Of a stretch of DNA of 64,000 bases, positions 1-64,000 are shown one piece after another. Each line of letters opens with the position of its first letter. Positions within the stretch are counted from its first letter, which is position 1. Under the pieces are notes generated by a model. It was not told the DNA's origin, ran no database searches, and saw nothing but the letters and a program-made list of their open reading frames with translations. Source of the DNA: Microbacterium luteum (GTDB lineage Bacteria > Actinomycetota > Actinomycetes > Actinomycetales > Microbacteriaceae); assembly GCF_015277875.1 (NCBI RefSeq), contig NZ_CP063814.1, positions 434,001-498,000 on the forward strand, given 5' to 3'. Made by a program: the position numbers and the translations under genes.

Positions 1-6
1 ATTCGC

Positions 7-993
7 ATGAAGCTCGCCGTGCTGGGGTCGGGGATGATCGTCCGCGACTTCCTGCCCCACGCCGCCGCCGTCGACGGCCTCGACCTCGTCGCGATCTGCG
101 GGCGTCCGGCGTCAGCCGATCGCCTCGCCGCGATGCGGGACGAGTTCGGCATCGACCGCGTGCACCTCGACCTCGATGCCTGCCTCGCAGATCCCGACAT
201 CGACACGGTGTGGATCGCGGTGCCGAACTCGCTGCACGCCGAGTATGCGCGCAAGGCCCTGGAGGCCGGCAAGCATGTGGTGTGCGAGAAGCCCTTCGTG
301 CTCGATGAGCGCGATCTGCAGGAACTGCGCGACCTCGCCGAGGAGCGCGATCTCATCCTCGTCGAGGCGATCAGCACGGTGTACCTCTCGAACTACCGCT
401 GGATCCAGGAGCACCTCGACAGCGTCGGGGAGATCCGCGTCGTGCAGTGCGACTACTCCCAGTTCTCGTCGCGCTTCGACCGGTTCCGGGCCGGCGAGGT
501 GCTGCCGGCGTTCGACCCGGCGCAGGGTGGCGGCGCGCTGCTCGACATCGGCATCTACACGATCCACTTCGTCGTGGGGCTTCTCGGGCTTCCCGAGAGC
601 GTGCAGTACACCGCCAACCTCGAGCGCGGCGTGGACACTTCCGGCGTGCTCGTGCTGGAGTACGGCGACCGCACCGCGGTGTGCGTGTGCGCGAAGGACT
701 CCGACGGCCCGATCCGCTCGAAGATCCAGGGCACCGACGGCTGGATCGCCGTCGACGGGGCGCCGAACGCGATGCCGGTCGTGCGATCCCAGCGCCGAGG
801 CGAACAGGTGCAGACCCGTGACCTGTCGGTGCATCCGCATCGCATGGTCGAGGAGTTCCGCGCGTTCGTCGACATGATCGCCCGGCACGACACGGCCGAG
901 CGCGACCGACGTCTCGACCACAGCCAGGCCGTGCTCGCCGTCGCCACCGCGGCGCGTCGGTCGGCCGGACTCCTCCCGAGCGACCCCTCATGA
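7..993 (+). CDS. Gfo/Idh/MocA family oxidoreductase
   Basis: A 328-residue NAD(P)-dependent dehydrogenase of the Gfo/Idh/MocA family, expected to oxidise a sugar or sugar alcohol in the cytoplasm. The N-terminus has a Rossmann glycine motif (LGSGMIV, residues 6-12). The EKP motif (VCEKPF), whose lysine is catalytic in this family, lies near residue 97. The GGGALLDIGIYTIHF stretch near 178 fits the active-site D-x3-Y/H segment. Length is normal. The ATG lies 6 bases from the window edge, so a slightly earlier start cannot be excluded. The stop overlaps the next gene's start by 4 bases (ATGA), so the two are translationally coupled. A dehydrogenase followed by a lactonase suggests sugar to lactone to acid; the substrate is unknown. 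Confidence 0.9.
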   Translation: MKLAVLGSGMIVRDFLPHAAAVDGLDLVAICGRPASADRLAAMRDEFGIDRVHLDLDACLADPDIDTVWIAVPNSLHAEYARKALEAGKHVVCEKPFVLDERDLQELRDLAEERDLILVEAISTVYLSNYRWIQEHLDSVGEIRVVQCDYSQFSSRFDRFRAGEVLPAFDPAQGGGALLDIGIYTIHFVVGLLGLPESVQYTANLERGVDTSGVLVLEYGDRTAVCVCAKDSDGPIRSKIQGTDGWIAVDGAPNAMPVVRSQRRGEQVQTRDLSVHPHRMVEEFRAFVDMIARHDTAERDRRLDHSQAVLAVATAARRSAGLLPSDPS

Positions 994-2027
994 CCCATTC
1001 CCTCGTGCTCGTCGCCAACGCCGGCGACGGATCCCTGTCGCTGTTCCGCTTCGACGGGGCAGCGCTCGAGCGCCTGTCGGTGACCGAGGGGCTGACGGGA
1101 TGCTCCACGTTCGCCGTCGATTCGACGCGCGACCTCGTCTACGCCGCCGTCAAGGGCGACCCCGCGGGCATCGTCACGCTCTCGCTCGACCGCGCAGCCG
1201 GAGTGCTGACGGAGGTCTCGCGGCGCGATCTGCCGCGGGGCGGCATGAACTACCTGGCCCTCACTCACGACGGCGAGGTGCTGCTCGGCGCCTCCTACGG
1301 CGGCGGGTACGGCATCCTCAGCACCGTCGCGGACGGCGTGGTGAGCGCTCCGGTCTCCGAGATCGCGTATGCGAACCTGCACGCGGTGCTGCCGGATGCA
1401 TCCGGTCGGTTCGCCTACTTCGTCTCGCTCGGCGACGATCTCGTCGCGCAGTACGCGATCACCGATGAGCCTTCGCTGGAGCCGCTGAGTCCGTCCACCG
1501 TCGCCTTCCCGCCCGGCATCGGGCCCCGCCACCTGGCGCTGAACGCCGCGGAGGACAGCGTCTACGTGCTCACGGAGTTCAGTGCCGAGATCGTGCGTCT
1601 GCACCGTGACCGGCAGAACGGGGTGCTTGTTCCGGACGGATCCACCGCGGCGCACGATGTCGCCGTCGGCCTGCCGCCCGGCGTGTTCGGAGGCAATCCC
1701 ACCGTCAACCCGGCGCTGTGGGGAGCCGACCTGCACTGGGGTGCCGGACAGAAGCATCTCTGGGCATCGGAGCGGTCGACGAGCAGTCTCGCAGCGGTGC
1801 CCGTGGCCGCAGACGGCTCCCTCCGTCCCGCCGAGACCTTCACGCCCACCGAGCCGCAGCCGCGCGGATTCGCGCTGAGCGCCGACGGCCGATACCTGGT
1901 CGCCGCGGGTGAGCGAAGCACGACGGTCTCTCTCTACGCCGTCCACGGGCAGCACCTCGAACTCCTCCAGCGCGCCGAGACCGGTGGCGGCGCGAACTGG
2001 GTTCGCTTCATCGAACCGCGCCTTTAG
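990..2027 (+). CDS. Lactonase family protein (6-phosphogluconolactonase-like beta-propeller)
   Basis: A 345-residue cytoplasmic protein with the repeated beta-propeller blades of the YbhE/Pgl-type lactonase family, e.g. the recurring LALTHDGEVL, HLALNAAEDSVYVL and GFALSADGRYLVAAGE segments. The family hydrolyses sugar lactones, as 6-phosphogluconolactonase or related enzymes. Length matches the family (about 340 residues). It starts at an ATG overlapping the stop of the upstream oxidoreductase, which strongly suggests it processes the lactone made by that enzyme. It converges with the MFS gene after a 21-base gap in which no clear terminator is visible. Confidence 0.88.
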   Translation: MTHSLVLVANAGDGSLSLFRFDGAALERLSVTEGLTGCSTFAVDSTRDLVYAAVKGDPAGIVTLSLDRAAGVLTEVSRRDLPRGGMNYLALTHDGEVLLGASYGGGYGILSTVADGVVSAPVSEIAYANLHAVLPDASGRFAYFVSLGDDLVAQYAITDEPSLEPLSPSTVAFPPGIGPRHLALNAAEDSVYVLTEFSAEIVRLHRDRQNGVLVPDGSTAAHDVAVGLPPGVFGGNPTVNPALWGADLHWGAGQKHLWASERSTSSLAAVPVAADGSLRPAETFTPTEPQPRGFALSADGRYLVAAGERSTTVSLYAVHGQHLELLQRAETGGGANWVRFIEPRL

Positions 2028-2048
2028 CGCCCGCACCGGCCGGATGCG

Positions 2049-3377
2049 TCACCAGGGGAGATTCCCCGGTCCGCCGACGTGCCGGATCGTGCGGCTGCGC
2101 TCGCGGATGATTCCCCAGGAACCGATGATCCACAGCGGCACCTGGGTGAGGAAGGCGATGCGGAACGCGTCCAGCGAGTAGGTCTCGGGTGTGCCGGCGC
2201 CCTGCAGGTCCATCGAGACGCCGATCATGAGGATCGCGATCAGCGCGGCGAGGAAGCCGCCGCCGTTGACGATGCCGGTCGCCGTGCTCAGGCGATGCGT
2301 CGGATTGAACGCGCGGGCATGGTCGAAGGCGATCATCGAGGCGGGTCCGCCCGAGGCGAGCGCGATGACGAGGATCACCAGCAGCCAGACCGGCGCGGCG
2401 CCGGGCCACACGATCACCGCGAGCCACGCGACGGCCTGGAACACCACCGTCGGCAGCACGAGCCAGCGCGACCGGCGCGTCGGGTGCCGTGAGGAGAGCG
2501 CCCCGAGGATCGGTCCGAACACGATGCCGGCGAGCACGAGCAGGGTCATGAGTCCCGACGCGGCGGCGGGCCTGAGCCCCTCGCCCGCGGTGAGGAACGG
2601 ATAGCCCCACAGCAGCACGAACGCCGTGCCCGCGAACGGGGTGGTGAAGTGCGACCAGAAGCCCAACCGCGTCGCCGGGTGGGACCACGACTCGCGGAAT
2701 CCCTCGCGCAGATCGGCCGCCGAACGCACGATACGCACCGCGCCGGTGTCGGTGTCGACGGCGGTGTCGAGCGGATCGTCGCGACGCTCGGGTGGACGAT
2801 TGCGGATGACCGCGAAGGTGAGAACCGCGAACAGCACCGTGAGTCCGGCGAGGCTGCCGAACGCGACGCTCCACGACGTGGCGTGCAGGAGGGCTGCCAG
2901 CGGCACGACGGCGACGATCTGACCCAGCTGGCCGATGATGCCCGTCAGCTGCACCAGGAGCGGTGAGCGCTGCGCCGGGAACCACGTGGCGATCACGCGC
3001 AGCACGCTCGGGAAGACCGCGGCATCGCCGGCGCCGATGAGCACGCGCGCGAGGATGCCGATCCCGACGGCGTCGGCGAAGGCCATGACGAGCTGACCGG
3101 TGGCCATGAGCACCATGCCGGCCGCGATCACCGGGCGCGCGCCGAGGCGGTCGAGGATCAGCCCCACCGGCACCTGGAGCGAACCGTAGACGGCGAGCTG
3201 GATGACGGCGAACATCGACAGCGCCGAGGCGTCGGCATCGAACCGGATCGCCGCGTCGACGCCGACGGACGACAGCGACGTGCGGTTCGTGATCGCGACG
3301 ACGTAGGCGGCGACCCCGACGATCCAGACCGTCCACGTACGCCAGCCGGGCGTGTGCAGGGCAGAGGGTGATGTCAC
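2049..3377 (-). CDS. MFS transporter
   Basis: A 442-residue major facilitator with about 12 predicted membrane spans. The loop after helix 2 (GLILDRLGARPV) matches MFS motif A (G-x3-D-R-x-G-R/A-R). A hydrophilic central loop (RNRPPERRDD..., about residues 192-222) separates the two halves. The start is GTG at 3377. Substrate cannot be told; the family moves small solutes with protons. It reads in the same direction as the two upstream genes (3429-5950) but is separated from them by 51 bases. Confidence 0.85.
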   Translation of the reverse strand: MTSPSALHTPGWRTWTVWIVGVAAYVVAITNRTSLSSVGVDAAIRFDADASALSMFAVIQLAVYGSLQVPVGLILDRLGARPVIAAGMVLMATGQLVMAFADAVGIGILARVLIGAGDAAVFPSVLRVIATWFPAQRSPLLVQLTGIIGQLGQIVAVVPLAALLHATSWSVAFGSLAGLTVLFAVLTFAVIRNRPPERRDDPLDTAVDTDTGAVRIVRSAADLREGFRESWSHPATRLGFWSHFTTPFAGTAFVLLWGYPFLTAGEGLRPAAASGLMTLLVLAGIVFGPILGALSSRHPTRRSRWLVLPTVVFQAVAWLAVIVWPGAAPVWLLVILVIALASGGPASMIAFDHARAFNPTHRLSTATGIVNGGGFLAALIAILMIGVSMDLQGAGTPETYSLDAFRIAFLTQVPLWIIGSWGIIRERSRTIRHVGGPGNLPW

Positions 3378-3428
3378 GTGCGACCCGTCGACGGTGGAGA
3401 TGATCTCGCGAGAGCGAGCGGATAAATC

Positions 3429-4061
3429 CTACTTTCCGGCGCTCGCCGTTGCGCCGAAGCAGTCCGCCGCGAGGGCGTCGGTGACGGCGGTGGCCGCATC
3501 GGCCCAGCGCGCGTAGTGGTCGGGATCGGTGTTGACCTGCACGGTGTGGATCGCCCGCGAGGGCGGCATCCGCTCCCAGCCCTCGACGGTCGCGAGCCGC
3601 GAGAAGAACAGGGATGCGGCGCGCGCGGGATCCATCCGCTCCTCGACCGTGCCCCACCAGTCCTGCTGCTGGAACAGCCCGATCGACGACGTGCGAGACC
3701 CGTCGGGGTTGCGGATGCCCGAGGTCTCCCAGTCGCCGTAGTCGAGATTGCGGAGCCCCGATTCGCCCATCGCCGCCATCACGCCCAGGCGCTGCCCGAC
3801 TTCGTCGAATCCGGCGTCGGCGCCGACCTCCATGATGGTCAGCGCATGGGCCAGCTGGTCTCCCGAGTACCCGGCGACGCTCGCCTCGCCGACCACGCCG
3901 GGCGCGGTGCACACCTCGGTCGGAGAATCGGCCACGTCGGCGGCGACGACGAGCCCCCACACGCCGAAGAATCCGGCGAGCGCCACGGTCGCGCCCACCT
4001 GCACGCCGACCACGCGGCGGCGTGTCAGGCGCCGTCGCCGTCGGCGTCGTGTCGGGCTCAC
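3429..4061 (-). CDS. Membrane-anchored or secreted lysozyme-like (SLT-type) protein
   Basis: A 210-residue protein with an unusually arginine-rich N-terminus (MSPTRRRRRRRLTRRR) followed by one hydrophobic segment (about residues 18-41), so probably anchored with its bulk outside. The outer part has MGESGLRNLDYGD, SIGLFQQ and RAASLFFSRL, which resemble the E-S-x-F/L, S-x-G-L-x-Q and x-A-x-x-Y/F motifs of lytic transglycosylase-like domains seen in Micrococcales hypothetical proteins. Muralytic activity is inference. The GTG start overlaps the stop of the P-type ATPase (GTGA), so it is probably translated from the same mRNA. Confidence 0.7.
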   Translation of the reverse strand: MSPTRRRRRRRLTRRRVVGVQVGATVALAGFFGVWGLVVAADVADSPTEVCTAPGVVGEASVAGYSGDQLAHALTIMEVGADAGFDEVGQRLGVMAAMGESGLRNLDYGDWETSGIRNPDGSRTSSIGLFQQQDWWGTVEERMDPARAASLFFSRLATVEGWERMPPSRAIHTVQVNTDPDHYARWADAATAVTDALAADCFGATASAGK

Positions 4062-5950
4062 TCCTCCAGTCCACCGCGCGCGCCTGGGAATCCCGTCCGG
4101 GTGCTTCGCGAGGGGAGGCCGCCGGTCAAGGCGCGGAGGGCGTAGAGGATCGTCGCGAGGTCGACCAGTTCCTGGATGAGCGCACCGGCCACGGCGGGGA
4201 TCGCACCCGTCATCGCGATCAGCATCAGGCCGATGCTCAGCGCGATGCCGATGCCGATCGCGGTGACGGCCACCCGGACCGTGCGACGCGCGATCGCGAT
4301 GCCGTCGACGACGCCGGAGAGCGAATCGACGAGCAGGACCGCGTCCGCTGCTTCGCCGGCGGCGGTGGCCCCGCGCGCCCCCATCGCGATGCCCACGTCG
4401 GCGGCGGCCAGCACCGGCGCGTCGTTGACGCCGTCACCGACCATCATCATCGGGCGAGGACGCATCTCGGCCGCGAGATGCACCTTCTCCCGCGGTCGCA
4501 GCTCGGCGTGCACCTCGGTGATCCCCACGTCGCGGGCGATGGAGTCGGCGGTCGCCGGCACATCCCCCGTCAGCATGGCCACCCGGCCGACGCCGTTGTG
4601 CGTCAGCCAGTTCACGACCTGGCGGGACTCCGGTCGCACCGTGTCGACGAACGTCAGGTGACCGGCGAAGCGTCCGTCGATCGCCACGTAGGCCGCGGCC
4701 TCGCCCGGTGCGAGGATCGCGCGCTGCAGCTCGGGCGCCGCCGCAGACACGAAGGCCGGCTTGCCGATGACGATGCGGTGTCCGTCGACGATGGCGGTGA
4801 CGCCGTCGGTCGCCGCCTCGCGAGCGGAGGTCGCGGCGCCCACGATCACACCGCGCTCCCGGGCGGCGGTGACGATGCCCGGCGCCAAGGCGTGGGTGGA
4901 GTACTGCTCGGCCGCCGCGGCGGCTCCGAGCACCTGCGACTCGGTGAATCCGGCCGTGGGATGGACCCCGGACACGGCGGGTCGCCCCGCCGTCAACGTG
5001 CCCGTCTTGTCGAACGCCGCGGACGCGACGCGGGCGAGCTGCTCGAGCACCGCCCCGCCCTTCACGATCACACCGGCATTCGCGGCGCGGGAGAGTCCGC
5101 CGAGGAACGCCACCGGCGCGGCGATGAGCAGGGGGCAGGGCGTGGCCAGCACGAGCACCTCGGCGAATCGGGAGGGATCGCCCGAAACTCCCCAGGCAGT
5201 GCCCGCCAGAACGAGCGATACTGCGGTGAACGGGATCGCGAAGCGATCCGCGAGGCGTTCGACCGGCGCGCGGGAAGGCTCGGCCTCGCGCACCAGGGCG
5301 ACGATCTGCTGGTACTGGCTGTCCCCGCTCGTGCGCGTGGCCCGGATGCGCACCGCGGCGGCGCCGTTCAGAGCTCCCGACGGAACGGCATCGCCCGTTC
5401 GCCGCTCGACGGGGATGCTCTCGCCCGTGAGCGAGGACTCGTCGAACACGCCGGTGTCGCCGAGGACGACGCCGTCGACCGGAACGATCTCCGCCGGTCG
5501 TACGAGCAGAACATCGCCCGGTGCGATGTCGTCGACATCGACGTCCGCGATGATCTCCGTGCCCTCGGGCGCGGCCCGCACGCGATGACCGGTGCGGGGG
5601 GAGCGGTCCAGGAGCGCGGTGAGCTCGCGGGTTGCACGGCGTCCGGCGAGCCGCTCCAGGGCGTCGCCACCCGCCAGCATCAGCACGATGATCAGCGACG
5701 CGACGTACTCGCCGACCGCGAGGGTGGCGACCATCGCGACCACGGCGAGGATGTCGAGTCCGACGTGCCCGCGCATCACCTGCCGCACCATGCCGACGAG
5801 AGTCCACACGACCACCGCCCCGACCCATGTCGTCGCGACGATGCGGGCCGCATCCCCACGGCCGGTCGTCGCGAGGACCAGCACGACCGTCAGCACTCCG
5901 GCGGTGACCGAGAGCGTGGCGTGCGAGCGGAGCGCGCGAAGGATGCGCAT
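4058..5950 (-). CDS. P1B-type heavy-metal-translocating ATPase
   Basis: A 630-residue membrane pump exporting or importing a transition metal with ATP. Visible motifs: actuator SLTGES, membrane TPCPLL with Cys272 (the CPx-type metal site), phosphorylation loop DKTGTLT (Asp314) and hinge GDGVNDAP. There is no N-terminal CxxC metal-binding domain: the protein begins close to the first membrane helices. Where P1B pumps normally have the nucleotide-binding HP dipeptide (S-x-H-P-L-A), this one reads STHALA. The ATG at 5950 was chosen because it immediately precedes the first hydrophobic segments; a longer reading frame upstream has no membrane or metal-binding features. Metal specificity cannot be assigned with confidence. 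Confidence 0.88.
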   Translation of the reverse strand: MRILRALRSHATLSVTAGVLTVVLVLATTGRGDAARIVATTWVGAVVVWTLVGMVRQVMRGHVGLDILAVVAMVATLAVGEYVASLIIVLMLAGGDALERLAGRRATRELTALLDRSPRTGHRVRAAPEGTEIIADVDVDDIAPGDVLLVRPAEIVPVDGVVLGDTGVFDESSLTGESIPVERRTGDAVPSGALNGAAAVRIRATRTSGDSQYQQIVALVREAEPSRAPVERLADRFAIPFTAVSLVLAGTAWGVSGDPSRFAEVLVLATPCPLLIAAPVAFLGGLSRAANAGVIVKGGAVLEQLARVASAAFDKTGTLTAGRPAVSGVHPTAGFTESQVLGAAAAAEQYSTHALAPGIVTAARERGVIVGAATSAREAATDGVTAIVDGHRIVIGKPAFVSAAAPELQRAILAPGEAAAYVAIDGRFAGHLTFVDTVRPESRQVVNWLTHNGVGRVAMLTGDVPATADSIARDVGITEVHAELRPREKVHLAAEMRPRPMMMVGDGVNDAPVLAAADVGIAMGARGATAAGEAADAVLLVDSLSGVVDGIAIARRTVRVAVTAIGIGIALSIGLMLIAMTGAIPAVAGALIQELVDLATILYALRALTGGLPSRSTRTGFPGARGGLEE

Positions 5951-6000
5951 GAGATCACCGTGGCACGCGAAGCCACCCGAGAAAAGAAATGCGGCGGGGG

Positions 6001-6027
6001 TGTCCATCTGGTGCACTGGTGTTCGTC
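6001..6027 (+). promoter_or_regulatory. Candidate ECF-type promoter for the YCII/sigma pair
   Basis: TGTCCA at 6001-6006 and CGTC at 6024-6027 are separated by 17 bases, the layout of an ECF sigma promoter (TGTC-type -35, CGTC-type -10), 50 bases before the YCII start. ECF42 sigma factors usually drive their own DGPF/YCII neighbours, so this may be the autoregulated site. It rests on two short boxes only. Confidence 0.35.
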
Positions 6028-6077
6028 GCTTCAGTGAGGGGCTGCGACGGGCGGCTCCCAGACCGAAAGGACACGCC

Positions 6078-6440
6078 ATGCAGTACATGCTCCTCCTCGC
6101 CAGCGCCCCCGATGTCAGTCCGCAGCCGGGAAGCCCCGAAGAAGCCGCGGAGATGGGTGAGTGGTTCGCCTTCGACCAGATGGTGAAGGACGCCGGGGTC
6201 TTCGTCTCCGGCGAAGCGCTCCACCCGCAGGACACCGCCACGTCGGTGCGCGTGCGCGAGGGCAAGACCGTCGTCACCGACGGACCCTACGCCGAGACCA
6301 AGGAACACCTCGGCGGCTTCTACGTGCTCGACGTCGCGAACCTCGATGAGGCGATCTCGTGGGCCGAGAAGGTCCCCAACGTCGACTACGGCTCGGTCGA
6401 GATCCGGCCGATCTTCGACGTGTCGCAGATGCAGCAGTAG
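6078..6440 (+). CDS. YCII/DGPF-domain protein
   Basis: A 120-residue cytoplasmic protein of the YCII-related family. It contains VTDGPYAETKEHLGGF (residues 71-86), a variant of the DGPF-x-E signature with Tyr for Phe, after the typical MQYMLLL first beta strand and a KDAGVFVSGEAL segment. DGPF proteins are the conserved partners of ECF42 sigma factors; their biochemical role is unknown, although a metal- or ligand-binding ferredoxin-like fold is known for the family. The next gene begins 2 bases after its stop and is such a sigma factor. Confidence 0.88.
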   Translation: MQYMLLLASAPDVSPQPGSPEEAAEMGEWFAFDQMVKDAGVFVSGEALHPQDTATSVRVREGKTVVTDGPYAETKEHLGGFYVLDVANLDEAISWAEKVPNVDYGSVEIRPIFDVSQMQQ

Positions 6441-6441
6441 C

Positions 6442-7657
6442 GTGCCGCATCCCGAGGTCGCCGAGGTCTTCGGTGCGCAGTGGCCACGGCTGGTCGCGAC
6501 CCTGCGCGCCGACCTCGGCGACTTCGATCTCGCGGAGGATGCCGCGCAGCACGCGTTCGCGGTTGCGTCCGAACGCTGGCACGCCGACGGGCTGCCGGGC
6601 GCGCCAGGCGCATGGCTGCTCACCGTCGCGCGCCGCTGGGCGATCGATCAGGCCCGACGCGACGTGCGATGGGCGCGGCGAGAAGACGATGTGCGTGCCG
6701 CGCTCGAGCTGCCGCAACGCGACCGCGGGCCGATCTCCGACGACCTGCTGGCGATGATCTTCGGATGCTGCCACCGCGCCCTCGACGAGTCGGCACGCGT
6801 TGCGCTGACGCTGCGTTACGTCGTGGGCCTGCCGACGGCCTCGCTCGCGCGTTCCTTCCTCGTCTCCGAAGCGACCATGGCGAAGCGCCTGGTGCGGGCG
6901 AAGAAGAAGATCGCGGCCAGTCGCGTGCCCTTCGAGGTCCGTCCCCGATCGCGACCTGCTCGCGGACTCCCTGGACGACGTGCTGAAGGTCGTCTACGTG
7001 ATCTACACGCAGGGGCACGCCGCGCCCACGGGTGAGCTCGTGCGCGGCGACCTGTGCGATGAGGCCCGCTGGCTGGCGGGCACGCTGTGCGACCTGCTCC
7101 CGGAGGAGCCTGAGGCCTGGGGGCTGGCATCGCTCCTGGCCTACACCGACGCGCGACGCCCGGCGCGACTCGACGCCGACGGCGAGGTCGTGCTGCTGCG
7201 CGACCAGGACCGCAGCCGATGGGATGCCGAAGCGATCGCGGCGGGACGGCGCCTGCTGGCACGCGCGCTCGCGCTCCGCCGCGTGGGGCCGTACCAGCTT
7301 CAGGCGGCGATCGCCGGTGCCCATGCGAGCGCACCGACCTTCGACGACACCGACTGGCGCACCATCAGGCGTCTGTACGCCGTGCTCGCTCGGCTCGAGC
7401 CGTCGCCGATCGTGTCGCTGAACGAGGCGGTCGCTGCCGCGCTGTCCGAGGGGCCGGAGTCAGGTCTCGCGCTTCTGTCGCCGATCGCCGAAGAACTCGA
7501 CGGATACCACTACTTCCATCTCGCGCGCGCCGACATGCTCGCCGCCACGGGGGAGCGGGGCGCGGCCCGTGCCGCCTTCGACCGGGCTCTGGCGCTGTGC
7601 GAGAACGAGACCGAGCGTCGGACGATCGCCAGGGTCGCCGCCGAGAGGACGCCGTGA
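6442..7657 (+). pseudogene. ECF42-type RNA polymerase sigma factor, frameshifted
   Basis: Two overlapping frames together make one sigma factor of about 400 residues. Frame 1 (GTG 6442 onward) encodes region 2 (DLAEDAAQHAFAVASERW, RARRWAIDQARRD-like) and region 4 (LALTLRYVVGL-type helix, SEATMAKRLVRAKKKI), then loses homology after VPFEV near 6939. Frame 2, from about 6941, continues with DLLADSLDDVLKVVYVIYTQGH and the long C-terminal TPR-like extension (DUF6596) to 7657. Removing one C from the CCCC run at 6943-6946 restores a continuous reading VPFEVRPDRDLLADSL. So this is either a true frameshift or a homopolymer sequencing error. The C-terminal extension is reported to be needed for ECF42 activity. 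Confidence 0.82.
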
Positions 7658-7681
7658 CAACTGCGGTTCTCTCCGAAGCGC

Positions 7682-7687
7682 TAGCCT
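7682..7687 (+). promoter_or_regulatory. -10 box of a leaderless VIT-family transcript
   Basis: TAGCCT lies 7 bases before the GTG at 7695. This is the TAnnnT-N6/7-start arrangement expected when transcription begins at the start codon, and it supports that start over the longer upstream reading frame. Confidence 0.5.
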
Positions 7688-7694
7688 GTCGCCC

Positions 7695-8429
7695 GTGAAC
7701 GCCGCCTCCGATGCCCCGGCCTCCTCTGCGCATCCCGACGAGCCCCACCGTGGTGGCCTCGCGCAGCGCCTGAACTGGCTCCGTGCCGGCGTGCTCGGTG
7801 CCAACGACGGCATCGTCTCGACGGCTGCGGTCGTCGTCGGCGTCGCGGGGGCGACCAGCGGAAGCCTGCCGGTGCTCCTGGCCGGCACGGCCGCCCTCGT
7901 CGGCGGAGCGATCTCGATGGCGCTCGGCGAGTACGTCTCGGTCGCCTCGCAACGTGACACCGAGCACGCCCTGATCGAGAAGGAACGGCGCGAGCTGGCC
8001 GAGGACCCGGCGGCGGAACTCGAAGAGCTCACCGGGATCTACCAGGCCCAGGGCCTCAGCCGCGCGACGGCCGAGAAGGTCGCGCGGGAGCTGACGGCGA
8101 AGGATGTTCTCGGCGCGCACCTGGCTGCCGAGCTGAACATCGACCGCGACGACGTCGTGAGTCCCTGGTACGCGGCCATCGCATCCGCCGTCGCTTTCAC
8201 CGTCGGCGCGCTCCTGCCGTTGGTGACCATGCTCCTGACGCCTCACCCCGAGCGGATCGCCCTCACCTTCGTCGCCGTGCTGGTCGCCCTCGCGGTGACC
8301 GGGTACGTCGCTGCGTGGATCGGGGGTGCGTCACGGTGGAAGGCGGTCCTGCGTACGCTCATCGGTGGGACGCTCGCGCTGGTCGCGACGTTCCTGGTCG
8401 GCTCGCTGTTCGGCACCACGATCGGCTGA
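7695..8429 (+). CDS. VIT1/CCC1 family membrane transporter
   Basis: A 244-residue membrane protein of the VIT1/CCC1 (nodulin-21) family of Fe(II)/Mn(II) transporters. The signature RLNWLRAGVLGANDGIVSTAAVVVGVAGA covers helix 1, followed by a second helix (AGTAALVGGAISMALGEYVSV), a cytoplasmic acidic region (residues about 98-150, with EKERRELAEDPAAELEEL) equivalent to the metal-binding domain of plant VIT1, and three C-terminal helices. It probably moves iron or manganese out of the cytoplasm. Start chosen by the -10 box 7 bases upstream. It converges with the thioredoxin gene. Confidence 0.88.
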   Translation: MNAASDAPASSAHPDEPHRGGLAQRLNWLRAGVLGANDGIVSTAAVVVGVAGATSGSLPVLLAGTAALVGGAISMALGEYVSVASQRDTEHALIEKERRELAEDPAAELEELTGIYQAQGLSRATAEKVARELTAKDVLGAHLAAELNIDRDDVVSPWYAAIASAVAFTVGALLPLVTMLLTPHPERIALTFVAVLVALAVTGYVAAWIGGASRWKAVLRTLIGGTLALVATFLVGSLFGTTIG

Positions 8430-8462
8430 CCCCGATGCCCCGTCGACGGCGTCGGTCGGGCG

Positions 8463-8843
8463 TCATGCCTCGGTGTCGCCCGCGGCCTGCTGCTCGGCGA
8501 TCTGGCGCCGAACGTCATCCATGTCCAGGCCCTTCACCGCGGTGATCACCTGTTCCAGGGCCGGCGCGGGAAGGGCGCCCGGCTGCGAGAACACCATGAT
8601 GCCTTCGCGGAAGGCCGCCAGGGTCGGAATCGACGTGATGCCGAAACCCCCGGCGAGCTCGCGCTGATCCTAGGTGTCGATCTTGCCGAAGACGACGTCG
8701 GAATGCTCGTCGGACGCCTTCTCGAAGACGGGTGCGAAGGACCGGCACGGTCCGCACCATTCGGCCCAGAAGTCGAGCAGGACGATGTCGTTGTCGGCGA
8801 TGGTCTCGCGGAACGAGTCCATCGTCACGGTCTGCGTTGCCAT
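8463..8843 (-). pseudogene. Thioredoxin with in-frame amber codon
   Basis: Reading from ATG 8843 gives a thioredoxin of 126 codons interrupted at codon 58 by TAG (bases 8672-8670). Before the stop: [10 protein letters not shown] with the redox pair Cys30/Cys33; after it: DQRELAGGFGITSIPTLAAF with the cis-proline at position 73, then a helix ending in GDTEA and a TGA at 8465-8463. The frame is intact on both sides. The homologous position is normally glutamate (KIDTEDQ-like), and GAG to TAG is a single base change, so codon 58 was probably GAG. The truncated 57-residue product would have the active site but lack half the fold. Sequencing error, recent mutation or suppression are all possible. 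Confidence 0.85.
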
Positions 8844-8915
8844 GGAAGCCGCCTCTCTGTCGGTTGCGGTCTTCTTTCCTCCAGCGTAGGCCGATGCCGC
8901 TTCATTCCCGAGGGG

Positions 8916-9899
8916 TCAGCCGGCAGCGGACAACGAGACGAAATCGAGGCTCGCGTCCGAGATCTCCGTGCGCGCGGTCTCATCCGATACCTGTGGCACA
9001 CCGTCGCCCGGCTGCGGGCCGTACGAGCCGAACTGGGCGTGTGAGACGCCGTCGAGAACGAGGAACTCCGTGTCGACGGGAAGGGTGGCGGCGGTATCGG
9101 CGATCTTCGACGGCGTGGCCAGCCCGTCTTCGGTGCCGGAGATCGACAGCACCTGCGTGGTGAGGGTCTCGCTGATGTCGTCGGCGGGGTAGGAGGCGTA
9201 CAGGATCAGGCCCGTGGCTCGGCGCTCGGTGTCTTCGTCGTGTTCGTCGGCTTGCATTGCGGCGACCGTTCCGCCGAGCGAATGCCCGCCGATCACCCAG
9301 CCGTCGGCATGCGGCACGACGTCGCGGGCGTCGTCGAACGCGCCGAGCGCGAGGAACGCGATCCCCAGCGGCTGCTTGGCGATGACCACCGGATGGCCCG
9401 CCTCGGCGAGGGGGCGCAGGACCGCCGCGTAGGCGCGAGGGTCGACGAGCGCTCCGGGCTGGAAGAACACCGCGGTCGACGACGGCGCATCCGCGGGCTC
9501 GAAAACGATCCGATCGGCGCTCTCGACCACGGTGACGGCCTCGTCGCTCTGCATCGCCGAGAGCGCCGGCTCGACCGCCGGGTACGGGCGGAGCCAGGCG
9601 AGGGCGGCGATGCCCCCGGCGGCTGCGACCAGGAGGAGGATGCGACCGGTGACCCGCGCCGCGGTCCGGCGACGAGCGCCGCGCAGCGCCACGACGACGC
9701 CCAGGACCGCGAGCAGAGCGGCCGCGCCCAGCAGCACGGCATAGGCCGGGTGTCCGTGGACGATCGCCCCCCACGCGGTGACGCAGGCCCACACGATGAC
9801 TCCGAGGGCTGCGGCGGCGACGACGAGCGCGATCCACGTCAGCGCATCACGGCGCCGTGACGCGTCGCCGCCTCGCGGCGCATCCGATGACCCGCTCAC
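8916..9899 (-). CDS. Membrane-anchored alpha/beta hydrolase
   Basis: A 327-residue alpha/beta hydrolase with three hydrophobic segments in its first 110 residues (about 20-42, 53-72, 86-104), so it is held in the membrane with the catalytic domain at the C-terminus. The nucleophile elbow is GGHSLGG (about residues 203-209); likely acid Asp in SGTEDGLA and catalytic His in DGVSHAQFG, a fragment typical of a dienelactone hydrolase-like subgroup (GSYGPQPGDG follows). Substrate unknown. Its start overlaps the stop of the formylglycine-generating enzyme gene by 4 bases, so both are one transcription unit. Confidence 0.83.
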   Translation of the reverse strand: MSGSSDAPRGGDASRRRDALTWIALVVAAAALGVIVWACVTAWGAIVHGHPAYAVLLGAAALLAVLGVVVALRGARRRTAARVTGRILLLVAAAGGIAALAWLRPYPAVEPALSAMQSDEAVTVVESADRIVFEPADAPSSTAVFFQPGALVDPRAYAAVLRPLAEAGHPVVIAKQPLGIAFLALGAFDDARDVVPHADGWVIGGHSLGGTVAAMQADEHDEDTERRATGLILYASYPADDISETLTTQVLSISGTEDGLATPSKIADTAATLPVDTEFLVLDGVSHAQFGSYGPQPGDGVPQVSDETARTEISDASLDFVSLSAAG

Positions 9900-10906
9900 G
9901 AACCGGCCAGGGCGACCGTGCGGAACCCGGCGTTGCCCATCGAGGAGTCAGGGGTGTTCTGCGAGCGGGCCGAATTGCGGTACCGGTTGCAATAGGAGAT
10001 GTGGCAGAGGAAGCTTCCGCCGCGCAGCACCCGCACATCGCCCCGCTCCGGTCCCTGTGGATTCCGGGGAGGCGACGCGGCGTAGGTGCGGGGATCCCAC
10101 CAGTCCGCGCACCACTCCCAGACGTTCCCGACCGTCTGCCACAGCCCATAGCCGTTGGGCGAGAAGGTGCGCACCGGAGCGGTGGTGAGGAATCCGTCCT
10201 CCAGGGTATTGGCGTGCGGGAAGGCACCCTGCCAGATGTTGGTGCGCCACGCGCCGCCGGAATCGGGCTCCTCGTCGCCCCACGGGTATTTGGCGCCGTC
10301 GAGGCCGCCGCGGGAGGCGTACTCCCACTCCGCTTCGGTGGGCAGACGCCGACCGGCCCAGGCGCAGTAGGCGAGCGCGTCGTTGTGCGAGACGTGCACG
10401 ACCGGGTGGTCTCCGAGGCCGTCGATCGAGCTGTTCCGCCCTCCGGGGTGCCGCCAGTCGGCGCCGCGGACGCCGATCCACCACGGGGTTCCGGATGCGC
10501 GCCCCATGACGTCGTCGTCGGGTGCGTCGAGCGCGAGGTGGAACACGGCGGAGAAGCCGAAGGTCTCGGCCTCGGTCTCGAAGCCCGTGGCGTCGACGAA
10601 ACGGGCGAAGTCGTCGTTGGTCACGCTGGTCGCGTCGATCGAGAACGCGTCGAGGGTGACATCGTGCACCGGCACCTCGCCGTCACCGGGATTCCGGTCG
10701 CCCGAGGAATCGCCCATGGCGAAGGTTCCCGCCGGGATGATCGCCTGCTCGACGCCGTGTGCCCCGGACGGCTCGCCGGCCCCCTCGATGCGGCGCTTCG
10801 TCGTGCCGAGAGGGAGGAACGTGGATCGTTCGGGGGCGCCGCACGTGCATCCCGGACCGCATGCGCTCTGTCCGGCGTCTTCGCTCAGCTCGTCGTCGGA
10901 TTCCAC
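9896..10906 (-). CDS. Formylglycine-generating enzyme (sulfatase-activating, aerobic type)
   Basis: A 336-residue FGE-sulfatase domain protein. Unlike many SUMF1-fold relatives it keeps the two catalytic, copper-binding cysteines in GGSFLCHISYCNRYR (Cys301 and Cys306), spaced as in the Streptomyces coelicolor enzyme, followed by ARSQNTPDSSMGNAGFR. Real FGEs oxidise the cysteine of a CxPxR motif in type I sulfatases to formylglycine. No sulfatase gene lies in this window, so the client is elsewhere. The N-terminal tail has three extra cysteines (CGPGCTC, residues 16-22). The GTG start at 10906 has a TAGAGT -10 box 7 bases upstream, which supports a leaderless start. Downstream neighbour: membrane hydrolase, overlapping by 4 bases. 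Confidence 0.9.
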   Translation of the reverse strand: MESDDELSEDAGQSACGPGCTCGAPERSTFLPLGTTKRRIEGAGEPSGAHGVEQAIIPAGTFAMGDSSGDRNPGDGEVPVHDVTLDAFSIDATSVTNDDFARFVDATGFETEAETFGFSAVFHLALDAPDDDVMGRASGTPWWIGVRGADWRHPGGRNSSIDGLGDHPVVHVSHNDALAYCAWAGRRLPTEAEWEYASRGGLDGAKYPWGDEEPDSGGAWRTNIWQGAFPHANTLEDGFLTTAPVRTFSPNGYGLWQTVGNVWEWCADWWDPRTYAASPPRNPQGPERGDVRVLRGGSFLCHISYCNRYRNSARSQNTPDSSMGNAGFRTVALAGS

Positions 10907-10913
10907 CCTCGTC

Positions 10914-10919
10914 ACTCTA
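10914..10919 (-). promoter_or_regulatory. -10 box of a leaderless FGE transcript
   Basis: On the minus strand TAGAGT ends 7 bases before the GTG start of the formylglycine-generating enzyme at 10906. The spacing is that of a leaderless mRNA and decides the start. Confidence 0.45.
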
Positions 10920-10978
10920 CCGAGCGGGTTCTGCGTGACCTCTCCCGCGGATGCCCGAACGGGTGGAGACTTGTCGAC

Positions 10979-12829
10979 GTGTCGAGCCCCTCTGCCCGCT
11001 CCCGCAAGCACGCCTCGATCGCCGACAAGGTCGGGGCGATCGGCATGAACCGCTCCGGAGCACTCCTGCTCCTGCTGGCCACCCTCGTCGCCATCGCCTG
11101 GGCAAATATCGCCGACGGCGCATACGAGTCATTCTGGGAGACGCACCTGTCGATCGGGCTCGGCGACATTCAGATCGACTTCACGCTGCATGCGCTCGTC
11201 AACGACGCGCTGATGGCGATCTTCTTCTTCACCGTCGGCCTCGAGGTTCGTCGCGAGTTCGCGATCGGCGAGCTGACCAGCTGGCGCCGGGCGAGCGTGC
11301 CGGTCTTCGCCGCGCTCGCGGGCCTCGCCATCCCCGCCGTGCTGTTCGTCGCGGTCGCCGCCGGCTCCGGCTACGCGCACGCGTGGGGTGTCGTCATCTC
11401 CACAGACACGGCCTTCCTCGTCGGTGCTCTCGCGCTCGTGGGACCGCGCGTTCCCGGACGCCTGCGCGTGTTCCTCCTCGCGCTCGCTGTCGTCGACGAC
11501 ATCGGCGCGCTCAGCATCATCGCGTTCGTCTACACCGACAGTCTCGACGTGCTCCCGCTGGTCATCGCGGCCGTGGGCTTGGCCGGCGTCTATGCCACCC
11601 GCTATCTGCCGAGCGGACGCGGCCCGGTCTACGCGACCTTGTCGATCATCGTGTGGATGGCCTTCCTCGCCTCCGGTGTGCACCCCACCCTGGCGGGCGT
11701 CGCCATCGCCCTCCTCGTTCCCGTCTATCGTCCGAATCGGCGCGACGTCGAACACGCCCTGGAACTGGCACGCACCTTCCGGCAGTCCCCGAACACCGAG
11801 TACGCCCGGGCGGCGGCGAACAGCCTGCGCGAATCGATCTCGGTCAACGAGCGGCTGCAGAGCGCCTACGCCCCATACGTTGCCTTCGTCATCCTGCCCC
11901 TGTTCGCCCTCGCGAACGCCGGGGTGGTCATCAGTCCCGAGATCCTCGCCGGCGCGGTGACCTCCTCGCTCACGTGGGGCATCGTCGTCGGCCTGGCGGT
12001 GGGGAAGTTCCTCGGCGTGTTCGGGGCTTCCGCGCTCATGCGCCGATTCGGCGCCGGCGAGTTCGGTGCCGGGCTCACCCTCGACCGGATTGCCGGCGGG
12101 GGCCTGCTGTGCGGCATCGGCTTCACGATCTCGCTCTTCATCGTCGACATCGCCATCGACGGCGCGACGGCGCAGAACGAAGCACGCGTGGGCGTGCTCG
12201 TCGCCTCTGTCATCGCCTTCGTGGCGGCCACGGTCGTGTTCCGGATCTCCGACGCCGTGCGCCCCGCTGTGGAGACGGGTGAGACCCTCGTGCGCCCGGT
12301 CGATCCCGCCCGCGACCATGTGTTCGGGCGCGACGACGCTCCCTACGAGATCGTCGAGTACGGCGACTTCCAGTGCCCGTTCTGCCTCAAGGCCTCGGGG
12401 TCGATCGACGACGTGCGCCGCGAACTCGGGGACCGGGTGCGCTACGTGTGGCGGCATGCGCCGTTGACCGATCAGCACCCGAACGCCCTCGCGGCGGCCG
12501 AGGCGGCCGAGGCCGCCGCGCGACAGGGGAGGTTCCCGGAGTTCCTGCGCGGTCTGTTCGCCGACCAGGACAACCAGCTGCCCTCCGACATCGTGCGTCT
12601 GGCGGACCGCCTCGGGCTCGACGTGGAGCGTTTCGAACGCGACCTCACCGCATCCGCGGTCACCGCGCGGGTGCAGGATGACATGCTCGACGCCGAGGCG
12701 ATGTCGATCTCCTCGGTTCCGACGTTCTTCGTCAACGGCCGTCGCCATCGTGGTCCCTACGACGCGCGCAGCCTCATCCGCGCCTTGCAGGAGACCGAGA
12801 GTGCCGATGCGGCGGTGGAGCCCGGCTGA
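10979..12829 (+). CDS. nhaA: Na+/H+ antiporter NhaA fused to a C-terminal DsbA-like thioredoxin domain
   Basis: A 616-residue fusion. Residues about 25-420 form NhaA: 12 helices, the two ion-binding aspartates in LAVVDDIGALS (Asp173/Asp174) and TVGLEVRREF after helix 2. NhaA exchanges sodium for protons across the cell membrane. Residues about 440-605 form a DsbA/thioredoxin-like domain with CPFC (Cys466/Cys469) in YGDFQCPFC and the cis-proline loop SSVPTFFVNG. Such fusions are known in actinobacteria; the role of the redox domain is not established. Start GTG 10979 has a GGTGGAG ribosome-binding site about 11 bases upstream. It is divergent from the FGE gene, with a 72-base shared promoter region. 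Confidence 0.9.
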   Translation: MSSPSARSRKHASIADKVGAIGMNRSGALLLLLATLVAIAWANIADGAYESFWETHLSIGLGDIQIDFTLHALVNDALMAIFFFTVGLEVRREFAIGELTSWRRASVPVFAALAGLAIPAVLFVAVAAGSGYAHAWGVVISTDTAFLVGALALVGPRVPGRLRVFLLALAVVDDIGALSIIAFVYTDSLDVLPLVIAAVGLAGVYATRYLPSGRGPVYATLSIIVWMAFLASGVHPTLAGVAIALLVPVYRPNRRDVEHALELARTFRQSPNTEYARAAANSLRESISVNERLQSAYAPYVAFVILPLFALANAGVVISPEILAGAVTSSLTWGIVVGLAVGKFLGVFGASALMRRFGAGEFGAGLTLDRIAGGGLLCGIGFTISLFIVDIAIDGATAQNEARVGVLVASVIAFVAATVVFRISDAVRPAVETGETLVRPVDPARDHVFGRDDAPYEIVEYGDFQCPFCLKASGSIDDVRRELGDRVRYVWRHAPLTDQHPNALAAAEAAEAAARQGRFPEFLRGLFADQDNQLPSDIVRLADRLGLDVERFERDLTASAVTARVQDDMLDAEAMSISSVPTFFVNGRRHRGPYDARSLIRALQETESADAAVEPG

Positions 12830-12866
12830 CCGGCCCCTTTCCCCGTGGCGCGCCCGCATCCTCGCC

Positions 12867-12931
12867 GAGAAACCGCGATTGGCCCGAGAAACCAGGCAGC
12901 GCGGTGTTTCTCGGGGCGAATGTGGTTTCTC
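12867..12931. repeat. Intergenic imperfect inverted repeat with nested GAGAAACC half-sites
   Basis: Between two convergent genes the left arm carries GAGAAACC (12867-12874) and CCCGAGAAACC (12883-12893); the right arm carries their complements GTTTCTCGGG (12906-12915) and GGTTTCTC (12924-12931). Together they form a roughly 28-base imperfect stem with a 12-base loop. It could act as a bidirectional terminator or be a dispersed palindromic element. No U-tract follows. Confidence 0.6.
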
Positions 12932-12979
12932 GAGCGAGTGCCCGCCTCGAGCGAGCCCCGCGGCGAGCGGGCGCCGCGG

Positions 12980-13822
12980 TTACGGTGCGCCGTCGCGCAG
13001 AGTGGGCGAGACGCCGCCGTGGCGTGGGGCGACGTGGTTCAGGATGCTCGGCCAGTGCGTCGTGATCGACAGGCCCGTGCCCGCCTCGACGCGCACAACC
13101 CGGGCACGGGGAAGCCGGCGGCGCAGGCGGCGGCCGTCGAGATGCGCATCCACCGTCGGGTGCTGGTCGCCGTAGACGAGCAGCACGTCGGCGCGGATGT
13201 CGCGGAGCCGCCGCTGCCAGTCGTCGTCGGCCGCTGCCGCATAATCGCCCTGCATCCCGGCGGCGCCTTGCGTCGCCGCGGCATCCAGCATCCGGCGGAT
13301 GCGGCGACCGGCCGCGGTCGACTCGAAGGCGGGCTCGGCGGGAGCGATGCCGACGTCGGCCACCCGGAACGGCGGCTGCGGCGCGCGCTCGCGGGCGACC
13401 CGGCCAGGGTCGGGAACGTCGACGAGCGCCACCCGGTCCACCAGGTGCGGGTGCCGCGACGCGAGAGCGAGGGCGGCGTATCCGCCGAGGCCCCAGCCCA
13501 CCACGCCGAACGGTCCGAGTTCCATCGCCGAGATGCGCGAGGTGCTGCTCTCGATTCGCGAGAGGTACTGGGCGATGTCGTCGGCGTGGGTCGCGAAGGA
13601 GGGGCGCTCGCCCGCACGCCAGGCGTCGGATGCTCCGTAGCCCGGCCGGTCGATCCCGACGATCCGCGCGCCCCAGTGGGTCGAGACGGTGGGATCGGGA
13701 TCGAACCCGCCGCCGCCGGGAGCGGGATGGCACATCACCACCGCACGCTGCGCGAGGGCATCGCCGAAGCCGCTCACCCCGAGCGCGCGTCCGCCGGAAA
13801 GCTGCACCAGTCGTCCTGCCAT
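12980..13822 (-). CDS. Alpha/beta hydrolase
   Basis: A 280-residue cytoplasmic alpha/beta hydrolase without a signal peptide. The oxyanion region is VVMCHPAPGGG, the nucleophile elbow is GWGLGG, with glycine where the usual catalytic serine sits two residues after G-x (the fold motif is G-x-S-x-G), and the C-terminal acid is in VLLVYGDQHPTVDAHLDG. The replacement of the nucleophile serine suggests a non-hydrolytic member or a different nucleophile. Substrate unknown. An upstream GGAAGG ribosome-binding site supports the ATG at 13822. Confidence 0.75.
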   Translation of the reverse strand: MAGRLVQLSGGRALGVSGFGDALAQRAVVMCHPAPGGGGFDPDPTVSTHWGARIVGIDRPGYGASDAWRAGERPSFATHADDIAQYLSRIESSTSRISAMELGPFGVVGWGLGGYAALALASRHPHLVDRVALVDVPDPGRVARERAPQPPFRVADVGIAPAEPAFESTAAGRRIRRMLDAAATQGAAGMQGDYAAAADDDWQRRLRDIRADVLLVYGDQHPTVDAHLDGRRLRRRLPRARVVRVEAGTGLSITTHWPSILNHVAPRHGGVSPTLRDGAP

Positions 13823-13852
13823 CGCAGACCACCTTCCTTTCCCGGGCCACGG

Positions 13853-13858
13853 TAGCGT
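13853..13858 (+). promoter_or_regulatory. -10 box of a leaderless chrA transcript
   Basis: TAGCGT lies 6 bases before the GTG at 13865, favouring that start over the GTG at 13859, which would leave no room for initiation after the -10 box. Confidence 0.45.
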
Positions 13859-13864
13859 GTGTGC

Positions 13865-15103
13865 GTGTCATCCGACGGGCCCCTTGCGAACGCCGACGTG
13901 CCCACCCCTCCTCCCCGTCCTCGCGGATCGGTGGCAGAGGTGTTCCTGGCTTTCCTGAAGCTCGGCCTCACATCCTTCGGTGGCCCGATCGCGCACCTCG
14001 GATACTTCCGCGACGAGCTCGTCACGCGGCGTCGCTGGATCGATGACCGAGCGTACGCGGACCTCGTCGCGCTGTGCCAGTTCCTGCCGGGGCCGGCATC
14101 CAGTCAGGTCGGGTTCGGTCTCGGGATGCTCCGCGCCGGCGCGGGAGGTGCGCTCGCGGCGTTCGTCGCCTTCACGCTGCCGTCAGCGGTGCTCATGATC
14201 GCCTTCGCGTCCGTGGGCACGGCCGTGGGCGGACCGGTCGGTGCCGGTGTGCTCGATGGCCTGAAGGTGGTCGCGGTCGCCGTGGTCGCGCAGGCGGTGT
14301 GGGGGATGGCGCATGCCCTCGCTCCCGATCGGCAGCGCGCCGGAATCGCCGTCGGAGCTGCCGTCGTCGTGGTGCTGCTGCCGAGCTCGCTCGCGCAGAT
14401 CGGCGTGATCGTCGTCGGGGCACTGGTCGGGCTGTGGCTCTGCCGTGCTTCGGTCGACGCGGCGGGGCCGGCGGCAGTGTTCCCCGTGACGCGCACGGTC
14501 GGCTGGCTGTGCCTGGCGACCTTCGTCGTGCTGCTCGCCGGGCTCCCGCTGCTCGCGGCGACGACCGGGTCGGGCGCGGTCGATCTGGTCGATGCCTTCT
14601 ACCGTGCCGGTGCGCTCGTCTTCGGCGGCGGACACGTCGTGCTGCCGCTGCTGGAGGCCGAGGTCGTCGTGCCCGGCTGGGTGTCGCCCGACGCCTTCCT
14701 CGCCGGCTACGGGGTCGCCCAGGCGATGCCGGGCCCGCTCTTCACGTTCGCCGGCTACCTCGGCGCGGTCTCGTCGGTCGGGCCCGGTGGCGTCGCGGGC
14801 GGCGTGCTCGCCCTCGTGGCGATCTTCCTGCCCGGCTTCCTGCTGCTCACCGGCGTCCTGCCGTTCTGGAACGACCTCCGGCGGCGCGCGGGCGCACGCG
14901 CGGCGATGGCGGGTGCCAACGCCGCCGTGGTCGGCATCCTCGCCGCCGCCCTCTACGATCCGGTGTTCGTCACGGCCGTGACCGGACCCGCGACGTTCGC
15001 GCTCGCGCTGGTGTGCTTCGTTCTGCTCGTCGCGTTCCGGCTCCCGCCCTGGATGGTGGTGCTCGTCGGCGCGGGCGGCGGCATCGTCGTCGCGTTCAGC
15101 TGA
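13865..15103 (+). CDS. chrA: Chromate transporter ChrA (long-chain, two-domain)
   Basis: A 412-residue membrane protein of the CHR superfamily with two tandem chromate-transport domains. The N-terminal half has the signature LTSFGGPIAHLGYFRDELV and CQFLPGPASSQVG; the C-terminal half repeats it in degenerate form (LVFGGGHVVLPLLEAEV, YGVAQAMPGPLFTFAGYLG). The family exports chromate, or sulfate-like oxyanions, using membrane potential. Length is that of the normal bidomain form. It is divergent from the adjacent hydrolase gene, and no regulator such as ChrB lies next to it. Start chosen by the -10 box 6 bases upstream. Confidence 0.9.
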   Translation: MSSDGPLANADVPTPPPRPRGSVAEVFLAFLKLGLTSFGGPIAHLGYFRDELVTRRRWIDDRAYADLVALCQFLPGPASSQVGFGLGMLRAGAGGALAAFVAFTLPSAVLMIAFASVGTAVGGPVGAGVLDGLKVVAVAVVAQAVWGMAHALAPDRQRAGIAVGAAVVVVLLPSSLAQIGVIVVGALVGLWLCRASVDAAGPAAVFPVTRTVGWLCLATFVVLLAGLPLLAATTGSGAVDLVDAFYRAGALVFGGGHVVLPLLEAEVVVPGWVSPDAFLAGYGVAQAMPGPLFTFAGYLGAVSSVGPGGVAGGVLALVAIFLPGFLLLTGVLPFWNDLRRRAGARAAMAGANAAVVGILAAALYDPVFVTAVTGPATFALALVCFVLLVAFRLPPWMVVLVGAGGGIVVAFS

Positions 15104-15170
15104 CCGCGGCGGTGTCAAGACGATGGTCGGACGCCCTTCGACGTGCTTGAGTGACGGTGGAGGTGAGCCC

Positions 15171-15518
15171 ATGGGGAAATTCATCTACGAGAACAGCGTG
15201 AAGGTCGACTTCGAGGACCGCGCGCTCGCGCACCTGCAGACGGTGATCACCGGAAAGCTGCGTCGCGGCGAGAGCTTCACGTTCACCTGGAAGGACGATT
15301 CCAGCATCGGCGACGGGCGCACCACGGTGTGGATGCACGCCAACTGCTCGCTGGTCTACAAGTACTACGGCAGTCGCCGCGCGCAGCTGAACGGCGCATG
15401 GCTGGAGGCGCTGTCCTACACGGCGAACTCCCCGGGCGGCTTGCACCTCGTTCCCGAGCCCTCGGCGGACGGCGGCAAGGTGTTGTCGAAGAACGGTCGT
15501 GACCATGAAGCGCATTGA
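15171..15518 (+). CDS. DUF7882 family small protein, copy 1
   Basis: A 115-residue protein of a small family common in Microbacteriaceae (DUF7882, sometimes mislabelled ATP-dependent DNA ligase). It begins MGKFIYENSVKVDFEDRAL, followed by AHLQTVITGKLRRGESF, VWMHANCSL and SPGGLHLVPEP. Function is unknown. Two paralogues lie at 22326 and 22988 in this window. The ATG follows a good ribosome-binding site (GGAGGTGA at 15159-15166). Its 3' end overlaps the next small gene by 14 bases, so the two are co-translated. The C-terminal tail beyond VPEP is variable and may be disordered. Confidence 0.82.
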   Translation: MGKFIYENSVKVDFEDRALAHLQTVITGKLRRGESFTFTWKDDSSIGDGRTTVWMHANCSLVYKYYGSRRAQLNGAWLEALSYTANSPGGLHLVPEPSADGGKVLSKNGRDHEAH

Positions 15519-15771
15519 CGTCGTCTACGGCGGACAGACGTACTCCATCGGGGGAGTCGAACCGGATGCGCTGCGAGCGCGGATCGAGCACGCCGTGGCT
15601 CGCGGCGGGGACTGGCTGACCTTCAACGACGGCGAGGGGGCGCTGCGGCGGGCGTTCCTCTTCGTCGCGCCCGGCATCCCGATCGCCGTGATCCCGATCC
15701 CCGACCCGGTGAACGACGGCGAGACGACCGCCGAGCGCGAACCCCTCGACGAGGTCGACGCAACCCCGTAG
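15505..15771 (+). CDS. Small hypothetical protein paired with DUF7882
   Basis: An 88-residue protein, not recognised with confidence. It begins MKRIDVVYGGQTYSIGG and has RARIEHAVARGGDWLTFNDGEG, then a proline-rich, acidic tail (IPDPVNDGETTAEREP). Such small beta-rich proteins are commonly encoded directly after DUF7882 genes in this family of bacteria. The start could be GTG at 15499 or ATG at 15505; both overlap the upstream gene. No membrane segment. Function unknown. Confidence 0.7.
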   Translation: MKRIDVVYGGQTYSIGGVEPDALRARIEHAVARGGDWLTFNDGEGALRRAFLFVAPGIPIAVIPIPDPVNDGETTAEREPLDEVDATP

Positions 15772-15791
15772 TCACCGACCGCCGTCGCGCC

Positions 15792-15797
15792 TATGGT
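15792..15797 (+). promoter_or_regulatory. -10 box of a leaderless DUF421 transcript
   Basis: TATGGT stands 7 bases before the ATG at 15805. It overlaps an earlier in-frame ATG at 15793, which is therefore unlikely to be the start. Confidence 0.45.
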
Positions 15798-15804
15798 CGG
15801 GCGC

Positions 15805-16326
15805 ATGTGGTTCGACACCTGGTCAGACGTCCTCCGCGTGCTGCTCGTCGGCGTCGCGTCCTATGCGGCGCTCGTCGTGTTCATCCGCGTCTCGGGCAAG
15901 CGCGCGCTCGCCCAGCTGAACGCGTTCGACTTCGTCGTGACGGTCGCCCTCGGGTCCACCCTCGCAACGATCCTGCTGTCCTCCGACGTGTCCTACGTCG
16001 AAGGCGCGATCGCGCTCGCTCTCCTTCTCGCGCTGCAGGTGATCGTCGCGTTCCTCGCCGCACGATGGCATCGCGTGCGCCGACTGACGACGGCGTCGCC
16101 GACGGTGCTGCTCAAGAGCGGTCGCTTCGACGACGCTGCGCTCCGACGCACGAGGCTCTCGCGCGCTGACGTGCGGCAGGCCGTGCGGCAGGCTGGCGTC
16201 GGCGACCTGTCGAGCATCGCCGTCGTGGTGCTCGAGAGCAACGGTGGACTGAGCGTGATCACCTCGGACGAGTGGTGTGACGGCAGCGCGCTCGACGACG
16301 TGCGCATCGAGGGCGGCGCCACTTAG
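15805..16326 (+). CDS. DUF421 (YetF-type) membrane protein
   Basis: A 173-residue protein with three N-terminal membrane helices (about residues 8-27, 36-55, 59-78) and a cytoplasmic C-terminal domain. Family markers: FIRVSGKRALAQLNAFDFVVTVALGSTLATI, then SPTVLLKSGRF and the DVRQAVRQAGVGDLSSIAVVVLESNGGLSVI segment of the YetF-like domain. Bacillus YetF/YdfS relatives affect germination; in actinobacteria the function is unknown. It converges with the antiporter gene and shares 4 bases with its stop, so there is no terminator between them. Confidence 0.85.
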   Translation: MWFDTWSDVLRVLLVGVASYAALVVFIRVSGKRALAQLNAFDFVVTVALGSTLATILLSSDVSYVEGAIALALLLALQVIVAFLAARWHRVRRLTTASPTVLLKSGRFDDAALRRTRLSRADVRQAVRQAGVGDLSSIAVVVLESNGGLSVITSDEWCDGSALDDVRIEGGAT

Positions 16327-17537
16327 CCCATCCGCTCCCGTCGTCGCAGCCACTCGCCGGCCGGTCGCGTGCTGAGGCCGTGGATGACGACCGACAGCGC
16401 GATCGCCAGGAGCACCGCCGGAAGGACCAGATCGTCGCCGGTGCGGCGCTCTGCCAGGCACGCATAGAGAAGCGCGGACACCCCCACCGGGCCGAACCAG
16501 CTCATGAATGCCGTCTCGGTCCGGGAGTGCAGGCGCGCGTAGATGGGGCGCGTCAGCCACATGCCGGCGATCCGGCGTGCGATCAGCGCGAGCACGAGAA
16601 CGATCGGTAGCGCCCACCCTTCCGCCGCCCAGCGGTCGAACGGGAGGAGAGCGCCGATGACCGCGAACAGGGGCAGGATGAGCACGCGACCGAGCTCGTC
16701 GATCTCGCGTCCGAGTTCGGCGCGGAGGTCGTCGGTCAGGCGGTTGCCGAACGCCGCGCCCGCCACGAAGACCCCCAGCACGGCATCCGTCTCGATGACC
16801 CGCAGACCGGCGAGGATCGCGAGCGCCAGCGCGAGGGCATAGCCGAGGTAGCTCGTCGAGTTCGACCATCCCCGGGCGATGACCGTGTCGAGGAGCCAGC
16901 CTGCGGCCCAGCCGAGGCCGAAGCCCACGACCACGGGCACCGCGACCTCCCACAGGAGCGTCGTCGTCAGCCACTCGCGCCACGCCTCGGCGCCCCCGGT
17001 GGTCACGAGCAGCAGCGGCAGCATGAGGATCAGATATGCGAGCCCGTCGTTCAGCCCGCTCTCCGACGAGAGGTTCAGACGCACCCGCTTCGGGATGCGC
17101 TCCTCTGCGACGGTGCCGGTGACGATCGGCGTGGTCACGACCGGATCGGTCGGCGTGATCGCTGCCGCGATCAGCATGGCCGACAGAAGGGGGATGCCCA
17201 GCAGCAGCACCGCCCCGGTCGCGACGGCGAACATCACGACCATGCCGACGGCGATGCTGGCGACGATCCAGCGCAGGTTCGCGCGCCAGTATCCCCGCGG
17301 GAACCTCAGCGCGACGCCGAGCAGCGACACCGCGAGCACGACCCGTGCCACCGACTCGAGCACCTCTGTCGATCCGAGGCCCCACGCGGTCGGCTGCACG
17401 ACCCCCGCCGCGAACGGCCCGAGCAGGGCGCCGCAGGCGAGTGCGATCAGGAGCGGGGGCACCCCCGTGCGCTGCAGCTTCACCGACAGGGCGCTGAGCA
17501 CGAACGTGAGAGCACCGATCACGGCGACAGCAAGCAT
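16323..17537 (-). CDS. CPA-family cation:proton antiporter
   Basis: A 404-residue, roughly 12-helix sodium/proton exchanger of the CPA superfamily. The helix 5-equivalent TPTDPVVTTPIV carries a TD-P motif of CPA1 antiporters (the ITPTDPV-type signature), and SESGLNDGLAYL matches the following conserved S/E-x3-ND helix. It swaps cytoplasmic sodium or potassium for protons. No C-terminal TrkA or CNBD regulatory domain follows. The ATG has a GGAAGGGG ribosome-binding site. It lies downstream of the Mn catalase gene, separated by a strong hairpin. Confidence 0.86.
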   Translation of the reverse strand: MLAVAVIGALTFVLSALSVKLQRTGVPPLLIALACGALLGPFAAGVVQPTAWGLGSTEVLESVARVVLAVSLLGVALRFPRGYWRANLRWIVASIAVGMVVMFAVATGAVLLLGIPLLSAMLIAAAITPTDPVVTTPIVTGTVAEERIPKRVRLNLSSESGLNDGLAYLILMLPLLLVTTGGAEAWREWLTTTLLWEVAVPVVVGFGLGWAAGWLLDTVIARGWSNSTSYLGYALALALAILAGLRVIETDAVLGVFVAGAAFGNRLTDDLRAELGREIDELGRVLILPLFAVIGALLPFDRWAAEGWALPIVLVLALIARRIAGMWLTRPIYARLHSRTETAFMSWFGPVGVSALLYACLAERRTGDDLVLPAVLLAIALSVVIHGLSTRPAGEWLRRRERMG

Positions 17538-17556
17538 CCGACCCCTTCCGCATGGT

Positions 17557-17585
17557 GCGAGACCGGGCGGATCACCCGGTCTCGC
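17557..17585 (-). terminator. Strong hairpin after the manganese catalase gene
   Basis: GCGAGACCGGG (17557-17567) and CCCGGTCTCGC (17575-17585) form a perfect 11-base stem with a 7-base loop. It lies 13 bases after the catalase stop and 20 bases before the antiporter start, so it most likely terminates catalase mRNA or separates the two genes. No U-tract is present, as is common in actinobacterial terminators. Confidence 0.6.
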
Positions 17586-17597
17586 GCCGACTCGCGG

Positions 17598-18473
17598 CTA
17601 CGATAGCGCGTCGCGCACGACGCCCTCGGCCTTGTCGATGAAGCCCGGCTTCGCATCGGTGCCGTAGTAGCGCGGATCGGGTGTGGTCGGCGGCGGCATC
17701 GGCACCGAGGTGCCGGGGCCGTCCTCATAGCGGAATTCGCCCTTGCCGTCGGGCGTCGGCCCGGAGGCCCAGGAGCCCTCCGCCGCTGCCTGGCCGTCGG
17801 AGAAGTTGTAGTACGTGTAGGCGTGCTCGCGCGCCTCTTTGCTGAGCGGGAAGTTGCTCGGAACGGGCAGGTCCTCCACGCCCTCCTCGCGCAACTCGGC
17901 CGCGGCGGCGATCCACTGGTTCTGATGCATGGTGTCGCGCGCGAGAAGGAAGGACAGCATGTCCCGCACGCCGCTGTCATCTGTCATGTGGTAGATCCGG
18001 GCCACCTGGGTGCGGCCCTGCATCTCCGCGTTGGCGTTGGCGGTGAAGTCGGCGAGAAGGTTGCCGCTGGCGGTGATGTACGACCCCTGCCACGGGTTGC
18101 CGTTGCTGTCGACGGGGCGAACGCCGGCCCCGGCGACGATCGCCGACTGCACGTCCATGCCGCCCACCACGGCGGCGAGCGTCGGGTCCGATGCCACGGC
18201 CTCCTCGCTCTGCGACACGGGTGCCTTCTCGAGCAGCTGCGCGATCATCACCGCCAGCATCTCGACATGTCCCATCTCCTCGGCGCCGATGCCGTACAGC
18301 AGATCGCGGTACTTGCCCGGCAGATGGCAGTTGACGGCCTGGAAGCCGTACTGCATGGCCACCGTGATCTCGCCGTACTGTCCGCCGAGCACCTCCTGAA
18401 GCCGCCGGGCGAAGATCGCATCGGGCTTGTCGGGCGTGGCGGCGAATTGCAACTCCTGCTTGTGGAAGAACAT
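17598..18473 (-). CDS. Manganese catalase
   Basis: A 291-residue non-haem catalase that destroys hydrogen peroxide at a dimanganese centre. All five ligand positions expected from the Lactobacillus plantarum enzyme are seen: Glu35 (QYGEIT), Glu66 and His69 (AEEMGHVEM), Glu150 (NANAEMQGR) and His183 (RDTMHQNQW). The N-terminus MFFHKQELQF is typical, as is the C-terminal YYGTDAKPGF-type tail. The start is ATG 18473 preceded by a GGAAGGGGAAG purine run. It stands between an FUSC-type gene and the antiporter, each apparently with its own promoter. No catalase regulator is adjacent. Confidence 0.93.
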   Translation of the reverse strand: MFFHKQELQFAATPDKPDAIFARRLQEVLGGQYGEITVAMQYGFQAVNCHLPGKYRDLLYGIGAEEMGHVEMLAVMIAQLLEKAPVSQSEEAVASDPTLAAVVGGMDVQSAIVAGAGVRPVDSNGNPWQGSYITASGNLLADFTANANAEMQGRTQVARIYHMTDDSGVRDMLSFLLARDTMHQNQWIAAAAELREEGVEDLPVPSNFPLSKEAREHAYTYYNFSDGQAAAEGSWASGPTPDGKGEFRYEDGPGTSVPMPPPTTPDPRYYGTDAKPGFIDKAEGVVRDALS

Positions 18474-18563
18474 CGTCTTCCCCTTCCTGTGCGCGTGAGC
18501 GGTTGTGCTCGGACGCTAGGGTCGGAGACCCCGAATCACCGCGGGGGTTGACAGGCGCCGAGA

Positions 18564-19649
18564 TCAGGCTCTGGTGTCATCCATGAACAGGGTGGAGGCG
18601 TCGACCAGGCGACGCAGGAAGATCGCCGGCTCGATGCGCTGGGCCATCGTCGAGGTCGAGACGGTCGTCGACGGCAGTGCACCGAGGTAGCGCTCGAGCG
18701 CGTCCTTCGCGTCGCGCACCCGGTCATCGAGGCCGTCGTCGTCGATCGGCGTCTTCGTGAGCGTGGCGCTGGCGCGGATCGCGTCGGCGAACAGGCGCTG
18801 CACCTCGTCGTCCATCTCGCGGAGCGTCGCGGGATGACGCCCCGAGACGACCTCGGCGAGGTCGCGCGTGGCGGCGACGGTGAGGTCCATCGATCGCAGG
18901 CGACGCGCGTTCTCCTGCTGCTCGGCGAGGTGGCGCCGCCCCCGGGGGTTGGCGCGGGCGGAGTCCTCGGCCTCGGCGACCTCGCGTCGGACCTCTTCGG
19001 TCATCGCGTCCAGGTGCGACAGGGCGGCGTCCACCTGGGCGGCATCCGGCTCGCGCACGTGATCGGCGAGGGTGTCGAGGAACGCCGCGGCGGCTTCGCG
19101 CAGGTCGGTGAGCTTGCCACTGGCCCACTCGAAATACAGCGGCGGAACGACGACGAGGTTCACGACGAGCCCGACGACGACGCCGACGCCCATCGTCACC
19201 AGGTACGACAGCGGATAGTCCCCGGACCCCGCCTGTCCGGCGAGCAGCAGCACGAACACGGCGGCGACCGCGAGGATGTCGCGACCGGCTCCGAGGTGTC
19301 GGATGCCGCCGAGAAGCACACCGACACCGACGACCGCGGCCAGGGGGATGACGGGCGGGATGTCGAAGAACTCGGTCGCGCCGAGCGCCGCGACGCCCAA
19401 ACCGATCCCGAGCGCGAGACCCAGGAGGGTCTGGCCCCCGGTGCGGGCTGTGGCGGCCACCGTCGGGTACATGACCACGAGCACGCCGAAGGGGGCGTAA
19501 TAGGAGTACTCGTTGCTCACGAAGGGAAGGAGGGGGACGAGCAGCCACGCGATCGCGGCGGCGGCCGCGGTCTTGGCCGCCAGCAGTACGCGGTGGCGGT
19601 TCAGCGACGTCTGGCGCCAGTCGCGGAGGTTCTCTCTCATCCGGGTCAC
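18564..19649 (-). CDS. FUSC-family / aromatic acid exporter-like membrane protein
   Basis: A 361-residue protein with six to seven membrane helices in its first 200 residues (e.g. AAAAAIAWLLVPLLPF, PFGVLVVMYPTVAATA, LGLALGIGLGVAALGA) and a long helical cytoplasmic C-terminus (residues about 205-361; LREAAAAFLDTLADHV, RRSMDLTVAATRDLAE-like). This is the architecture of half-size FUSC/ArAE proteins, which export aromatic acids or similar compounds. Substrate unknown. The GTG start at 19649 has an ATG three codons later (MRENLRDW) as the alternative. Confidence 0.78.
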   Translation of the reverse strand: MTRMRENLRDWRQTSLNRHRVLLAAKTAAAAAIAWLLVPLLPFVSNEYSYYAPFGVLVVMYPTVAATARTGGQTLLGLALGIGLGVAALGATEFFDIPPVIPLAAVVGVGVLLGGIRHLGAGRDILAVAAVFVLLLAGQAGSGDYPLSYLVTMGVGVVVGLVVNLVVVPPLYFEWASGKLTDLREAAAAFLDTLADHVREPDAAQVDAALSHLDAMTEEVRREVAEAEDSARANPRGRRHLAEQQENARRLRSMDLTVAATRDLAEVVSGRHPATLREMDDEVQRLFADAIRASATLTKTPIDDDGLDDRVRDAKDALERYLGALPSTTVSTSTMAQRIEPAIFLRRLVDASTLFMDDTRA

Positions 19650-19726
19650 GGCATCAGTCTCACGTGTGGAGCGCTGTTCGGGTCAACCCCCTCCCCATGG
19701 CCGTCGTCGGTCGGCTAGCGCGAAGG

Positions 19727-20425
19727 CTAGGCCGTCGGGATGGTGGCCACGGGCCGCGGGAACACCGCGCGGACGAACGCCCACGCGAGCCCAGCGCCCA
19801 CCAGCTGCGCACCGATGAAGGGGAGGACGGAGGTCGGTGCGATGCCGGCGAAGGTGTCGGAGAAAGCCCGGCCGACCGTGATGGCGGGGTTCGCGAAGCT
19901 CGTCGACGAGTTGAAGAAGTAGGCGGCGCCGATGTAGGCGCCCACGGCCGGGGCGGCGAGGTGCGAGCGCCCCGTGCGCACGAGACCGAAGATCACCGTG
20001 AGGAGGCCGGCCGTCGCAACGACCTCCGCGAACAGCGTCGGCCAACTCGCCCGGTCGGTCGTCGCCCACGACACGGCGGGAAGGCCGAACATGAGGTTCG
20101 CCACGACGGCGCCCGTGATGCATCCGAGAATCTGGACCGGAAGGTAGGTCGCAACGCTCTGCCCCGGCCGCCCGTGGAGCAGCGCGTCGACGAGCGTCAC
20201 CACCGGGTTGAAATGGGCGCCGGAGACGGGGGCGAAGACGGCGATGAGCACCCCGAGTCCGAGTGCCGTGGCGAAGGCGTTCTCGAACAGCTGCAGGCCC
20301 ACGTCCCCCGGGGAGAGGGTCTGCGCGGCGATCCCCGACCCGATGACGACGGCGGCGAGTCCGGCGCTGCCGGCGAACTCGCCCGTGAGGGAGCGGATGG
20401 TCTCGATCCGGCGCGAGGAGGTCAT
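19727..20425 (-). CDS. MIP/aquaporin family channel
   Basis: A 232-residue, six-helix major intrinsic protein. The two half-helix selectivity motifs are GAHFNPVVTL (NPV instead of NPA) and FANPAITVGR (NPA), with the E of GEFAGSAGL in helix 1. Such channels in actinobacteria are often found in arsenic operons and can conduct arsenite, besides water or glycerol; no ars gene is in the window, so arsenite transport is only a possibility. The ATG at 20425 is used; an ATG at 20455 would add 10 residues that cover the palindromic promoter region and is less likely. Upstream DNA is exceptionally AT-rich for this genome. Confidence 0.85.
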   Translation of the reverse strand: MTSSRRIETIRSLTGEFAGSAGLAAVVIGSGIAAQTLSPGDVGLQLFENAFATALGLGVLIAVFAPVSGAHFNPVVTLVDALLHGRPGQSVATYLPVQILGCITGAVVANLMFGLPAVSWATTDRASWPTLFAEVVATAGLLTVIFGLVRTGRSHLAAPAVGAYIGAAYFFNSSTSFANPAITVGRAFSDTFAGIAPTSVLPFIGAQLVGAGLAWAFVRAVFPRPVATIPTA

Positions 20426-20427
20426 AT

Positions 20428-20455
20428 ATAGACCATAATCTATGGATCGATCCAT
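20428..20455 (-). promoter_or_regulatory. AT-rich overlapping palindromes at the MIP channel promoter
   Basis: Three overlapping symmetric elements sit directly upstream of the channel start: ATAGA-N6-TCTAT (20428-20443), CCATA-N3-TATGG (20433-20445) and the perfect 14-base palindrome ATGGATCGATCCAT (20442-20455). They stand out from the 70% GC surroundings. They probably are operators for a repressor (ArsR or GntR type are possibilities) acting on this gene and perhaps on the divergent gene at 20510. Confidence 0.55.
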
Positions 20456-20497
20456 GACGGACCCGTGAAGCACCTGGACGACGCCCGCGGCGGGGCG

Positions 20498-20503
20498 GAC
20501 AAT
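20498..20503 (+). promoter_or_regulatory. Possible -10 box of a leaderless small gene
   Basis: GACAAT lies 6 bases before the ATG at 20510. The first base departs from the TAnnnT consensus, so confidence is modest. Confidence 0.35.
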
Positions 20504-20509
20504 GCGAGT

Positions 20510-20728
20510 ATGAGCCGCCTCCAGCCGGAATCGGAGTACGAAGCGCTCGTCTACGTGCTCGAGCGGCTGTCCGAGACGTACCCGTTCGTCGGCGAGGATC
20601 GGCTGCGCGAGATCGCGGCCGACGAGCTCGCGCAGCTCGACGGCGCCCGCGTGCGCGCGTTCATCCCCGTGCTGGTCGAACGCCGTGTCAAGGAGCGGCT
20701 CGCGACAGAGCCCGTCGACGCGGCCTGA
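20510..20728 (+). CDS. Three-helix bundle small protein
   Basis: A 72-residue, all-helical, acidic protein resembling the three-helix bundle dimerization domain proteins annotated in actinobacteria. Visible helices are YEALVYVLERLSETYP, GEDRLREIAADELAQLD and AFIPVLVERRVKERL. No membrane segment or catalytic motif. It is divergent from the MIP channel and 16 bases upstream of the SLC13-type permease, so it may belong to either regulon. Function unknown. Confidence 0.7.
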   Translation: MSRLQPESEYEALVYVLERLSETYPFVGEDRLREIAADELAQLDGARVRAFIPVLVERRVKERLATEPVDAA

Positions 20729-20732
20729 TCGC

Positions 20733-20738
20733 TACGCT
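20733..20738 (+). promoter_or_regulatory. -10 box of a leaderless SLC13 transcript
   Basis: TACGCT lies 6 bases before the GTG at 20745 and decides that start over a longer reading frame that would overlap the preceding gene. Confidence 0.45.
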
Positions 20739-20744
20739 GGCCGC

Positions 20745-22307
20745 GTGGACCCCGTCGCCGCCACACTGATCATCCTCGCCCTCGCGGTCGTCGCGTTCGT
20801 GAGCAACCGCGTGCCGATCGCCGTCATCGCGGTGGGAGTCTCCCTGCTGCTGTTCTTCAGCGGCGTGCTCACCCTGCCGGAGGCGGTCGCCGGATTCGGC
20901 GACCCGACCGTGCTCTTCATCGCGGGGCTCTTCGTCGTGAGCGAGGCGCTCGACGCCACCGGGGTCACGGCCTGGGCGGGCAAGCAGGTGATCACGCGCG
21001 CGGGCACGGGCCGAGCTCGGCTCCTCCTCGCGATCGGCGCCGTCGTCGCGATCGCGTCGGCGCTCATCAGCATCAACGGCGCCGTCGCGGCCCTCGTGCC
21101 TCTCGTGGTCGTCGTCGCCGCCCGCGCGGGGCTGCCGCCCTCGCAGCTGCTCATGCCGCTGGCCTTCATGGCGAGTGCGGGGTCGCTCCTCGCCCTCACC
21201 GGAACGCCGGTGAACATCATCGTCTCCGACATCGCCGCCGAGAACGGCGGACGCGCCTTCGGATTCTTCGAGTTCGCGCTGGTCGGTGTGCCCCTCGTGA
21301 TCGCGTCGGCGGCGGTGATCGTCCTGCTCGGCAAGCCGCTGCTGCCGATGCGCGAGGGCGTGCGGCTGCCGACCGACCTCGCCCGTCACGCCCGTGTGCT
21401 TCGACACGAGTACGACGTGTCGCTCGACACCGGCACGCTCCTCGGCCCCGCCTCGGGAGTGACCGAGGTGGTCATCGCGCCGCGTTCACCCCTGATCGGC
21501 ACCGTCGTCGCTCCCGGCATGACCACACCCGACGGCGATCTCGTCGTGCTGGCCGCCCGACGCGGCGAACAGGTGCTGAAGACCGGCGACATCGTGGTGC
21601 AGGCCGGCGACGCCCTGCTGCTGCAAGGCACATGGGATGCCCTGACGGTTCGCACGGCCTCGGGAGGGATGCTGCCGGTGGACGCGCCCGCGCAGTTGCG
21701 CCGCTCGGTGCCGCTCGGGCGCGGAGCCAAGCGCGCGGTCGTCGTTCTCGCCGTGATGGTCGTGCTGCTGGCGACCGGTGTCGTGCCGCCCGCCGCCGCG
21801 GCCCTGCTCGCGGCCGTAGCGCTCGTGCTGACCCGCGCGATCAGCGTGCCGCAGGCCTTCCAGTCGATCTCGTGGACGACGATCGTGCTGATCGCCGGCA
21901 TGATCCCGCTGTCGACGGCGTTCATCCAGACGGGCACCGCCGACCTCGTCGCCGGCTGGGTGCTGGCGGCGATGAGCGGCGCGAGCGCGCACGTGGTGCT
22001 CCTCGCGCTGTGCCTGCTCACCCTCGTGCTCGGTCAGCTCATCAGCAACGCCGCGACCGTGCTCATCGTCGCCCCGATCGCCGTGTCGATCGCGGCGACC
22101 CTCGACCTGTCGGTGATGCCGTTCATGATGGCGCTCACCGTCGCGGGCGCGGCCGCGTTCCTCACGCCGATCGCTACGCCGGCCAACCTCATGATCATGG
22201 AGCCAGGCGGGTACCGCTTCGGGGACTACTGGCGGCTCGGCCTGCCTCTCGCGGCCCTCTTCGTCGCGTTCGCCGTACTCTACGTGCCGTTCGTGTGGCC
22301 GTTCTGA
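20745..22307 (+). CDS. SLC13/DASS-type permease with TrkA-C domain
   Basis: A 520-residue membrane protein with two groups of helices flanking a soluble central domain. The N-terminal half has SINGAVAALVPLV and SLLALTGTPVNIIVSD (the ...GTP-x-N motif of DASS/ArsB-like carriers); the C-terminal half repeats this with SNAATVLIVAPIAVSIA and FLTPIATPANLMIMEPGGY. Between them, about residues 225-310, lies a TrkA-C/RCK_C domain (VIAPRSPLIGTVV, DGDLVVLAARRGEQV, GDALLLQGTWDAL). These carriers move anions such as sulfate, citrate or dicarboxylates. The substrate is not clear. Start chosen by the -10 box. Confidence 0.86.
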   Translation: MDPVAATLIILALAVVAFVSNRVPIAVIAVGVSLLLFFSGVLTLPEAVAGFGDPTVLFIAGLFVVSEALDATGVTAWAGKQVITRAGTGRARLLLAIGAVVAIASALISINGAVAALVPLVVVVAARAGLPPSQLLMPLAFMASAGSLLALTGTPVNIIVSDIAAENGGRAFGFFEFALVGVPLVIASAAVIVLLGKPLLPMREGVRLPTDLARHARVLRHEYDVSLDTGTLLGPASGVTEVVIAPRSPLIGTVVAPGMTTPDGDLVVLAARRGEQVLKTGDIVVQAGDALLLQGTWDALTVRTASGGMLPVDAPAQLRRSVPLGRGAKRAVVVLAVMVVLLATGVVPPAAAALLAAVALVLTRAISVPQAFQSISWTTIVLIAGMIPLSTAFIQTGTADLVAGWVLAAMSGASAHVVLLALCLLTLVLGQLISNAATVLIVAPIAVSIAATLDLSVMPFMMALTVAGAAAFLTPIATPANLMIMEPGGYRFGDYWRLGLPLAALFVAFAVLYVPFVWPF

Positions 22308-22312
22308 CCGGG

Positions 22313-22318
22313 TAGGCT
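22313..22318 (+). promoter_or_regulatory. -10 box of a leaderless DUF7882 copy 2 transcript
   Basis: TAGGCT lies 7 bases before the ATG at 22326, directly after the stop of the upstream permease gene. Confidence 0.45.
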
Positions 22319-22325
22319 CGCGTCC

Positions 22326-22661
22326 ATGGGTCGCTTCATCTACGACAATTCCTCGAACTCTGTGGAGATCGAAGACCGTGTGCTCGCCCACCTGCGCATC
22401 GTGGTGATGAACAAGCTGCGCCGTGCGGAGTCGTTCATGTTCGACGTCGAGGTCGGCGACGGCAGTGGCCGCCGCAGCTTCTGGATGCATCCGTCGGTGC
22501 CGATGCAGTTCCACTTCTTCGGCAGTCGTCAGCCCCGCATCAACCGCGTCTGGATCGAGGAGCTGATGCAGACCGCGAGCGGCCCGAACGGGCTCTGGAT
22601 CGTGCCTGAGCCCCCCGAGGACGAGGCGCCCGTCACCGACGCGAACCCGCCGCGCGGCTGA
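22326..22661 (+). CDS. DUF7882 family small protein, copy 2
   Basis: A 111-residue paralogue of the 15171 protein: MGRFIYDNSSNSVEIEDRVLAHL, NKLRRAESFMFDVE, FWMHPSVPMQF and GPNGLWIVPEPPED align with MGKFIYENSVKVDFEDRALAHL, GKLRRGESF, VWMHANCSL and SPGGLHLVPEP. The C-terminal tail diverges. Function unknown. It converges with copy 3, with only 15 bases between the stops. Confidence 0.82.
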   Translation: MGRFIYDNSSNSVEIEDRVLAHLRIVVMNKLRRAESFMFDVEVGDGSGRRSFWMHPSVPMQFHFFGSRQPRINRVWIEELMQTASGPNGLWIVPEPPEDEAPVTDANPPRG

Positions 22662-22676
22662 GGGGCGTCGACCACA

Positions 22677-22988
22677 TCAGTCGGTGATGCTCACCTGTTC
22701 GGTGATCAGCTGGATGCCGCCGGATGAATTGGCGGAGCTGGCGAGGTCCTCGATCCACTGACGGCTCAATTCCGGCGGCTCGGGAGCGTCGAAGACGAAC
22801 CGCAGCGGGATCGACGGGTGCAGCCACAGCGTGCTGCGGCCCTCCGGTTCGCCGGTCGGATGCTGCCATGACACCGTGAAGCTCTCGTTCCGACGGAGCT
22901 TCGTGGCGATCACGACCTTGAGGTGCGCCAGGGCACGGTCCTCGATGTGGATGGGGGTGGCGGATCCGCCGTAGTAGATGGTGCCCAT
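22677..22988 (-). CDS. DUF7882 family small protein, copy 3
   Basis: A 103-residue member of the same family: MGTIYYGGSATPIHIEDRALAHL, ATKLRRNESFTVSW, TLWLHPSIPLRF and SSGGIQLITEQ. It is more divergent from copies 1 and 2 than they are from each other and lacks the VPEP motif. The ATG at 22988 has a TATCGT -10 box 7 bases upstream; a longer frame further upstream has no family similarity. Confidence 0.8.
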   Translation of the reverse strand: MGTIYYGGSATPIHIEDRALAHLKVVIATKLRRNESFTVSWQHPTGEPEGRSTLWLHPSIPLRFVFDAPEPPELSRQWIEDLASSANSSGGIQLITEQVSITD

Positions 22989-22995
22989 GTGCACC

Positions 22996-23001
22996 ACGAT
23001 A
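22996..23001 (-). promoter_or_regulatory. -10 box of a leaderless DUF7882 copy 3 transcript
   Basis: On the minus strand TATCGT ends 7 bases before the ATG at 22988, which fixes that start. Confidence 0.45.
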
Positions 23002-23046
23002 CGCCGCTGGCGGGTCCGGTGAACACTCCGCCGCGGCGCCAGTGCG

Positions 23047-25333
<2,287 letters not shown>

Positions 25334-25348
<15 letters not shown>

Positions 25349-25383
25349 TCAGTGCATTTTTGCACTTGATGATCCGGAGTGCA
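25334..25383 (-). promoter_or_regulatory. Nested 50-base operator of the TetR/exporter pair
   Basis: An exact inner palindrome AGTGCA-TTTT-TGCACT (25351-25366) is flanked symmetrically by TGCACT at 25334-25339 and AGTGCA at 25378-25383; all four half-sites share the same centre, between 25358 and 25359. The outer half-sites are 11 bases from the inner ones on each side. It overlaps the probable -10 box and the first codons of the TetR gene, as expected for autorepression by two dimers. Confidence 0.65.
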
Positions 25384-25511
25384 AAACCGCCGATGGGTGG
25401 CGAGCCGGCCCCTTCGTGCCGAGCGAGCCCTCCTCCGCCGAAAATAGCGGGGCGGCTCGGCGAGAAAAGGGGTGGTTCGGCGAACGAGTGACGAGCGAAG
25501 AGCGGCGAGGG

Positions 25512-26354
25512 TCAGACGTGGTCGTGCCAGGAGTGCTTCGGGTCGAACCCGAGCACGCGGCGGGCCTTGTCGATCGAGAGCAGCGTCTCGTGCGCGCCCG
25601 GCTCGCCGCGCACCTCGACGCCGGGGAACACCTCGGCGATGAGGTCGGCGTTCGGCCGGTTCATGACGGTGTCGGCGGCCGCGATGATGTAGGCCTCGAA
25701 GCCCGCGGGGGCGTGCTGCAGCGCCCTGTCGATGGCCTGAGCACCGTCGCGCGCGTCGATGTAGCCCCACAGGTTCCACTTGCGCACCATCGGGTCGTCC
25801 TGGAAGTCGGGGAAGCCGGCGTAGTCGTCGGGAACGAGCACGTTGGAGAACCGCAGCGCGCTCACCGAGAGGTCGGGGTGCCACCGCACGAGCTCGCGTG
25901 CCAGCTGCTCCTCGAGGGTCTTCACGATCGAGTAGACCGACTCCGGGCGCGGCGGGTACTCCTCGTCGACCGGGATGTACGGCGGCGGTACGTCGAACGG
26001 CAGGCCCAGCACCGTCTCGCTCGAGGCGTAGACGATGCGCCGGATGCCCAGCCTCGCCGCGGCCCAGAACACGTTGAAGGTCGCGGGCATGTTGTTGTGG
26101 AAAGTCGCCACGTCGGTGCGCAGCCCTGGCGCCGGGATGGCCGCCAGGTGCACGACCGCGTCGAACGGCGCAGTGCGGTCGACACCGCCGAGCGCGTCGA
26201 TCACCTGCCCGTAGTCGGTGAGGTCGACCTGCACGAATCCCGACGCGCGGGCGCCGACCGCGTCGAACCCGGTGACATCGTGTCCGGCGGCGCGGAGTTC
26301 GCGGATGGCGACCGAGCCGAGCTTTCCGGTCGCGCCGGTGAGAGCGATACGCAT
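25512..26354 (-). CDS. NAD(P)-dependent epimerase/dehydratase (extended SDR)
   Basis: A 280-residue extended short-chain dehydrogenase. The cofactor loop is LTGATGKLGSVA (residues 5-16), followed by VVHLAAIPAPG, active-site Ser in YASSETVLG, and YSIVKTLEEQ (the Y-x3-K pair). The family covers sugar nucleotide epimerases and uronate or sugar dehydrogenases; position beside a LacI regulator and Idh/ThuA genes favours a free-sugar dehydrogenase, but this is inference. ATG 26354 was chosen because the glycine motif follows immediately. It lies downstream of the LacI gene (54-base gap) and may be co-transcribed with it. Confidence 0.82.
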   Translation of the reverse strand: MRIALTGATGKLGSVAIRELRAAGHDVTGFDAVGARASGFVQVDLTDYGQVIDALGGVDRTAPFDAVVHLAAIPAPGLRTDVATFHNNMPATFNVFWAAARLGIRRIVYASSETVLGLPFDVPPPYIPVDEEYPPRPESVYSIVKTLEEQLARELVRWHPDLSVSALRFSNVLVPDDYAGFPDFQDDPMVRKWNLWGYIDARDGAQAIDRALQHAPAGFEAYIIAAADTVMNRPNADLIAEVFPGVEVRGEPGAHETLLSIDKARRVLGFDPKHSWHDHV

Positions 26355-26408
26355 GTCGCCACCCTGCCACACCCTCACCACCTCGAGGCCGTCGCCCTTC
26401 GATGCCGG

Positions 26409-27404
26409 TCACGTGGATGCACGAGGGACGAGCGTCGTCGGCAGCGTGATCGGAGCGTTCGGGGGCGGGGCGCCCTCGGCGGCGTCGGCGAGCAGTCCGA
26501 CCGCGGTGGCGGCCATCTCGCGGATCGGCTGCCGCACCGTGCTGAGTGCCGGGGTCATCCAGCGCGCACCGCGCACATCGTCGAACCCCACCACCAGCAC
26601 ATCGTCGGGAATGCGCGCACCGGATGCCGCCGCCGCGGCGTAGACACCGGCCGCATGTTCGTCCGACACCGCGAAGACGCCGATGCGATCGCGCGGGTCT
26701 CGCCGCCGGAGCACCGGGACCATCGCATCGCGCGCGGCGGGAGCGTGCCACGCGCTCGTGGTCGCGTCGACGTCGGCGTGCGGCAGGTGGCGGGCGAGCT
26801 CTTCGACGAATCCGTCGCGGCGGGCCCGTCCGTACCGGAACGGCGGGTCGCCGCCGAGGACGGCGAAGCGGGTCGCGCCGCGGGCGGCGAGGTGCCGGGC
26901 TGCCGCCGCGGCGCCGGCGGTATCGGTCGTGCGCACACTCGGCATGCCGTGCGTCGCCTCCGACGGGGGATCGAGGAGGACGACCGGAATGTGCGATTTC
27001 TGCACCGCGCCCAGCTGCGACGCGGTGGGCGAGATCAGACCGAGCACGACACCCGCCGAGCCGCGCCGACGCACGCGCACGGGCCAATCGTCGCCCGGGA
27101 AGTCGCTCTCCTCGGTGAGCACCAGGTCGTAGCCGCGGGCGGTCGCCGCCCCGTGCGCCCCCGCGGTCACCTCGTCGGCCCACGGGTTGTGGAAGCGGCC
27201 GAGCACGAGGTCGATCAGGTGAGCGCTCGCGGCCGGGCGTCCGCCGCGTGCGGCATGCCGTCCGTACCCGAGCGCCGTCGCCGCCTCCCGTACGCGACGC
27301 CGCGTCTGCGCCGACAGGTCGCCGCGCCCCGACATCGCCCGCGATGCGGTGGCCACGCTGACGCCCGCGGCGGCCGCGACGTCTGCCAGGGTCGCCCGGG
27401 TCAT
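26409..27404 (-). CDS. LacI family transcriptional regulator (sugar dehydrogenase locus)
   Basis: A 331-residue LacI-type repressor. Residues 4-26 form the helix-turn-helix and hinge region (TLADVAAAAGVSVATASRAM), followed by a periplasmic-binding-like domain (LVLGRFHNPWADEV, VVLLDPP, VVGFDDVRGARWMTPALSTVRQP). It is divergent from the Idh-ThuA-Idh operon and should control it in response to a sugar. The reading frame continues far upstream of the ATG but without family similarity. Confidence 0.9.
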   Translation of the reverse strand: MTRATLADVAAAAGVSVATASRAMSGRGDLSAQTRRRVREAATALGYGRHAARGGRPAASAHLIDLVLGRFHNPWADEVTAGAHGAATARGYDLVLTEESDFPGDDWPVRVRRRGSAGVVLGLISPTASQLGAVQKSHIPVVLLDPPSEATHGMPSVRTTDTAGAAAAARHLAARGATRFAVLGGDPPFRYGRARRDGFVEELARHLPHADVDATTSAWHAPAARDAMVPVLRRRDPRDRIGVFAVSDEHAAGVYAAAAASGARIPDDVLVVGFDDVRGARWMTPALSTVRQPIREMAATAVGLLADAAEGAPPPNAPITLPTTLVPRAST

Positions 27405-27432
27405 GGCTCCACCATCGAGCAGGGCGCCGGTT

Positions 27433-27440
27433 TTGCGCAA
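27433..27440. promoter_or_regulatory. Candidate LacI operator between the divergent sugar genes
   Basis: TTGCGCAA is an 8-base perfect palindrome with a central CG, typical of LacI-family half-site architecture, within TTTTGCGCAAGTTT. It lies between the LacI start (27404) and the Idh start (27499). Support is limited to symmetry and position. Confidence 0.4.
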
Positions 27441-27498
27441 GTTTCGGCTGCGGCCCTGCTGCCGATGGCACGCTCGTCGCAGACAGAGAGGAGCATCG

Positions 27499-28695
27499 AT
27501 GACGATTCCGGATGCGCCGCTGCGGATCGCCGTGATCGGGAACGGCTTCATGGGCCGCATGCACACGCACGCGTGGCGCACGGCGCCGCGCTTCTTCCCG
27601 CTCGGCCGTGAGATCGTCCCCGTCGTGCTCGTGGGTCGCCGCGCCGACGGAGCCGCTGCCGCTCGTGACCTGGACTGGCCCGAATACGCCACCGACTGGC
27701 GAGAGGTCGTCGGTCGTGCCGACATCGACGTGGTCGACATCTGCACACCGGGGGACACGCACGCCGAGATCGCGCTCGCGGCCCTCGCCGCCGGCAAGCA
27801 CGTGCTGTGCGAGAAGCCGCTGGCGAACTCCGTCGCGGAGGCCGATCGCATGGTCGACGCCGCCGCGACCGCGCCGGGCGTCGCCTTGTGCGGATTCAGC
27901 TATCGCCGCACCCCGGCCCTTGCCGCCGCTCGTGCGCACATCGCCGACGGTGCGCTCGGTGAGATCCGGCACGTGCGGGCGCAGTACCTGCAGGACTGGC
28001 TGAGCGATCCCGACGCTCCCCACACCTGGCGACTGGACCGCGATCGTGCGGGATCGGGGACGCTGGGCGACATCGGGGCGCACTCCATCGACACCGCGCA
28101 GTGGCTGATCGGAGACGACATCGCGGCCGTCTCGGCGGTGCTCCGCACCTTCGTCCCCACCCGTCCGCCGATGGTGACGCAGGCCGGAATCGGCGGTGTG
28201 GCCGGCGCGGGGGAGCGGCTGCCGGTCACCGTCGACGACGCGGTCGCCGTCACGGCCCGCTTCGCGGGGGGCGCCCTCGGCGTTATCGAAGCCACGCGCC
28301 TGGCCACCGGCCGCCGCAACGCCAACCGGATCGAGGTCAACGGCTCCCTCGGATCCGTCGCGTTCGACTTCGAGCGCATGAACGAACTGGAGTATTACCG
28401 CGCCGATGACCCGGCCGGCGCGCAGGGCTTCCGCCGCATCCAGATGACCGAACCCGAGCATCCGTATGCGGGGGCGTGGTGGCCGCCCGGACACGGACTC
28501 GGTTACGAGCACCTGTTCACGCACCAGGTGGTCGACTTCGTGCGGGCGATCGGTGGCGACGTCGATGCTGCTGCACCGTCGTTCGCCGAGGCGGCGCGTG
28601 TGCAGCGGGTGCTCGCGGCGGTGACCGAGAGTGCGGCGAACGGTGCCGTGATGACGCCCGTGCACCGGCGCGACGACGAGGGGAGGGCATCATGA
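27499..28695 (+). CDS. Gfo/Idh/MocA family oxidoreductase
   Basis: A 398-residue NAD(P)-dependent sugar dehydrogenase. It has the Rossmann loop IAVIGNGFMGRMH (about residues 10-22), CEKPLANS with the catalytic lysine, and SGTLGDIGAHSIDTAQW, the catalytic D-x3-H segment. The ATG has an AGAGAGGAG ribosome-binding site. First gene of a three-gene operon (Idh-ThuA-Idh); its stop overlaps the ThuA start by 4 bases. Two Idh enzymes around ThuA suggest stepwise oxidation and reduction of a sugar or an inositol-like compound; the substrate is unknown. Confidence 0.9.
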   Translation: MTIPDAPLRIAVIGNGFMGRMHTHAWRTAPRFFPLGREIVPVVLVGRRADGAAAARDLDWPEYATDWREVVGRADIDVVDICTPGDTHAEIALAALAAGKHVLCEKPLANSVAEADRMVDAAATAPGVALCGFSYRRTPALAAARAHIADGALGEIRHVRAQYLQDWLSDPDAPHTWRLDRDRAGSGTLGDIGAHSIDTAQWLIGDDIAAVSAVLRTFVPTRPPMVTQAGIGGVAGAGERLPVTVDDAVAVTARFAGGALGVIEATRLATGRRNANRIEVNGSLGSVAFDFERMNELEYYRADDPAGAQGFRRIQMTEPEHPYAGAWWPPGHGLGYEHLFTHQVVDFVRAIGGDVDAAAPSFAEAARVQRVLAAVTESAANGAVMTPVHRRDDEGRAS

Positions 28696-29390
28696 CGCGC
28701 TCCGCGCTCGTGGTCCGCGGCGGGTGGGAGGGCCATCATCCGGTCGAGGCGACCGAGCTCTTCCTGCCGTTCCTGCGGGCCGAGGGTTTCGAGGTCGTCG
28801 TCGAGGAGAGTCCGGAGGTCTACGCCGACGCGGACCGCATGGCCGCGACCGATCTCATCGTGCAATCCGTGACGATGTCGGAGATCTCCGCCCAGGCCGT
28901 GGCGGGACTTCGCCGCGCCGTCGCGGCCGGCACCGGAATGGCGGGGTGGCACGGTGGCATCGCCGACTCGTACCGGAAGAGCTCCGACTACCTGCAGCTG
29001 ATCGGCGGGCAGTTCGCGACGCATCCCTCGAAGCACCCCGCCGAGGTGCACGGCGACGAGACCGACAACTACCTCACCTACCGCGTCGCGATGACCGACC
29101 TCGGGCGCGACCACGAGATCACCCGCGGCATCGACGGTTTCTCGCTGCACACCGAGCAGTACTGGGTGCTCCACGACGACCTCATCGACGTGCTCGCCAC
29201 CACGACGCACCCGGTGCAGCCGTACCATCCGTGGCACCGCGAGATCACCTCACCCGCAGTCTGGACACGGCTGTGGGGAGACGGGCGCGTGTTCGTCGCG
29301 ACGCCCGGGCACAGCGTCGAGGTGCTGCGCGAGCACAGCGTGCGCACGATCGTCGAGAGGGGGATGCTGTGGGCGGCACGCACACGATAG
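28692..29390 (+). CDS. ThuA-domain protein
   Basis: A 232-residue class I glutamine amidotransferase-like protein of the ThuA family, cytoplasmic. It shows LVVRGGWEGHHPVE, TDLIVQSVTMSEIS, GMAGWHGGIADSYR (the family's G-x-H-x-G segment) and ITRGIDGFSLHTEQYWVLHDD. ThuA-domain proteins participate in trehalose/sucrose utilisation in rhizobia; the chemistry is unsettled. The ATG overlaps the preceding stop, and the next Idh gene overlaps this one by 22 bases, so all three are tightly coupled. A second, more distant ThuA-like gene is at 45079-45726. Confidence 0.87.
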   Translation: MTRSALVVRGGWEGHHPVEATELFLPFLRAEGFEVVVEESPEVYADADRMAATDLIVQSVTMSEISAQAVAGLRRAVAAGTGMAGWHGGIADSYRKSSDYLQLIGGQFATHPSKHPAEVHGDETDNYLTYRVAMTDLGRDHEITRGIDGFSLHTEQYWVLHDDLIDVLATTTHPVQPYHPWHREITSPAVWTRLWGDGRVFVATPGHSVEVLREHSVRTIVERGMLWAARTR

Positions 29391-30454
29391 GGATCGTCGG
29401 GCTCGGGGTCATCTCGCGCGCCTACCTCGACACCCTCGCCGGGGTCGACGGGGTGCGCATCGCCGCGGTCGCCGACCTCGACACCGCCCGCGCCGATGCG
29501 ACGGCCGCGGCGCTCGACGGGAGCCGCGCGATGTCCACCGCCGACCTCGTCGCCGACCCGCAGGTCGACACGGTGCTGAACCTCACGATCCCCGCCGCGC
29601 ACGCCGAGGTCGCGCTCGCCGCCATCCGGCATGGCAAGAACGTGTTCGGCGAGAAGCCGCTCGCCGCGACCCTCGCCGATGCGCGCGAGGTGATGCTCGC
29701 TGCCGCCCGCGAGGGGGTGAGCGTCGGATGCGCCCCCGACACCGTGCTGGGCACGGGCGTGCAGACCGCGCGCCGAGCCGTCGACGACGGTCTCATCGGG
29801 GCGCCCGTGGGCGCGACCGCCACGTGGGTCTCGCCCGGCCACGAGCACTGGCATCCGCAGCCGGACTTCTATTACCGGGCCGGCGGCGGCCCGCTGCTGG
29901 ACATGGGGCCCTACTACCTGACCTCGCTCGTGCACCTGCTCGGCCCGGTGGTCGCCGTCTCCGGCGCCGCCTCGCGGGCGCGCACGACCCGCGAGATCGC
30001 CTCGGGGCCGCGGAGGGGCGAGATCGTGCCGGTCGAGGTCGACACCCACATCGCGGGCGTGCTCGAGCACGCGGGAGGTGGGATCTCGACGGTCACGATG
30101 AGCTTCGACGGTGTCGCCACCGCGGCCCGCCCGCTCGAGGTCTACGGCACCGAGGGGGCCCTGGTCCTTCCCGACCCGAACCACCACGCCGGCCCGGTGT
30201 CGCGGTTCCCGCGCCGCGGCGCGGAATGGGACACGCTGCCGGTGTCGGCCGGTTACGAAGGCGCCGCGCGCGGCATCGGGCTGCTCGATTTCCTCGCCGG
30301 ACACCGTCGGGCCGGGGGCGATGTGGCGCTGCACGTGCTGGAGGTCATGGAGTCGCTCCACGCCGCCGCCGCGGCGCACACCCGCATCGAGCTCACGACC
30401 TCGGTCGAGCGCCCGTCACCGGTGCCGTTGACCCCCGCATCCGCCTGGCGCTGA
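29369..30454 (+). CDS. Gfo/Idh/MocA family oxidoreductase
   Basis: A 361-residue dehydrogenase with the Rossmann motif IGIVGLGVISRAY (about residues 7-19), GEKPLAATLAD with the catalytic lysine and GGGPLLDMGPYYLTSLVHL as the catalytic D-x3-Y segment. Its GTG start lies inside the end of the ThuA gene (22-base overlap). It differs clearly from the first Idh of this operon, so the two probably act on different intermediates. Its stop is 23 bases from the convergent GH3 gene. Confidence 0.88.
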   Translation: MGGTHTIGIVGLGVISRAYLDTLAGVDGVRIAAVADLDTARADATAAALDGSRAMSTADLVADPQVDTVLNLTIPAAHAEVALAAIRHGKNVFGEKPLAATLADAREVMLAAAREGVSVGCAPDTVLGTGVQTARRAVDDGLIGAPVGATATWVSPGHEHWHPQPDFYYRAGGGPLLDMGPYYLTSLVHLLGPVVAVSGAASRARTTREIASGPRRGEIVPVEVDTHIAGVLEHAGGGISTVTMSFDGVATAARPLEVYGTEGALVLPDPNHHAGPVSRFPRRGAEWDTLPVSAGYEGAARGIGLLDFLAGHRRAGGDVALHVLEVMESLHAAAAAHTRIELTTSVERPSPVPLTPASAWR

Positions 30455-30477
30455 CCCGCAGCCCGCCGGGGCGAAGG

Positions 30478-32787
30478 TCACGGCGTGGGGGCCGCGGGGA
30501 CGCGGGCGATGCGCCGCACGCGGGAGGGGACCGGCTGCGGCGGTGCATCCGACACGCGGTGCACGTCGCCGGTCAGTCGGATGCGGGCCTCGGTGTCGCG
30601 CGTCGCGCACGACGGGCCGACCCACACATCCACCTCGCCCGGCTCGACGATCCGGAATCCCGCCCGTCCGGTGAAGCCCAGGCGCGACGCCGGCACGTCG
30701 AAGGTCACCTCGGCACGCTCCCCCGGGTCGAGGGCGACGCGGCGATACGCCAGCAGCTGTGCCACCGGTCGCGTCACCTGCGCGTACAGGTCGCGCGCGT
30801 ACACCTGCACGAGGTCGGTTCCGGCGCGCTCGCCGATGTTCTCGATCGAGACGGTGACGGTCAGCGCGCCGTCGGTCGGTGCATCCGCGGCCACGAGACC
30901 GCTCCGGCGGAAGGCCGTGTAGGACAGGCCGTGACCGAAGGGGAAGGCGGGGGTGTTGTCGGCGCTCGTGATCTCGGTGGGCCCGCCCAGGACCGGATGC
31001 AGATAGCTGTACGGCTGCGAGCCGGCCGAACGGGGGAGCGACACCGGCAGGTGCCCCGACGGGTTCACCCGGCCCGACAGCACGCCGGCGATGGCGGTGC
31101 CGCCCTCCTCGCCGGGGAAGAACGCCTGTACGACGGCGGCGGTGCGCTCGCGCATCCATCCGATCGCGTACGGGCGCCCCGAGAGCACCACGACGACGGT
31201 CGGCGTGCCGGTGGCGGCGACCTCCTCCACGAGGCGGCGCTGCACGCCCGGCAGCTCGAGATCATCGACGTCGTTGCCCTCGCCGACCGTGCCGCGACCG
31301 AAGAGGCCCGCGCGGTCGCCGACGACGACCACGGCGACCCGGGCCGCGGATGCCGCGGCGGCCGCGTCGGCGATTCCCGACGCGTCGTCGCCCTCGACCT
31401 CGCAGCCGGCTGCGCGCATGATCGTCGCCTGCGGCAGCTCCCGAATCAGCGACGCGAGCACCGACGGGATGTCGAACCCCAGCGGGGTGTCCGGGTGGTG
31501 CGCCAGCACGTGGTTGGCGAACGAATAGCAGCCCATCAGCGCGTCTGGCGCGTCGGCGTTCGGGCCGATCACGGCGATGCTGCCACCGTCCGGCGACAGC
31601 GGCAGCGTGCCGTCATTGCTCAGCAGCACGATCGACTCCTCCGCGGTGCGACGGGCGAGCTCCCGGTGCGCGGGGCTGTCGAGATCGACGGTGGTGGGCG
31701 GGTCGTCGAATGCGGCGTCGAGCAGCCCGAGCTCCTCCTTCTGCGCCAGCACGCGCCGGACCGCGCGATCGACCAGAGCGAGCTCGTCGGGATGCGTCCC
31801 GAGGCGCTCCCGCAGGGGACCGAGGAATGCGTCGCCCGTGGGCAGCTCCACGTCGATCCCTGCTTGCAGCGCGAGCGCCGCAGCCTCGCCGAGGTCTGCG
31901 GCGAGGCCGTGCATCGTGTGGAGGAAGGCGACGGCGAAGTAGTCGGCGACGACAGTGCCGTCGAAGCCCCACTGCTCGCGGAGTACGCCGGTGAGCAGGT
32001 CCGGGTCGGCCGCGACCGGCATCCCGTCGATCTCGGCATAGGAGTTCATCACCGAGCGCACGCCCCCGGTGCGCACCGCCATCTCGAACGGCGGAAGCAC
32101 GGTGTCGGCGAGAAAGCGCGGCCCGGCGTGCACGGGGGCGTGGTTGCGACCGGCGCGCGAGGCGGAGTAGCCCGCGAAGTGCTTCAGCGTGGCGTGCACG
32201 CCGGCTCGCTGCAGTCCCTGCACGTAGGCCGTGCCGATCGTGCCGACCACATACGGATCTTCCGCGATGCACTCGTCGACGCGCCCCCACCGTGGATCGA
32301 CGACGACGTCGAGCACGGGAGCGAGGCCCTGGTGGATGCCGAGCTGCCGCAGCGACGATCCGATCACCTCCGCCATCTCGGCGGTGAGGTCGGGGTCGAA
32401 CGCGGCCCCCCATGCCAATGGCGTCGGGAACGTTGCCGCCTTCCACGCCGCGAGCCCGGTCAAGCACTCCTCGTGCACGATGGCGGGGATTCCCAGCCGT
32501 GTCTCGCGCACCAGCCGGCGCTGCTCGTCCCAGAGCCACGCCGCGCGGTCGACGGGGTCGACCGGTCGCGTGCCGTACACGCGGGTGAGATGGCCGATGC
32601 CGTGCACCGTCGCCTCGTCGTAGGGGCCGCTGTTGCCCATCTCGCCGGCCATGGGGGCGACGACCTCGCCGCCCTTGTCGACCCAGTAGCCGACGAGCTG
32701 CGCGAGCTTCTCGTCGAGACTCATGCGGGCCAGCAGCCCTTCCACACGGGCCGAGGTCGTGGGCAGGGCGGTGTCGGGTGAGAACAC
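30478..32787 (-). CDS. Glycoside hydrolase family 3 (beta-glucosidase/beta-xylosidase)
   Basis: A 769-residue cytoplasmic GH3 enzyme with no signal peptide. The (beta/alpha)8 domain holds HFAGYSASRAGRNHAPVH and the nucleophile Asp282 in GTVVADYF (the S/A-D-Y/W motif). The second, alpha/beta sandwich domain follows (STVLLSNDGTLPLSPD-like, VAVVGPNADA-like), and a C-terminal fibronectin-III-like domain ends at about residue 750 (SIENIGERAGTDLVQVYARD). It would split oligosaccharides brought in by the neighbouring ABC transporter. The locus is close to xylA/xylB, so beta-xylosidase activity is a fair guess. Start GTG at 32787. Confidence 0.9.
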   Translation of the reverse strand: MFSPDTALPTTSARVEGLLARMSLDEKLAQLVGYWVDKGGEVVAPMAGEMGNSGPYDEATVHGIGHLTRVYGTRPVDPVDRAAWLWDEQRRLVRETRLGIPAIVHEECLTGLAAWKAATFPTPLAWGAAFDPDLTAEMAEVIGSSLRQLGIHQGLAPVLDVVVDPRWGRVDECIAEDPYVVGTIGTAYVQGLQRAGVHATLKHFAGYSASRAGRNHAPVHAGPRFLADTVLPPFEMAVRTGGVRSVMNSYAEIDGMPVAADPDLLTGVLREQWGFDGTVVADYFAVAFLHTMHGLAADLGEAAALALQAGIDVELPTGDAFLGPLRERLGTHPDELALVDRAVRRVLAQKEELGLLDAAFDDPPTTVDLDSPAHRELARRTAEESIVLLSNDGTLPLSPDGGSIAVIGPNADAPDALMGCYSFANHVLAHHPDTPLGFDIPSVLASLIRELPQATIMRAAGCEVEGDDASGIADAAAAASAARVAVVVVGDRAGLFGRGTVGEGNDVDDLELPGVQRRLVEEVAATGTPTVVVVLSGRPYAIGWMRERTAAVVQAFFPGEEGGTAIAGVLSGRVNPSGHLPVSLPRSAGSQPYSYLHPVLGGPTEITSADNTPAFPFGHGLSYTAFRRSGLVAADAPTDGALTVTVSIENIGERAGTDLVQVYARDLYAQVTRPVAQLLAYRRVALDPGERAEVTFDVPASRLGFTGRAGFRIVEPGEVDVWVGPSCATRDTEARIRLTGDVHRVSDAPPQPVPSRVRRIARVPAAPTP

Positions 32788-32824
32788 GATGACTTCTCTC
32801 TCGCGTCGGGCGCGGGGTCGGGGA

Positions 32825-33703
32825 TCAGCCCTTGACGGCGCCGGTGAGGCCGCCGACGATGCGTCGTTCGAACAGGCTGAAGAACAGCAGCGCCGGCAGC
32901 ATCGACAGCGAGGTGAACGCCAGCACGCGGGCCGTGTCGACGGAGTACTGCGACGAGAACGCCTGCACGCCGAGGGGGAGGGTGAAAGCCGCCTCATTGT
33001 TCAGGATGAACAGCGGCAGCAGGTAGGCGTTCCAGCTGTTGATGAAGGCCAGGATCCCGACGGTGATCACACCGGGAACCGACAGCGGCAGCACCATGCG
33101 CCAGAAGAACGACAGCCGGCCGCATCCGTCGATGTAGGCCGCCTCCTGGATCTCATCCGGAATCGCCCGGAGGAACGGCACGAGGATGATGATCGTCACC
33201 GGCAGGGCGAACGCGATCTGGGGGAGGATGACGCCCGGCAGGGTGTTCATCAGACCCAGGTTTCGCACCACGATGTACAGCGGCGTGATGGCCACGGTGA
33301 TGGGGAACATCAGGCCCGCGGCGAACAGGGCGTAGAGGAATCCGCGGCCCCGGAAGCTGTAGCGCGCGATGACGTAGCTGGCCATGAGGCCGAGCCCGAC
33401 GGCTCCGACCGTGGTGACCACGGCGACGATCGTGGAGTTGAGGACCTGGTTCCAGAACAGGCCGCTCGAGATCACGCTGAGGTAGTTCTCCAGCTGCCAC
33501 GGCGAGGGGAAGCCGGCCGGGTCGACCGTGATCTGCGAGTTGGACCGGAAGCCGCCGATGATGATGTACGCGACGGGACCGAGCATGAGCGCGATCACGA
33601 GGAGCGCGATGAAGTACACGGAGGGCGGGCCCCACGGCAGCGAGGCGCGCGCGCTGCGGCCCCGGCGGCCGGGTACGCGCGTTGTGATGGCCATGGTGCT
33701 CAC
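32825..33703 (-). CDS. Carbohydrate ABC transporter permease (MalG-like)
   Basis: A 292-residue inner-membrane permease with six helices. The EAA loop that contacts the ATPase is present: IPDEIQEAAYIDGCGRLSFFWRMVLPLSVPG. The C-terminal GLTGAVKG is typical of MalG-type proteins. It overlaps the upstream permease gene by 4 bases. Second permease of the operon 36002-30478. No ATPase gene is in the cluster, so a shared MsiK-type ATPase elsewhere is likely. Confidence 0.92.
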   Translation of the reverse strand: MSTMAITTRVPGRRGRSARASLPWGPPSVYFIALLVIALMLGPVAYIIIGGFRSNSQITVDPAGFPSPWQLENYLSVISSGLFWNQVLNSTIVAVVTTVGAVGLGLMASYVIARYSFRGRGFLYALFAAGLMFPITVAITPLYIVVRNLGLMNTLPGVILPQIAFALPVTIIILVPFLRAIPDEIQEAAYIDGCGRLSFFWRMVLPLSVPGVITVGILAFINSWNAYLLPLFILNNEAAFTLPLGVQAFSSQYSVDTARVLAFTSLSMLPALLFFSLFERRIVGGLTGAVKG

Positions 33704-34713
33704 GCGGCACCCCTTTCCGTGATCGCGCCCGCGGTGTCCCGGCGCAGCACCCAGCGCTGATAGACCAGGGCGACGATCAGCGAGATGGCGAAGATGACGA
33801 CGGCGACGGCGTTGCCGTATCCGAAGTTGCCGGCGTTCCGGCCGGTGGCGACCATGTAGATCGCCATCGTGTTGGTGCCCGCGACCGACGAGACGTACTG
33901 GCCCCAGATGATGTACACGAGATCGAACAGCTGCAGGGCTCCGATGATCGACAGGAAAGCCCAGATGCGCACGGTCGGCCCGAGCAGCGGGAGGGTGATG
34001 CGGCGCTGGATCTGCCAGTACGAGGCGCCGTCGATCGCCGCCGCCTCGTAGAGCTCCTCGGGGATGCTCTGCAGACCCGCGAGGAAGAGGATCACGGCGA
34101 AGCCGATGTACTTCCAGGTGAGGATGGCCATCAGCGTCCAGATCGCGATCTGCGGGTCGGCCAGCCAGTCCTGCGCGAGGAATCCGAGCCCGAGGTTCTC
34201 CAGAGCGGCGTTGGCGGCGCCGTTCGTGGCGAGCATGAGGCTGAACCCGGTGCCGACGACGACCTCCGCGATCACGTAGGGCACGAAGATGAGCACCCGG
34301 ATGACGGACTGACCGCGCATCCGGCGATTGAGCAGCAGGGCCAGGAGGAAGGCGACCGGTCCCTGCAGGACGAGCGACATCACGACGATGAACGCGTTGT
34401 GCCCGAGCGCGGCCTGGAAATTCGGGTCGCTGAAGATCGTGACGTAGTTCTGCAGGCCCACGAAGTCGGTCGCGGGGCCGAAGCCCGACCAGCGGAAGAA
34501 GCCGTAGTACGCGGCCATCGCGACCGGCAGCAGCACGAACCCGGCGAAGAAGACCACCGCCGGGCCCGCCAGCAGCAGCACCTCGATGCGCCCGGCCCAG
34601 CTGAGGCCGCGGCGTCGCCCGCCCGCGCGTGGGGCCGACGGGGGCGGCGTGCTGCCGTCCCCGTCGGCCTGCGCGAGATCGGCCTCGACGGCGGACATCT
34701 CGCGAAGCGACAT
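33700..34713 (-). CDS. Carbohydrate ABC transporter permease (MalF-like)
   Basis: A 337-residue permease with an N-terminal cytoplasmic extension of about 50 residues (proline- and glycine-rich), then six helices, and the EAA loop IPEELYEAAAIDGASYWQIQRRITLPLLGPT. It forms the translocation channel with the MalG-like subunit. The ATG at 34713 lies 2 bases after the binding-protein stop; a longer frame upstream overlaps the binding protein and is not real. Confidence 0.9.
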   Translation of the reverse strand: MSLREMSAVEADLAQADGDGSTPPPSAPRAGGRRRGLSWAGRIEVLLLAGPAVVFFAGFVLLPVAMAAYYGFFRWSGFGPATDFVGLQNYVTIFSDPNFQAALGHNAFIVVMSLVLQGPVAFLLALLLNRRMRGQSVIRVLIFVPYVIAEVVVGTGFSLMLATNGAANAALENLGLGFLAQDWLADPQIAIWTLMAILTWKYIGFAVILFLAGLQSIPEELYEAAAIDGASYWQIQRRITLPLLGPTVRIWAFLSIIGALQLFDLVYIIWGQYVSSVAGTNTMAIYMVATGRNAGNFGYGNAVAVVIFAISLIVALVYQRWVLRRDTAGAITERGAA

Positions 34714-34715
34714 GA

Positions 34716-36002
34716 TCAGCCCTGAGCGCCGGCGGTGTTGACGGTGTCGATGAACTGCTCGGGCGAGCTGTTGCCCGCCAGCATGTCGACGACCGCGACG
34801 TTCAGCGCGTTGCCGACGTTCTGACCGAGCACGGTGTCCAGCCACTGCGACACGAACGGCGCGCTGTTGTAGGCCTCCAGGATCTGCTGCAGGTACTCCT
34901 CCGTCACCGCTTCCTGCGCGACGGTGTTCACCGGCGGGGACTGATACGCCTCGTAGTACAGCTCCTGCTGCTCGGCACCGGCGATGAAATTGAGGAAGTC
35001 GGCGCACTCGTCCGGGGCCTGAGCCGAGCACGAGTAGCCGTCGACCCCGCCCATCATCGAGCCGGGCTCACCGTCGCCGCCCTCGATCTCGGGGAAGGGG
35101 AACCATGCCAGGTCGGGCAGGGGCTGCTCGTCCGGCGTGAGCGAGGCGATGACCCCGGGGTTCCAGGCGCCCATGAGCTCCATCGCCGCCTGCCGGTTGG
35201 CGATCAGACCTGCGGAGCTGCCGGCGGCCTGCTGCGCGGCGGTGGTGAGGAATCCCTCGTTGAAGGGGTCGATCGCGGCGAAGGACTCGAGGTCCTCGGC
35301 CGCGCGCAGCCAGCACTCGTCGCTGAAGTCCTTGCTGTCTCCTGTCGCCTCGATGACCTCGGGGCTGCACTCGCGGAGGGCGAAGAAGTAGTACCAGTGC
35401 GCGGCGGGCCAGGCGTCCTTGCCGCCGAGCGCGATCGGCGCGATGTCGGTCTGCTGCAGCTGCTCGACCGCGTCCTCGAGGTCGTCGATGGTCTCGGGCG
35501 TCGATTCGATGCCGGCCGCGGCGAAGGTATCCTCGCTGTACCAGAATCCTCCCGGCAGCACCGACAGCGGCATCGCCCAGACCGAGTCCTGGTAGGTCTC
35601 GGCGGCGAAGGATCCCTCCGGGATCTCCGCGCGGACCTCATCAGAGATGCGGTCGGTGAGATCCATCAGCTGGCCGGCGTTGACCATCGCGGTCATCTTG
35701 CCGCCGCCGCGCTGGAGGAAGAGGTCGGGCGGGTCGCCGGCGTTGAGGGCGGTCTGCAGCTTGCCGTCGAGGTCTTCGTTCTGCACCGCCTGGATCTCGA
35801 TGGTGACGCCCGGGTTGGCCTCTTCGAAGGCCGCGGCCGCGTTCTCCCAGTACTCCTGACCGGGACCGGTCGTGGAGTTGTGCCACAGGGTGAGGGTGGT
35901 GGTGCCGTCGGCGGATCCGCCGTCGTCGCCGCTGCACGCCGCGAGCGTGACCGCTCCCAGGGCGAGTGCCGCGGTACCCGCGAGGACTCTCTTCGCGTTC
36001 AT
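34716..36002 (-). CDS. Sugar ABC transporter substrate-binding lipoprotein
   Basis: A 428-residue extracellular solute-binding protein (family 1). The signal peptide ends in a lipobox LAAC with Cys23 as the lipidated residue, then a glycine/aspartate-rich linker and the binding domain (TTLTLWHNSTTGPGQEYWENA, GGFWYSEDTFAAAGIESTPET). It captures the sugar outside the membrane and passes it to the two permeases. First gene of the transporter-GH3 operon; divergent from a LacI gene. No Zn or metal motif. Confidence 0.92.
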   Translation of the reverse strand: MNAKRVLAGTAALALGAVTLAACSGDDGGSADGTTTLTLWHNSTTGPGQEYWENAAAAFEEANPGVTIEIQAVQNEDLDGKLQTALNAGDPPDLFLQRGGGKMTAMVNAGQLMDLTDRISDEVRAEIPEGSFAAETYQDSVWAMPLSVLPGGFWYSEDTFAAAGIESTPETIDDLEDAVEQLQQTDIAPIALGGKDAWPAAHWYYFFALRECSPEVIEATGDSKDFSDECWLRAAEDLESFAAIDPFNEGFLTTAAQQAAGSSAGLIANRQAAMELMGAWNPGVIASLTPDEQPLPDLAWFPFPEIEGGDGEPGSMMGGVDGYSCSAQAPDECADFLNFIAGAEQQELYYEAYQSPPVNTVAQEAVTEEYLQQILEAYNSAPFVSQWLDTVLGQNVGNALNVAVVDMLAGNSSPEQFIDTVNTAGAQG

Positions 36003-36094
36003 GTGATTCCTGTCTCTCTTCGTTGAGGGCGCCTCCGCCAGTGGGGGCGCGGGATGGGTGCGGGACCATGTTGTGACCGACGATAAAAAGTGTC

Positions 36095-36108
36095 AAACGT
36101 TTTCGAAA
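36095..36108. promoter_or_regulatory. Candidate LacI operator of the ABC/GH3 operon
   Basis: Two overlapping palindromes, AAACGTTT (36095-36102) and TTTCGAAA (36101-36108), lie in AT-rich DNA between the divergent binding-protein and LacI genes. CG-centred palindromes of this kind are typical LacI-family operators. Confidence 0.5.
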
Positions 36109-36124
36109 TCATTTTCCATCTGGG

Positions 36125-36130
36125 TAAGCT
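36125..36130 (+). promoter_or_regulatory. -10 box of a leaderless lacI-type transcript
   Basis: TAAGCT lies 7 bases before the GTG at 36138, and favours it over a start further upstream within the operator. Confidence 0.45.
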
Positions 36131-36137
36131 CGCCCGT

Positions 36138-37139
36138 GTGAGCCGCCGTCCGACCATCCACGACGTCGCCCGCGAGGCGGGGGTGTCGGTGGCCACGGTG
36201 TCGAAGGCGATCAACGGTCGCTACGGCGTGAAGGCCGCCACCGCCGATCGGGTGCTCGAGGTCGTCCGCCGACTGGGATACGAGACGAGCCTCGTCGCCA
36301 GCAGCATGCGCGCGCGCACGACGGGCGTGATCGGCGTGCTCGTCGCCGACTTCGAGCCCTTCAGCGCTGAGGTGCTCAAGGGTGTCGGGGCGGCGCTCCG
36401 GGACGGTCCCTTCGACGTGCTCGCGTACAGCGGGGCGCGGCACGCCGGCGGCGAGGGATGGGAGCGGCGCTCACTCAGCCGGCTGAGCGGAACCCTCATC
36501 GACGGGGCGATCATCGTCACTCCCACGGTGACCAACATCTCCGCCGAGGTGCCGGTGGTCGCCATCGATCCGCACACCGGACCCGCCGATCTGCCGACGG
36601 TGGAATCCGACAGCTTCCGCGGCGCCCAGGAGGCGGTGCGGCACCTGGTGGAGCTCGGCCACCGGCGCATCGCGTTCGTCGCGGGACGCCCCGACCTCCG
36701 CTCGTCGATCGCACGCGATGCCGGCTACCGTCGCGCGCTCGCCGATGCGCAGCTGCCGTTCGATCCGTCGCTCGTCGGTGAGGGTAGCTACGAGGAGGAC
36801 ACGGTCCGGGGCGTCGCGGCGGCGCTGCTGCAGCGTCGCGACCGGCCGACGGCGATCTTCGCGGCCAACGACGTCTCGGCGATCGCCGTCACCGAGGTCG
36901 CCGCGGAACTCGGGCTCAGCATCCCGGGCGACCTCTCCGTGGTGGGGTTCGACGACATCCCCGACGCGTCGCAGCGCTCGCCCGCCCTCACGACCGTGCG
37001 GCAGCCCATGCAGCGGCTCGGCGGGGAGGCGGCGCGCCTCGTGCTGGCGCTCATGTCCGGGAGCGCGCCCGAGGCCACGCACCTGCGGCTTCCGACCCGC
37101 CTCGTGGCCCGCGCCACCACCGCTCCGCCGGCGCGCTGA
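36138..37139 (+). CDS. LacI family transcriptional regulator (ABC/GH3 locus)
   Basis: A 333-residue LacI-type repressor with its helix-turn-helix at residues 6-25 (TIHDVAREAGVSVATVSKAI), the hinge leucine region (ASSMRARTTGVIGVL), and the sugar-binding domain (VAIDPHTGPADLPTVESDSF, FDDIPDASQRSPALTTVRQPM). It is divergent from the binding protein gene and should repress that operon and itself, being released by the imported sugar. Leaderless start at GTG 36138. Confidence 0.9.
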   Translation: MSRRPTIHDVAREAGVSVATVSKAINGRYGVKAATADRVLEVVRRLGYETSLVASSMRARTTGVIGVLVADFEPFSAEVLKGVGAALRDGPFDVLAYSGARHAGGEGWERRSLSRLSGTLIDGAIIVTPTVTNISAEVPVVAIDPHTGPADLPTVESDSFRGAQEAVRHLVELGHRRIAFVAGRPDLRSSIARDAGYRRALADAQLPFDPSLVGEGSYEEDTVRGVAAALLQRRDRPTAIFAANDVSAIAVTEVAAELGLSIPGDLSVVGFDDIPDASQRSPALTTVRQPMQRLGGEAARLVLALMSGSAPEATHLRLPTRLVARATTAPPAR

Positions 37140-37160
37140 CCCCCGCCCGTCGAGCCGGCG

Positions 37161-37766
37161 TCAGCGGCGGCGCCACCAGCGGCGACGACGGGGCGGAGCG
37201 GATGCGGCGCGTGCGGATGCCTCCGCCCGAGCGGCGCGGCGCTCCCGCCAACGGCCCACCTCCGCGTCGACGTCGCGGAGCGCCGTGACCACCGGCGGCC
37301 CGCCGAGCAGCTGCATCCGGGCATGCCGCACGCGGCGGTTGAAGTCCTCGAGGTGCTCGCGCACATTCTGCTCCGACCCGATCGCGTCGAGGCGGTCCTC
37401 GAGCTCGAGGTCTTCGACGCGCAGCATGATCGCCGGCGGCCCGAGGCCGGTCAGCCGCTCCGACTCGATCTTGCGGCGGATCCACCAGTCCGGATCGTTC
37501 GGGCGTCCGAGGTCGAGCGGCTTGCCGGCGCCGGGGAGGTCGTCGAAGTCGCCGCGACGGATCGCCTGCTGGATGGCGACCTCGACGAAGGCCGCCCGAT
37601 CCGAAGCCGTCGGCGTGGCAGCGCAAGTCTCCGGCGCGGACTCGGCTGTCTCCGGCGTGGACTCGGTGCTCTCGCTCTCGCGCTCGCGCTCGCCCGAGAT
37701 CCCCTGCTCGCGCGCCCACTTCTGCGTGCGGTAGCGCGCGGCATTCTCACGGGGGTCTTCGCTCAC
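37161..37766 (-). CDS. DUF1992 (DnaJ-homologue subfamily C member 28-like) protein
   Basis: A 201-residue protein whose middle (residues about 63-140) matches DUF1992: AIQQAIRRGDFDDLPGAGKPLDLG, then DWWIRRKIESERLTG. The first 60 residues are a low-complexity Glu/Ser/Thr-rich linker and the C-terminus is Arg/Trp-rich (PRRRRWWRR). Function is unknown; the same domain is found in a eukaryotic DnaJ-like protein. Start GTG 37766 lies 4 bases after the ROK gene's stop, so it is probably co-transcribed with that gene. Confidence 0.82.
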   Translation of the reverse strand: MSEDPRENAARYRTQKWAREQGISGERERESESTESTPETAESAPETCAATPTASDRAAFVEVAIQQAIRRGDFDDLPGAGKPLDLGRPNDPDWWIRRKIESERLTGLGPPAIMLRVEDLELEDRLDAIGSEQNVREHLEDFNRRVRHARMQLLGGPPVVTALRDVDAEVGRWRERRAARAEASARAASAPPRRRRWWRRR

Positions 37767-37770
37767 GATG

Positions 37771-38949
37771 TCACCTCGTCGACGCGACCCCCGCGGGGTC
37801 GGCCAGGAGCGGGGCGAAGGCTGCCTCGGCGGCGCCGATCAACAGGCGATCCTCGGCAAGGGCCGCGGTGCGGATCTCGACGTCGTCGGCCGCGGCCGGC
37901 ATGCACTGCGCGCGCATCGCCTCATCGAGCGCGGCCGGGTCGCTGTCGGCCAGCGTCGCGAGGAATCCGCCGAGGATCACCACCGAGGGGTTCAAGACGT
38001 TGACGGCGTTTCCGAGGGCGGTCGCGAGGATGCCGCGCTGGCGCGCGATCTCGTCGCGCACATCCACCTCGGACGAGGCGGCGAGGGCTGCGGCGAGGGT
38101 CGGGTCGTCGGCGGAGGGGAGGCGTGCCGCGGCGAGCAGTCGCGCCCGGCTCACCTCGTCTTCGAGCACGCCGTCGTCGGCGCGGCGATGGGTCGCCGAG
38201 GCGATGCCCGGGCGATTCTGGCCGAACTCGCCGGCGTAGCCCGAGGCGCCGCCGAGGGGCATCCCGGCCACGATCACTCCGCCGCCGATGCCCGAGGCGC
38301 CGCCGTTGAGGTAGACGAGGTGATCCACACCCACACCCGCGCCGAAGCGGTGCTCGGCGATCGCGCCGAGCGTGGCGTCGTTGTCCACGGCCGTGGGAAG
38401 ACCCGTTGCCTCTTCGACCAGCGCGCGCAGCGGCACATCCCGCCAGCGCAGGTGCGGGGCGTGGCGCACCACCCCGTCGGAGGCGCGCACGAGACCCGGC
38501 GTCGCGACGCCCACCCCGACGAAGCGCGCGCCGGACAGGTCGCCGTCGCCCCAGCGGTCGAGGGCCTCGGCGAGCTGGTCGACCGTCGCATCGGGCGTGG
38601 GGAGGTCGAGCGCGTCGATGCGCTCGCGTGCGACGACGGTGCCGTCGAGGGCGACGGCGGCGAGGGTCAGGGCATCGACCTCGGGGTTGGCGGCGAGCAC
38701 CATGACGTCGGGGCTCGCGGCGACGACGGGCGACGGGCGCCCGACCCGCTTCGTGGGGTCGGGAGCGCGTTCGACGACGAGTCCGAGGTCGACGAGCTCC
38801 GCGGCCAGGGCGGCCACGGTGGAGCGGTTCAGGCCCGTCGCGGTCGTCAGCTGGGAGCGGGACAGGGCGCGTTCACGGTGCACGAGCTCGAGGAACCGGG
38901 CGAGGTTGCCGCGGCGCATGTCCTCGACGGTCGACACGGCGCTCAGCAT
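37771..38949 (-). CDS. ROK family xylose-type repressor (XylR-like)
   Basis: A 392-residue winged-helix regulator fused to a ROK domain. The DNA-binding part is at about residues 18-60 ([29 protein letters not shown]). ROK motifs: [11 protein letters not shown] and [21 protein letters not shown]. The Cys-rich zinc loop usual in ROK kinases is missing: the equivalent region reads [16 protein letters not shown]. It is divergent from xylA, the layout of XylR-xylAB regulation. ATG 38949 is used; earlier starts are not supported by similarity. Confidence 0.86.
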
Positions 38950-38987
38950 GTCGATGAGCCTAGCCGCCTCGACAGGCGCGCCAGACG

Positions 38988-39028
38988 TTGACCCGCGGGC
39001 ACGGGTGATATACGTTGTGACACGCAAC
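38988..39028 (+). promoter_or_regulatory. xylA promoter with overlapping inverted repeat
   Basis: A -35 TTGACC (38988-38993) and a -10 TACGTT (39011-39016) are 17 bases apart. GTTG-N7-CAAC (39014-39028) overlaps the -10 region, a position where a XylR-type repressor would block transcription. The repeat half-sites are short, so the operator is tentative. Confidence 0.5.
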
Positions 39029-39055
39029 ATTTACCTCACTCGACGTGGAGACGAC

Positions 39056-40246
39056 ATGCCCACCCCCACTCCTGCCGACAAGTTCACCTTCGGCCTCTGG
39101 ACCATCGGCTACAACGGCACCGACCCCTTCGGCGGCCCGACTCGTGGCCCGCTCGACGTCGTGCACGCCGTGGAGAAGCTCGCTGAGCTCGGCGCCTACG
39201 GCATGACCTTCCACGACGACGACCTGTTCGCCTTCGGCTCCACCGATGCCGAGCGGCAGGCGCAGATCGACCGGCTGAAGGGCGCGCTGGAAGCGACCGG
39301 GCTGACCATCCCGATGGTCACCACCAACCTCTTCTCCGCTCCGGTGTTCAAGGACGGCGGCTTCACCTCCAACGACCGTCAGGTGCGTCGCTTCGCCCTG
39401 CGCAAGGTGCTGCGCAACCTGGACCTGGCCGCCGAGCTCGGCGCGAAGACCTTCGTCATGTGGGGCGGCCGCGAGGGCGCCGAGTACGACACCGCGAAGG
39501 ATGTGCGCGCCGCGCTGGAGCGCTACCGCGAGGCCGTCAACCTCCTCGGCGACTACGTCACCGACAAGGGCTACGACATCCGCTTCGCGATCGAGCCCAA
39601 GCCCAATGAGCCGCGCGGCGACATCCTGCTGCCCACGGTCGGTCACGCGCTGGCCTTCATCGAGTCGCTCGAGCGGCCCGAGCTCGTCGGCCTGAACCCC
39701 GAGGTCGGCCACGAGCAGATGGCGGGTCTGAACTTCACCGCCGGCATCGCGCAGGCGCTGTACCACGGCAAGCTCTACCACATCGATCTCAACGGGCAGC
39801 GGGGCATCAAGTACGACCAGGACCTCGTCTTCGGTCACGGCGACCTGCACAACGCCTTCTCGCTCGTCGACCTGCTCGAGAACGGCGGCGTGAACGGGGG
39901 CCCGGCCTACGACGGGCCGCGCCACTTCGACTACAAGCCCAGCCGCACCGAGGACGAGACCGGCGTCTGGGACTCCGCGGCCGCGAACATGCGCACCTAT
40001 CTGCTGCTGAAGGAGCGCGCCGCCGCCTTCCGCGCCGACCCCGAGGTGCAGGCCGCGCTCCAGGACGCGAAGGTCGCCGAGCTGTCGCAGCCCACGCTGA
40101 ACGCGGGCGAGACCTACGACGACCTCCTCGCAGACCGCTCGGCCTACGAGGACTTCGACGCCTCGGCTTATCTCGACGGCAAGGGCTTCGGGTTCGTCCG
40201 GTTGCAGCAGCTGGCGACCGAGCACCTGATGGGCGCCCGCGGCTGA
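39056..40246 (+). CDS. xylA: Xylose isomerase
   Basis: A 396-residue D-xylose isomerase converting xylose to xylulose, in the cytoplasm with two divalent metals. Residues seen: His53 (MTFHDDDL), metal ligands Glu180 (AIEPKPNEP, with Lys182), Glu216 and His219 (NPEVGHEQM), Asp244 (YHIDLNGQ), Asp254/Asp256 ([11 protein letters not shown]). Length and motifs match the class I (actinobacterial) group. A GTGGAG ribosome-binding site precedes the ATG. It is divergent from the ROK repressor and followed, after a repeat-rich gap of 269 bases, by xylB. Confidence 0.95.
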
Positions 40247-40250
40247 CACC

Positions 40251-40358
40251 CCCAAGGGGTGTCCCTTCCCCAAGGGGCCCCCTTTCCCAGGGGGTGTCCC
40301 TTTCCCAGGGGGTGTCCCTTCCCCAGGGGGCCCTTCTCCCAAGGGGGTGCCCCTTCAC
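40251..40358. repeat. 18-base tandem repeats after xylA
   Basis: Six imperfect 18-base units run head to tail from the xylA stop. Units: CCCAAGGGGTGTCCCTTC (40251), CCCAAGGGGCCCCCTTTC (40269), CCAGGGGGTGTCCCTTTC (40287), CCAGGGGGTGTCCCTTCC (40305), CCAGGGGGCCCTTCTCCC (40323) and AAGGGGGTGCCCCTTCAC (40341). Each contains a G-run facing a C-run, so the mRNA can fold into a series of short hairpins. Confidence 0.75.
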
Positions 40359-40375
40359 CTCTGCACCCCGGGGTG

Positions 40376-40425
40376 TGTCCCAATTTCTGTCGCCAAGGCC
40401 TGCGAGAACAACAGAAATTGGGACA
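40376..40425. repeat. Perfect 15-base inverted repeat between xylA and xylB
   Basis: TGTCCCAATTTCTGT (40376-40390) is the exact complement of ACAGAAATTGGGACA (40411-40425), with a 20-base loop. It would form a strong hairpin in mRNA read from xylA toward xylB, and it is followed by repeats, not by a U-tract. It could attenuate or stabilise the message, or be a protein-binding site. Confidence 0.7.
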
Positions 40426-40427
40426 TT

Positions 40428-40479
40428 GGATGGCGTTGGGACACAGGATGGCGGTGGGACACAGGATGGCGTTGGGCGT
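40428..40479. repeat. Second 18-base tandem repeat before xylB
   Basis: Nearly three copies of an 18-base unit GGATGGCGTTGGGACACA start at 40428, 40446 and 40464 (the second has GG for TT, the third is partial). The sequence GGGACA also ends the inverted repeat just before it, so these units may have grown from the same seed. Confidence 0.7.
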
Positions 40480-40515
40480 TGGTAGTGGGGCGATGAAGAC
40501 GGAGATGGAGCAGCG

Positions 40516-41835
40516 ATGGCGCTTGTGATGGGGGTCGACTCGTCGACACAGTCGTGCAAGGTCGTGGTGGTGGATGCCGACACCGGCGCCGTCGTGCGCG
40601 AGGGGCGAGCGGCCCACCCGGATGGCACGGAAGTGGATCCCGCCGCGTGGTGGGACGCCCTGCGAGAGGCGATCGTCGCCGCCGGCGGCATGGGCGACGT
40701 GGATGCATGGAGCATCGGTGGGCAGCAGCACGGCATGGTCGCCCTCGACGCCGAGGGCCGGGTCATCCGTGATGCGCTGCTGTGGAACGACACGCGTTCG
40801 GCGGATGCCGCCGAGGCGCTCATCGACGAGTTCGGCGCCGATTCGCTCGCCGAGCGCACGGGGCTCGTGCCGGTCGCATCGTTCACGATCACGAAGCTGC
40901 GGTGGCTGCGCGACGCCGAGCCGGACAATGCCGCCCGCGTCGCCGCCGTCGCGTTGCCGCACGACTGGCTCACGTGGCGCCTGCGCGGGTTCGGGCCCGC
41001 CGGGGAATCGGCGCGGGGCCCGGTGCTCGACGAGCTCGTGACCGACCGCTCGGATGCGTCCGGCACCGGGTACTGGAGCCCCGACGCGTGGGCGCCGGGC
41101 GTCGACGGCTACGACCGCGACCTGTTCGTCTCGGCCCTCGGCCACGACGCCGTGCTGCCTCGCGTGCTCGGTCCGGCCGAATGGGTCACCGACGAGGGCG
41201 GCCGCCGCGTCGCTCCGGGGGCCGGTGACAACGCCGGTGCCGCCCTCGGGGTGGGCGCGGCCACCGGGGATGTCGTCGTCTCGATCGGCACCTCCGGCAC
41301 GGTCTTCGCCGTCAGCGCCTCGCGCACCGTCGACTCCTCGGGGACCGTCGCGGGCTTCGCCGACGCAGACGGCGGCTTCCTGCCGATCGTGGTGACCCTC
41401 AACGCCGCACGGGTTCTGGATGCGATCGCCCGGCTGCTCGGCGTCGATCACGCGGAGTTGAGCGACCTCGCTCTGGCCGCGGAGTCCGGCGCCGGCGGAC
41501 TGACGCTGCTGCCGTACTTCGAGGGCGAGCGAACCCCGAACCTGCCGGACGCGACCGCATCCCTCACCGGCATGACCCTCGCCTCGACGACGCGGGAGAA
41601 CCTCGCCCGGGCGGCGGTGGAGGGCATGCTCGCCGGCCTCGGCGCGGGACTCGACGCGTTGCGCGCCCTGGATGTTCCGCTCGAGCGGGCCCTCCTCATC
41701 GGTGGCGCGGCGCAGTCCCCCGCGGTGCAGGCGATCGCGCCCGGGATCCTGGGTCTGCCGGTGGAGGTGCCGCCGCCGGGGGAGTACGTAGCGCTCGGCG
41801 CTGCGCGCCAGGCTGCTCGCGTCGCGGAAGTCTGA
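40516..41835 (+). CDS. xylB: Xylulokinase
   Basis: A 439-residue FGGY-family kinase that phosphorylates xylulose with ATP for entry to the pentose phosphate pathway. The N-terminal phosphate loop is [16 protein letters not shown], then [19 protein letters not shown] and the catalytic-aspartate region [15 protein letters not shown]; the ATP-binding part has [13 protein letters not shown] and [14 protein letters not shown]. Length is slightly below the E. coli enzyme (484). It follows xylA in the same direction across a repeat-filled leader. ATG at 40516 is preceded by GATGGAGCAGC (GGAG). Confidence 0.93.
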
Positions 41836-41951
41836 CCGGGCGGGCGTTCGGGCGCCACCCCTCCCGCGGCTGTCACCCCGCGGAGTGGATCGTGTAGGCG
41901 CCGTCGACGGGATACACGCATCACCCGATGCCGGGACGCATCCGGCGCTCC

Positions 41952-41957
41952 TACCGT
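41952..41957 (+). promoter_or_regulatory. -10 box of a leaderless PQ-loop gene
   Basis: TACCGT lies 7 bases before the ATG at 41965. Confidence 0.42.
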
Positions 41958-41964
41958 CGGGACC

Positions 41965-42357
41965 ATGGACCTCGCGATGATCTCGGGCACGGTGTCGACC
42001 GTGCTGTTCGCGTGTGCCCATCTGCCGATGGTGTTCAAGGCGATCCGCTCGCGCGATATGCGCTCCTACAGCGCCGCGTCCCTCGCGGTGGGCAACGTCG
42101 CGAACCTCGTCCATACGGTCTACGTGCTGAGTCTGCCCGTGGGACCGGTGTGGTTCCTGCACGGCTTCTATCTCGTGACGATGGGTCTGATGCTCGTGAT
42201 GTGGATGCGGTTCGGCCGTTCGAGCGCGGACCGGCCGACGGCGGTACCATTCGGCCATGACGGACACGAGCGCCGTTCTCACCGACGCCCGTCAGGCGTT
42301 CGCGCGTCGCGAGTGGCGGCGCGCGCGCGACGCGTTCGCCGCCGCCCGCGCCGATGA
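41965..42357 (+). CDS. Small PQ-loop/SemiSWEET-like membrane protein
   Basis: A 130-residue protein of which the first about 85 residues form three helices of the kind seen in SemiSWEET and PQ-loop proteins (TVSTVLFACAHLPMVFKAIRSRDMRSYS, SLAVGNVANLVHTVYVLSL, WFLHGFYLVTMGLMLVMW). The segment after helix 1 resembles the P-x-x-x-K/R-x-R/K-x-x-S pattern of the family. The tail from about 90 is Arg-rich and overlaps the following gene by 101 bases, so it may be the result of a lost stop. Possible sugar or small-solute permeation; unproven. Confidence 0.6.
   Translation: MDLAMISGTVSTVLFACAHLPMVFKAIRSRDMRSYSAASLAVGNVANLVHTVYVLSLPVGPVWFLHGFYLVTMGLMLVMWMRFGRSSADRPTAVPFGHDGHERRSHRRPSGVRASRVAARARRVRRRPRR
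42245..42250 (+). promoter_or_regulatory. -10 box of a leaderless luxR-type gene
   Basis: TACCAT lies 6 bases before the ATG at 42257, inside the end of the preceding reading frame. It supports 42257 as a real start. Confidence 0.45.
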
Positions 42358-43876
42358 CGCCCTCGGCGCGGCGGATCTGCGTGCGCTCGCGTCGAGCCAG
42401 TGGTGGCTCGGTCAGTGCGAGGACTGCATCGATCTTCTCGACGAGACGTTTCGGAATCAGCGCGCCGCACAGGATGCCATCGGCGCGGCGCACACCGCGC
42501 TGACTCTCGCGCTGCTGCGCATCACCCGCGGCGAGGTGACAGTGGGAACGGCGTGGTCGCGGCGCGCGGCTCGGCTGCTGGAGGACGTGCCGCCGCGCAT
42601 GGAGCACGCCTACCTGGCGTACCTCGATGCGAGTCTGGGCATGTACGACGACGGCGAGCCGTGGTCGACCGGCAGCGTGGCGAGGCTGGCCGCGCTCATC
42701 GATCTCGTCGGCGATGACGACGTCGCAGGCGTCTCGGCTCTCGCCGCTGTCGTGGCCGGGATGCATGACCTGCGTCGCGGTGATCCGGAGTCCGGGTTCG
42801 CTCACCTCGACGAGGCGATGCTGTCGGTCACGTCGGGGGAGATCGAGCCGGAGTGGGCCGGGGACATGCTGTGCACCACCATCCACACCTGTCACGAGCT
42901 CGCCGACTTCGGGCGCATGGCGGACTGGACGCGCGCGACGGAACGGTGGAGCGCCGACTACGGCGCCGATGCGGTGTACGCCGGGGTCTGCCGCGTGCAC
43001 CGGCTCGAGCTCCAGTCGGCCGAAGGGGACTGGGCGGGCGCCGAGGACGCGCTCGAGCGCGCATGTGCGGTGCTCGAGCGCACGGATCCGTGGGTGGCGG
43101 GCGAGGGGTGGTACGCACTCGGTGAACTGCGTCGCCTGCGCGGCGACGGCGAGGGAGCCAGGCGCGCGTTCGCGCTGTCCCGCGCGGCGGGTATCGACCC
43201 CTCCCCCGGGGAGGCGCTGCTGGAGCTCAGCGAGGGCCGCGTCGAACCGGCATGGGCATCGCTGTCCGCGTCCCTCGCCGGCCGGGACCGGCTCGCGCGC
43301 ACACGGCTCTTGCGCGCGGGTGTTCAGATCGCGCTGGCGCGTCGAGACGCATCCACTGCCGATGACCTGGCCGACGAGCTCGAGCGCACGGCGCGCGAAT
43401 ACGGCACGGAGGGATTCCGCGCATGGTCGGCGCATGCGCGCGGGATGGTTCTTCTCGCCCGGGGGCGCCCGACGGAGGCCCTGGCGTCACTCCACGAGGC
43501 GCTCCACCTGTTCCGGCGCCTGCGACTGCGGTGGGAACAGGCGCACGTGCTGACATGGATCGCCGATGTCCACGCAGCGACGGGCGATGTCGCGGGAGCG
43601 CAGGCCAGGGCGGATGCGGAAGCGATCGTCGCGGAGATCGGGGCCCGGCCGATCGCCTCCCTGCTCGCACCGGAGACGTCGGGGCCTCCCGCTCCGCTCA
43701 CGGTGCGGGAGGCCGAGATCCTCGCACTCGCCGCGCGGGGAGCGGCCAATCGCGACATCGCCGGGGAGCTCTTCATCAGCGAGAAGACCGTGGGCCGGCA
43801 CCTCGCGAACATCTACCTGAAACTCGGCGTGAGCTCGCGCACGGCCGCGGCCGCTTGGTGGCACGAGCATCGCTGA
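42257..43876 (+). CDS. LuxR-type transcriptional regulator with TPR-like N-terminus
   Basis: A 539-residue regulator. The last about 60 residues form a LuxR-type helix-turn-helix (LTVREAEILALAARGAANRDIAGELFISEKTVGRHLANIYLKLG). The rest is alpha-helical, alanine- and arginine-rich and TPR-like (MTDTSAVLTDARQAFARREW..., TLALLRITRGEVTVG). There is no Walker A site, so it is not a full LAL/MalT regulator. It is followed after 116 bases by a methyltransferase gene, an arrangement seen in related actinobacteria; it probably controls that gene. Confidence 0.84.
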   Translation: MTDTSAVLTDARQAFARREWRRARDAFAAARADDALGAADLRALASSQWWLGQCEDCIDLLDETFRNQRAAQDAIGAAHTALTLALLRITRGEVTVGTAWSRRAARLLEDVPPRMEHAYLAYLDASLGMYDDGEPWSTGSVARLAALIDLVGDDDVAGVSALAAVVAGMHDLRRGDPESGFAHLDEAMLSVTSGEIEPEWAGDMLCTTIHTCHELADFGRMADWTRATERWSADYGADAVYAGVCRVHRLELQSAEGDWAGAEDALERACAVLERTDPWVAGEGWYALGELRRLRGDGEGARRAFALSRAAGIDPSPGEALLELSEGRVEPAWASLSASLAGRDRLARTRLLRAGVQIALARRDASTADDLADELERTAREYGTEGFRAWSAHARGMVLLARGRPTEALASLHEALHLFRRLRLRWEQAHVLTWIADVHAATGDVAGAQARADAEAIVAEIGARPIASLLAPETSGPPAPLTVREAEILALAARGAANRDIAGELFISEKTVGRHLANIYLKLGVSSRTAAAAWWHEHR

Positions 43877-43890
43877 CGCCGTGCCCGGGG

Positions 43891-43920
43891 ATCATGCAGA
43901 CGGGCGCGGAACTGCATGAT
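43891..43920. promoter_or_regulatory. Inverted repeat between luxR-type and methyltransferase genes
   Basis: ATCATGCAG (43891-43899) and CTGCATGAT (43912-43920) are exact complements with a 12-base loop. A TAGATT box at 43952-43957 follows, 36 bases before the methyltransferase start. It may be an operator of the LuxR-type regulator or the end of its own transcript. Confidence 0.5.
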
Positions 43921-43992
43921 TCTGCCGATGAGGGGTGGGTACCGACGCTTCTAGATTCGACGCATCAATGGTCTCGATGACAGGAGGACACC

Positions 43993-45075
43993 ATGTCCAC
44001 AGCGGTGAAGGATGAGCGCAGCGTCTCATCGGAGGTCGATGCGTTCGCGGAGAAGGTGATGGCGGCGGCCCTGGGGTGGGTCGACCTGATGGCGATCCAC
44101 CTCGGTTCGCAAGCCGGGTGGTACGACGCTCTCGCGAAGGCGGGGCCGATGGATGCCGAGGAGCTCGCCGTGGGGACCGGGACGAGTCGCCGATATGCCC
44201 AGGAGTGGCTCGAGCAGCAGAGCGCGGCGGGCATCCTCGAGGTGGACGACCCGGCAGGACCTCGTGTGCGGCTCGCGCCGGGGGCCGCGGAAGTGCTCAC
44301 CAATCGCGGGAGCTTGTCGTATCTCGAGCCGCTGGCTCGCATGCTCGCCGCCTCCGGTGCTCAGATGCCGCGGCTCGTCGAGGCCTACCGCTCGGGCTCC
44401 GGGGTGAGCTGGGAGGAGTTCGGCGACCATGCGCGTCAGTCGCAGGCCGATATGAACCGGCCCTGGTTCGACGCTCTGCCTGAGGTGATCCGCTCCGTCG
44501 ATGGGCTGCACGCGCTGCTCTCGCGCCCCGGTGCCCGGGTCGCTGACATCGGATCAGGGGCGGGCTGGTCTTCGCTGGCGCTTGCGCGTTCCTACCCGGA
44601 GGCGACCTTCGACGGCTTCGACGTGGACGACGCGTCGGTCGAGATGGCACGAGAGAACGCTGCCGAGGCGGGGCTGGGCGATCGGGTTCGCTTTCAGAGG
44701 GCCGATGCCGCCGATCTGGCCGCTCACGGCCCGTTCGATGTCATCTTCGCCTTCGAATGCCTGCACGATATGCCGCACCCGGTCGACGTGCTGTCCGCCG
44801 CTCGTGAGGCCGTCGCCCCGGGCGGTGCGGTCGTCATCATGGACGAGGCGGCCGCGGAGACCTTCTCCCCCGAGGCCGGCGACCTCGAGCGCCTCCTCTA
44901 CGGGTTCAGCCTGTTCGTGTGCCTTCCGGATGGACTGAGTCATCCCGGAAGCGCCGGCACGGGCACCGTGATGCGCCCCGACACCCTTCGCGGGTATGCA
45001 CGCGCGGCTGGTTGGGACGATGTCGAGATCATCGTCCCCGAGTTCGGCCTCTGGCGCTTCTATGCCCTCGGGTGA
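43993..45075 (+). CDS. Class I SAM-dependent methyltransferase with winged-helix-like N-domain
   Basis: A 360-residue protein. Residues about 25-110 form a dimerisation/winged-helix-like part (AMAAALGWVDLMAIHLGSQ..., GTGTSRRYAQEWLEQQSAAGIL). Residues about 180-285 carry the SAM-binding core: motif I VADIGSGAGWSSLALARSYP, acidic residue in DGFDVDDASVEMA, and FDVIFAFECLHDM. Such proteins methylate small molecules. A strong AGGAGG site precedes the ATG by 6 bases. It probably is the target of the LuxR-type gene upstream. Confidence 0.86.
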   Translation: MSTAVKDERSVSSEVDAFAEKVMAAALGWVDLMAIHLGSQAGWYDALAKAGPMDAEELAVGTGTSRRYAQEWLEQQSAAGILEVDDPAGPRVRLAPGAAEVLTNRGSLSYLEPLARMLAASGAQMPRLVEAYRSGSGVSWEEFGDHARQSQADMNRPWFDALPEVIRSVDGLHALLSRPGARVADIGSGAGWSSLALARSYPEATFDGFDVDDASVEMARENAAEAGLGDRVRFQRADAADLAAHGPFDVIFAFECLHDMPHPVDVLSAAREAVAPGGAVVIMDEAAAETFSPEAGDLERLLYGFSLFVCLPDGLSHPGSAGTGTVMRPDTLRGYARAAGWDDVEIIVPEFGLWRFYALG

Positions 45076-45078
45076 GAG

Positions 45079-45726
45079 CTAGGCGGTGGACCAGCGGGCC
45101 AGCCGCGCGACGAGGTCCCGGTGGCCGGTGGAGGAGTAGGAGCGGGCGTCGTGGCCGAGCACGTCGACGGCGACCCGGCTCGCGGCATGCGTGCGCACCC
45201 ACGCCGCCGGCATCCGTTCCCCGTCCACGTCGAACTCCGCCACGACGTGGCGCTCGCCTATCGCCTGCAGGCGGGAGTAGCGCTCGTCGTACACGTCGAA
45301 GTCGTGCACCTCGCCGCCGTCGGGAAGCGACAGCATCCGCACCCGAACGTCGCCGATCGGCGGATGCCACGACAGCTCCGGCACCCACATGCCGCCGACC
45401 GCCGCCGCCCAGTGCGGGTAGTCCCGCATCGACGCCACCGCGCAATGCAGCGCCAGCATGCCGATTCCGCGGTCGAGTGCCTGCGTGAAACCGTCGATGG
45501 ATGCCGCTGACGCGGGCTGCCCGCCCTCGCCGCGCCACGGGTCGCCGGCGTTCACGACCAGCAGGTCCACGCCCTCGAGGTGGGTCATCGCCCGATCGAC
45601 ATCGTCGTCGACGGAGACGTCGAATCCGGCGTCCGTGAGGATCGCCGACAGCTCCGGAGTGGTCTCCGGGAAGGGGTGCCACGGATCGGCGTAGTGACCG
45701 CTGCCGCTGGCGATGAGCGCTTTCAC
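45079..45726 (-). CDS. ThuA-like protein
   Basis: A 215-residue relative of the ThuA domain family. It shows KALIASGSGHYADPWHPFP, VDLLVVNAGDPWRGEGG and GMLALHCAVASMRDYPHW (the G-x-x-x-L-H-C/G segment). The C-terminus binds a DVLGHDARSYSS stretch similar to sugar-associated ThuA proteins. It lies 76 bases from the siderophore-interacting gene in divergent orientation; the GTG at 45726 was chosen because the conserved beta strand follows immediately. Substrate unknown. Confidence 0.8.
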   Translation of the reverse strand: MKALIASGSGHYADPWHPFPETTPELSAILTDAGFDVSVDDDVDRAMTHLEGVDLLVVNAGDPWRGEGGQPASAASIDGFTQALDRGIGMLALHCAVASMRDYPHWAAAVGGMWVPELSWHPPIGDVRVRMLSLPDGGEVHDFDVYDERYSRLQAIGERHVVAEFDVDGERMPAAWVRTHAASRVAVDVLGHDARSYSSTGHRDLVARLARWSTA

Positions 45727-45789
45727 GGATGCCTCCTGGTCGACGACGATGGGAGAGGGTTTCCCATCGTACGGCGGTGTTCCGGGGCA

Positions 45790-45795
45790 TAGTGT
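45790..45795 (+). promoter_or_regulatory. -10 box of a leaderless siderophore-interacting protein gene
   Basis: TAGTGT lies 7 bases before the ATG at 45803, favouring this start. Confidence 0.4.
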
Positions 45796-45802
45796 GGTGC
45801 CG

Positions 45803-46684
45803 ATGACTCCCGCTGAATCCGATTCCGCCCGCCCGTCCGTCCCGCGCCGCCGCGGAAAGCAGATCGTGCTGGAGGTGGTGCGGAGCGAACCGCTCACGCC
45901 TCACCTCGTGCGCGTGCATCTCGGCGGCGAGGGCTTCGACGAGTTCATCGCCGAGGCCGATCCGGACAAGCTGGCGTGCACCGACACCTACGCGAAGCTG
46001 CTGCTGGCCAAGCCCTCGCTCGGGCTCACGCCTCCCTACGACCTCGAGGCGCTGCGGGCGGAGCTGCCCCGCGAGGACGTGCCGTCTCGCCGCACCTACA
46101 CGATCCGTGACGTCGACGAGGCGGCGCGAACGATCGCCATCGACTTCGTGGTGCACGGCGATGAGGGTCTCGCCGGGCCCTGGGCGTCCGCGGCGCGCCC
46201 CGGCGACCGCCTGTCGCTGTCGCTTCCGGGCGGCGGATACGCGCCGGCCGACGGCGACGTCACCCACGTGATCGTCGGTGACGACTCGGCCCTCCCCGCG
46301 ATCTCGCGCGCGGTCGAGGCCCTTCGCTCCGACGCGCGCGGCGTGGTGATCGTCGAGGTCGACGACGAGCAGTCGCAGCTGCCGCTGACCGCCCCCGCCG
46401 GCGTCGACGTGCGCTGGCTGCACCGCGCTGGTCCGAGCGGTTCGGCGCACCCCGGCACGCTCCTCGTCGCCGCGGTCGAGGCCATGGCCCGACCCGACGG
46501 GGCCGTCGACGTCTTCGCGCACGGCGAGCGCACGGCGATCAAGCGTCTCGGCGCGATCTTCCACGGCGAGTGGGGGATCGGCCGGCAGGAGATGTCGGTG
46601 TCGGCCTACTGGGCGCACGGACGCGCCGAAGACGCCTTCCAGGCCGAGAAGCGCGAGGCCGTCGGGAAGATCTTCGCCGACTGA
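45803..46684 (+). CDS. Siderophore-interacting protein (FAD-dependent ferric-siderophore reductase)
   Basis: A 293-residue NADPH-dependent flavoprotein reductase. The FAD-binding domain has SRRTYTIRDVD (R-x-Y-T/S motif, about residues 94-103), VVHGDEGLAGPWASAA and PGDRLSLSLPGGGY. The C-terminal SIP domain continues with VIVGDDSALPAISRA and ends YWAHGRAEDAFQAEKREA. It releases iron from imported siderophores in the cytoplasm. Located alone between genes of other function. Confidence 0.9.
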   Translation: MTPAESDSARPSVPRRRGKQIVLEVVRSEPLTPHLVRVHLGGEGFDEFIAEADPDKLACTDTYAKLLLAKPSLGLTPPYDLEALRAELPREDVPSRRTYTIRDVDEAARTIAIDFVVHGDEGLAGPWASAARPGDRLSLSLPGGGYAPADGDVTHVIVGDDSALPAISRAVEALRSDARGVVIVEVDDEQSQLPLTAPAGVDVRWLHRAGPSGSAHPGTLLVAAVEAMARPDGAVDVFAHGERTAIKRLGAIFHGEWGIGRQEMSVSAYWAHGRAEDAFQAEKREAVGKIFAD

Positions 46685-46691
46685 CGCGTCG

Positions 46692-46768
46692 ACAACACAG
46701 GAGATCGGCCGCCGCCGCGCCTCTCTCGGCCGGGAACACAGCAGTGTGGCCGGAATCTCCTGTGTTGT
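46692..46768. repeat. Intergenic hairpin with 14-base arms
   Basis: ACAACACAGGAGAT (46692-46705) and ATCTCCTGTGTTGT (46755-46768) are exact complements, with GGCC pairing inside them and about 49 bases between. This long perfect stem lies between the siderophore-interacting gene and the following gene. It could terminate the first message or be a mobile palindromic element. Confidence 0.62.
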
Positions 46769-46814
46769 TCACCGGGGAAGGCGAGCGTTCCGGCCGTGGC
46801 GTGTGCCAACCGGG

Positions 46815-46820
46815 CACAAT
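46815..46820 (+). promoter_or_regulatory. Possible -10 box of the coiled-coil gene
   Basis: CACAAT lies 6 bases before the GTG at 46827. It is one base away from the TAnnnT pattern. Confidence 0.35.
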
Positions 46821-46826
46821 GGGGCC

Positions 46827-47663
46827 GTGCCGCACGACGAGATCGACGAGGTCGCGGCGGAGCTGTACGCCCTGCCGCCCGACGCCTTCACTGCGGCCCG
46901 AAACGCGCGGGCGGCCGCCGCGGGCGGGGAGGCCGGCCGCCGCATCAAGGCGCTGCGTAAGCCCACCGTCGCCGCGTGGGCGGTCGATCTGCTCTCCCGC
47001 GAGGGAGATCTCGGCGAGGCGCTCGAGCTGGCCGCCGCCCTCCGCGAGGCGCAGGACGACCTCGACGCCGCGGAGCTGTCCCGCCTCGGCAAGCAGCGCA
47101 GGCAGCTCGTCACCGCCCTCACCGCGCAGGCGGTCGCGCTCGCCGAAGACGCCGGCGTTTCCGTGAGCGCCGCCGCACGCGACGACGTGCAGAAGACCCT
47201 CAATGCCGCCGTGATGGATGCCGCCGCCGCCGCGGCGGTCAGCACCGCGCGGCTCGTGCGGCCGTTGGAGGCGACCGGGTTCGGCTCCGTCGAGCTCGCC
47301 GATGCTGTCGGAGGCTCGATTCCCGGTGCGGCTGCGAAGCCTCCCCGCGACGATCTCGCCGACCGCCGTGCGCGCAAGGCCGCGGAGAAGGCGGCCCGCG
47401 AGGCCGAGAGGGCGGCTGCCGACGCCGACCGCGAAGAGGCGAAGCTCACCGAACGGCGCGATCGCGCTCAGCAGAAGCTCGATCACGTGCGCGAGCGCCT
47501 CGATGATCTGCGTCGCGACATCGCGCGTCTCGAGCAGGACGAGACGGACGCCGCCCGCACCCTCGCCGACCTCGAGGCGGAGCTTCGCGCGGCGACTGCC
47601 GCGGCGCGAAAGGCGACCGCCGCGGCAGAGAAGGCTCGTCGGTCCTTCCCAGAACTCTCGTAG
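46827..47663 (+). CDS. Alanine-rich coiled-coil protein of unknown function
   Basis: A 278-residue acidic, Ala-rich protein. A helical N-terminal part (DEVAAELYALPPDAFTAAR, KALRKPTVAAWAVDLLSREGDLGE) is followed by long coiled coil from about residue 195 (AEKAAREAERAAADADREEAK, QQKLDHVRERLDDLRRDIARLEQDE). No membrane segment, no catalytic motif. It may be structural or transcript-interacting; I do not recognise it. The GTG start is supported by the -10-like box and by family-like composition. Confidence 0.75.
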   Translation: MPHDEIDEVAAELYALPPDAFTAARNARAAAAGGEAGRRIKALRKPTVAAWAVDLLSREGDLGEALELAAALREAQDDLDAAELSRLGKQRRQLVTALTAQAVALAEDAGVSVSAAARDDVQKTLNAAVMDAAAAAAVSTARLVRPLEATGFGSVELADAVGGSIPGAAAKPPRDDLADRRARKAAEKAAREAERAAADADREEAKLTERRDRAQQKLDHVRERLDDLRRDIARLEQDETDAARTLADLEAELRAATAAARKATAAAEKARRSFPELS

Positions 47664-47673
47664 TCGGCGCCCC

Positions 47674-47679
47674 TACGGT
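47674..47679 (+). promoter_or_regulatory. -10 box of a leaderless alarmone synthetase transcript
   Basis: TACGGT lies 6 bases before the ATG at 47686, between it and the preceding stop. Confidence 0.45.
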
Positions 47680-47685
47680 GAGGGC

Positions 47686-48465
47686 ATGGCGACGCCCCGA
47701 TCCGCAGCGGCCGACTCCGACGACCTCCCCGTGCTGCTGAGTCCGTCCGAACTCCGCACGGCGAGGGACGAGTTCCAGCAGTTCCTCATGGAGTACCGCT
47801 TCGGCATGCAGGAGATCGAGACGAAGATCGCCATTCTGCGCGACGAATTCCTGCAGCTGCACGATTACAACCCCATCGAGCACGTCTCGAGTCGCGTGAA
47901 GTCGCCCGACAGCCTGGTCGAGAAGATCCGGCGCCGCGAGATCCCGCAGGACTTCGCCTCGGTCCGCGAGCACATCACCGACATCGCCGGCGTGCGCATC
48001 ACGTGCAGCTTCGTGACTGACGCTTATCGGCTGTTCGACCTGCTCGCCGCGCAGGACGACATCACCGTGCTGCACGTGAAGGACTACATCGCCGAACCCA
48101 AGGCGAACGGATACAAGAGCCTCCACGCCATCCTCCAGGTGCCGGTCTTCCTCTCCACCGGGCGCATCGACGTTCCCGTCGAGGTGCAGTTCCGCACCAT
48201 CGCCATGGACTTCTGGGCGAGCCTGGAGCACAAGATCTACTACAAGTACGACCGCCGCGTCCCCGCGGAGCTGCTCGATGATCTGAAGGATGCCGCGGAC
48301 ACGGCCGCCGAGCTCGACACGCGCATGGAACGCCTGCACCGTGAAATCAGAGGGTCCGGGGAGATCCGAGGGTCCGGGGAGGTCCGTGGTGCCGTGGAAG
48401 AGTCGGACGCACCGCGCCCCGCCCGCCCTCCGATCCTCCGCCACGCTCCGGTGCTCGGCGCCTGA
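47686..48465 (+). CDS. Small alarmone synthetase (RelA/SpoT-domain GTP pyrophosphokinase)
   Basis: A 259-residue RelQ/RelP-like synthetase making (p)ppGpp. The RelA-SpoT domain spans about residues 45-205: HVSSRVKSPDSLVEKIRRREI, DIAGVRITCSFVTDAYRLFDLL, KANGYKSLHAIL and VPVEVQFRTIAMDFWASLEHKIYYKY. There is no HD hydrolase, TGS or ACT domain. The C-terminus contains a perfect pair of 18-base repeats coding EIRGSG. Start chosen by the -10 box. Confidence 0.88.
   Translation: MATPRSAAADSDDLPVLLSPSELRTARDEFQQFLMEYRFGMQEIETKIAILRDEFLQLHDYNPIEHVSSRVKSPDSLVEKIRRREIPQDFASVREHITDIAGVRITCSFVTDAYRLFDLLAAQDDITVLHVKDYIAEPKANGYKSLHAILQVPVFLSTGRIDVPVEVQFRTIAMDFWASLEHKIYYKYDRRVPAELLDDLKDAADTAAELDTRMERLHREIRGSGEIRGSGEVRGAVEESDAPRPARPPILRHAPVLGA
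48350..48385 (+). repeat. Two-copy 18-base repeat inside the synthetase gene
   Basis: GAGGGTCCGGGGAGATCC (48350-48367) is followed by GAGGGTCCGGGGAGGTCC (48368-48385), one mismatch apart, in frame, coding for a repeated RGSGEIRGSGEVRG tail. It is a recent in-frame duplication in the linker after the catalytic domain. Confidence 0.65.
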
Positions 48466-48501
48466 AGCGCGCGGGCACGCGGCGAAGGGCGGGTGACTCG
48501 C

Positions 48502-48507
48502 TAGGGT
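48502..48507 (+). promoter_or_regulatory. -10 box of a leaderless antiporter transcript
   Basis: TAGGGT lies 6 bases before the GTG at 48514 and decides this start. Confidence 0.45.
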
Positions 48508-48513
48508 GAGGCC

Positions 48514-49716
48514 GTGGACGACCTTCAGCCGCAGACCCTGGTGATCATCCCGCTGCTGGCGGTGCTGGCGCCGCTGTTCGCGCGGGGTCTCGGCCGCTGG
48601 GTGCGGGTGCCGGTCGTCGTGTTCGAGCTGCTGCTCGGCATCCTCATCGGACCGGCCGTGCTCGGCTGGGTCGGGGAGTCCGCGTTCATCGAGCTCATGA
48701 GCGACTTCGGCCTCGCGATGCTGTTCTTCGTGGCCGGCACCGAGATCGAGTTCGCCGCCTTCCGCGGGCGTCTGGGCCGCCGGGCGAGCCTCGGATGGAT
48801 TCTCAGCCTCGGCGCCGGGGTCTTCGCCGCCCTCGTGCTCACCCCGTGGGAGGCCGCCGTGGTGATCGGCATCGCGCTGTCGTCGACCGCGCTCGGCACG
48901 CTCCTGCCGGTGCTGCGGGATGCGGGGGAGCTGAAGTCGCCGTTCGGTCAGGCGGTCGGCGCGGTCGGCGCGCTCGGCGAGTTCGGACCGCTGATCGCCA
49001 TCTCGCTGTTCCTCGGCAGCCGCGACATCGGCCTGTCGACCCTGGTGCTGCTGCTGTTCATGCTCGTGGCGGGTGGGGCGATCTGGCTGGCCTTCCGCAT
49101 CCCGCACGGCGCGATGCACCAGGCGGTCAGCGCGACGCTGCACACGTCGGGACAGTTCGCGATCCGGGTGATCCTGCTGATCCTCGGCGGTCTCATCTCG
49201 GTCAGCGTGCTGCTGGATCTGGACTTCCTGCTGGGGGCGTTCGCCGCCGGCATCGTGTGGCGCCTCATCATGCGCGACGCCGACGAGGCCGATCGAGAAG
49301 CGGTCGAGAGCAAGGTGGAGGCGGTCGCTTTCGGCTTCCTCGTGCCGATCTTCTTTCTCTACACCGGTGTCACCTTCGACCTCCAGGCGCTGCTGGCCGA
49401 CCCGATCCTCTTCCTCGGCCTGCCCGTCGTGCTCCTCGCGCTCTTCGTCATCCGCGGTCTGCCGTCGATGCTCGCCGCGCCCGTCGGCTCGACCGGCAAG
49501 GATCGCCTCGCGATGGCGTTCATGGGTGCCACGGGCCTTCCGATCATCGTCGCCGTCACCGCCATCGGACTGGATGAGGGCCTCTTGACGACGGTGCACG
49601 CCGCGCTCCTCGTCGGCGGCGGCATGCTGTCGGTGCTGCTGTTCCCGCTCATCGCGATGCGGCTGCGCGGCGAGCGGGCTGCGCGGATCGCCCCGACCCT
49701 GGACGACATGGCGTGA
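48514..49716 (+). CDS. Kef/CPA2-type cation:proton antiporter
   Basis: A 400-residue, about 12-helix antiporter (LVIIPLLAVLAPLFARGLGRWVRVPVVVFELLLGILIGPAVL at the start; FFVAGTEIEFAAFRGR; VIGIALSSTALGTLLPVLRDAG; FGQAVGAVGALGEFGPLI). It lacks the RCK/TrkA-N domain of full KefB/C, so it may be unregulated or pair with other factors. It moves sodium or potassium against protons. Its stop overlaps the start of the next gene by 4 bases (GTGA). Confidence 0.87.
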   Translation: MDDLQPQTLVIIPLLAVLAPLFARGLGRWVRVPVVVFELLLGILIGPAVLGWVGESAFIELMSDFGLAMLFFVAGTEIEFAAFRGRLGRRASLGWILSLGAGVFAALVLTPWEAAVVIGIALSSTALGTLLPVLRDAGELKSPFGQAVGAVGALGEFGPLIAISLFLGSRDIGLSTLVLLLFMLVAGGAIWLAFRIPHGAMHQAVSATLHTSGQFAIRVILLILGGLISVSVLLDLDFLLGAFAAGIVWRLIMRDADEADREAVESKVEAVAFGFLVPIFFLYTGVTFDLQALLADPILFLGLPVVLLALFVIRGLPSMLAAPVGSTGKDRLAMAFMGATGLPIIVAVTAIGLDEGLLTTVHAALLVGGGMLSVLLFPLIAMRLRGERAARIAPTLDDMA

Positions 49717-50201
49717 GCACCAGCGCCCTGTTCGCCGACGCCCGCGACCGGCTCGCGGGACTGCCGCGCGAACAGCTCGGCGAGCTCGTCGAACCGCGTC
49801 GCGTGCTCGGGGTGCGCCGTGCCCCGCGGATCGCGCCCCGTGATCAGGCGTGGCACCTGGGGGTGCTGCTGGTCGCCGACGAGCACGTCTCGGCCACCGG
49901 CGAGATCGTGCGCTCCCGCGAGGAGGCACGGCGCGGATTCACCGCCGAGTCGCAGCGGGACCGCGCCGCGCTTCAGGCGGCGGCCTTCCGCGGCGGCTTC
50001 GAGGAGGGCATCGCCGTGCACGTCGGCTGGCGGGTGCTCGACCTCGCCGCGGTGGATGCCGGTGGGTCGTCGGGTCCGCTGGCGATGATCGGCGGTAAGC
50101 CGCACGTGCGGTGGAGCGCAGCGGCCGGATTCGTGCCGCTGGCCGGCTACCTCGACGAACGGATCGGGCTCCTGGCCGACCCGCCGCGCGGGGCATCATA
50201 G
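49713..50201 (+). CDS. Hypothetical protein coupled to the antiporter
   Basis: A 162-residue cytoplasmic protein, not recognised. Similar proteins of Microbacteriaceae are sometimes labelled glutaminase, without visible support. Conserved-looking segments are QLGELVEPRRVLGVRRAPRIAPRDQAWHLGVLL, HVSATGEIVRSREEARRGF and HVRWSAAAGFVPLAGYLDER. The GTG start overlaps the antiporter's stop, so it is translationally coupled to it. It could modulate the transporter, but this is only inference from position. Confidence 0.68.
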   Translation: MSTSALFADARDRLAGLPREQLGELVEPRRVLGVRRAPRIAPRDQAWHLGVLLVADEHVSATGEIVRSREEARRGFTAESQRDRAALQAAAFRGGFEEGIAVHVGWRVLDLAAVDAGGSSGPLAMIGGKPHVRWSAAAGFVPLAGYLDERIGLLADPPRGAS

Positions 50202-50284
50202 CGACGAGAGGCCGACTCCGGGAGGACCCGTTCGCGACGCACGCATCCTCTAGGGTTGAACTCCCGAACTCGAGGTGGTTTTTC

Positions 50285-52522
50285 GTGCAGACATGGCCCG
50301 GATCCGCATATCCGCTGGGTGCGACATTCGACGGTAACGGCACGAACTTCGCGCTGTTCAGCGAAGGTGCCGACAAAGTCGAACTGTGCCTGTTCGACGA
50401 CGACGGCACCGAGACGTGCGTCGAGCTGCTCGACGTCGACGCGTTCGTCTGGCACGCGTACCTGCCGAACGTGCAGCCCGGGCAGCGCTACGGCTACCGT
50501 GTTCACGGCCCGTACGATCCGGCCAACGGGCAGCGCTACAACCCCAACAAGCTCCTGCTCGATCCGTACGCCAAGGCCGTCGACGGTCGGGTGAAGTGGG
50601 GACAGTCCGTCTTCAGCTACACCTTCGGCGACCCGGACTCGCGCAACGACGACGACTCGGCGGCCGACATGATGAAGGGCGTCGTCATCAACCCCTTCTT
50701 CGACTGGCAGGGTGACCGGTCGCCGAAGACGCCGCTGCACGAGACGTTCATCTACGAGGCGCACGTGAAGGGGCTGACGCAGCTGCACCCGTCGGTGCCG
50801 GAGGAGATGCGGGGAACCTACGCCGGGGTGGCGCATCCCGCGGTCATCGACCACCTGCAGAAGCTCAGCGTGACCGCGATCGAGCTCATGCCGGTGCACC
50901 AGTTCGTCAACGACTCGACCCTGCAGGAGAAGGGGCTGTCGAACTACTGGGGTTACAACACCATCGGCTTCTTCGCTCCCCATCACGGCTACGCCTCGAC
51001 GGGCGTCAACGGCCAGCAGGTGCAGGAGTTCAAGGCGATGGTGCGCTCGCTGCACGAGGCGGGCATCGAGGTCATCCTGGATGTGGTCTACAACCACACC
51101 GCGGAGGGCAACCACCTGGGCCCGACCCTGTCGATGCGCGGCATCGACAACGAGGCGTACTACCGGCTCGAGCAGAACGACAAGCGCTACTACACCGACT
51201 ACACCGGCACCGGCAACAGCATGAACGTCGGCAACCCCCACTCGCTGCAGCTGATCATGGATTCGCTGCGCTACTGGGTGCTGGAGATGCACGTCGACGG
51301 CTTCCGCTTCGATCTTGCCTCCACGCTCGCGCGCGAGTTCTACGATGTCGACCGCCTCTCGACCTTCTTCGAGATGGTGCAGCAGGACCCGGTGGTCTCG
51401 CAGGTGAAGCTCATCGCCGAGCCGTGGGACGTCGGCCCCGGCGGCTACCAGGTCGGCAACTTCCCGCCGCAGTGGACCGAGTGGAACGGCAAGTACCGCG
51501 ACACCGTGCGCGACTTCTGGCGCGGCGAGCCGCAGGCCCTGGGCGAGTTCGCCTCGCGCCTGACCGGCTCCAGCGACCTGTATGAGCGGTCCGGGCGCGC
51601 GCCGGTCGCGTCGATCAACTTCGTCACCGCTCACGACGGCTTCACGCTGCGCGACCTCGTGTCGTACAACGACAAGCACAACGAGGCCAACGGCGAAGAC
51701 AACCGAGACGGCGAATCGCACAACCGGTCCTACAACCACGGCGTCGAGGGCCCGACCGACGACCCGGAGATCCTCACGCTGCGCGCCCAGCAGCAGCGCA
51801 ACTTCATCGCCACGATGATGCTGAGCCAGGGCGTGCCGATGCTCTCGCACGGCGACGAGCTCGGCCGCACGCAGTTCGGCAACAACAACGGCTACGCCCA
51901 GGACAACGAGCTCACCTGGATCGACTGGGATGCCGTCGACCAGCCGCTGGTCGAGTTCACCGCTGCGCTCGCGCGCCTGCGCAAGGACCATCCCACCTTC
52001 CGGCGCACACGCTTCTTCGACGGACGCCCGGTGAAGATGGAAGAGGGTCGGCCCATTCCCGATGTGGTGTGGCTGCGGCCCGACGGCACGCTCATGCAGC
52101 CGGAGGACTGGGAGTCCGGGTTCGGCCGCACGATCGGGATCTTCCTCAACGGTCGCGGCATCCGCGAGCGCGACAAGTGGGGCGAGGAGATCACCGACCG
52201 GCACTTCATCGTGCTGTTCAACGCCGGCGACGAGCCCGTCGACTTCAAGATCCCGGCCCCGCGCTACGGGCCGGAGTGGGATGTCATGGTCGACACGGCG
52301 GGGGAGTGGGCCAACACCGACCCGCTCGATCCCGGTTCGCGCATCCCGCTGCAGCCGAAGGCGCTCATCGTGCTGCGCGAGCACGACCTTCCCGACCCGG
52401 AGGTCGATCACTCGGTCGCGGCCTCGCTCAGCATGCTCGTGCATTCGCGCACCACCGAGATCCCCGTCGTCACCCCACCGTCACCGTCCGCGGCCGCCTC
52501 GGTCGACGACGAGGGTGACTGA
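50285..52522 (+). CDS. glgX: Glycogen debranching enzyme (GlgX/TreX)
   Basis: A 745-residue GH13 isoamylase-type enzyme. An N-terminal carbohydrate-binding domain (GATFDGNGTNFALFSEGADKVELCLFDDD) precedes the catalytic barrel with DVVYNHTAEGNHLGPT, GFRFDLAS (nucleophile Asp), LIAEPWDVGPGGY (Glu) and NFVTAHDGFTLRDLVSYN. It removes alpha-1,6 branches from glycogen-like chains so that TreY and TreZ can act. The GTG start was chosen at the beginning of the family's core; it is preceded by a GAGGTGG run and a TAGGGT box at 50251-50256. First gene of treX-treY-treZ. Confidence 0.93.
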   Translation: MQTWPGSAYPLGATFDGNGTNFALFSEGADKVELCLFDDDGTETCVELLDVDAFVWHAYLPNVQPGQRYGYRVHGPYDPANGQRYNPNKLLLDPYAKAVDGRVKWGQSVFSYTFGDPDSRNDDDSAADMMKGVVINPFFDWQGDRSPKTPLHETFIYEAHVKGLTQLHPSVPEEMRGTYAGVAHPAVIDHLQKLSVTAIELMPVHQFVNDSTLQEKGLSNYWGYNTIGFFAPHHGYASTGVNGQQVQEFKAMVRSLHEAGIEVILDVVYNHTAEGNHLGPTLSMRGIDNEAYYRLEQNDKRYYTDYTGTGNSMNVGNPHSLQLIMDSLRYWVLEMHVDGFRFDLASTLAREFYDVDRLSTFFEMVQQDPVVSQVKLIAEPWDVGPGGYQVGNFPPQWTEWNGKYRDTVRDFWRGEPQALGEFASRLTGSSDLYERSGRAPVASINFVTAHDGFTLRDLVSYNDKHNEANGEDNRDGESHNRSYNHGVEGPTDDPEILTLRAQQQRNFIATMMLSQGVPMLSHGDELGRTQFGNNNGYAQDNELTWIDWDAVDQPLVEFTAALARLRKDHPTFRRTRFFDGRPVKMEEGRPIPDVVWLRPDGTLMQPEDWESGFGRTIGIFLNGRGIRERDKWGEEITDRHFIVLFNAGDEPVDFKIPAPRYGPEWDVMVDTAGEWANTDPLDPGSRIPLQPKALIVLREHDLPDPEVDHSVAASLSMLVHSRTTEIPVVTPPSPSAAASVDDEGD

Positions 52523-52552
52523 CGGATCGCACCGGACCGGAAGAGGACTGCC

Positions 52553-54934
52553 ATGCCCGCGCATCCCGTGTCGACCTATCGGCTGCAGATCCGCGCCGGT
52601 TTCGATCTCGACGCCGCCGCGGCGGTGACCGGATACCTCGCCGACCTCGGGGTGGACACCGCCTACGTGTCGCCGTTGCTGCAGTCGACGCGGGGCAGTG
52701 ACCACGGTTACGACGTGACCGACGTCACACGGGTCGACGCCGACCGCGGCGGACCCGAGGGGCTCGCCCGCTTCTCGGCGGCCGCCCGCGATGCCGGGCT
52801 CGGCGTGCTCGCCGACATCGTGCCCAACCACATGGGCATCTCGCAGCCACGCGAGAACCCGTGGTGGTGGGATGTGCTCACCCACGGACGCTCATCGGCG
52901 CACGCCGACGCGTTCGACATCGACTGGGAGGTCGGCGAGGGCCGCATCCGCGTACCCGTCCTCGGGGCGCCGTTGGATGAGGTGATCGGCGACATCCGCA
53001 TCGATCCCGCGCCGGCGCCGGAATCGCCGACCGGGCTCGCACGGTACTTCGAGCACATCCTGCCCCTCGCACCCGGCTCCGTGGGCGAGGGCGACGACCT
53101 CGCCACGGCCGACGGGGTGCGATCCGTGCTCGAGCGGCAGCACTGGGAGCTGCGCTTCTGGCAGGACGAGGCCACGGACCTCAACTACCGCCGCTTCTTC
53201 GCCGTGACGACGCTCGCGGCGGTGCGGGTCGAGCGGCCGGAGATCTTCGACGCGACCCATGCCGAGGTGCTGCGGTGGGTGCGGGAGGGCCTGGTCGACG
53301 GCCTGCGCGTGGACCATCCCGACGGCCTCGCCGACCCGGGCGGCTACCTCGCGCGGCTGGCCGAGGCCACCGGCGGCGCCTACGTGCTCGTGGAGAAGAT
53401 CCTCGAGCGCAGCGCCCACGAACCGGGCGCCGAGCCGTCCGAGGCGCTCCCGGCCTGGTGGGCCACCGCCGGGACGACCGGCTACGACGCGCTGGCCGAG
53501 ATCGACCGGGTGCTCGTCGACCCGAACGGCGAGCAGCCTCTCACCGCCCTCGACGGCGTGCTGCGCGGCACCGTTCCGGTGTGGGGCGACATGATCCACG
53601 ACACCAAGCGCATGATCGCCGACACGATCCAGGTCTCCGAGATCCGCCGCCTCGTGCGGGGCCTGCCCGAGCCGGTCGCCGACGCCGAAGACGCCCTCGC
53701 CGAGCTCCTGGCGTGCTTCCCGACCTACCGGTCCTACCTGCCGGCCGGGATCGAGGACCTCCACCACGCCGCTCGGGAGGCGGAGCGCCGTCGTCCCGAC
53801 CTGGCCGACGCGATCCGCACCCTCGTCCCGGTCCTCTCCGACGCCACGCTCGAGGTCACTCGCCGCTTCGAGCAGACGACCGGCCCGGTCATGGCCAAGG
53901 GCGTCGAGGACACCGCGTTCTACCGCTACACGCGGCTGGGCTCTCTCACCGAGGTCGGCGGCGATCCCGTCGTGTTCGCGCTGTCGGTGCCGGGGTTCCA
54001 CGCGGCGTGGCAGCGCCGTCAGGCGTCGTGGCCGCACGCGATGACGACGCTGTCGACCCACGACACCAAGCGCGGCGAAGATGTGCGCGCTCGCCTCGAC
54101 GTGCTCGCCGAGGTGCCGGGGCGCTGGGGCGAGGTGCTGGATCGCCTGCGCGAGGTCGCCTCGACCGGGAACGGCCCCTTCGACAACCTGCTGTGGCAGG
54201 CGATCGTCGGATCCTGGCCGGCGACGCCCGAGCGGCTGCACGCCTACGCCGAGAAGGCGGCGCGCGAGGCCGCGGAGCAGACCGGCTGGTGGCGCCCCGA
54301 CGAGATCTTCGAGCAGCGCATGCACGACCTCGTCGACGCCGCGTTCGGATCCGCCGGCGGTCTCGTCGAGGCCTTCGTCGACGAGATCGCCGAGGCCGGG
54401 TGGTCGAACTCCTTGTCGGCGAAGCTGCTGCAGCTCGCCGGTCCGGGTGTGCCCGACGTCTACCAGGGGTCGGAGCTGTGGGAGACCTCGCTGGTCGATC
54501 CCGACAACCGGCGTCCGGTGGACTTCGCGCGGCGAGCCCGGATGCTGGCCGAGCTCGACGCCGGGTTCTCGCGCGGCGAGCTGCCCGCGGTCGATGCCGG
54601 GGGTGCGGCGAAGCTGCTGGTCACCTCCCGGGCGCTGCGCCTGCGCCGGGAGCATCCGGAGCTGTACACGCGCTACACGCCGATGACGGTGGTGGGTGAG
54701 GCCGCCGACCACGCGATCGCGTTCGATCGCGGTGGTGCGATCGCCGTCGCGACGCGGCTGCCGGTAGGCCTCGCCGCCCGCGGCGGCTGGGGCGACACCG
54801 CCCTGATGCTGCCCGACGGCGCCTTCGTCGACGCGATCACGGGCCGGCGCATCGCGGGCGGCGCGAGCGCGCTCGCCGACCTGCTGTCGACGTACCCGGT
54901 CGCTCTCCTGGCTCGCGAGGTGTCCGGTGGCTGA
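52553..54934 (+). CDS. treY: Maltooligosyl trehalose synthase
   Basis: A 793-residue GH13 enzyme converting the reducing-end alpha-1,4 bond of a maltooligosaccharide to an alpha-1,1 bond. Motifs: STYRLQIRAGFDLDAAAAVTGYLADLGVDTAYVSPLL, ADIVPNHMGIS, GLRVDHPDGLADPGGYLARL (catalytic Asp), VLVEKILE (Glu) and STHDTKRGEDVRARL near the C-terminus. Length and order match actinobacterial TreY. It is 30 bases after treX and 96 bases before treZ, read together. Confidence 0.95.
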   Translation: MPAHPVSTYRLQIRAGFDLDAAAAVTGYLADLGVDTAYVSPLLQSTRGSDHGYDVTDVTRVDADRGGPEGLARFSAAARDAGLGVLADIVPNHMGISQPRENPWWWDVLTHGRSSAHADAFDIDWEVGEGRIRVPVLGAPLDEVIGDIRIDPAPAPESPTGLARYFEHILPLAPGSVGEGDDLATADGVRSVLERQHWELRFWQDEATDLNYRRFFAVTTLAAVRVERPEIFDATHAEVLRWVREGLVDGLRVDHPDGLADPGGYLARLAEATGGAYVLVEKILERSAHEPGAEPSEALPAWWATAGTTGYDALAEIDRVLVDPNGEQPLTALDGVLRGTVPVWGDMIHDTKRMIADTIQVSEIRRLVRGLPEPVADAEDALAELLACFPTYRSYLPAGIEDLHHAAREAERRRPDLADAIRTLVPVLSDATLEVTRRFEQTTGPVMAKGVEDTAFYRYTRLGSLTEVGGDPVVFALSVPGFHAAWQRRQASWPHAMTTLSTHDTKRGEDVRARLDVLAEVPGRWGEVLDRLREVASTGNGPFDNLLWQAIVGSWPATPERLHAYAEKAAREAAEQTGWWRPDEIFEQRMHDLVDAAFGSAGGLVEAFVDEIAEAGWSNSLSAKLLQLAGPGVPDVYQGSELWETSLVDPDNRRPVDFARRARMLAELDAGFSRGELPAVDAGGAAKLLVTSRALRLRREHPELYTRYTPMTVVGEAADHAIAFDRGGAIAVATRLPVGLAARGGWGDTALMLPDGAFVDAITGRRIAGGASALADLLSTYPVALLAREVSGG

Positions 54935-54936
54935 CA

Positions 54937-55016
54937 TCGAGTGCACGAGAACTCGCCGAGTGCACGCCTTGTCTGCGCAGATATCTCGTGCTTTCGGCGA
55001 GAAGCCGTGCACTCGA
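54937..55016. repeat. Imperfect 23-base inverted repeat between treY and treZ
   Basis: The left arm TCGAGTGCACG...CTCGCCGA (54937-54959) and the right arm TCGGCGAG...CGTGCACTCGA (54994-55016) pair for 19 of 23 positions. A second copy of CGAGTGCACG begins at 54957, and CACGAGA (54944) can also pair with TCTCGTG (54984). The hairpin lies within an operon, where it could tune treZ expression. Confidence 0.6.
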
Positions 55017-55030
55017 GGGGGAATGAGATC

Positions 55031-56803
55031 ATGAGCGTCGAGGTGTGGGGACCGCGGGTCGAGCGGATGCGGCTGCGCCGACCGGGAAGCGGCGACGTCG
55101 AGATGACCGCCGCCGCCGATGGCTGGTGGACGTGCGACGTCGACCTCGCCGACGGCGAACGGTACGGGTTCGTGCTCGGCGACGGGGATCATGTTCGCCC
55201 GGACCCGCGTTCGAGGCGTCAGCCCGACGGTGTGCACGGACTCTCTGCGCACGTCGATCACGAGGCGCTGACCGCCGCGGCACCGCACCTCACCGACGCG
55301 ATGTGGACCGGGCGACAGCTTGCCGGAGGCCTGGTCTACGAGATGCACGTCGGCACCTTCACCCCCGAGGGCACCCTCGATGCCGCGGCCGGTCGCCTTT
55401 CGCACCTGGTCGACCTCGGGGTCTCGCATATCGAACTGCTGCCGGTCAACGGCTTCAATGGCGTGTGGAACTGGGGCTACGACGGCGTGCTCTGGTACAC
55501 GGTGCACGAGGCCTACGGCGGGCCGGCGGCGTATGTGCGCTTCGTTCAGGCCGCCCACGCCGCCGGGCTCGCGGTCATCCAGGACGTCGTCTACAACCAC
55601 CTCGGCCCGAGCGGCAACTACCTGCCCGAGTTCGGTCCGTATCTGCGCGACGCCGAGCGCAACACGTGGGGCTCCAGCGTCGACCTCGACGAGCCCGCCG
55701 TGCGCGCCTACATCGTCGAGAACACCCTGATGTGGATGCGCGACTACGGCGTCGACGGACTGCGGCTGGATGCGGTCCACGCGCTGAAGGACGCGCAGCC
55801 GGTGCACATCCTGCGCGAGCTCGCCGAGGCCGCCGACGCCCTCTCGGCCCATCGCGGCGTGCCGCTGACGCTGATCGCGGAATCGGACATGAACGACCCG
55901 ACGCTGATCCTGCCGCGAGAAGCCGGCGGCTATGGCCTCCACGCGCAGTGGAGCGACGACTGGCACCACGCGGCGCACGTGGCACTCACCGGCGAGACGG
56001 TCGGATACTACGAGGACTTCGCGGCTGTCGACGCGCTGACCAAGGTGTGGACGCGCGGGTTCTTCCATGACGGCACGTACTCGTCGTTCCGGGGACGCGA
56101 GCACGGCCGGCCCGTTCCCGCGGAGATGCCGGCGTGGCGCCTGGTGACCTTCGCGCAGGACCACGACCAGATCGGCAACCGCGCCGCCGGCGACCGGCTC
56201 AGCCAGTCGCTGACGCCGGACCGCCTGGCCGTGGCCGCGGTACTGACCCTCACCGCTCCGGGCACCCCCATGCTCTTCATGGGCGAGGAGTGGGGCGCGT
56301 CGACTCCGTGGCAGTTCTTCACGTCGCATCCGGAGCCCGAGCTCGGGGAGGCCACCGCGAAAGGCCGTATCGAGGAGTTCGCCCGCATGGGGTGGGACCC
56401 GGCGACGGTGCCCGATCCGCAGGATCCCGAGACCTACCACCGCTCTCACCTCGCGTGGGAGGAGGCCGGCGACGGCGAGCACGCGCGCCTGCTCGCGCTC
56501 TACCGCCGCCTCGCGCGCCTGCGCCGCGAGCGACCGGAGCTCACCGATCCCGATCTCGCCGCGCTCGGCGCCGACCTCGTGGTCGACGAGGGCCCCGGCA
56601 GCCGCGCCTGGGAGCTGCGCCGTGGTGCGCTGCGCATCCTCGTGAACCTCGCCGGGAACCCGTGGACGACGCGAATGGAGGAAGGCGAGGTCGTGCTGCT
56701 GAGCACGTCGCCCGCCGTCACCGAGGAGTCCGGCGGCATCACCGTCCCCGCCGACGCGGCCGTCATCATCGGCCCGCACCGGCCGGGGGATGATCGCGCC
56801 TGA
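55031..56803 (+). CDS. treZ: Malto-oligosyltrehalose trehalohydrolase
   Basis: A 590-residue GH13 enzyme that releases trehalose from the TreY product. It has an N-terminal beta domain ([18 protein letters not shown]), then [50 protein letters not shown] (nucleophile Asp), [10 protein letters not shown] (Glu) and [18 protein letters not shown] 55031 was chosen because the N-terminal domain starts there; the longer upstream frame covers the inverted repeat. Last gene of the treXYZ pathway, which makes trehalose as an osmoprotectant from glycogen. Confidence 0.95.
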
Positions 56804-56853
56804 CACAGCTGCGCGGGCGGCGCAAGCCTCTGAGCGGATTCCGGACGGGTTCC

Positions 56854-56859
56854 TACCGT
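56854..56859 (+). promoter_or_regulatory. -10 box of a leaderless TspO-like gene
   Basis: TACCGT lies 6 bases before the ATG at 56866. Confidence 0.42.
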
Positions 56860-56865
56860 AGGGGC

Positions 56866-57690
56866 ATGACCTCGCCGCAGCCCGCATCCGAGACCACCGC
56901 GTCTGCCGCCGACCTCGTGCGGCAGATCGGGGTGATCGCGGCGACGGTGTTCATGCTGATCGCCGCAATGGTGGGCACGGGGCTCTTCGGCGGAACGCCC
57001 GTGCAGGACCTGCAGGGCGGCGCCCTCGACGCCGACGCGTCATATCTGGCGCCCGCCCGCCCGGCGTTCCAGATCTGGAGCGTCATCTACCTCGGACTCA
57101 TCGCCTACGCGATCTGGCAGGCGCTGCCGTCGCAGCGGGCGAGCATGCGCCAGCGGTCGATGGGCTGGTGGATCGCGGTCACCGAAGTGCTCAACGGCCT
57201 GTGGCTGGTGACCGCTCAGTTCACGACGTTGCTGCTCACCGTCGTGATGATCGCCGTGCTGCTGGTCGCGCTCGGCTTCACCTTTCGGCGGTCGGTCGCG
57301 ACCCGGCTTCCGCGCGGCGGGGTGCTGGATGCGGCCCTCATCGACGGCGTGACGGGCCTGCACCTGGGGTGGGTGACGCTCGCCACGGTCGCCAACCTCA
57401 CCGCTTATTTCACCGCGAGCGGCGTGCGCGTGGACGCGCCCGATGTGTGGGGCATCGTGGTGCTGCTGGTGGTCGGTGTCATCGGTCTCGGGATCGCGTG
57501 GGCCAGCCGGTGGCGCATCGCGCCCGGTGTCGCCATCGCGTGGGGGTTGACGTGGCTGGCCGTGGCCCGCTTCACCGGCGAACCGTCGAGCGAGGCGATC
57601 GCGACGGCCGCCCTTCTCGTCGCCGCCGTGGTGCTGGTGGTACCCGCCATCATCGCGGGACTGCGGCTCCTGCGTCCCGAGCACGACTGA
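56866..57690 (+). CDS. TspO/MBR-like tryptophan-rich sensory protein
   Basis: A 274-residue membrane protein with about seven helices (VIAATVFMLIAAMVGTG at the start, then ARPAFQIWSVIYLGLIAYAIWQALPSQ, the W-x-x-x-Y region of TspO-like proteins). It is longer than bacterial TspO (about 155 residues) and carries extra C-terminal helices. TspO relatives bind porphyrins and respond to stress; the function here is unclear. It is a single gene following the trehalose operon. Confidence 0.7.
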   Translation: MTSPQPASETTASAADLVRQIGVIAATVFMLIAAMVGTGLFGGTPVQDLQGGALDADASYLAPARPAFQIWSVIYLGLIAYAIWQALPSQRASMRQRSMGWWIAVTEVLNGLWLVTAQFTTLLLTVVMIAVLLVALGFTFRRSVATRLPRGGVLDAALIDGVTGLHLGWVTLATVANLTAYFTASGVRVDAPDVWGIVVLLVVGVIGLGIAWASRWRIAPGVAIAWGLTWLAVARFTGEPSSEAIATAALLVAAVVLVVPAIIAGLRLLRPEHD

Positions 57691-57759
57691 CCGTGATCAT
57701 CGTGACGCAAGGCCAGCCACGGACTTCCTGACAGACCGCGGCGTCGGCCGCCGCGCGGC

Positions 57760-58497
57760 TCAGAGGGCGATGCGCGTGGCGAAGGTCCGCAGCAGCGTCA
57801 ACGGCGCGTCGAGCTCGGCCGGGCGCACGCGATCCGCGATGACATCGAAGTCGTCGGCGTCGAAGTAGCCGTCGTTGCGGTAGACGGTCATCCGCTCGAT
57901 GAAGTCCGCCGGCGTGGGCTCGGGATGGAACTGCGTGGTGTAGACCCGCTCCCCGACGCGGTACGCCTGCACGGGGCACGCGGCGCCGGCGGCCAGATGC
58001 ACGGCGCCCGGCGGCAGGGTCTCGGTGCCCTCCTTGTGGGCGGTGAGTGCGGTGAAGGTCTCGGGCAGGCCGTCGAAGAGCGGGTCGGCCGCGCCGGCAT
58101 CGGTCACCTGCACGGGGGTCGGTCCGGTGTCTTCGGGGAAGGCGCGGCTCACGGTTCCCCCGAGCATGCGGGTGACCACGCCGATGCTGTAGCAGGTGAA
58201 CAGCCCCACCGGTCCGCCGTCGGCCGAGGCGCCGACGATGCGCTCGAGGTCGGCCTCCACGCGCCGCTGCACGTCGGTCTTCGTGTCTTCAGGGTCGGTG
58301 ACGTTGAACGGGCTGCCGCCGACGACGAGTCCGGCGTAGTCTCCGAGCATCGCCGCATCCAGCGAGGTGCGCACGAGGTCGAGCTCGTCGAGGGCTCCCG
58401 ACTCGAGCCCCATGGCGCGGCCGAACGACCGCGATTCCGCCTCGGCGGCCTCGCGCTGCGGGCGCGCGCAGACATAGAGAATTCGCGCTTTCGACAT
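57760..58497 (-). CDS. Class I glutamine amidotransferase-like protein
   Basis: A 245-residue GATase1 domain protein. The nucleophile is in LFTCYSIGVVTR (Cys near position 101), with QFHPEP as the His/Glu of the triad. The segment LVVGGSPFNVTDPEDTKTD resembles the GMP synthase glutaminase domain. The C-terminus is unremarkable. It probably donates ammonia in some purine or amino acid step, or hydrolyses gamma-glutamyl compounds. It is divergent from the sigma factor gene of the protease cluster. Confidence 0.82.
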   Translation of the reverse strand: MSKARILYVCARPQREAAEAESRSFGRAMGLESGALDELDLVRTSLDAAMLGDYAGLVVGGSPFNVTDPEDTKTDVQRRVEADLERIVGASADGGPVGLFTCYSIGVVTRMLGGTVSRAFPEDTGPTPVQVTDAGAADPLFDGLPETFTALTAHKEGTETLPPGAVHLAAGAACPVQAYRVGERVYTTQFHPEPTPADFIERMTVYRNDGYFDADDFDVIADRVRPAELDAPLTLLRTFATRIAL

Positions 58498-58545
58498 CTG
58501 TCGATTCTCCCATGTATCACCGAGCGACTTTCGCCCTCTCCGGTG

Positions 58546-58557
58546 TTGTGGACACAA
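58546..58557. promoter_or_regulatory. Palindrome overlapping the -10 of the sigma factor gene
   Basis: TTGTG-GA-CACAA (58546-58557) is a perfect 5-base inverted repeat that includes most of the probable -10 box CACAAT (58553-58558), 7 bases before the ATG at 58566. A regulator bound here would block the whole protease cluster. Confidence 0.42.
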
Positions 58558-58565
58558 TGGGCTTC

Positions 58566-59183
58566 ATGACGCATGCGGGGTCTGGGGCCTCCGTCGAGTC
58601 CGTCGATCAGCCACGGTGGGAGAGAGCGGCCGCTTTCTTTCGGCGTTGGCGGGACGGCGACCGTCGGGCGATGGATGAACTGGTGGCGCTGATGACGCCG
58701 GTGCTGTGGCACGTGGTGCGCGCGTACGGGCTCGACGCCGCGCTCGCGCAGGACGTCGTGCAGACTACGTGGCTCACCCTCGTGCAGCGGCATTCCGCGA
58801 TCGCCGATCCGAGTGCCGTGTCGGGTTGGCTGACCACGACGGCGCGCCGTGAGGCGTGGCGGGTGGGCAAGCAGCAGCGTCGCGCCGAGGCGACCGAGGC
58901 CGAGAACCTCGAGCCGCACCTTCCGGTCCACGAATCCGCGGAACAGACCGCGGCGACCGACGACGAGTCGCGTCGCCTGTGGCAGGCCGTGGCACAGCTC
59001 AATGAACGCTGCCAGCGGCTGCTGCGCATCGTCGCATTCGACGACCGCCCCGACTACGCCCGCATCGCCGCCGACATGGCGATGCCGGTCGGATCGATCG
59101 GACCGACTCGCCGGCGCTGCCTCGGCAAGCTCCGCACCCTCTTCGAGGGCGCCGGGGAAGAGGAAGACGCACATGGACACTGA
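58566..59183 (+). CDS. ECF-like RNA polymerase sigma factor of the protease cluster
   Basis: A 205-residue sigma-70 family protein. Region 2 is AMDELVALMTPVLWHVVRAYGLDAALAQDVVQTTWLTLVQ; region 4 is CQRLLRIVAFDDRPDYARIAADMAMPVGSIGPTRRRCLGKLR, where I-G-P-T-R-R-R-C-L is typical of stand-alone ECF factors associated with proteases in actinobacteria. ATG 58566 is used; ATG 58512 and 58557 are alternatives, but the -10-like box 7 bases upstream favours 58566. Its end overlaps the next small gene by 11 bases, so the two are translationally coupled. Confidence 0.85.
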   Translation: MTHAGSGASVESVDQPRWERAAAFFRRWRDGDRRAMDELVALMTPVLWHVVRAYGLDAALAQDVVQTTWLTLVQRHSAIADPSAVSGWLTTTARREAWRVGKQQRRAEATEAENLEPHLPVHESAEQTAATDDESRRLWQAVAQLNERCQRLLRIVAFDDRPDYARIAADMAMPVGSIGPTRRRCLGKLRTLFEGAGEEEDAHGH

Positions 59184-59646
59184 AGACTTCGCCGCAGACG
59201 CGGCGCTGTTCGCGCGGCTGCGCGCGACATGGGATGACATCGACCCGATGCCGGCCGACATGATCGATCGGATGGTCGCCGCCGTGGCGGTCGCCGACCT
59301 GTCGCGGGAGTACGCGCTGCTGACCCTCGTGGAGGGGGCCGTCACCGGAGCGGTGCGCACGACGCCCGCAGAGACCGCGACCCTGCAATTCAGCCGCGGC
59401 GACACGACCGTGCTGCTGCACGTGAGCGTGACCGCCGCGGGCAATCGGCGCATCGACGGCTGGGTCGACGCCGAGACGCTCGCGATCCGGCTCGTGCAGG
59501 GCGACGCGGATTGGGCGGCCGACCCGGCCGAGCACGGCCGGTTCGCGTTCGAGGAGATCCCGCCCGGCATGACGCGTCTGCGGATGGCCGTGCGCGGCAC
59601 GGACGGAGCCATGAAGGAGTTCGAGACGCCTCAGTTCGAGGCCTGA
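59173..59646 (+). CDS. Small protein with anti-sigma-like N-terminus and beta C-terminal domain
   Basis: A 157-residue acidic, cytoplasmic protein. The N-terminal helix (ALFARLRATWDDIDPMPADMIDRMVAAVAVADL) resembles the start of small anti-sigma-like proteins, and the C-terminal half (WVDAETLAIRLVQGD, HGRFAFEEIPPGMTRLRMAVRG) resembles the carboxypeptidase-regulatory-like beta sandwich (GRF-x-F-x-x-P-P-G). There are no cysteines, so no zinc anti-sigma. It overlaps the sigma gene by 11 bases, so it is its partner: a candidate sigma-binding protein and protease substrate. Confidence 0.72.
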   Translation: MDTEDFAADAALFARLRATWDDIDPMPADMIDRMVAAVAVADLSREYALLTLVEGAVTGAVRTTPAETATLQFSRGDTTVLLHVSVTAAGNRRIDGWVDAETLAIRLVQGDADWAADPAEHGRFAFEEIPPGMTRLRMAVRGTDGAMKEFETPQFEA

Positions 59647-59714
59647 GAGCGGTGGATGCGCCCGCATCCGCCGAGTGAGATCGCCGTGCGCGGCGAGAGA
59701 GAGCAGGGGGACGC

Positions 59715-61391
59715 ATGGCCGACACCGTCGATGAGCCCGGGTGGCGCGATCGGATCCAGGCCGGCAGGCCGCGCGGCGTGCCCCTCGACCCGGGCGTCGA
59801 GCAGGTCGAGGGCGTCGATCCCTATCCGACCACCTATGCCGCCGATCATGTGCTGCTGACGGAGGGCGCGCGGCTGCTCGAGATCCTCGAGATCCTCCGA
59901 TCGGCCGGCGCCTACTTCGGGTGGGGCGTGCGCGTGGAGAGCATCCGGGGTGATCGCCAGACCGACGCCGAGGCGGAGGAGCGTGCGAGGGTCGCCGAGG
60001 AGGAGCTGGGGCTCCCCCTCGTGCTCCTCGGCGTCATCTTCCCCGACCCGAAGCCCGGCCGCGACGATCAGCCGGTGCCGCCGGTGGATGCGTGGCGTCT
60101 GCTCCAGCGTGCGCGGGCGATCTACGGCAAGGACCTCAGCGGCGTCGCTCTCGACCACGTCATCAGCGTCGACCCGTCCGGTTCGACGAACCCCTACGGC
60201 TCCACGAACCCCTACGGTTCGACGAACCCCTACGGCTCCACGAACCCCTACGGTTCGACGAACCCGTATGGCTCGACCAACCCCTACGGTTCCACCAACC
60301 CCTATGGGTCGACCAACGCTCCCGGTCCGGGGGCCTACGCCTACCCCGGGTCGGGTGGGCGTGAGGTCGTCAGCTACATCGGCGATCCGCCCCGGCGCGA
60401 CGACGAGACCGTCCGCGGGCGTCGCCCGGTGGTGGCCTACATGGACACCGGCTGCGGAAAGCACGCGTGGCTGCCGCCGTCGATCGTCGATCGCGACCCC
60501 CACGTCAACGGTGTGCCGATCGGGATCACGAATCCCGCCGACGATCCCGAGGCGATCGGCGACGTCTCCGGACCCTACGACGGCTTCCTCGACGCGGCGG
60601 CCGGTCACGGCACGTTCGTCGCCGGGGTCGTGCGGCAGATCTGTCCCGACGCCGACCTCATCTCGATCCGCGTTGCCGACAGTCAGGGCACGTTGCTGGA
60701 GGGCGAGTTCCTCGAGGCGGTGCGCGCGGTGGCGGAGCTCGTCATCCGCGATGCCCGGGGTCTTCCGGGCGGCCGCCCCATCGATGTGCTCAACCTGTCG
60801 CTGAGCTACTACCACGAGACTCCGGAAGACGGTCAGTTCGACCAGACCCTCGTGCGCTACCTCGTCGCCGCGCGGCGGCACGGCTGCGCCGTGGTGTGCT
60901 CCGCCGGCAACGACGCGACCTCTCGCCCGGCCTTCCCGGCGGCGCTCTGGCGGTGGCCCGACGCCGAGTTCGTCGTCGATGATCCGTCCGATGCGGCACC
61001 GCACCTGTCGGTCGGCGCCCTCAATCCGAACGGCAAGACCGTGGCGCTGTTCAGCAACATCGGGCGCTGGGTGCGGGTCTACGCACCGGGCGCCGCGGTC
61101 GTGAGCTCCGCCCCGCCGTTGAACGGCGGAACCCAGGCCGGCACCCGGAACGACCGCTTCGGGCTGCGACGGGAGACGATCGATCCCGATGACTACACCG
61201 GCGGCTTCGTCATGTGGAGCGGCACGTCGTTCGCCGCGCCGTTCATCGCGGGGCTGCTCGCCGAGCGCATCGCCGACGGACTCATCGACGGCACCGCCGA
61301 CACGTCGGTCGCCGCGCGCGTGAGCGCGCTCGAGAAGGCCGGATCCCGCGCCCTGCGGGAGTGGGACGGGCACCGCCGCGCGCCCGCCTGA
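59715..61391 (+). CDS. Cytoplasmic S8 subtilisin-like protease with NPYGST repeats
   Basis: A 558-residue subtilisin-family protease with no signal peptide or propeptide-like region, so it acts in the cytoplasm. Residues 1-155 form an N-terminal domain unrecognised here (TYAADHVLLTEGARLLEILEIL, FGWGVRVESIRG). Residues 159-200 are seven exact NPYGST hexapeptides. The catalytic triad follows in order: Asp244 (VVAYMDTGCG), His298 (GHGTFVAGVV) and Ser505 (GTSFAAPFIAG), with oxyanion Asn399 (SAGNDATS). An AGAGAGAGCAGGGGG run precedes the ATG. It is 68 bases after the small gene and 69 bases before the CHAT gene. Confidence 0.9.
   Translation: MADTVDEPGWRDRIQAGRPRGVPLDPGVEQVEGVDPYPTTYAADHVLLTEGARLLEILEILRSAGAYFGWGVRVESIRGDRQTDAEAEERARVAEEELGLPLVLLGVIFPDPKPGRDDQPVPPVDAWRLLQRARAIYGKDLSGVALDHVISVDPSGSTNPYGSTNPYGSTNPYGSTNPYGSTNPYGSTNPYGSTNPYGSTNAPGPGAYAYPGSGGREVVSYIGDPPRRDDETVRGRRPVVAYMDTGCGKHAWLPPSIVDRDPHVNGVPIGITNPADDPEAIGDVSGPYDGFLDAAAGHGTFVAGVVRQICPDADLISIRVADSQGTLLEGEFLEAVRAVAELVIRDARGLPGGRPIDVLNLSLSYYHETPEDGQFDQTLVRYLVAARRHGCAVVCSAGNDATSRPAFPAALWRWPDAEFVVDDPSDAAPHLSVGALNPNGKTVALFSNIGRWVRVYAPGAAVVSSAPPLNGGTQAGTRNDRFGLRRETIDPDDYTGGFVMWSGTSFAAPFIAGLLAERIADGLIDGTADTSVAARVSALEKAGSRALREWDGHRRAPA
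60189..60314 (+). repeat. Seven 18-base repeats coding NPYGST
   Basis: Seven 18-base units encode NPYGST without any substitution. Third-position choices give a 36-base higher-order unit: units 1-2 (GGC TCC ACG then GGT TCG ACG) are repeated exactly as units 3-4, which indicates a recent duplication of two units. The linker joins the N-terminal domain to the protease. Confidence 0.85.
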
Positions 61392-61460
61392 GCCGCCCGG
61401 TCACCCCGCTCTCTGCCGGCGCGGTGACCGCGTCCGCCGCGACTACGGCATGATGTCGGC

Positions 61461-63962
61461 GTGGGCACGGACGCGACGCAGCTGCATCAGCGCGCCGTCG
61501 CGCAGTGCATCGACGGCCGCTTCGCGGCGGCGCAGCGCACGCTCGACCGGGCCGAGCGCCTGACCGGCGACCGCGACCTGCTCGCGCGCATCGCCGGAAC
61601 CCGCGCCATCGCCCTGCAGCGCACCGGCCGCCCCGTCGCGGCAGAAGAGGTGCTGCAGAACGCTCTCGCCCAGCCGGGACTCAGCCCGCACACGGAGTCC
61701 ATCCTGCTCGGCCAGCTCGGCGGTCTCGCCACCTACAACGGACGACTCGACGATGGCGAACGCTGGCTCGGCGATGCCATCGACCGGCTGAGCGACGATC
61801 CCGTCGCCGCGTCCCGCATCCGCATGAACCGCAGTCTGGTGCGCATGCAGCAGCGGCGTCTGGCCGAGGCGGCGGATGACCTGTCGGCGGCGGTGTCGGT
61901 GTTCGCCGAGCACGGGCTCGCCACCGACGCGGCGCAGGCGCGTCACAATCTCGGATACACCGCGCTGCTGCGCGGCGACCTGGTCCGCGCGCTGCGAGAG
62001 ATGACAGACGCGCGATCGGATGCTGCGACCTCACCCGTCGCCGAAGCGATCGGCGACATGGACCGCGCCGAGGTGTTCCGGGACGCGGGGCTCACGACCG
62101 AGGCAGAGGAGCTGTTCCGGCACGCCGCGGCGATCTTCGGCGCGCGCCGCATGCCGCAGTCGCGAGCCGAGGCGGAGTTCCACCTCGCGAGATCGCTGCT
62201 CGCACACGACGGTGCGGCCTCAGCGCGGGTCGCCGCAGACGCCGCGCGACGGTTCCGGGCACTGGGTAACGACGCGTGGGCCGCCCGCGCCGAAGCGGTG
62301 CGCCTGCGGGCGCGCCTCGCGGAGAGACGGCCGGGCTCCGGGAATCAGCACCGGCCTCCCGCCCCGGCAGCGGCGGAAGATGTCGCGGCGTCGCTCGTCG
62401 TTCACGGCTTCCGCAGCGAGGCGGTCGCACTTCGCATCGCCGTCGCACGTGCCGCCGTGCGTGCGGGCGACCCGTCCGCCCCGGCGCCGCGGGTGCCGGC
62501 ATCCGCTCCGATGGACCTGCGGCTGCTCTCCGACGAACTCAAGGCCACCCGCGCGGCCGCACGCGGACGCCCGACCGAAGCCCGCCGACACGCGGCGGCG
62601 GGGCTGGATCGCCTCGGAGCGTGGCAGAGCTCGTTCGGCAGCATCGATCTGCAGACCTCGGTCGCCATGCACGGGGCGAGCCTCGTCTTCGCCGGGCTGC
62701 GTTCGGCGGTGAGCTCGCGCGCGCCCGAGGTGGTCTTCGAATGGTCCGAGCGCGCACGGCATCTGAGCCAGCAGGTCGTTCCGCTGCGGCCGCCTCCGGA
62801 CCCGCAGCTGGCCGACGCGCTCGCCGAGCTTCGCATGCTCCGTGCGGAGAATCCCGCCCGCGACTGGCTCTCCAGCCCTCGCGCGGCACAGTTGCGTGAC
62901 CTCGCCCGCGAGCGGCAGTGGACATCTGTCGGCGCGTCTCGCATCGACGCGCGGGTCGACCTCGCGACGCTCTGCGACGGCCTCACCGCCGACACCGCGC
63001 TGCTCGCCTACGTCTACACGGGGCGCGAGATCGTCGCCGTCGTGTGCGATGGCTCCCACGCCGAGATCGTGTCCCTCGGCGACGGCGACGAGGTGCGCGA
63101 CCTGCAGAAGGGGCTGCGCGCCGATCTCGATGTCGCTGCGGCGGTGCGCACGGGGCCGATGGCGGCGGTCGTGCGCCGGTCTCTCGACGCGCGACTGGCC
63201 GCCCTGTCGGCCGCCCTCCTCGACGGGCCGCTCCGGCAGACCTCCGCCCGCCGCCTCGTGGTCACCGCGCCGGGACTCCTGAACGCCATCCCGTGGGCGA
63301 TGCTGCCCGGCATGCGCGGGCGTGTGTTCACCCTGGCCGCGTCGGCCTCGCAGTGGCTGCATCGGCGTGAGGCCGTGGAGCCCGCCGTCGCGCCGACCGT
63401 GGAGCCCGCCGTCGCTCCGGCGGCACCGCTGAGCGCGGGGTTCGCAGTCGGGCCACGCGTCGCGCGCGGCGGAGAGGAAGCCCGAGTGGGCGCCTCAGCC
63501 TGGTCCGGTGCCCCCGTCATCGACGGCGGCGCCGCCACCGTTCAGGCGATCACCGACCTGGCCGGCGAGGTCGACGTACTCCACGTCGCCGCGCACGGCC
63601 GTCACGCGGTGGACAACCCGATGTTCTCCGGTCTCGAACTCGCCGACGGCGCCCTCTTCGGCTACGACATCGATCAGGTCTCCCGTGTGCCCGCGACGGT
63701 CGTGCTGTCGGCGTGTGAGGTTGGTCGATCGTCCGTGCGATGGGGCGAGGAGGCGATCGGCATGGCGCGGGTGTGGCTCCACGCCGGGTCGGCATCCGTC
63801 ATCGCCGCGCCCGTCGTCGTGGCTGACGACATCGCGTGCGAGCTGCTCGGCTCGATGCACGCCGAGCTCGCTAGCGGCCTCGCGCCGGCTGAAGCGCTCG
63901 CAGCCGCATCCGCTCGGCTCGACATGGTCTCGCCCTTCCAAGCGCACGGTACCGGATTCTGA
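61461..63962 (+). CDS. TPR-CHAT (caspase-like) protease
   Basis: An 833-residue protein. Residues about 1-200 contain TPR-like helices (AAQRTLDRAERLTGDRDLLARI, AVSVFAEHGLATDAAQARHNLG, LRGDLVRALREMTDARSD). A long helical middle follows, then a C-terminal CHAT domain with LHVAAHGRHAVDNPMFSGL (catalytic His712) and TVVLSACEVGRS (catalytic Cys752). CHAT proteases relate to caspases and separase; in type III-E CRISPR a TPR-CHAT protease cleaves a sigma-regulating partner. The GTG at 61461 was chosen; a CATGAT -10-like box lies 6 bases upstream. It is the last gene before the window ends. Confidence 0.9.
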   Translation: MGTDATQLHQRAVAQCIDGRFAAAQRTLDRAERLTGDRDLLARIAGTRAIALQRTGRPVAAEEVLQNALAQPGLSPHTESILLGQLGGLATYNGRLDDGERWLGDAIDRLSDDPVAASRIRMNRSLVRMQQRRLAEAADDLSAAVSVFAEHGLATDAAQARHNLGYTALLRGDLVRALREMTDARSDAATSPVAEAIGDMDRAEVFRDAGLTTEAEELFRHAAAIFGARRMPQSRAEAEFHLARSLLAHDGAASARVAADAARRFRALGNDAWAARAEAVRLRARLAERRPGSGNQHRPPAPAAAEDVAASLVVHGFRSEAVALRIAVARAAVRAGDPSAPAPRVPASAPMDLRLLSDELKATRAAARGRPTEARRHAAAGLDRLGAWQSSFGSIDLQTSVAMHGASLVFAGLRSAVSSRAPEVVFEWSERARHLSQQVVPLRPPPDPQLADALAELRMLRAENPARDWLSSPRAAQLRDLARERQWTSVGASRIDARVDLATLCDGLTADTALLAYVYTGREIVAVVCDGSHAEIVSLGDGDEVRDLQKGLRADLDVAAAVRTGPMAAVVRRSLDARLAALSAALLDGPLRQTSARRLVVTAPGLLNAIPWAMLPGMRGRVFTLAASASQWLHRREAVEPAVAPTVEPAVAPAAPLSAGFAVGPRVARGGEEARVGASAWSGAPVIDGGAATVQAITDLAGEVDVLHVAAHGRHAVDNPMFSGLELADGALFGYDIDQVSRVPATVVLSACEVGRSSVRWGEEAIGMARVWLHAGSASVIAAPVVVADDIACELLGSMHAELASGLAPAEALAAASARLDMVSPFQAHGTGF

Positions 63963-64000
63963 GCTGAGACGGCGACGGCCCGCGACCGAGACCGCGACCG

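Follow-up and report, generated by a model that had tools for sequence, protein, structure and literature searches.

The four co-directional genes at positions 58566–63962 (+ strand) of the window, the whole stretch of 64,000 nucleotides of Microbacterium luteum DNA that was analysed, encode an ECF-type sigma factor, an overlapping small protein of 157 aa, a subtilisin (S8) and a TPR-CHAT protease, and the view that they constitute one functional unit is strongly supported by their co-occurrence, the order variants found elsewhere and the conservation of the catalytic residues. All four reading frames claimed by the first-pass annotation were found; it had missed that the S8 gene together with about residues 1–700 of the CHAT protein is, judging from sequence comparison, an exchangeable cassette (59647–63560, + strand, with borders inferred from relatives) within a conserved frame. 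Our tentative reading, to which we give somewhat less than an even chance, is that the four genes make up one protease-driven transcriptional switch, with a cascade from the TPR-CHAT protease via S8 and the small protein to the sigma factor.

The sigma factor (58566–59183, + strand, 205 aa from the supported start in a reading frame that opens at 58512) scores 60 bits against TIGR02937, sigma70-ECF (NCBIfam, cut-off 42.9), which places it among the ECF factors, and 31.9 bits against Sigma70_r2 (Pfam, cut-off 24). Its homologues show 41–76% identity (23 aligned). The pattern GTATCA-(39–41)-A[CG]AAT-7 bp-ATG is present in 81/81 upstream regions, those of 80 named loci and of the window, and the conserved promoter region of the operon (58514–58565, + strand) holds GTATCA at 58514–58519 and CACAAT at 58553–58558, followed by 7 bp and the start codon. 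The ATG is located exactly 7 bp past A[CG]AAT in every one of the 81 regions, and this fixed spacing makes 58566, the start given by the first-pass annotation, the best choice. The distance between GTATCA and A[CG]AAT is 39, 40 or 41 bp in 11, 66 and 4 cases respectively, and the upstream in-frame ATG at 58512 would therefore have no constant frame. From the sequence we infer a leaderless operon transcript. Each of the two exact promoter patterns was found once in the own genome; in a search of 33 genomes the exact left pattern gave 17 sites, 9 at the operon and 8 elsewhere, and the exact right pattern 9 sites, all at the operon.

The gene of the small protein (59173–59646, + strand) overlaps that of the sigma factor by 11 bp, as had been stated. 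The small protein is without a match in Pfam (E up to 1), PADLOC or NCBIfam (E up to 0.1), and no known anti-sigma family was matched. Its model has two predicted N-terminal helices and an Ig-like beta-sandwich, and the fold search gave only common beta-sandwich matches, in a comparison that barely covered the helices. Sigma factor and small protein distances co-vary with r 0.90 in the genus set and 0.67 in the other-order set (both defined below), which together with the gene coupling makes the product a putative anti-sigma factor or soluble sigma partner.

The last gene (61461–63962, + strand, 833 aa; TPR part taken as residues 5–290, CHAT domain as 579–820) encodes the only CHAT match in the 3.52-Mb genome (PF12770, 88 bits), and the domains listed by Pfam are CHAT, TPR_12 and TPR_2 only. 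No PDB match was found by phmmer with the CHAT domain alone; in a profile search the best CHAT match among those listed was 8rot (E 1.8e-9). The PDB matches of the TPR part include the response regulator aspartate phosphatases 6t3h and 4gyo amid many generic TPR proteins. Residue conservation was scored by alignment over the 80 named loci, 40 other-order loci and the window, leaving out S8 proteins below 450 aa and CHAT proteins below 730 aa. The dyad residue Cys752 (63714–63716, + strand) is kept in 111/111 CHAT proteins and His712 (63594–63596, + strand) in 110, the single exception being L090, where CHAT was matched in two ORFs. In the subtilisin (59715–61391, + strand, 558 aa; PF00082, 83.8 bits) Asp244 (60444–60446), His298 (60606–60608) and Ser505 (61227–61229), all on the + strand, are invariant in 109/109 S8 proteins together with Asn399, and the active-site residues that had been proposed for both proteases are thus correct.

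The exact gene set and order occurs in 69 of 80 loci found via the small protein, and 5 more are interrupted by contig ends; the two pieces from genome G023 (L051 and L052) were excluded from locus counts. With this and the near-invariant catalytic residues the cluster passes the co-conservation test by which the first-pass annotation had proposed it could be refuted. The same four gene families occur in several other families of actinobacteria in different orders, for example S8-sigma-small-CHAT. One family has CHAT matches in 86 of its 149 genomes (E up to 1e-60), a further family in 15 of 24 and the own genus in 21 of 35 (E up to 1e-25). The 35 genus genomes comprise 20 with both small protein and CHAT, one with CHAT alone (at a contig end), none with the small protein alone and 14 with neither (Fisher p 6e-9, relatedness ignored). 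That the genes are chance neighbours without a functional link is, against this co-occurrence, next to impossible, and was rejected as the families stay together under different gene orders.

Within the genus the locus recurs at two chromosomal sites, and the neighbours scanned are mostly metabolic genes. Of 136 neighbour proteins 110 were listed, and a PADLOC scan of 46 hand-picked from these gave 20 families, each in one member only, which in a scan with no control set is weak evidence either way. Ten proteins, nine encoded close to sigma/small or small-only loci and the tenth being the 220-aa ORF of L039, are by Pfam ordinary enzymes and one DUF4397 protein, with no alternative effector among them. 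In viral contigs the CHAT alignment found no relative and the small-protein alignment one 19-residue match, and in a plasmid collection the CHAT protein was matched in two records, of which one is an 11.9-Mb replicon, so that a phage- or plasmid-borne system was rejected. With such neighbours, chromosomal sites and viral scans, the phage defence or dormancy role put forward in the first-pass annotation is not shown.

The subtilisin has, by a reading of its N-terminus, no hydrophobic stretch, which agrees with the earlier claim that it lacks a signal peptide, and it is probably cytoplasmic. Pfam lists no inhibitor-I9 match, but structural alignment of the model with 3whi (model residues 43–556) and 3afg (23–558) spans that domain, and the protein is predicted to be a zymogen with an I9-like propeptide (residues about 36–151, 59820–60167, + strand), a point missed earlier. 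At the junction of propeptide and protease domain lies a tandem repeat linker (60172–60317, + strand), likewise missed, with the unit GSTNPY (phase PYGSTN) in 7 to 8 copies (TRF period 18, 7.7 copies) and with pLDDT below 50 across residues 155–215. Seven copies are identical in amino acids, with pS 0.51 and pN 0. Arrays were found in 83 of 96 S8 proteins of a first set, from which S8 proteins of up to 450 aa in named loci were left out, and 76 of the 83 have amino acid-identical copies (mean pS 0.51, pN 0.005), and in 30 of 37 of a second set (pS 0.47, pN 0.006); four proteins are common to both sets, and these within-array pN values are biased low because near-identical copies define an array. 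The copies thus differ mainly at synonymous sites, and the array is, on this pattern of substitution, under selection. The unit varies among loci, with 26 different units in 66 loci. Neither repeats nor S8 are indispensable, since 13 of the 96 homologues, Streptomyces-like and several others, are without repeats and the Microbacterium locus L046 keeps sigma factor, small protein and CHAT without S8. In genome G032 a search at E 1e-25 revealed no S8 in the 25 candidates that were scored.

TPR receptors of the RRNPP type bind short peptides, and the array might be a multi-copy peptide precursor, from which S8 (auto)cleavage would release peptides of 5–8 residues that bind the TPR domain of the CHAT protein. 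Copies that are identical within an array and units that differ between species, much like pherotypes, would fit such signalling, as would the unit-TPR association described below and the aspartate phosphatases among the PDB matches. However, the array shares its polypeptide with S8, the TPR match is generic, and no transporter or secretion gene was recognised within the operon itself, and we consider this explanation improbable.

The cassette is indicated by sliding-window correlations and by the pair L096/L104, where the swap runs from the stop codon of the small protein to about CHAT residue 702. The operon could also serve a stress response under autoregulation; S8 and CHAT would then degrade proteins in general, the repeats would be no more than disordered spacers, and ordinary recombination would account for the cassette pattern. 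In line with this are the recurrent chromosomal sites, the mostly metabolic neighbours and the single exact site per promoter pattern. A mere spacer would not, however, hold its copies identical at a synonymous divergence of pS about 0.5, and the L096/L104 borders fall at the small-protein stop codon and just before the CHAT catalytic end; we find this account unlikely.

The genus distance set consists of the 66 of 81 loci in which all four genes are above the length limits, with L128 omitted. Here the distances of the S8 catalytic domain correlate with those of the CHAT TPR part with r 0.84, with the sigma factor with 0.39 and with the CHAT domain with 0.54; the partial link between S8 catalytic and CHAT domains is 0.40 (p 0.001, a partial Mantel value that is too small where sequences are related). 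The CHAT domain follows the sigma factor and small protein (r 0.69–0.71), and sliding windows over CHAT residues 719–818 give r 0.66–0.69 with both. This would suit an order as in Craspase, in which CHAT cuts the small protein and frees the sigma factor, S8 acting further down the line as an effector (a suicide protease, for instance) or being a regulon product, with the linker as its activation site only. The retention of sigma factor, small protein and CHAT without S8 in L046 also points this way, and there is a precedent in Csx29-Csx30-CASP-sigma (PMC10028731). Common vertical ancestry would equally explain the correlation of the CHAT end with sigma factor and small protein, however, and such an order leaves the joint variation of S8 and TPR unexplained; we judge it rather unlikely. 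Co-variation does not point to a route in which CHAT cuts the holder of the sigma factor, as suggested by the first-pass annotation, because what varies along with the TPR region is the subtilisin and its repeat linker and not the sigma factor or small protein.

Within Microbacterium, exchange of a single contiguous DNA block accounts in full for the association of S8 with TPR. The association was also followed in 31 loci with the order S8-sigma-small-CHAT, in which S8 and TPR are non-adjacent (27 of the 40 fetched loci and 4 earlier ones), where all partial Mantel p-values are likewise too small for related sequences. Given sigma factor and small protein, the S8 catalytic domain is linked with the TPR part (0.46, p 0.0005), and its link with the CHAT domain is below significance (0.13, p 0.075). 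The propeptide tracks the CHAT domain (0.27, p 0.0045) instead of the TPR part (0.14, p 0.077), and the S8 catalytic domain is also linked with the small protein when TPR and middle region are controlled for (0.32, p 0.0015). The 25 of these loci with a tandem unit show an association of unit and TPR given sigma factor, small protein and S8 catalytic domain (0.41, p 0.0005), which holds under permutation within backbone clusters (p 0.0018); under the same control the associations of the unit with two further regions are weak, at 0.26 (p 0.009) for the middle region and 0.22 (p 0.0175) for the CHAT domain. The CHAT windows with the highest unit association are 113–162 (partial 0.50) and 693–743 (0.49, containing His712), with 0.44 for 718–768, which contains Cys752, and also for S8 window 275–324 outside the linker. 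In the genus set CHAT window 694–743 is not specially associated with the unit (r 0.32). When 12 disjoint close pairs are compared, every region correlates with the unit (0.75–0.94) and TPR is not singled out. Statistically, the repeat unit appears to track the CHAT TPR region even where sigma factor and small protein separate both genes.

In the proposed switch the co-encoded small protein would keep the sigma factor silent, and the subtilisin would arise as a zymogen, with the array of short, identical peptides connecting its I9-like propeptide to the protease. The CHAT protease would recognise the particular peptide unit through its TPR region, and once triggered the CHAT active site would cut the array, so that the propeptide is lost and mature S8 becomes active. 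Active S8 may then destroy the small protein, and perhaps others, and the sigma factor, once free, would transcribe the operon as well as whatever other targets it has. The part of CHAT responsible for recognition would be inherited and exchanged together with S8 as a matched cassette, with sigma factor, small protein, promoter and the CHAT catalytic end as the conserved frame. Cassette swapping is the pattern that an arms race would give.

Proteolytic control of the sigma factor is plausible by analogy with Csx29, Csx30 and CASP-sigma. The type III-B SAVED-CHAT cascade has a second, caspase-like protease and a sigma partner as its targets. The likeness to it lies in a CHAT protease working via a proteolytic cascade, but here Pfam finds no SAVED domain and the second protease is an S8 with propeptide. 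The own genome has no match to PF03787 (RAMP) or PF01867 (Cas1), with positive controls in 4 and 9 of 14 genomes respectively, in agreement with the earlier statement that no gRAMP gene is present, and CRISPR membership was rejected. Pro-subtilisin E, Tk-SP and PCSK9 have an I9 propeptide and S8 fold like those predicted here; the locus differs from these zymogens in the disordered identical-repeat array at the propeptide-protease junction and, by reading, in having no signal peptide. IetAS is not indicated, as NCBIfam IteS_antiphage scored 19.3 bits against a cut-off of 900 and the best PADLOC IetS match had E 2.2e-5.

In type III-E Craspase a TPR-CHAT protease with a His/Cys dyad is also the neighbour of an ECF-like sigma factor and of one more protein, with a similar protease-to-sigma logic, and Csx29 cleaves Csx30, an inhibitor of CASP-sigma (PMC10028731); the locus here has instead a predicted subtilisin zymogen with repeat linker, and its small protein is far shorter than Csx30, for which the source has a residue range up to 565. 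The type III CRISPR Lon protease CalpL, which cleaves the anti-sigma CalpT, forms with it and the ECF factor CalpS a comparable triad (PMC11417357), in which CHAT and S8 here replace Lon and no SAVED domain is matched. EACC2, with an ECF sigma factor and a DUF1822 TPR protein, likewise co-encodes a caspase-clan protease, TPR and ECF sigma factor with variable partner domains, and the accessible sections name no S8 protease or small protein (PMC8195603); in contrast to EACC1/EACC2 the protease here is CHAT, and Peptidase_C14 is not among the Pfam matches. The texts returned by our literature searches held no description of this four-gene cluster. A protease-released sigma factor is already known from CRISPR type III, and the S8 linker array and the swapped cassette would be the addition here.

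It is possible, though we hold this too only tentatively, that the locus is a CRISPR-free, caspase-like two-protease system in which the TPR of CHAT reads the linker peptide arrays, the matched ligand-receptor pair being swapped as a cassette in a frame of sigma factor, inhibitor and catalytic end. It would then be a chromosomal actinobacterial relative of the type III CRISPR systems with protease-released sigma factors, and array and cassette would form a code for the specificity between the two proteases that can be tested directly and whose natural variety of peptide-TPR pairs could serve to build orthogonal protease switches. Such an allelic recognition code, if true, would be the counterpart in bacteria of polymorphic receptors for self-recognition or immunity, here connected to a transcription switch, and if phages or rivals drive the diversification, it would open a new class of systems for immunity or kin recognition in bacteria.

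The right end of the window carries four co-directional genes, encoding an ECF-type sigma factor (ORF 58512–59183, supported start 58566), a small protein (59173–59646), an S8 peptidase (59715–61391) and a TPR-CHAT protease (61461–63962), in a host genome that consists of a single contig of 3.52 Mb. Upstream of the sigma gene GTATCA is followed after 39–41 bp by A[CG]AAT and, exactly 7 bp further on, by an ATG, in all of the 81 upstream regions compared (80 named loci of relatives and the window). This ATG is at the position equivalent to 58566, and the in-frame ATG at 58512 sits inside the promoter element, in a frame that is not constant across loci, so 58566 is the likely start of the sigma factor and the operon transcript may be leaderless. 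The left promoter pattern has 17 exact sites in 33 genomes, of which 9 are operon sites and the other 8 lie at different places, and the right pattern has 9, every one at the operon; in the own genome there is one exact site for each. Further upstream (50111–56803) are three long plus-strand ORFs which, from reading of the sequence only, resemble a glycogen/trehalose operon of the glgX-treY-treZ type.

With the small protein as query, relatives are found in 24 of 58 genomes searched. The genus is represented by 35 genomes, with the own one counted, of which 20 have the small protein, 21 CHAT relatives and 20 S8 relatives. The small protein and CHAT occur together in 20 of the 35, with no genome having the first only, one the second only and 14 neither (Fisher p 6e-9, relatedness ignored), and for the small protein and S8 the corresponding numbers are 19, 1, 1 and 14 (p 9e-8, again ignoring relatedness). 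Genome G003 has CHAT and S8 without the small protein; there both genes sit at the edge of a contig 4.6 kb long. All four genes are present in 20 of the 22 relatives' loci in the first set retrieved whole. Locus L050 has sigma and small protein only, relatives of CHAT and S8 being on different contigs of its genome, and L046 (7370–11148) has sigma, small protein and CHAT without S8, which was not found anywhere in that genome at E 1e-25. Among the 80 named small-protein loci, 77 are Microbacterium records, and by start position 69 have exactly the order sigma-small-S8-CHAT. The exceptions include five that miss genes at contig ends, three with CHAT matched in two ORFs, one with S8 behind CHAT and one with two S8 genes. 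The copy of Microbacterium elymi (L132) looks degenerate, with CHAT split over three ORFs and followed by a short fragment of S8. A Microbacterium-like copy is also found under the GTDB title Planococcus sp. APC 4015 (L120), on a contig that is probably mislabelled or contaminated.

The small protein is present in at least 19 of 296 genomes of the phylum, a lower bound since 12 candidates were scored per genome. Sixteen of these loci were retrieved. All four genes are present in 10 (CHAT of one in two ORFs), and in one no S8 is visible; three carry sigma and small protein only (one of these at a contig start) and two the small protein alone. Two other families yielded CHAT matches, one in 86 of 149 genomes and the other in 15 of 24, and 37 of 40 loci retrieved there have all four genes, 30 in the order S8-sigma-small-CHAT, six in that of the window and one with S8 on the opposite strand; the rest comprise two loci with S8 and CHAT only in view and one without a resolved gene set. 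Between S8 and CHAT, five minus-strand ORFs are inserted over ~4 kb in locus L036 (8243–12191), and L039 has a 220-aa ORF without a Pfam match (8630–9292).

All 109 S8 proteins compared share Asp244, His298, Asn399 and Ser505; among 111 CHAT proteins Cys752 is kept in every one and His712 in 110. Judged by this conservation both proteases are of active types. The first-pass annotation had read the four genes as one cluster, which scattered occurrence or freely varying catalytic residues would have spoken against; co-occurrence and catalytic conservation together leave that reading standing.

The model of the small protein (mean pLDDT 84.4) combines two helices with an Ig-like beta-sandwich, and comparison with the PDB gave no convincing match beyond generic beta-sandwiches. 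When 7997 candidates were scored in a profile search, 805 relatives reached E 0.001 or lower; no Pfam domain was found in 120 relatives among the matches listed, and the readable source names of those listed are hypothetical or uncharacterized. Its tight coupling behind the sigma gene makes it a candidate anti-sigma factor.

According to the respective papers, Csx29 cleaves Csx30, an inhibitor that binds CASP-sigma (PMC10028731), CalpL cleaves the anti-sigma factor CalpT (PMC11417357), SAVED-CHAT acts through a proteolytic cascade (PMC11229360), and caspase systems with an ECF sigma factor are known (PMC8195603). The four-gene operon is similar in spirit to all of these. RAMP and Cas1 have no match in the own genome, nor SAVED and Peptidase_C14 in the TPR-CHAT protein, and by the features tested the operon is a member of none of these systems. 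No description of the four-gene cluster, its repeat linker or its cassette was found in the accessible text of the literature searched, mostly outside subscription papers.

In the S8 model the low-confidence stretch corresponds to a tandem array; that of the window has 7–8 GSTNPY units, encoded by an 18-bp repeat (60172–60317). Arrays are present in all 75 S8 proteins above 450 aa from named loci, with 26 different units across 66 loci (PFTRTN, PYGSTN, PFKAN, PHGMTN, PFTGN and others), and outside the genus the units differ again (PFWGGH, PFTSGG, HPMYDG, NPAYQG, GYGSGV, GGQFGGI, VGQWGS). The array is absent in 13 of 96 S8 proteins of the first set, Streptomyces-like and some other homologues, and in 7 of 37 of the second set, several of which keep spaced copies of a motif. 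Copies within an array are identical in amino acids in 76 of 83 arrays, with mean pS 0.51 and pN 0.005 in the first set and 0.47 and 0.006 in 30 arrays of the second, pN being lowered by design as arrays were searched by near-identical copies. The high pS nevertheless speaks for selection maintaining unit identity beyond recent duplication alone; some duplication of a 36-bp dimer at the DNA level is also present in the window array. In one actinobacterial genome (L075, 8240–19402) two S8/CHAT/small sets adjoin, with the units PFTSGG and HPMYDG, a difference to be expected if units give specificity.

Across the 66 loci of the genus, distances of sigma and small protein correlate with r 0.90, and those of the S8 catalytic domain with the TPR and middle regions of CHAT (0.84 and 0.82), against 0.39 with sigma. 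The CHAT domain follows sigma (0.69) and the small protein (0.71) more closely than the S8 catalytic domain (0.54), and given sigma and small protein the latter correlates at 0.81 with TPR and 0.40 with the CHAT domain. By sliding windows the change falls at the border of small protein and S8 and inside CHAT, between residues ~630 and 720. Pairs of loci with near-equal sigma and small protein have a TPR distance of 0.17 when their units are equal (116 pairs) and 0.69 when they differ (243 pairs), the CHAT domain distances being 0.26 and 0.42 and those of the backbone 0.13 and 0.16. The clearest swap is between M. kyungheense (L096) and M. jejuense (L104), where flanking DNA is 84–88% identical and the sigma-small stretch 94.6%, with near-zero blastn similarity from the small-protein stop codon to CHAT residue ~702, except for one S8 segment (324 columns, 66%). 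Past residue ~702 identity is 86% up to the contig end, indicating that the catalytic end of CHAT is outside the swapped block. The CHAT gene of the window also has a 24-bp two-copy repeat (63373–63419), in an Ala/Pro/Val-rich stretch ahead of His712 and close to where the cassette border is inferred.

Within the genus the swapped block alone is enough for the agreement of S8 and TPR. In the order S8-sigma-small-CHAT, sigma and small protein stand between the two protease genes, and in 31 such loci, given sigma and small protein, the S8 catalytic domain correlates with TPR (0.46, p 0.0005) and the middle region (0.34, p 0.0005) and not significantly with the CHAT domain (0.13, p 0.075), while the propeptide pairs with the CHAT domain (0.27, p 0.0045) and not with TPR (0.14, p 0.077). 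In 25 loci the unit correlates most highly with TPR (0.73), followed by the S8 catalytic domain (0.65), small protein and middle region (both 0.63) and CHAT domain (0.58); given sigma, small protein and S8 catalytic domain, its association with TPR is 0.41 (p 0.0005), with the middle region 0.26 (p 0.009) and with the CHAT domain 0.22 (p 0.0175). The CHAT windows of highest unit association are 113–162 (partial 0.50) and 693–743 (0.49), the latter surrounding the active site together with 718–768 (0.44), and S8 window 275–324, outside the linker, also reaches 0.44. When permuted within backbone clusters the association of unit and TPR stays significant (p 0.0018), those of the middle region, CHAT domain and propeptide are weaker (p 0.011–0.036), and the S8 catalytic domain gives no unit signal (0.16). 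A disjoint-pairs test did not single out TPR, since the unit correlates with every region. These sequence comparisons lend moderate support to the idea that TPR-CHAT recognises the linker directly; that CHAT also cuts it is a more tentative suggestion.

Ten neighbour proteins were scanned in one other family, and nine matched Pfam families, predominantly those of metabolic enzymes. Within the genus there are two recurrent sites for the locus: 10 of 18 loci stand behind gene family c4, and most others adjoin families c17 and c11. The metabolic neighbours and the two recurrent sites speak for a resident regulatory system, and a role in defence is possible but somewhat doubtful. The diversification of the cassette speaks for a driver that is external or social, namely phage, competitor or kin.
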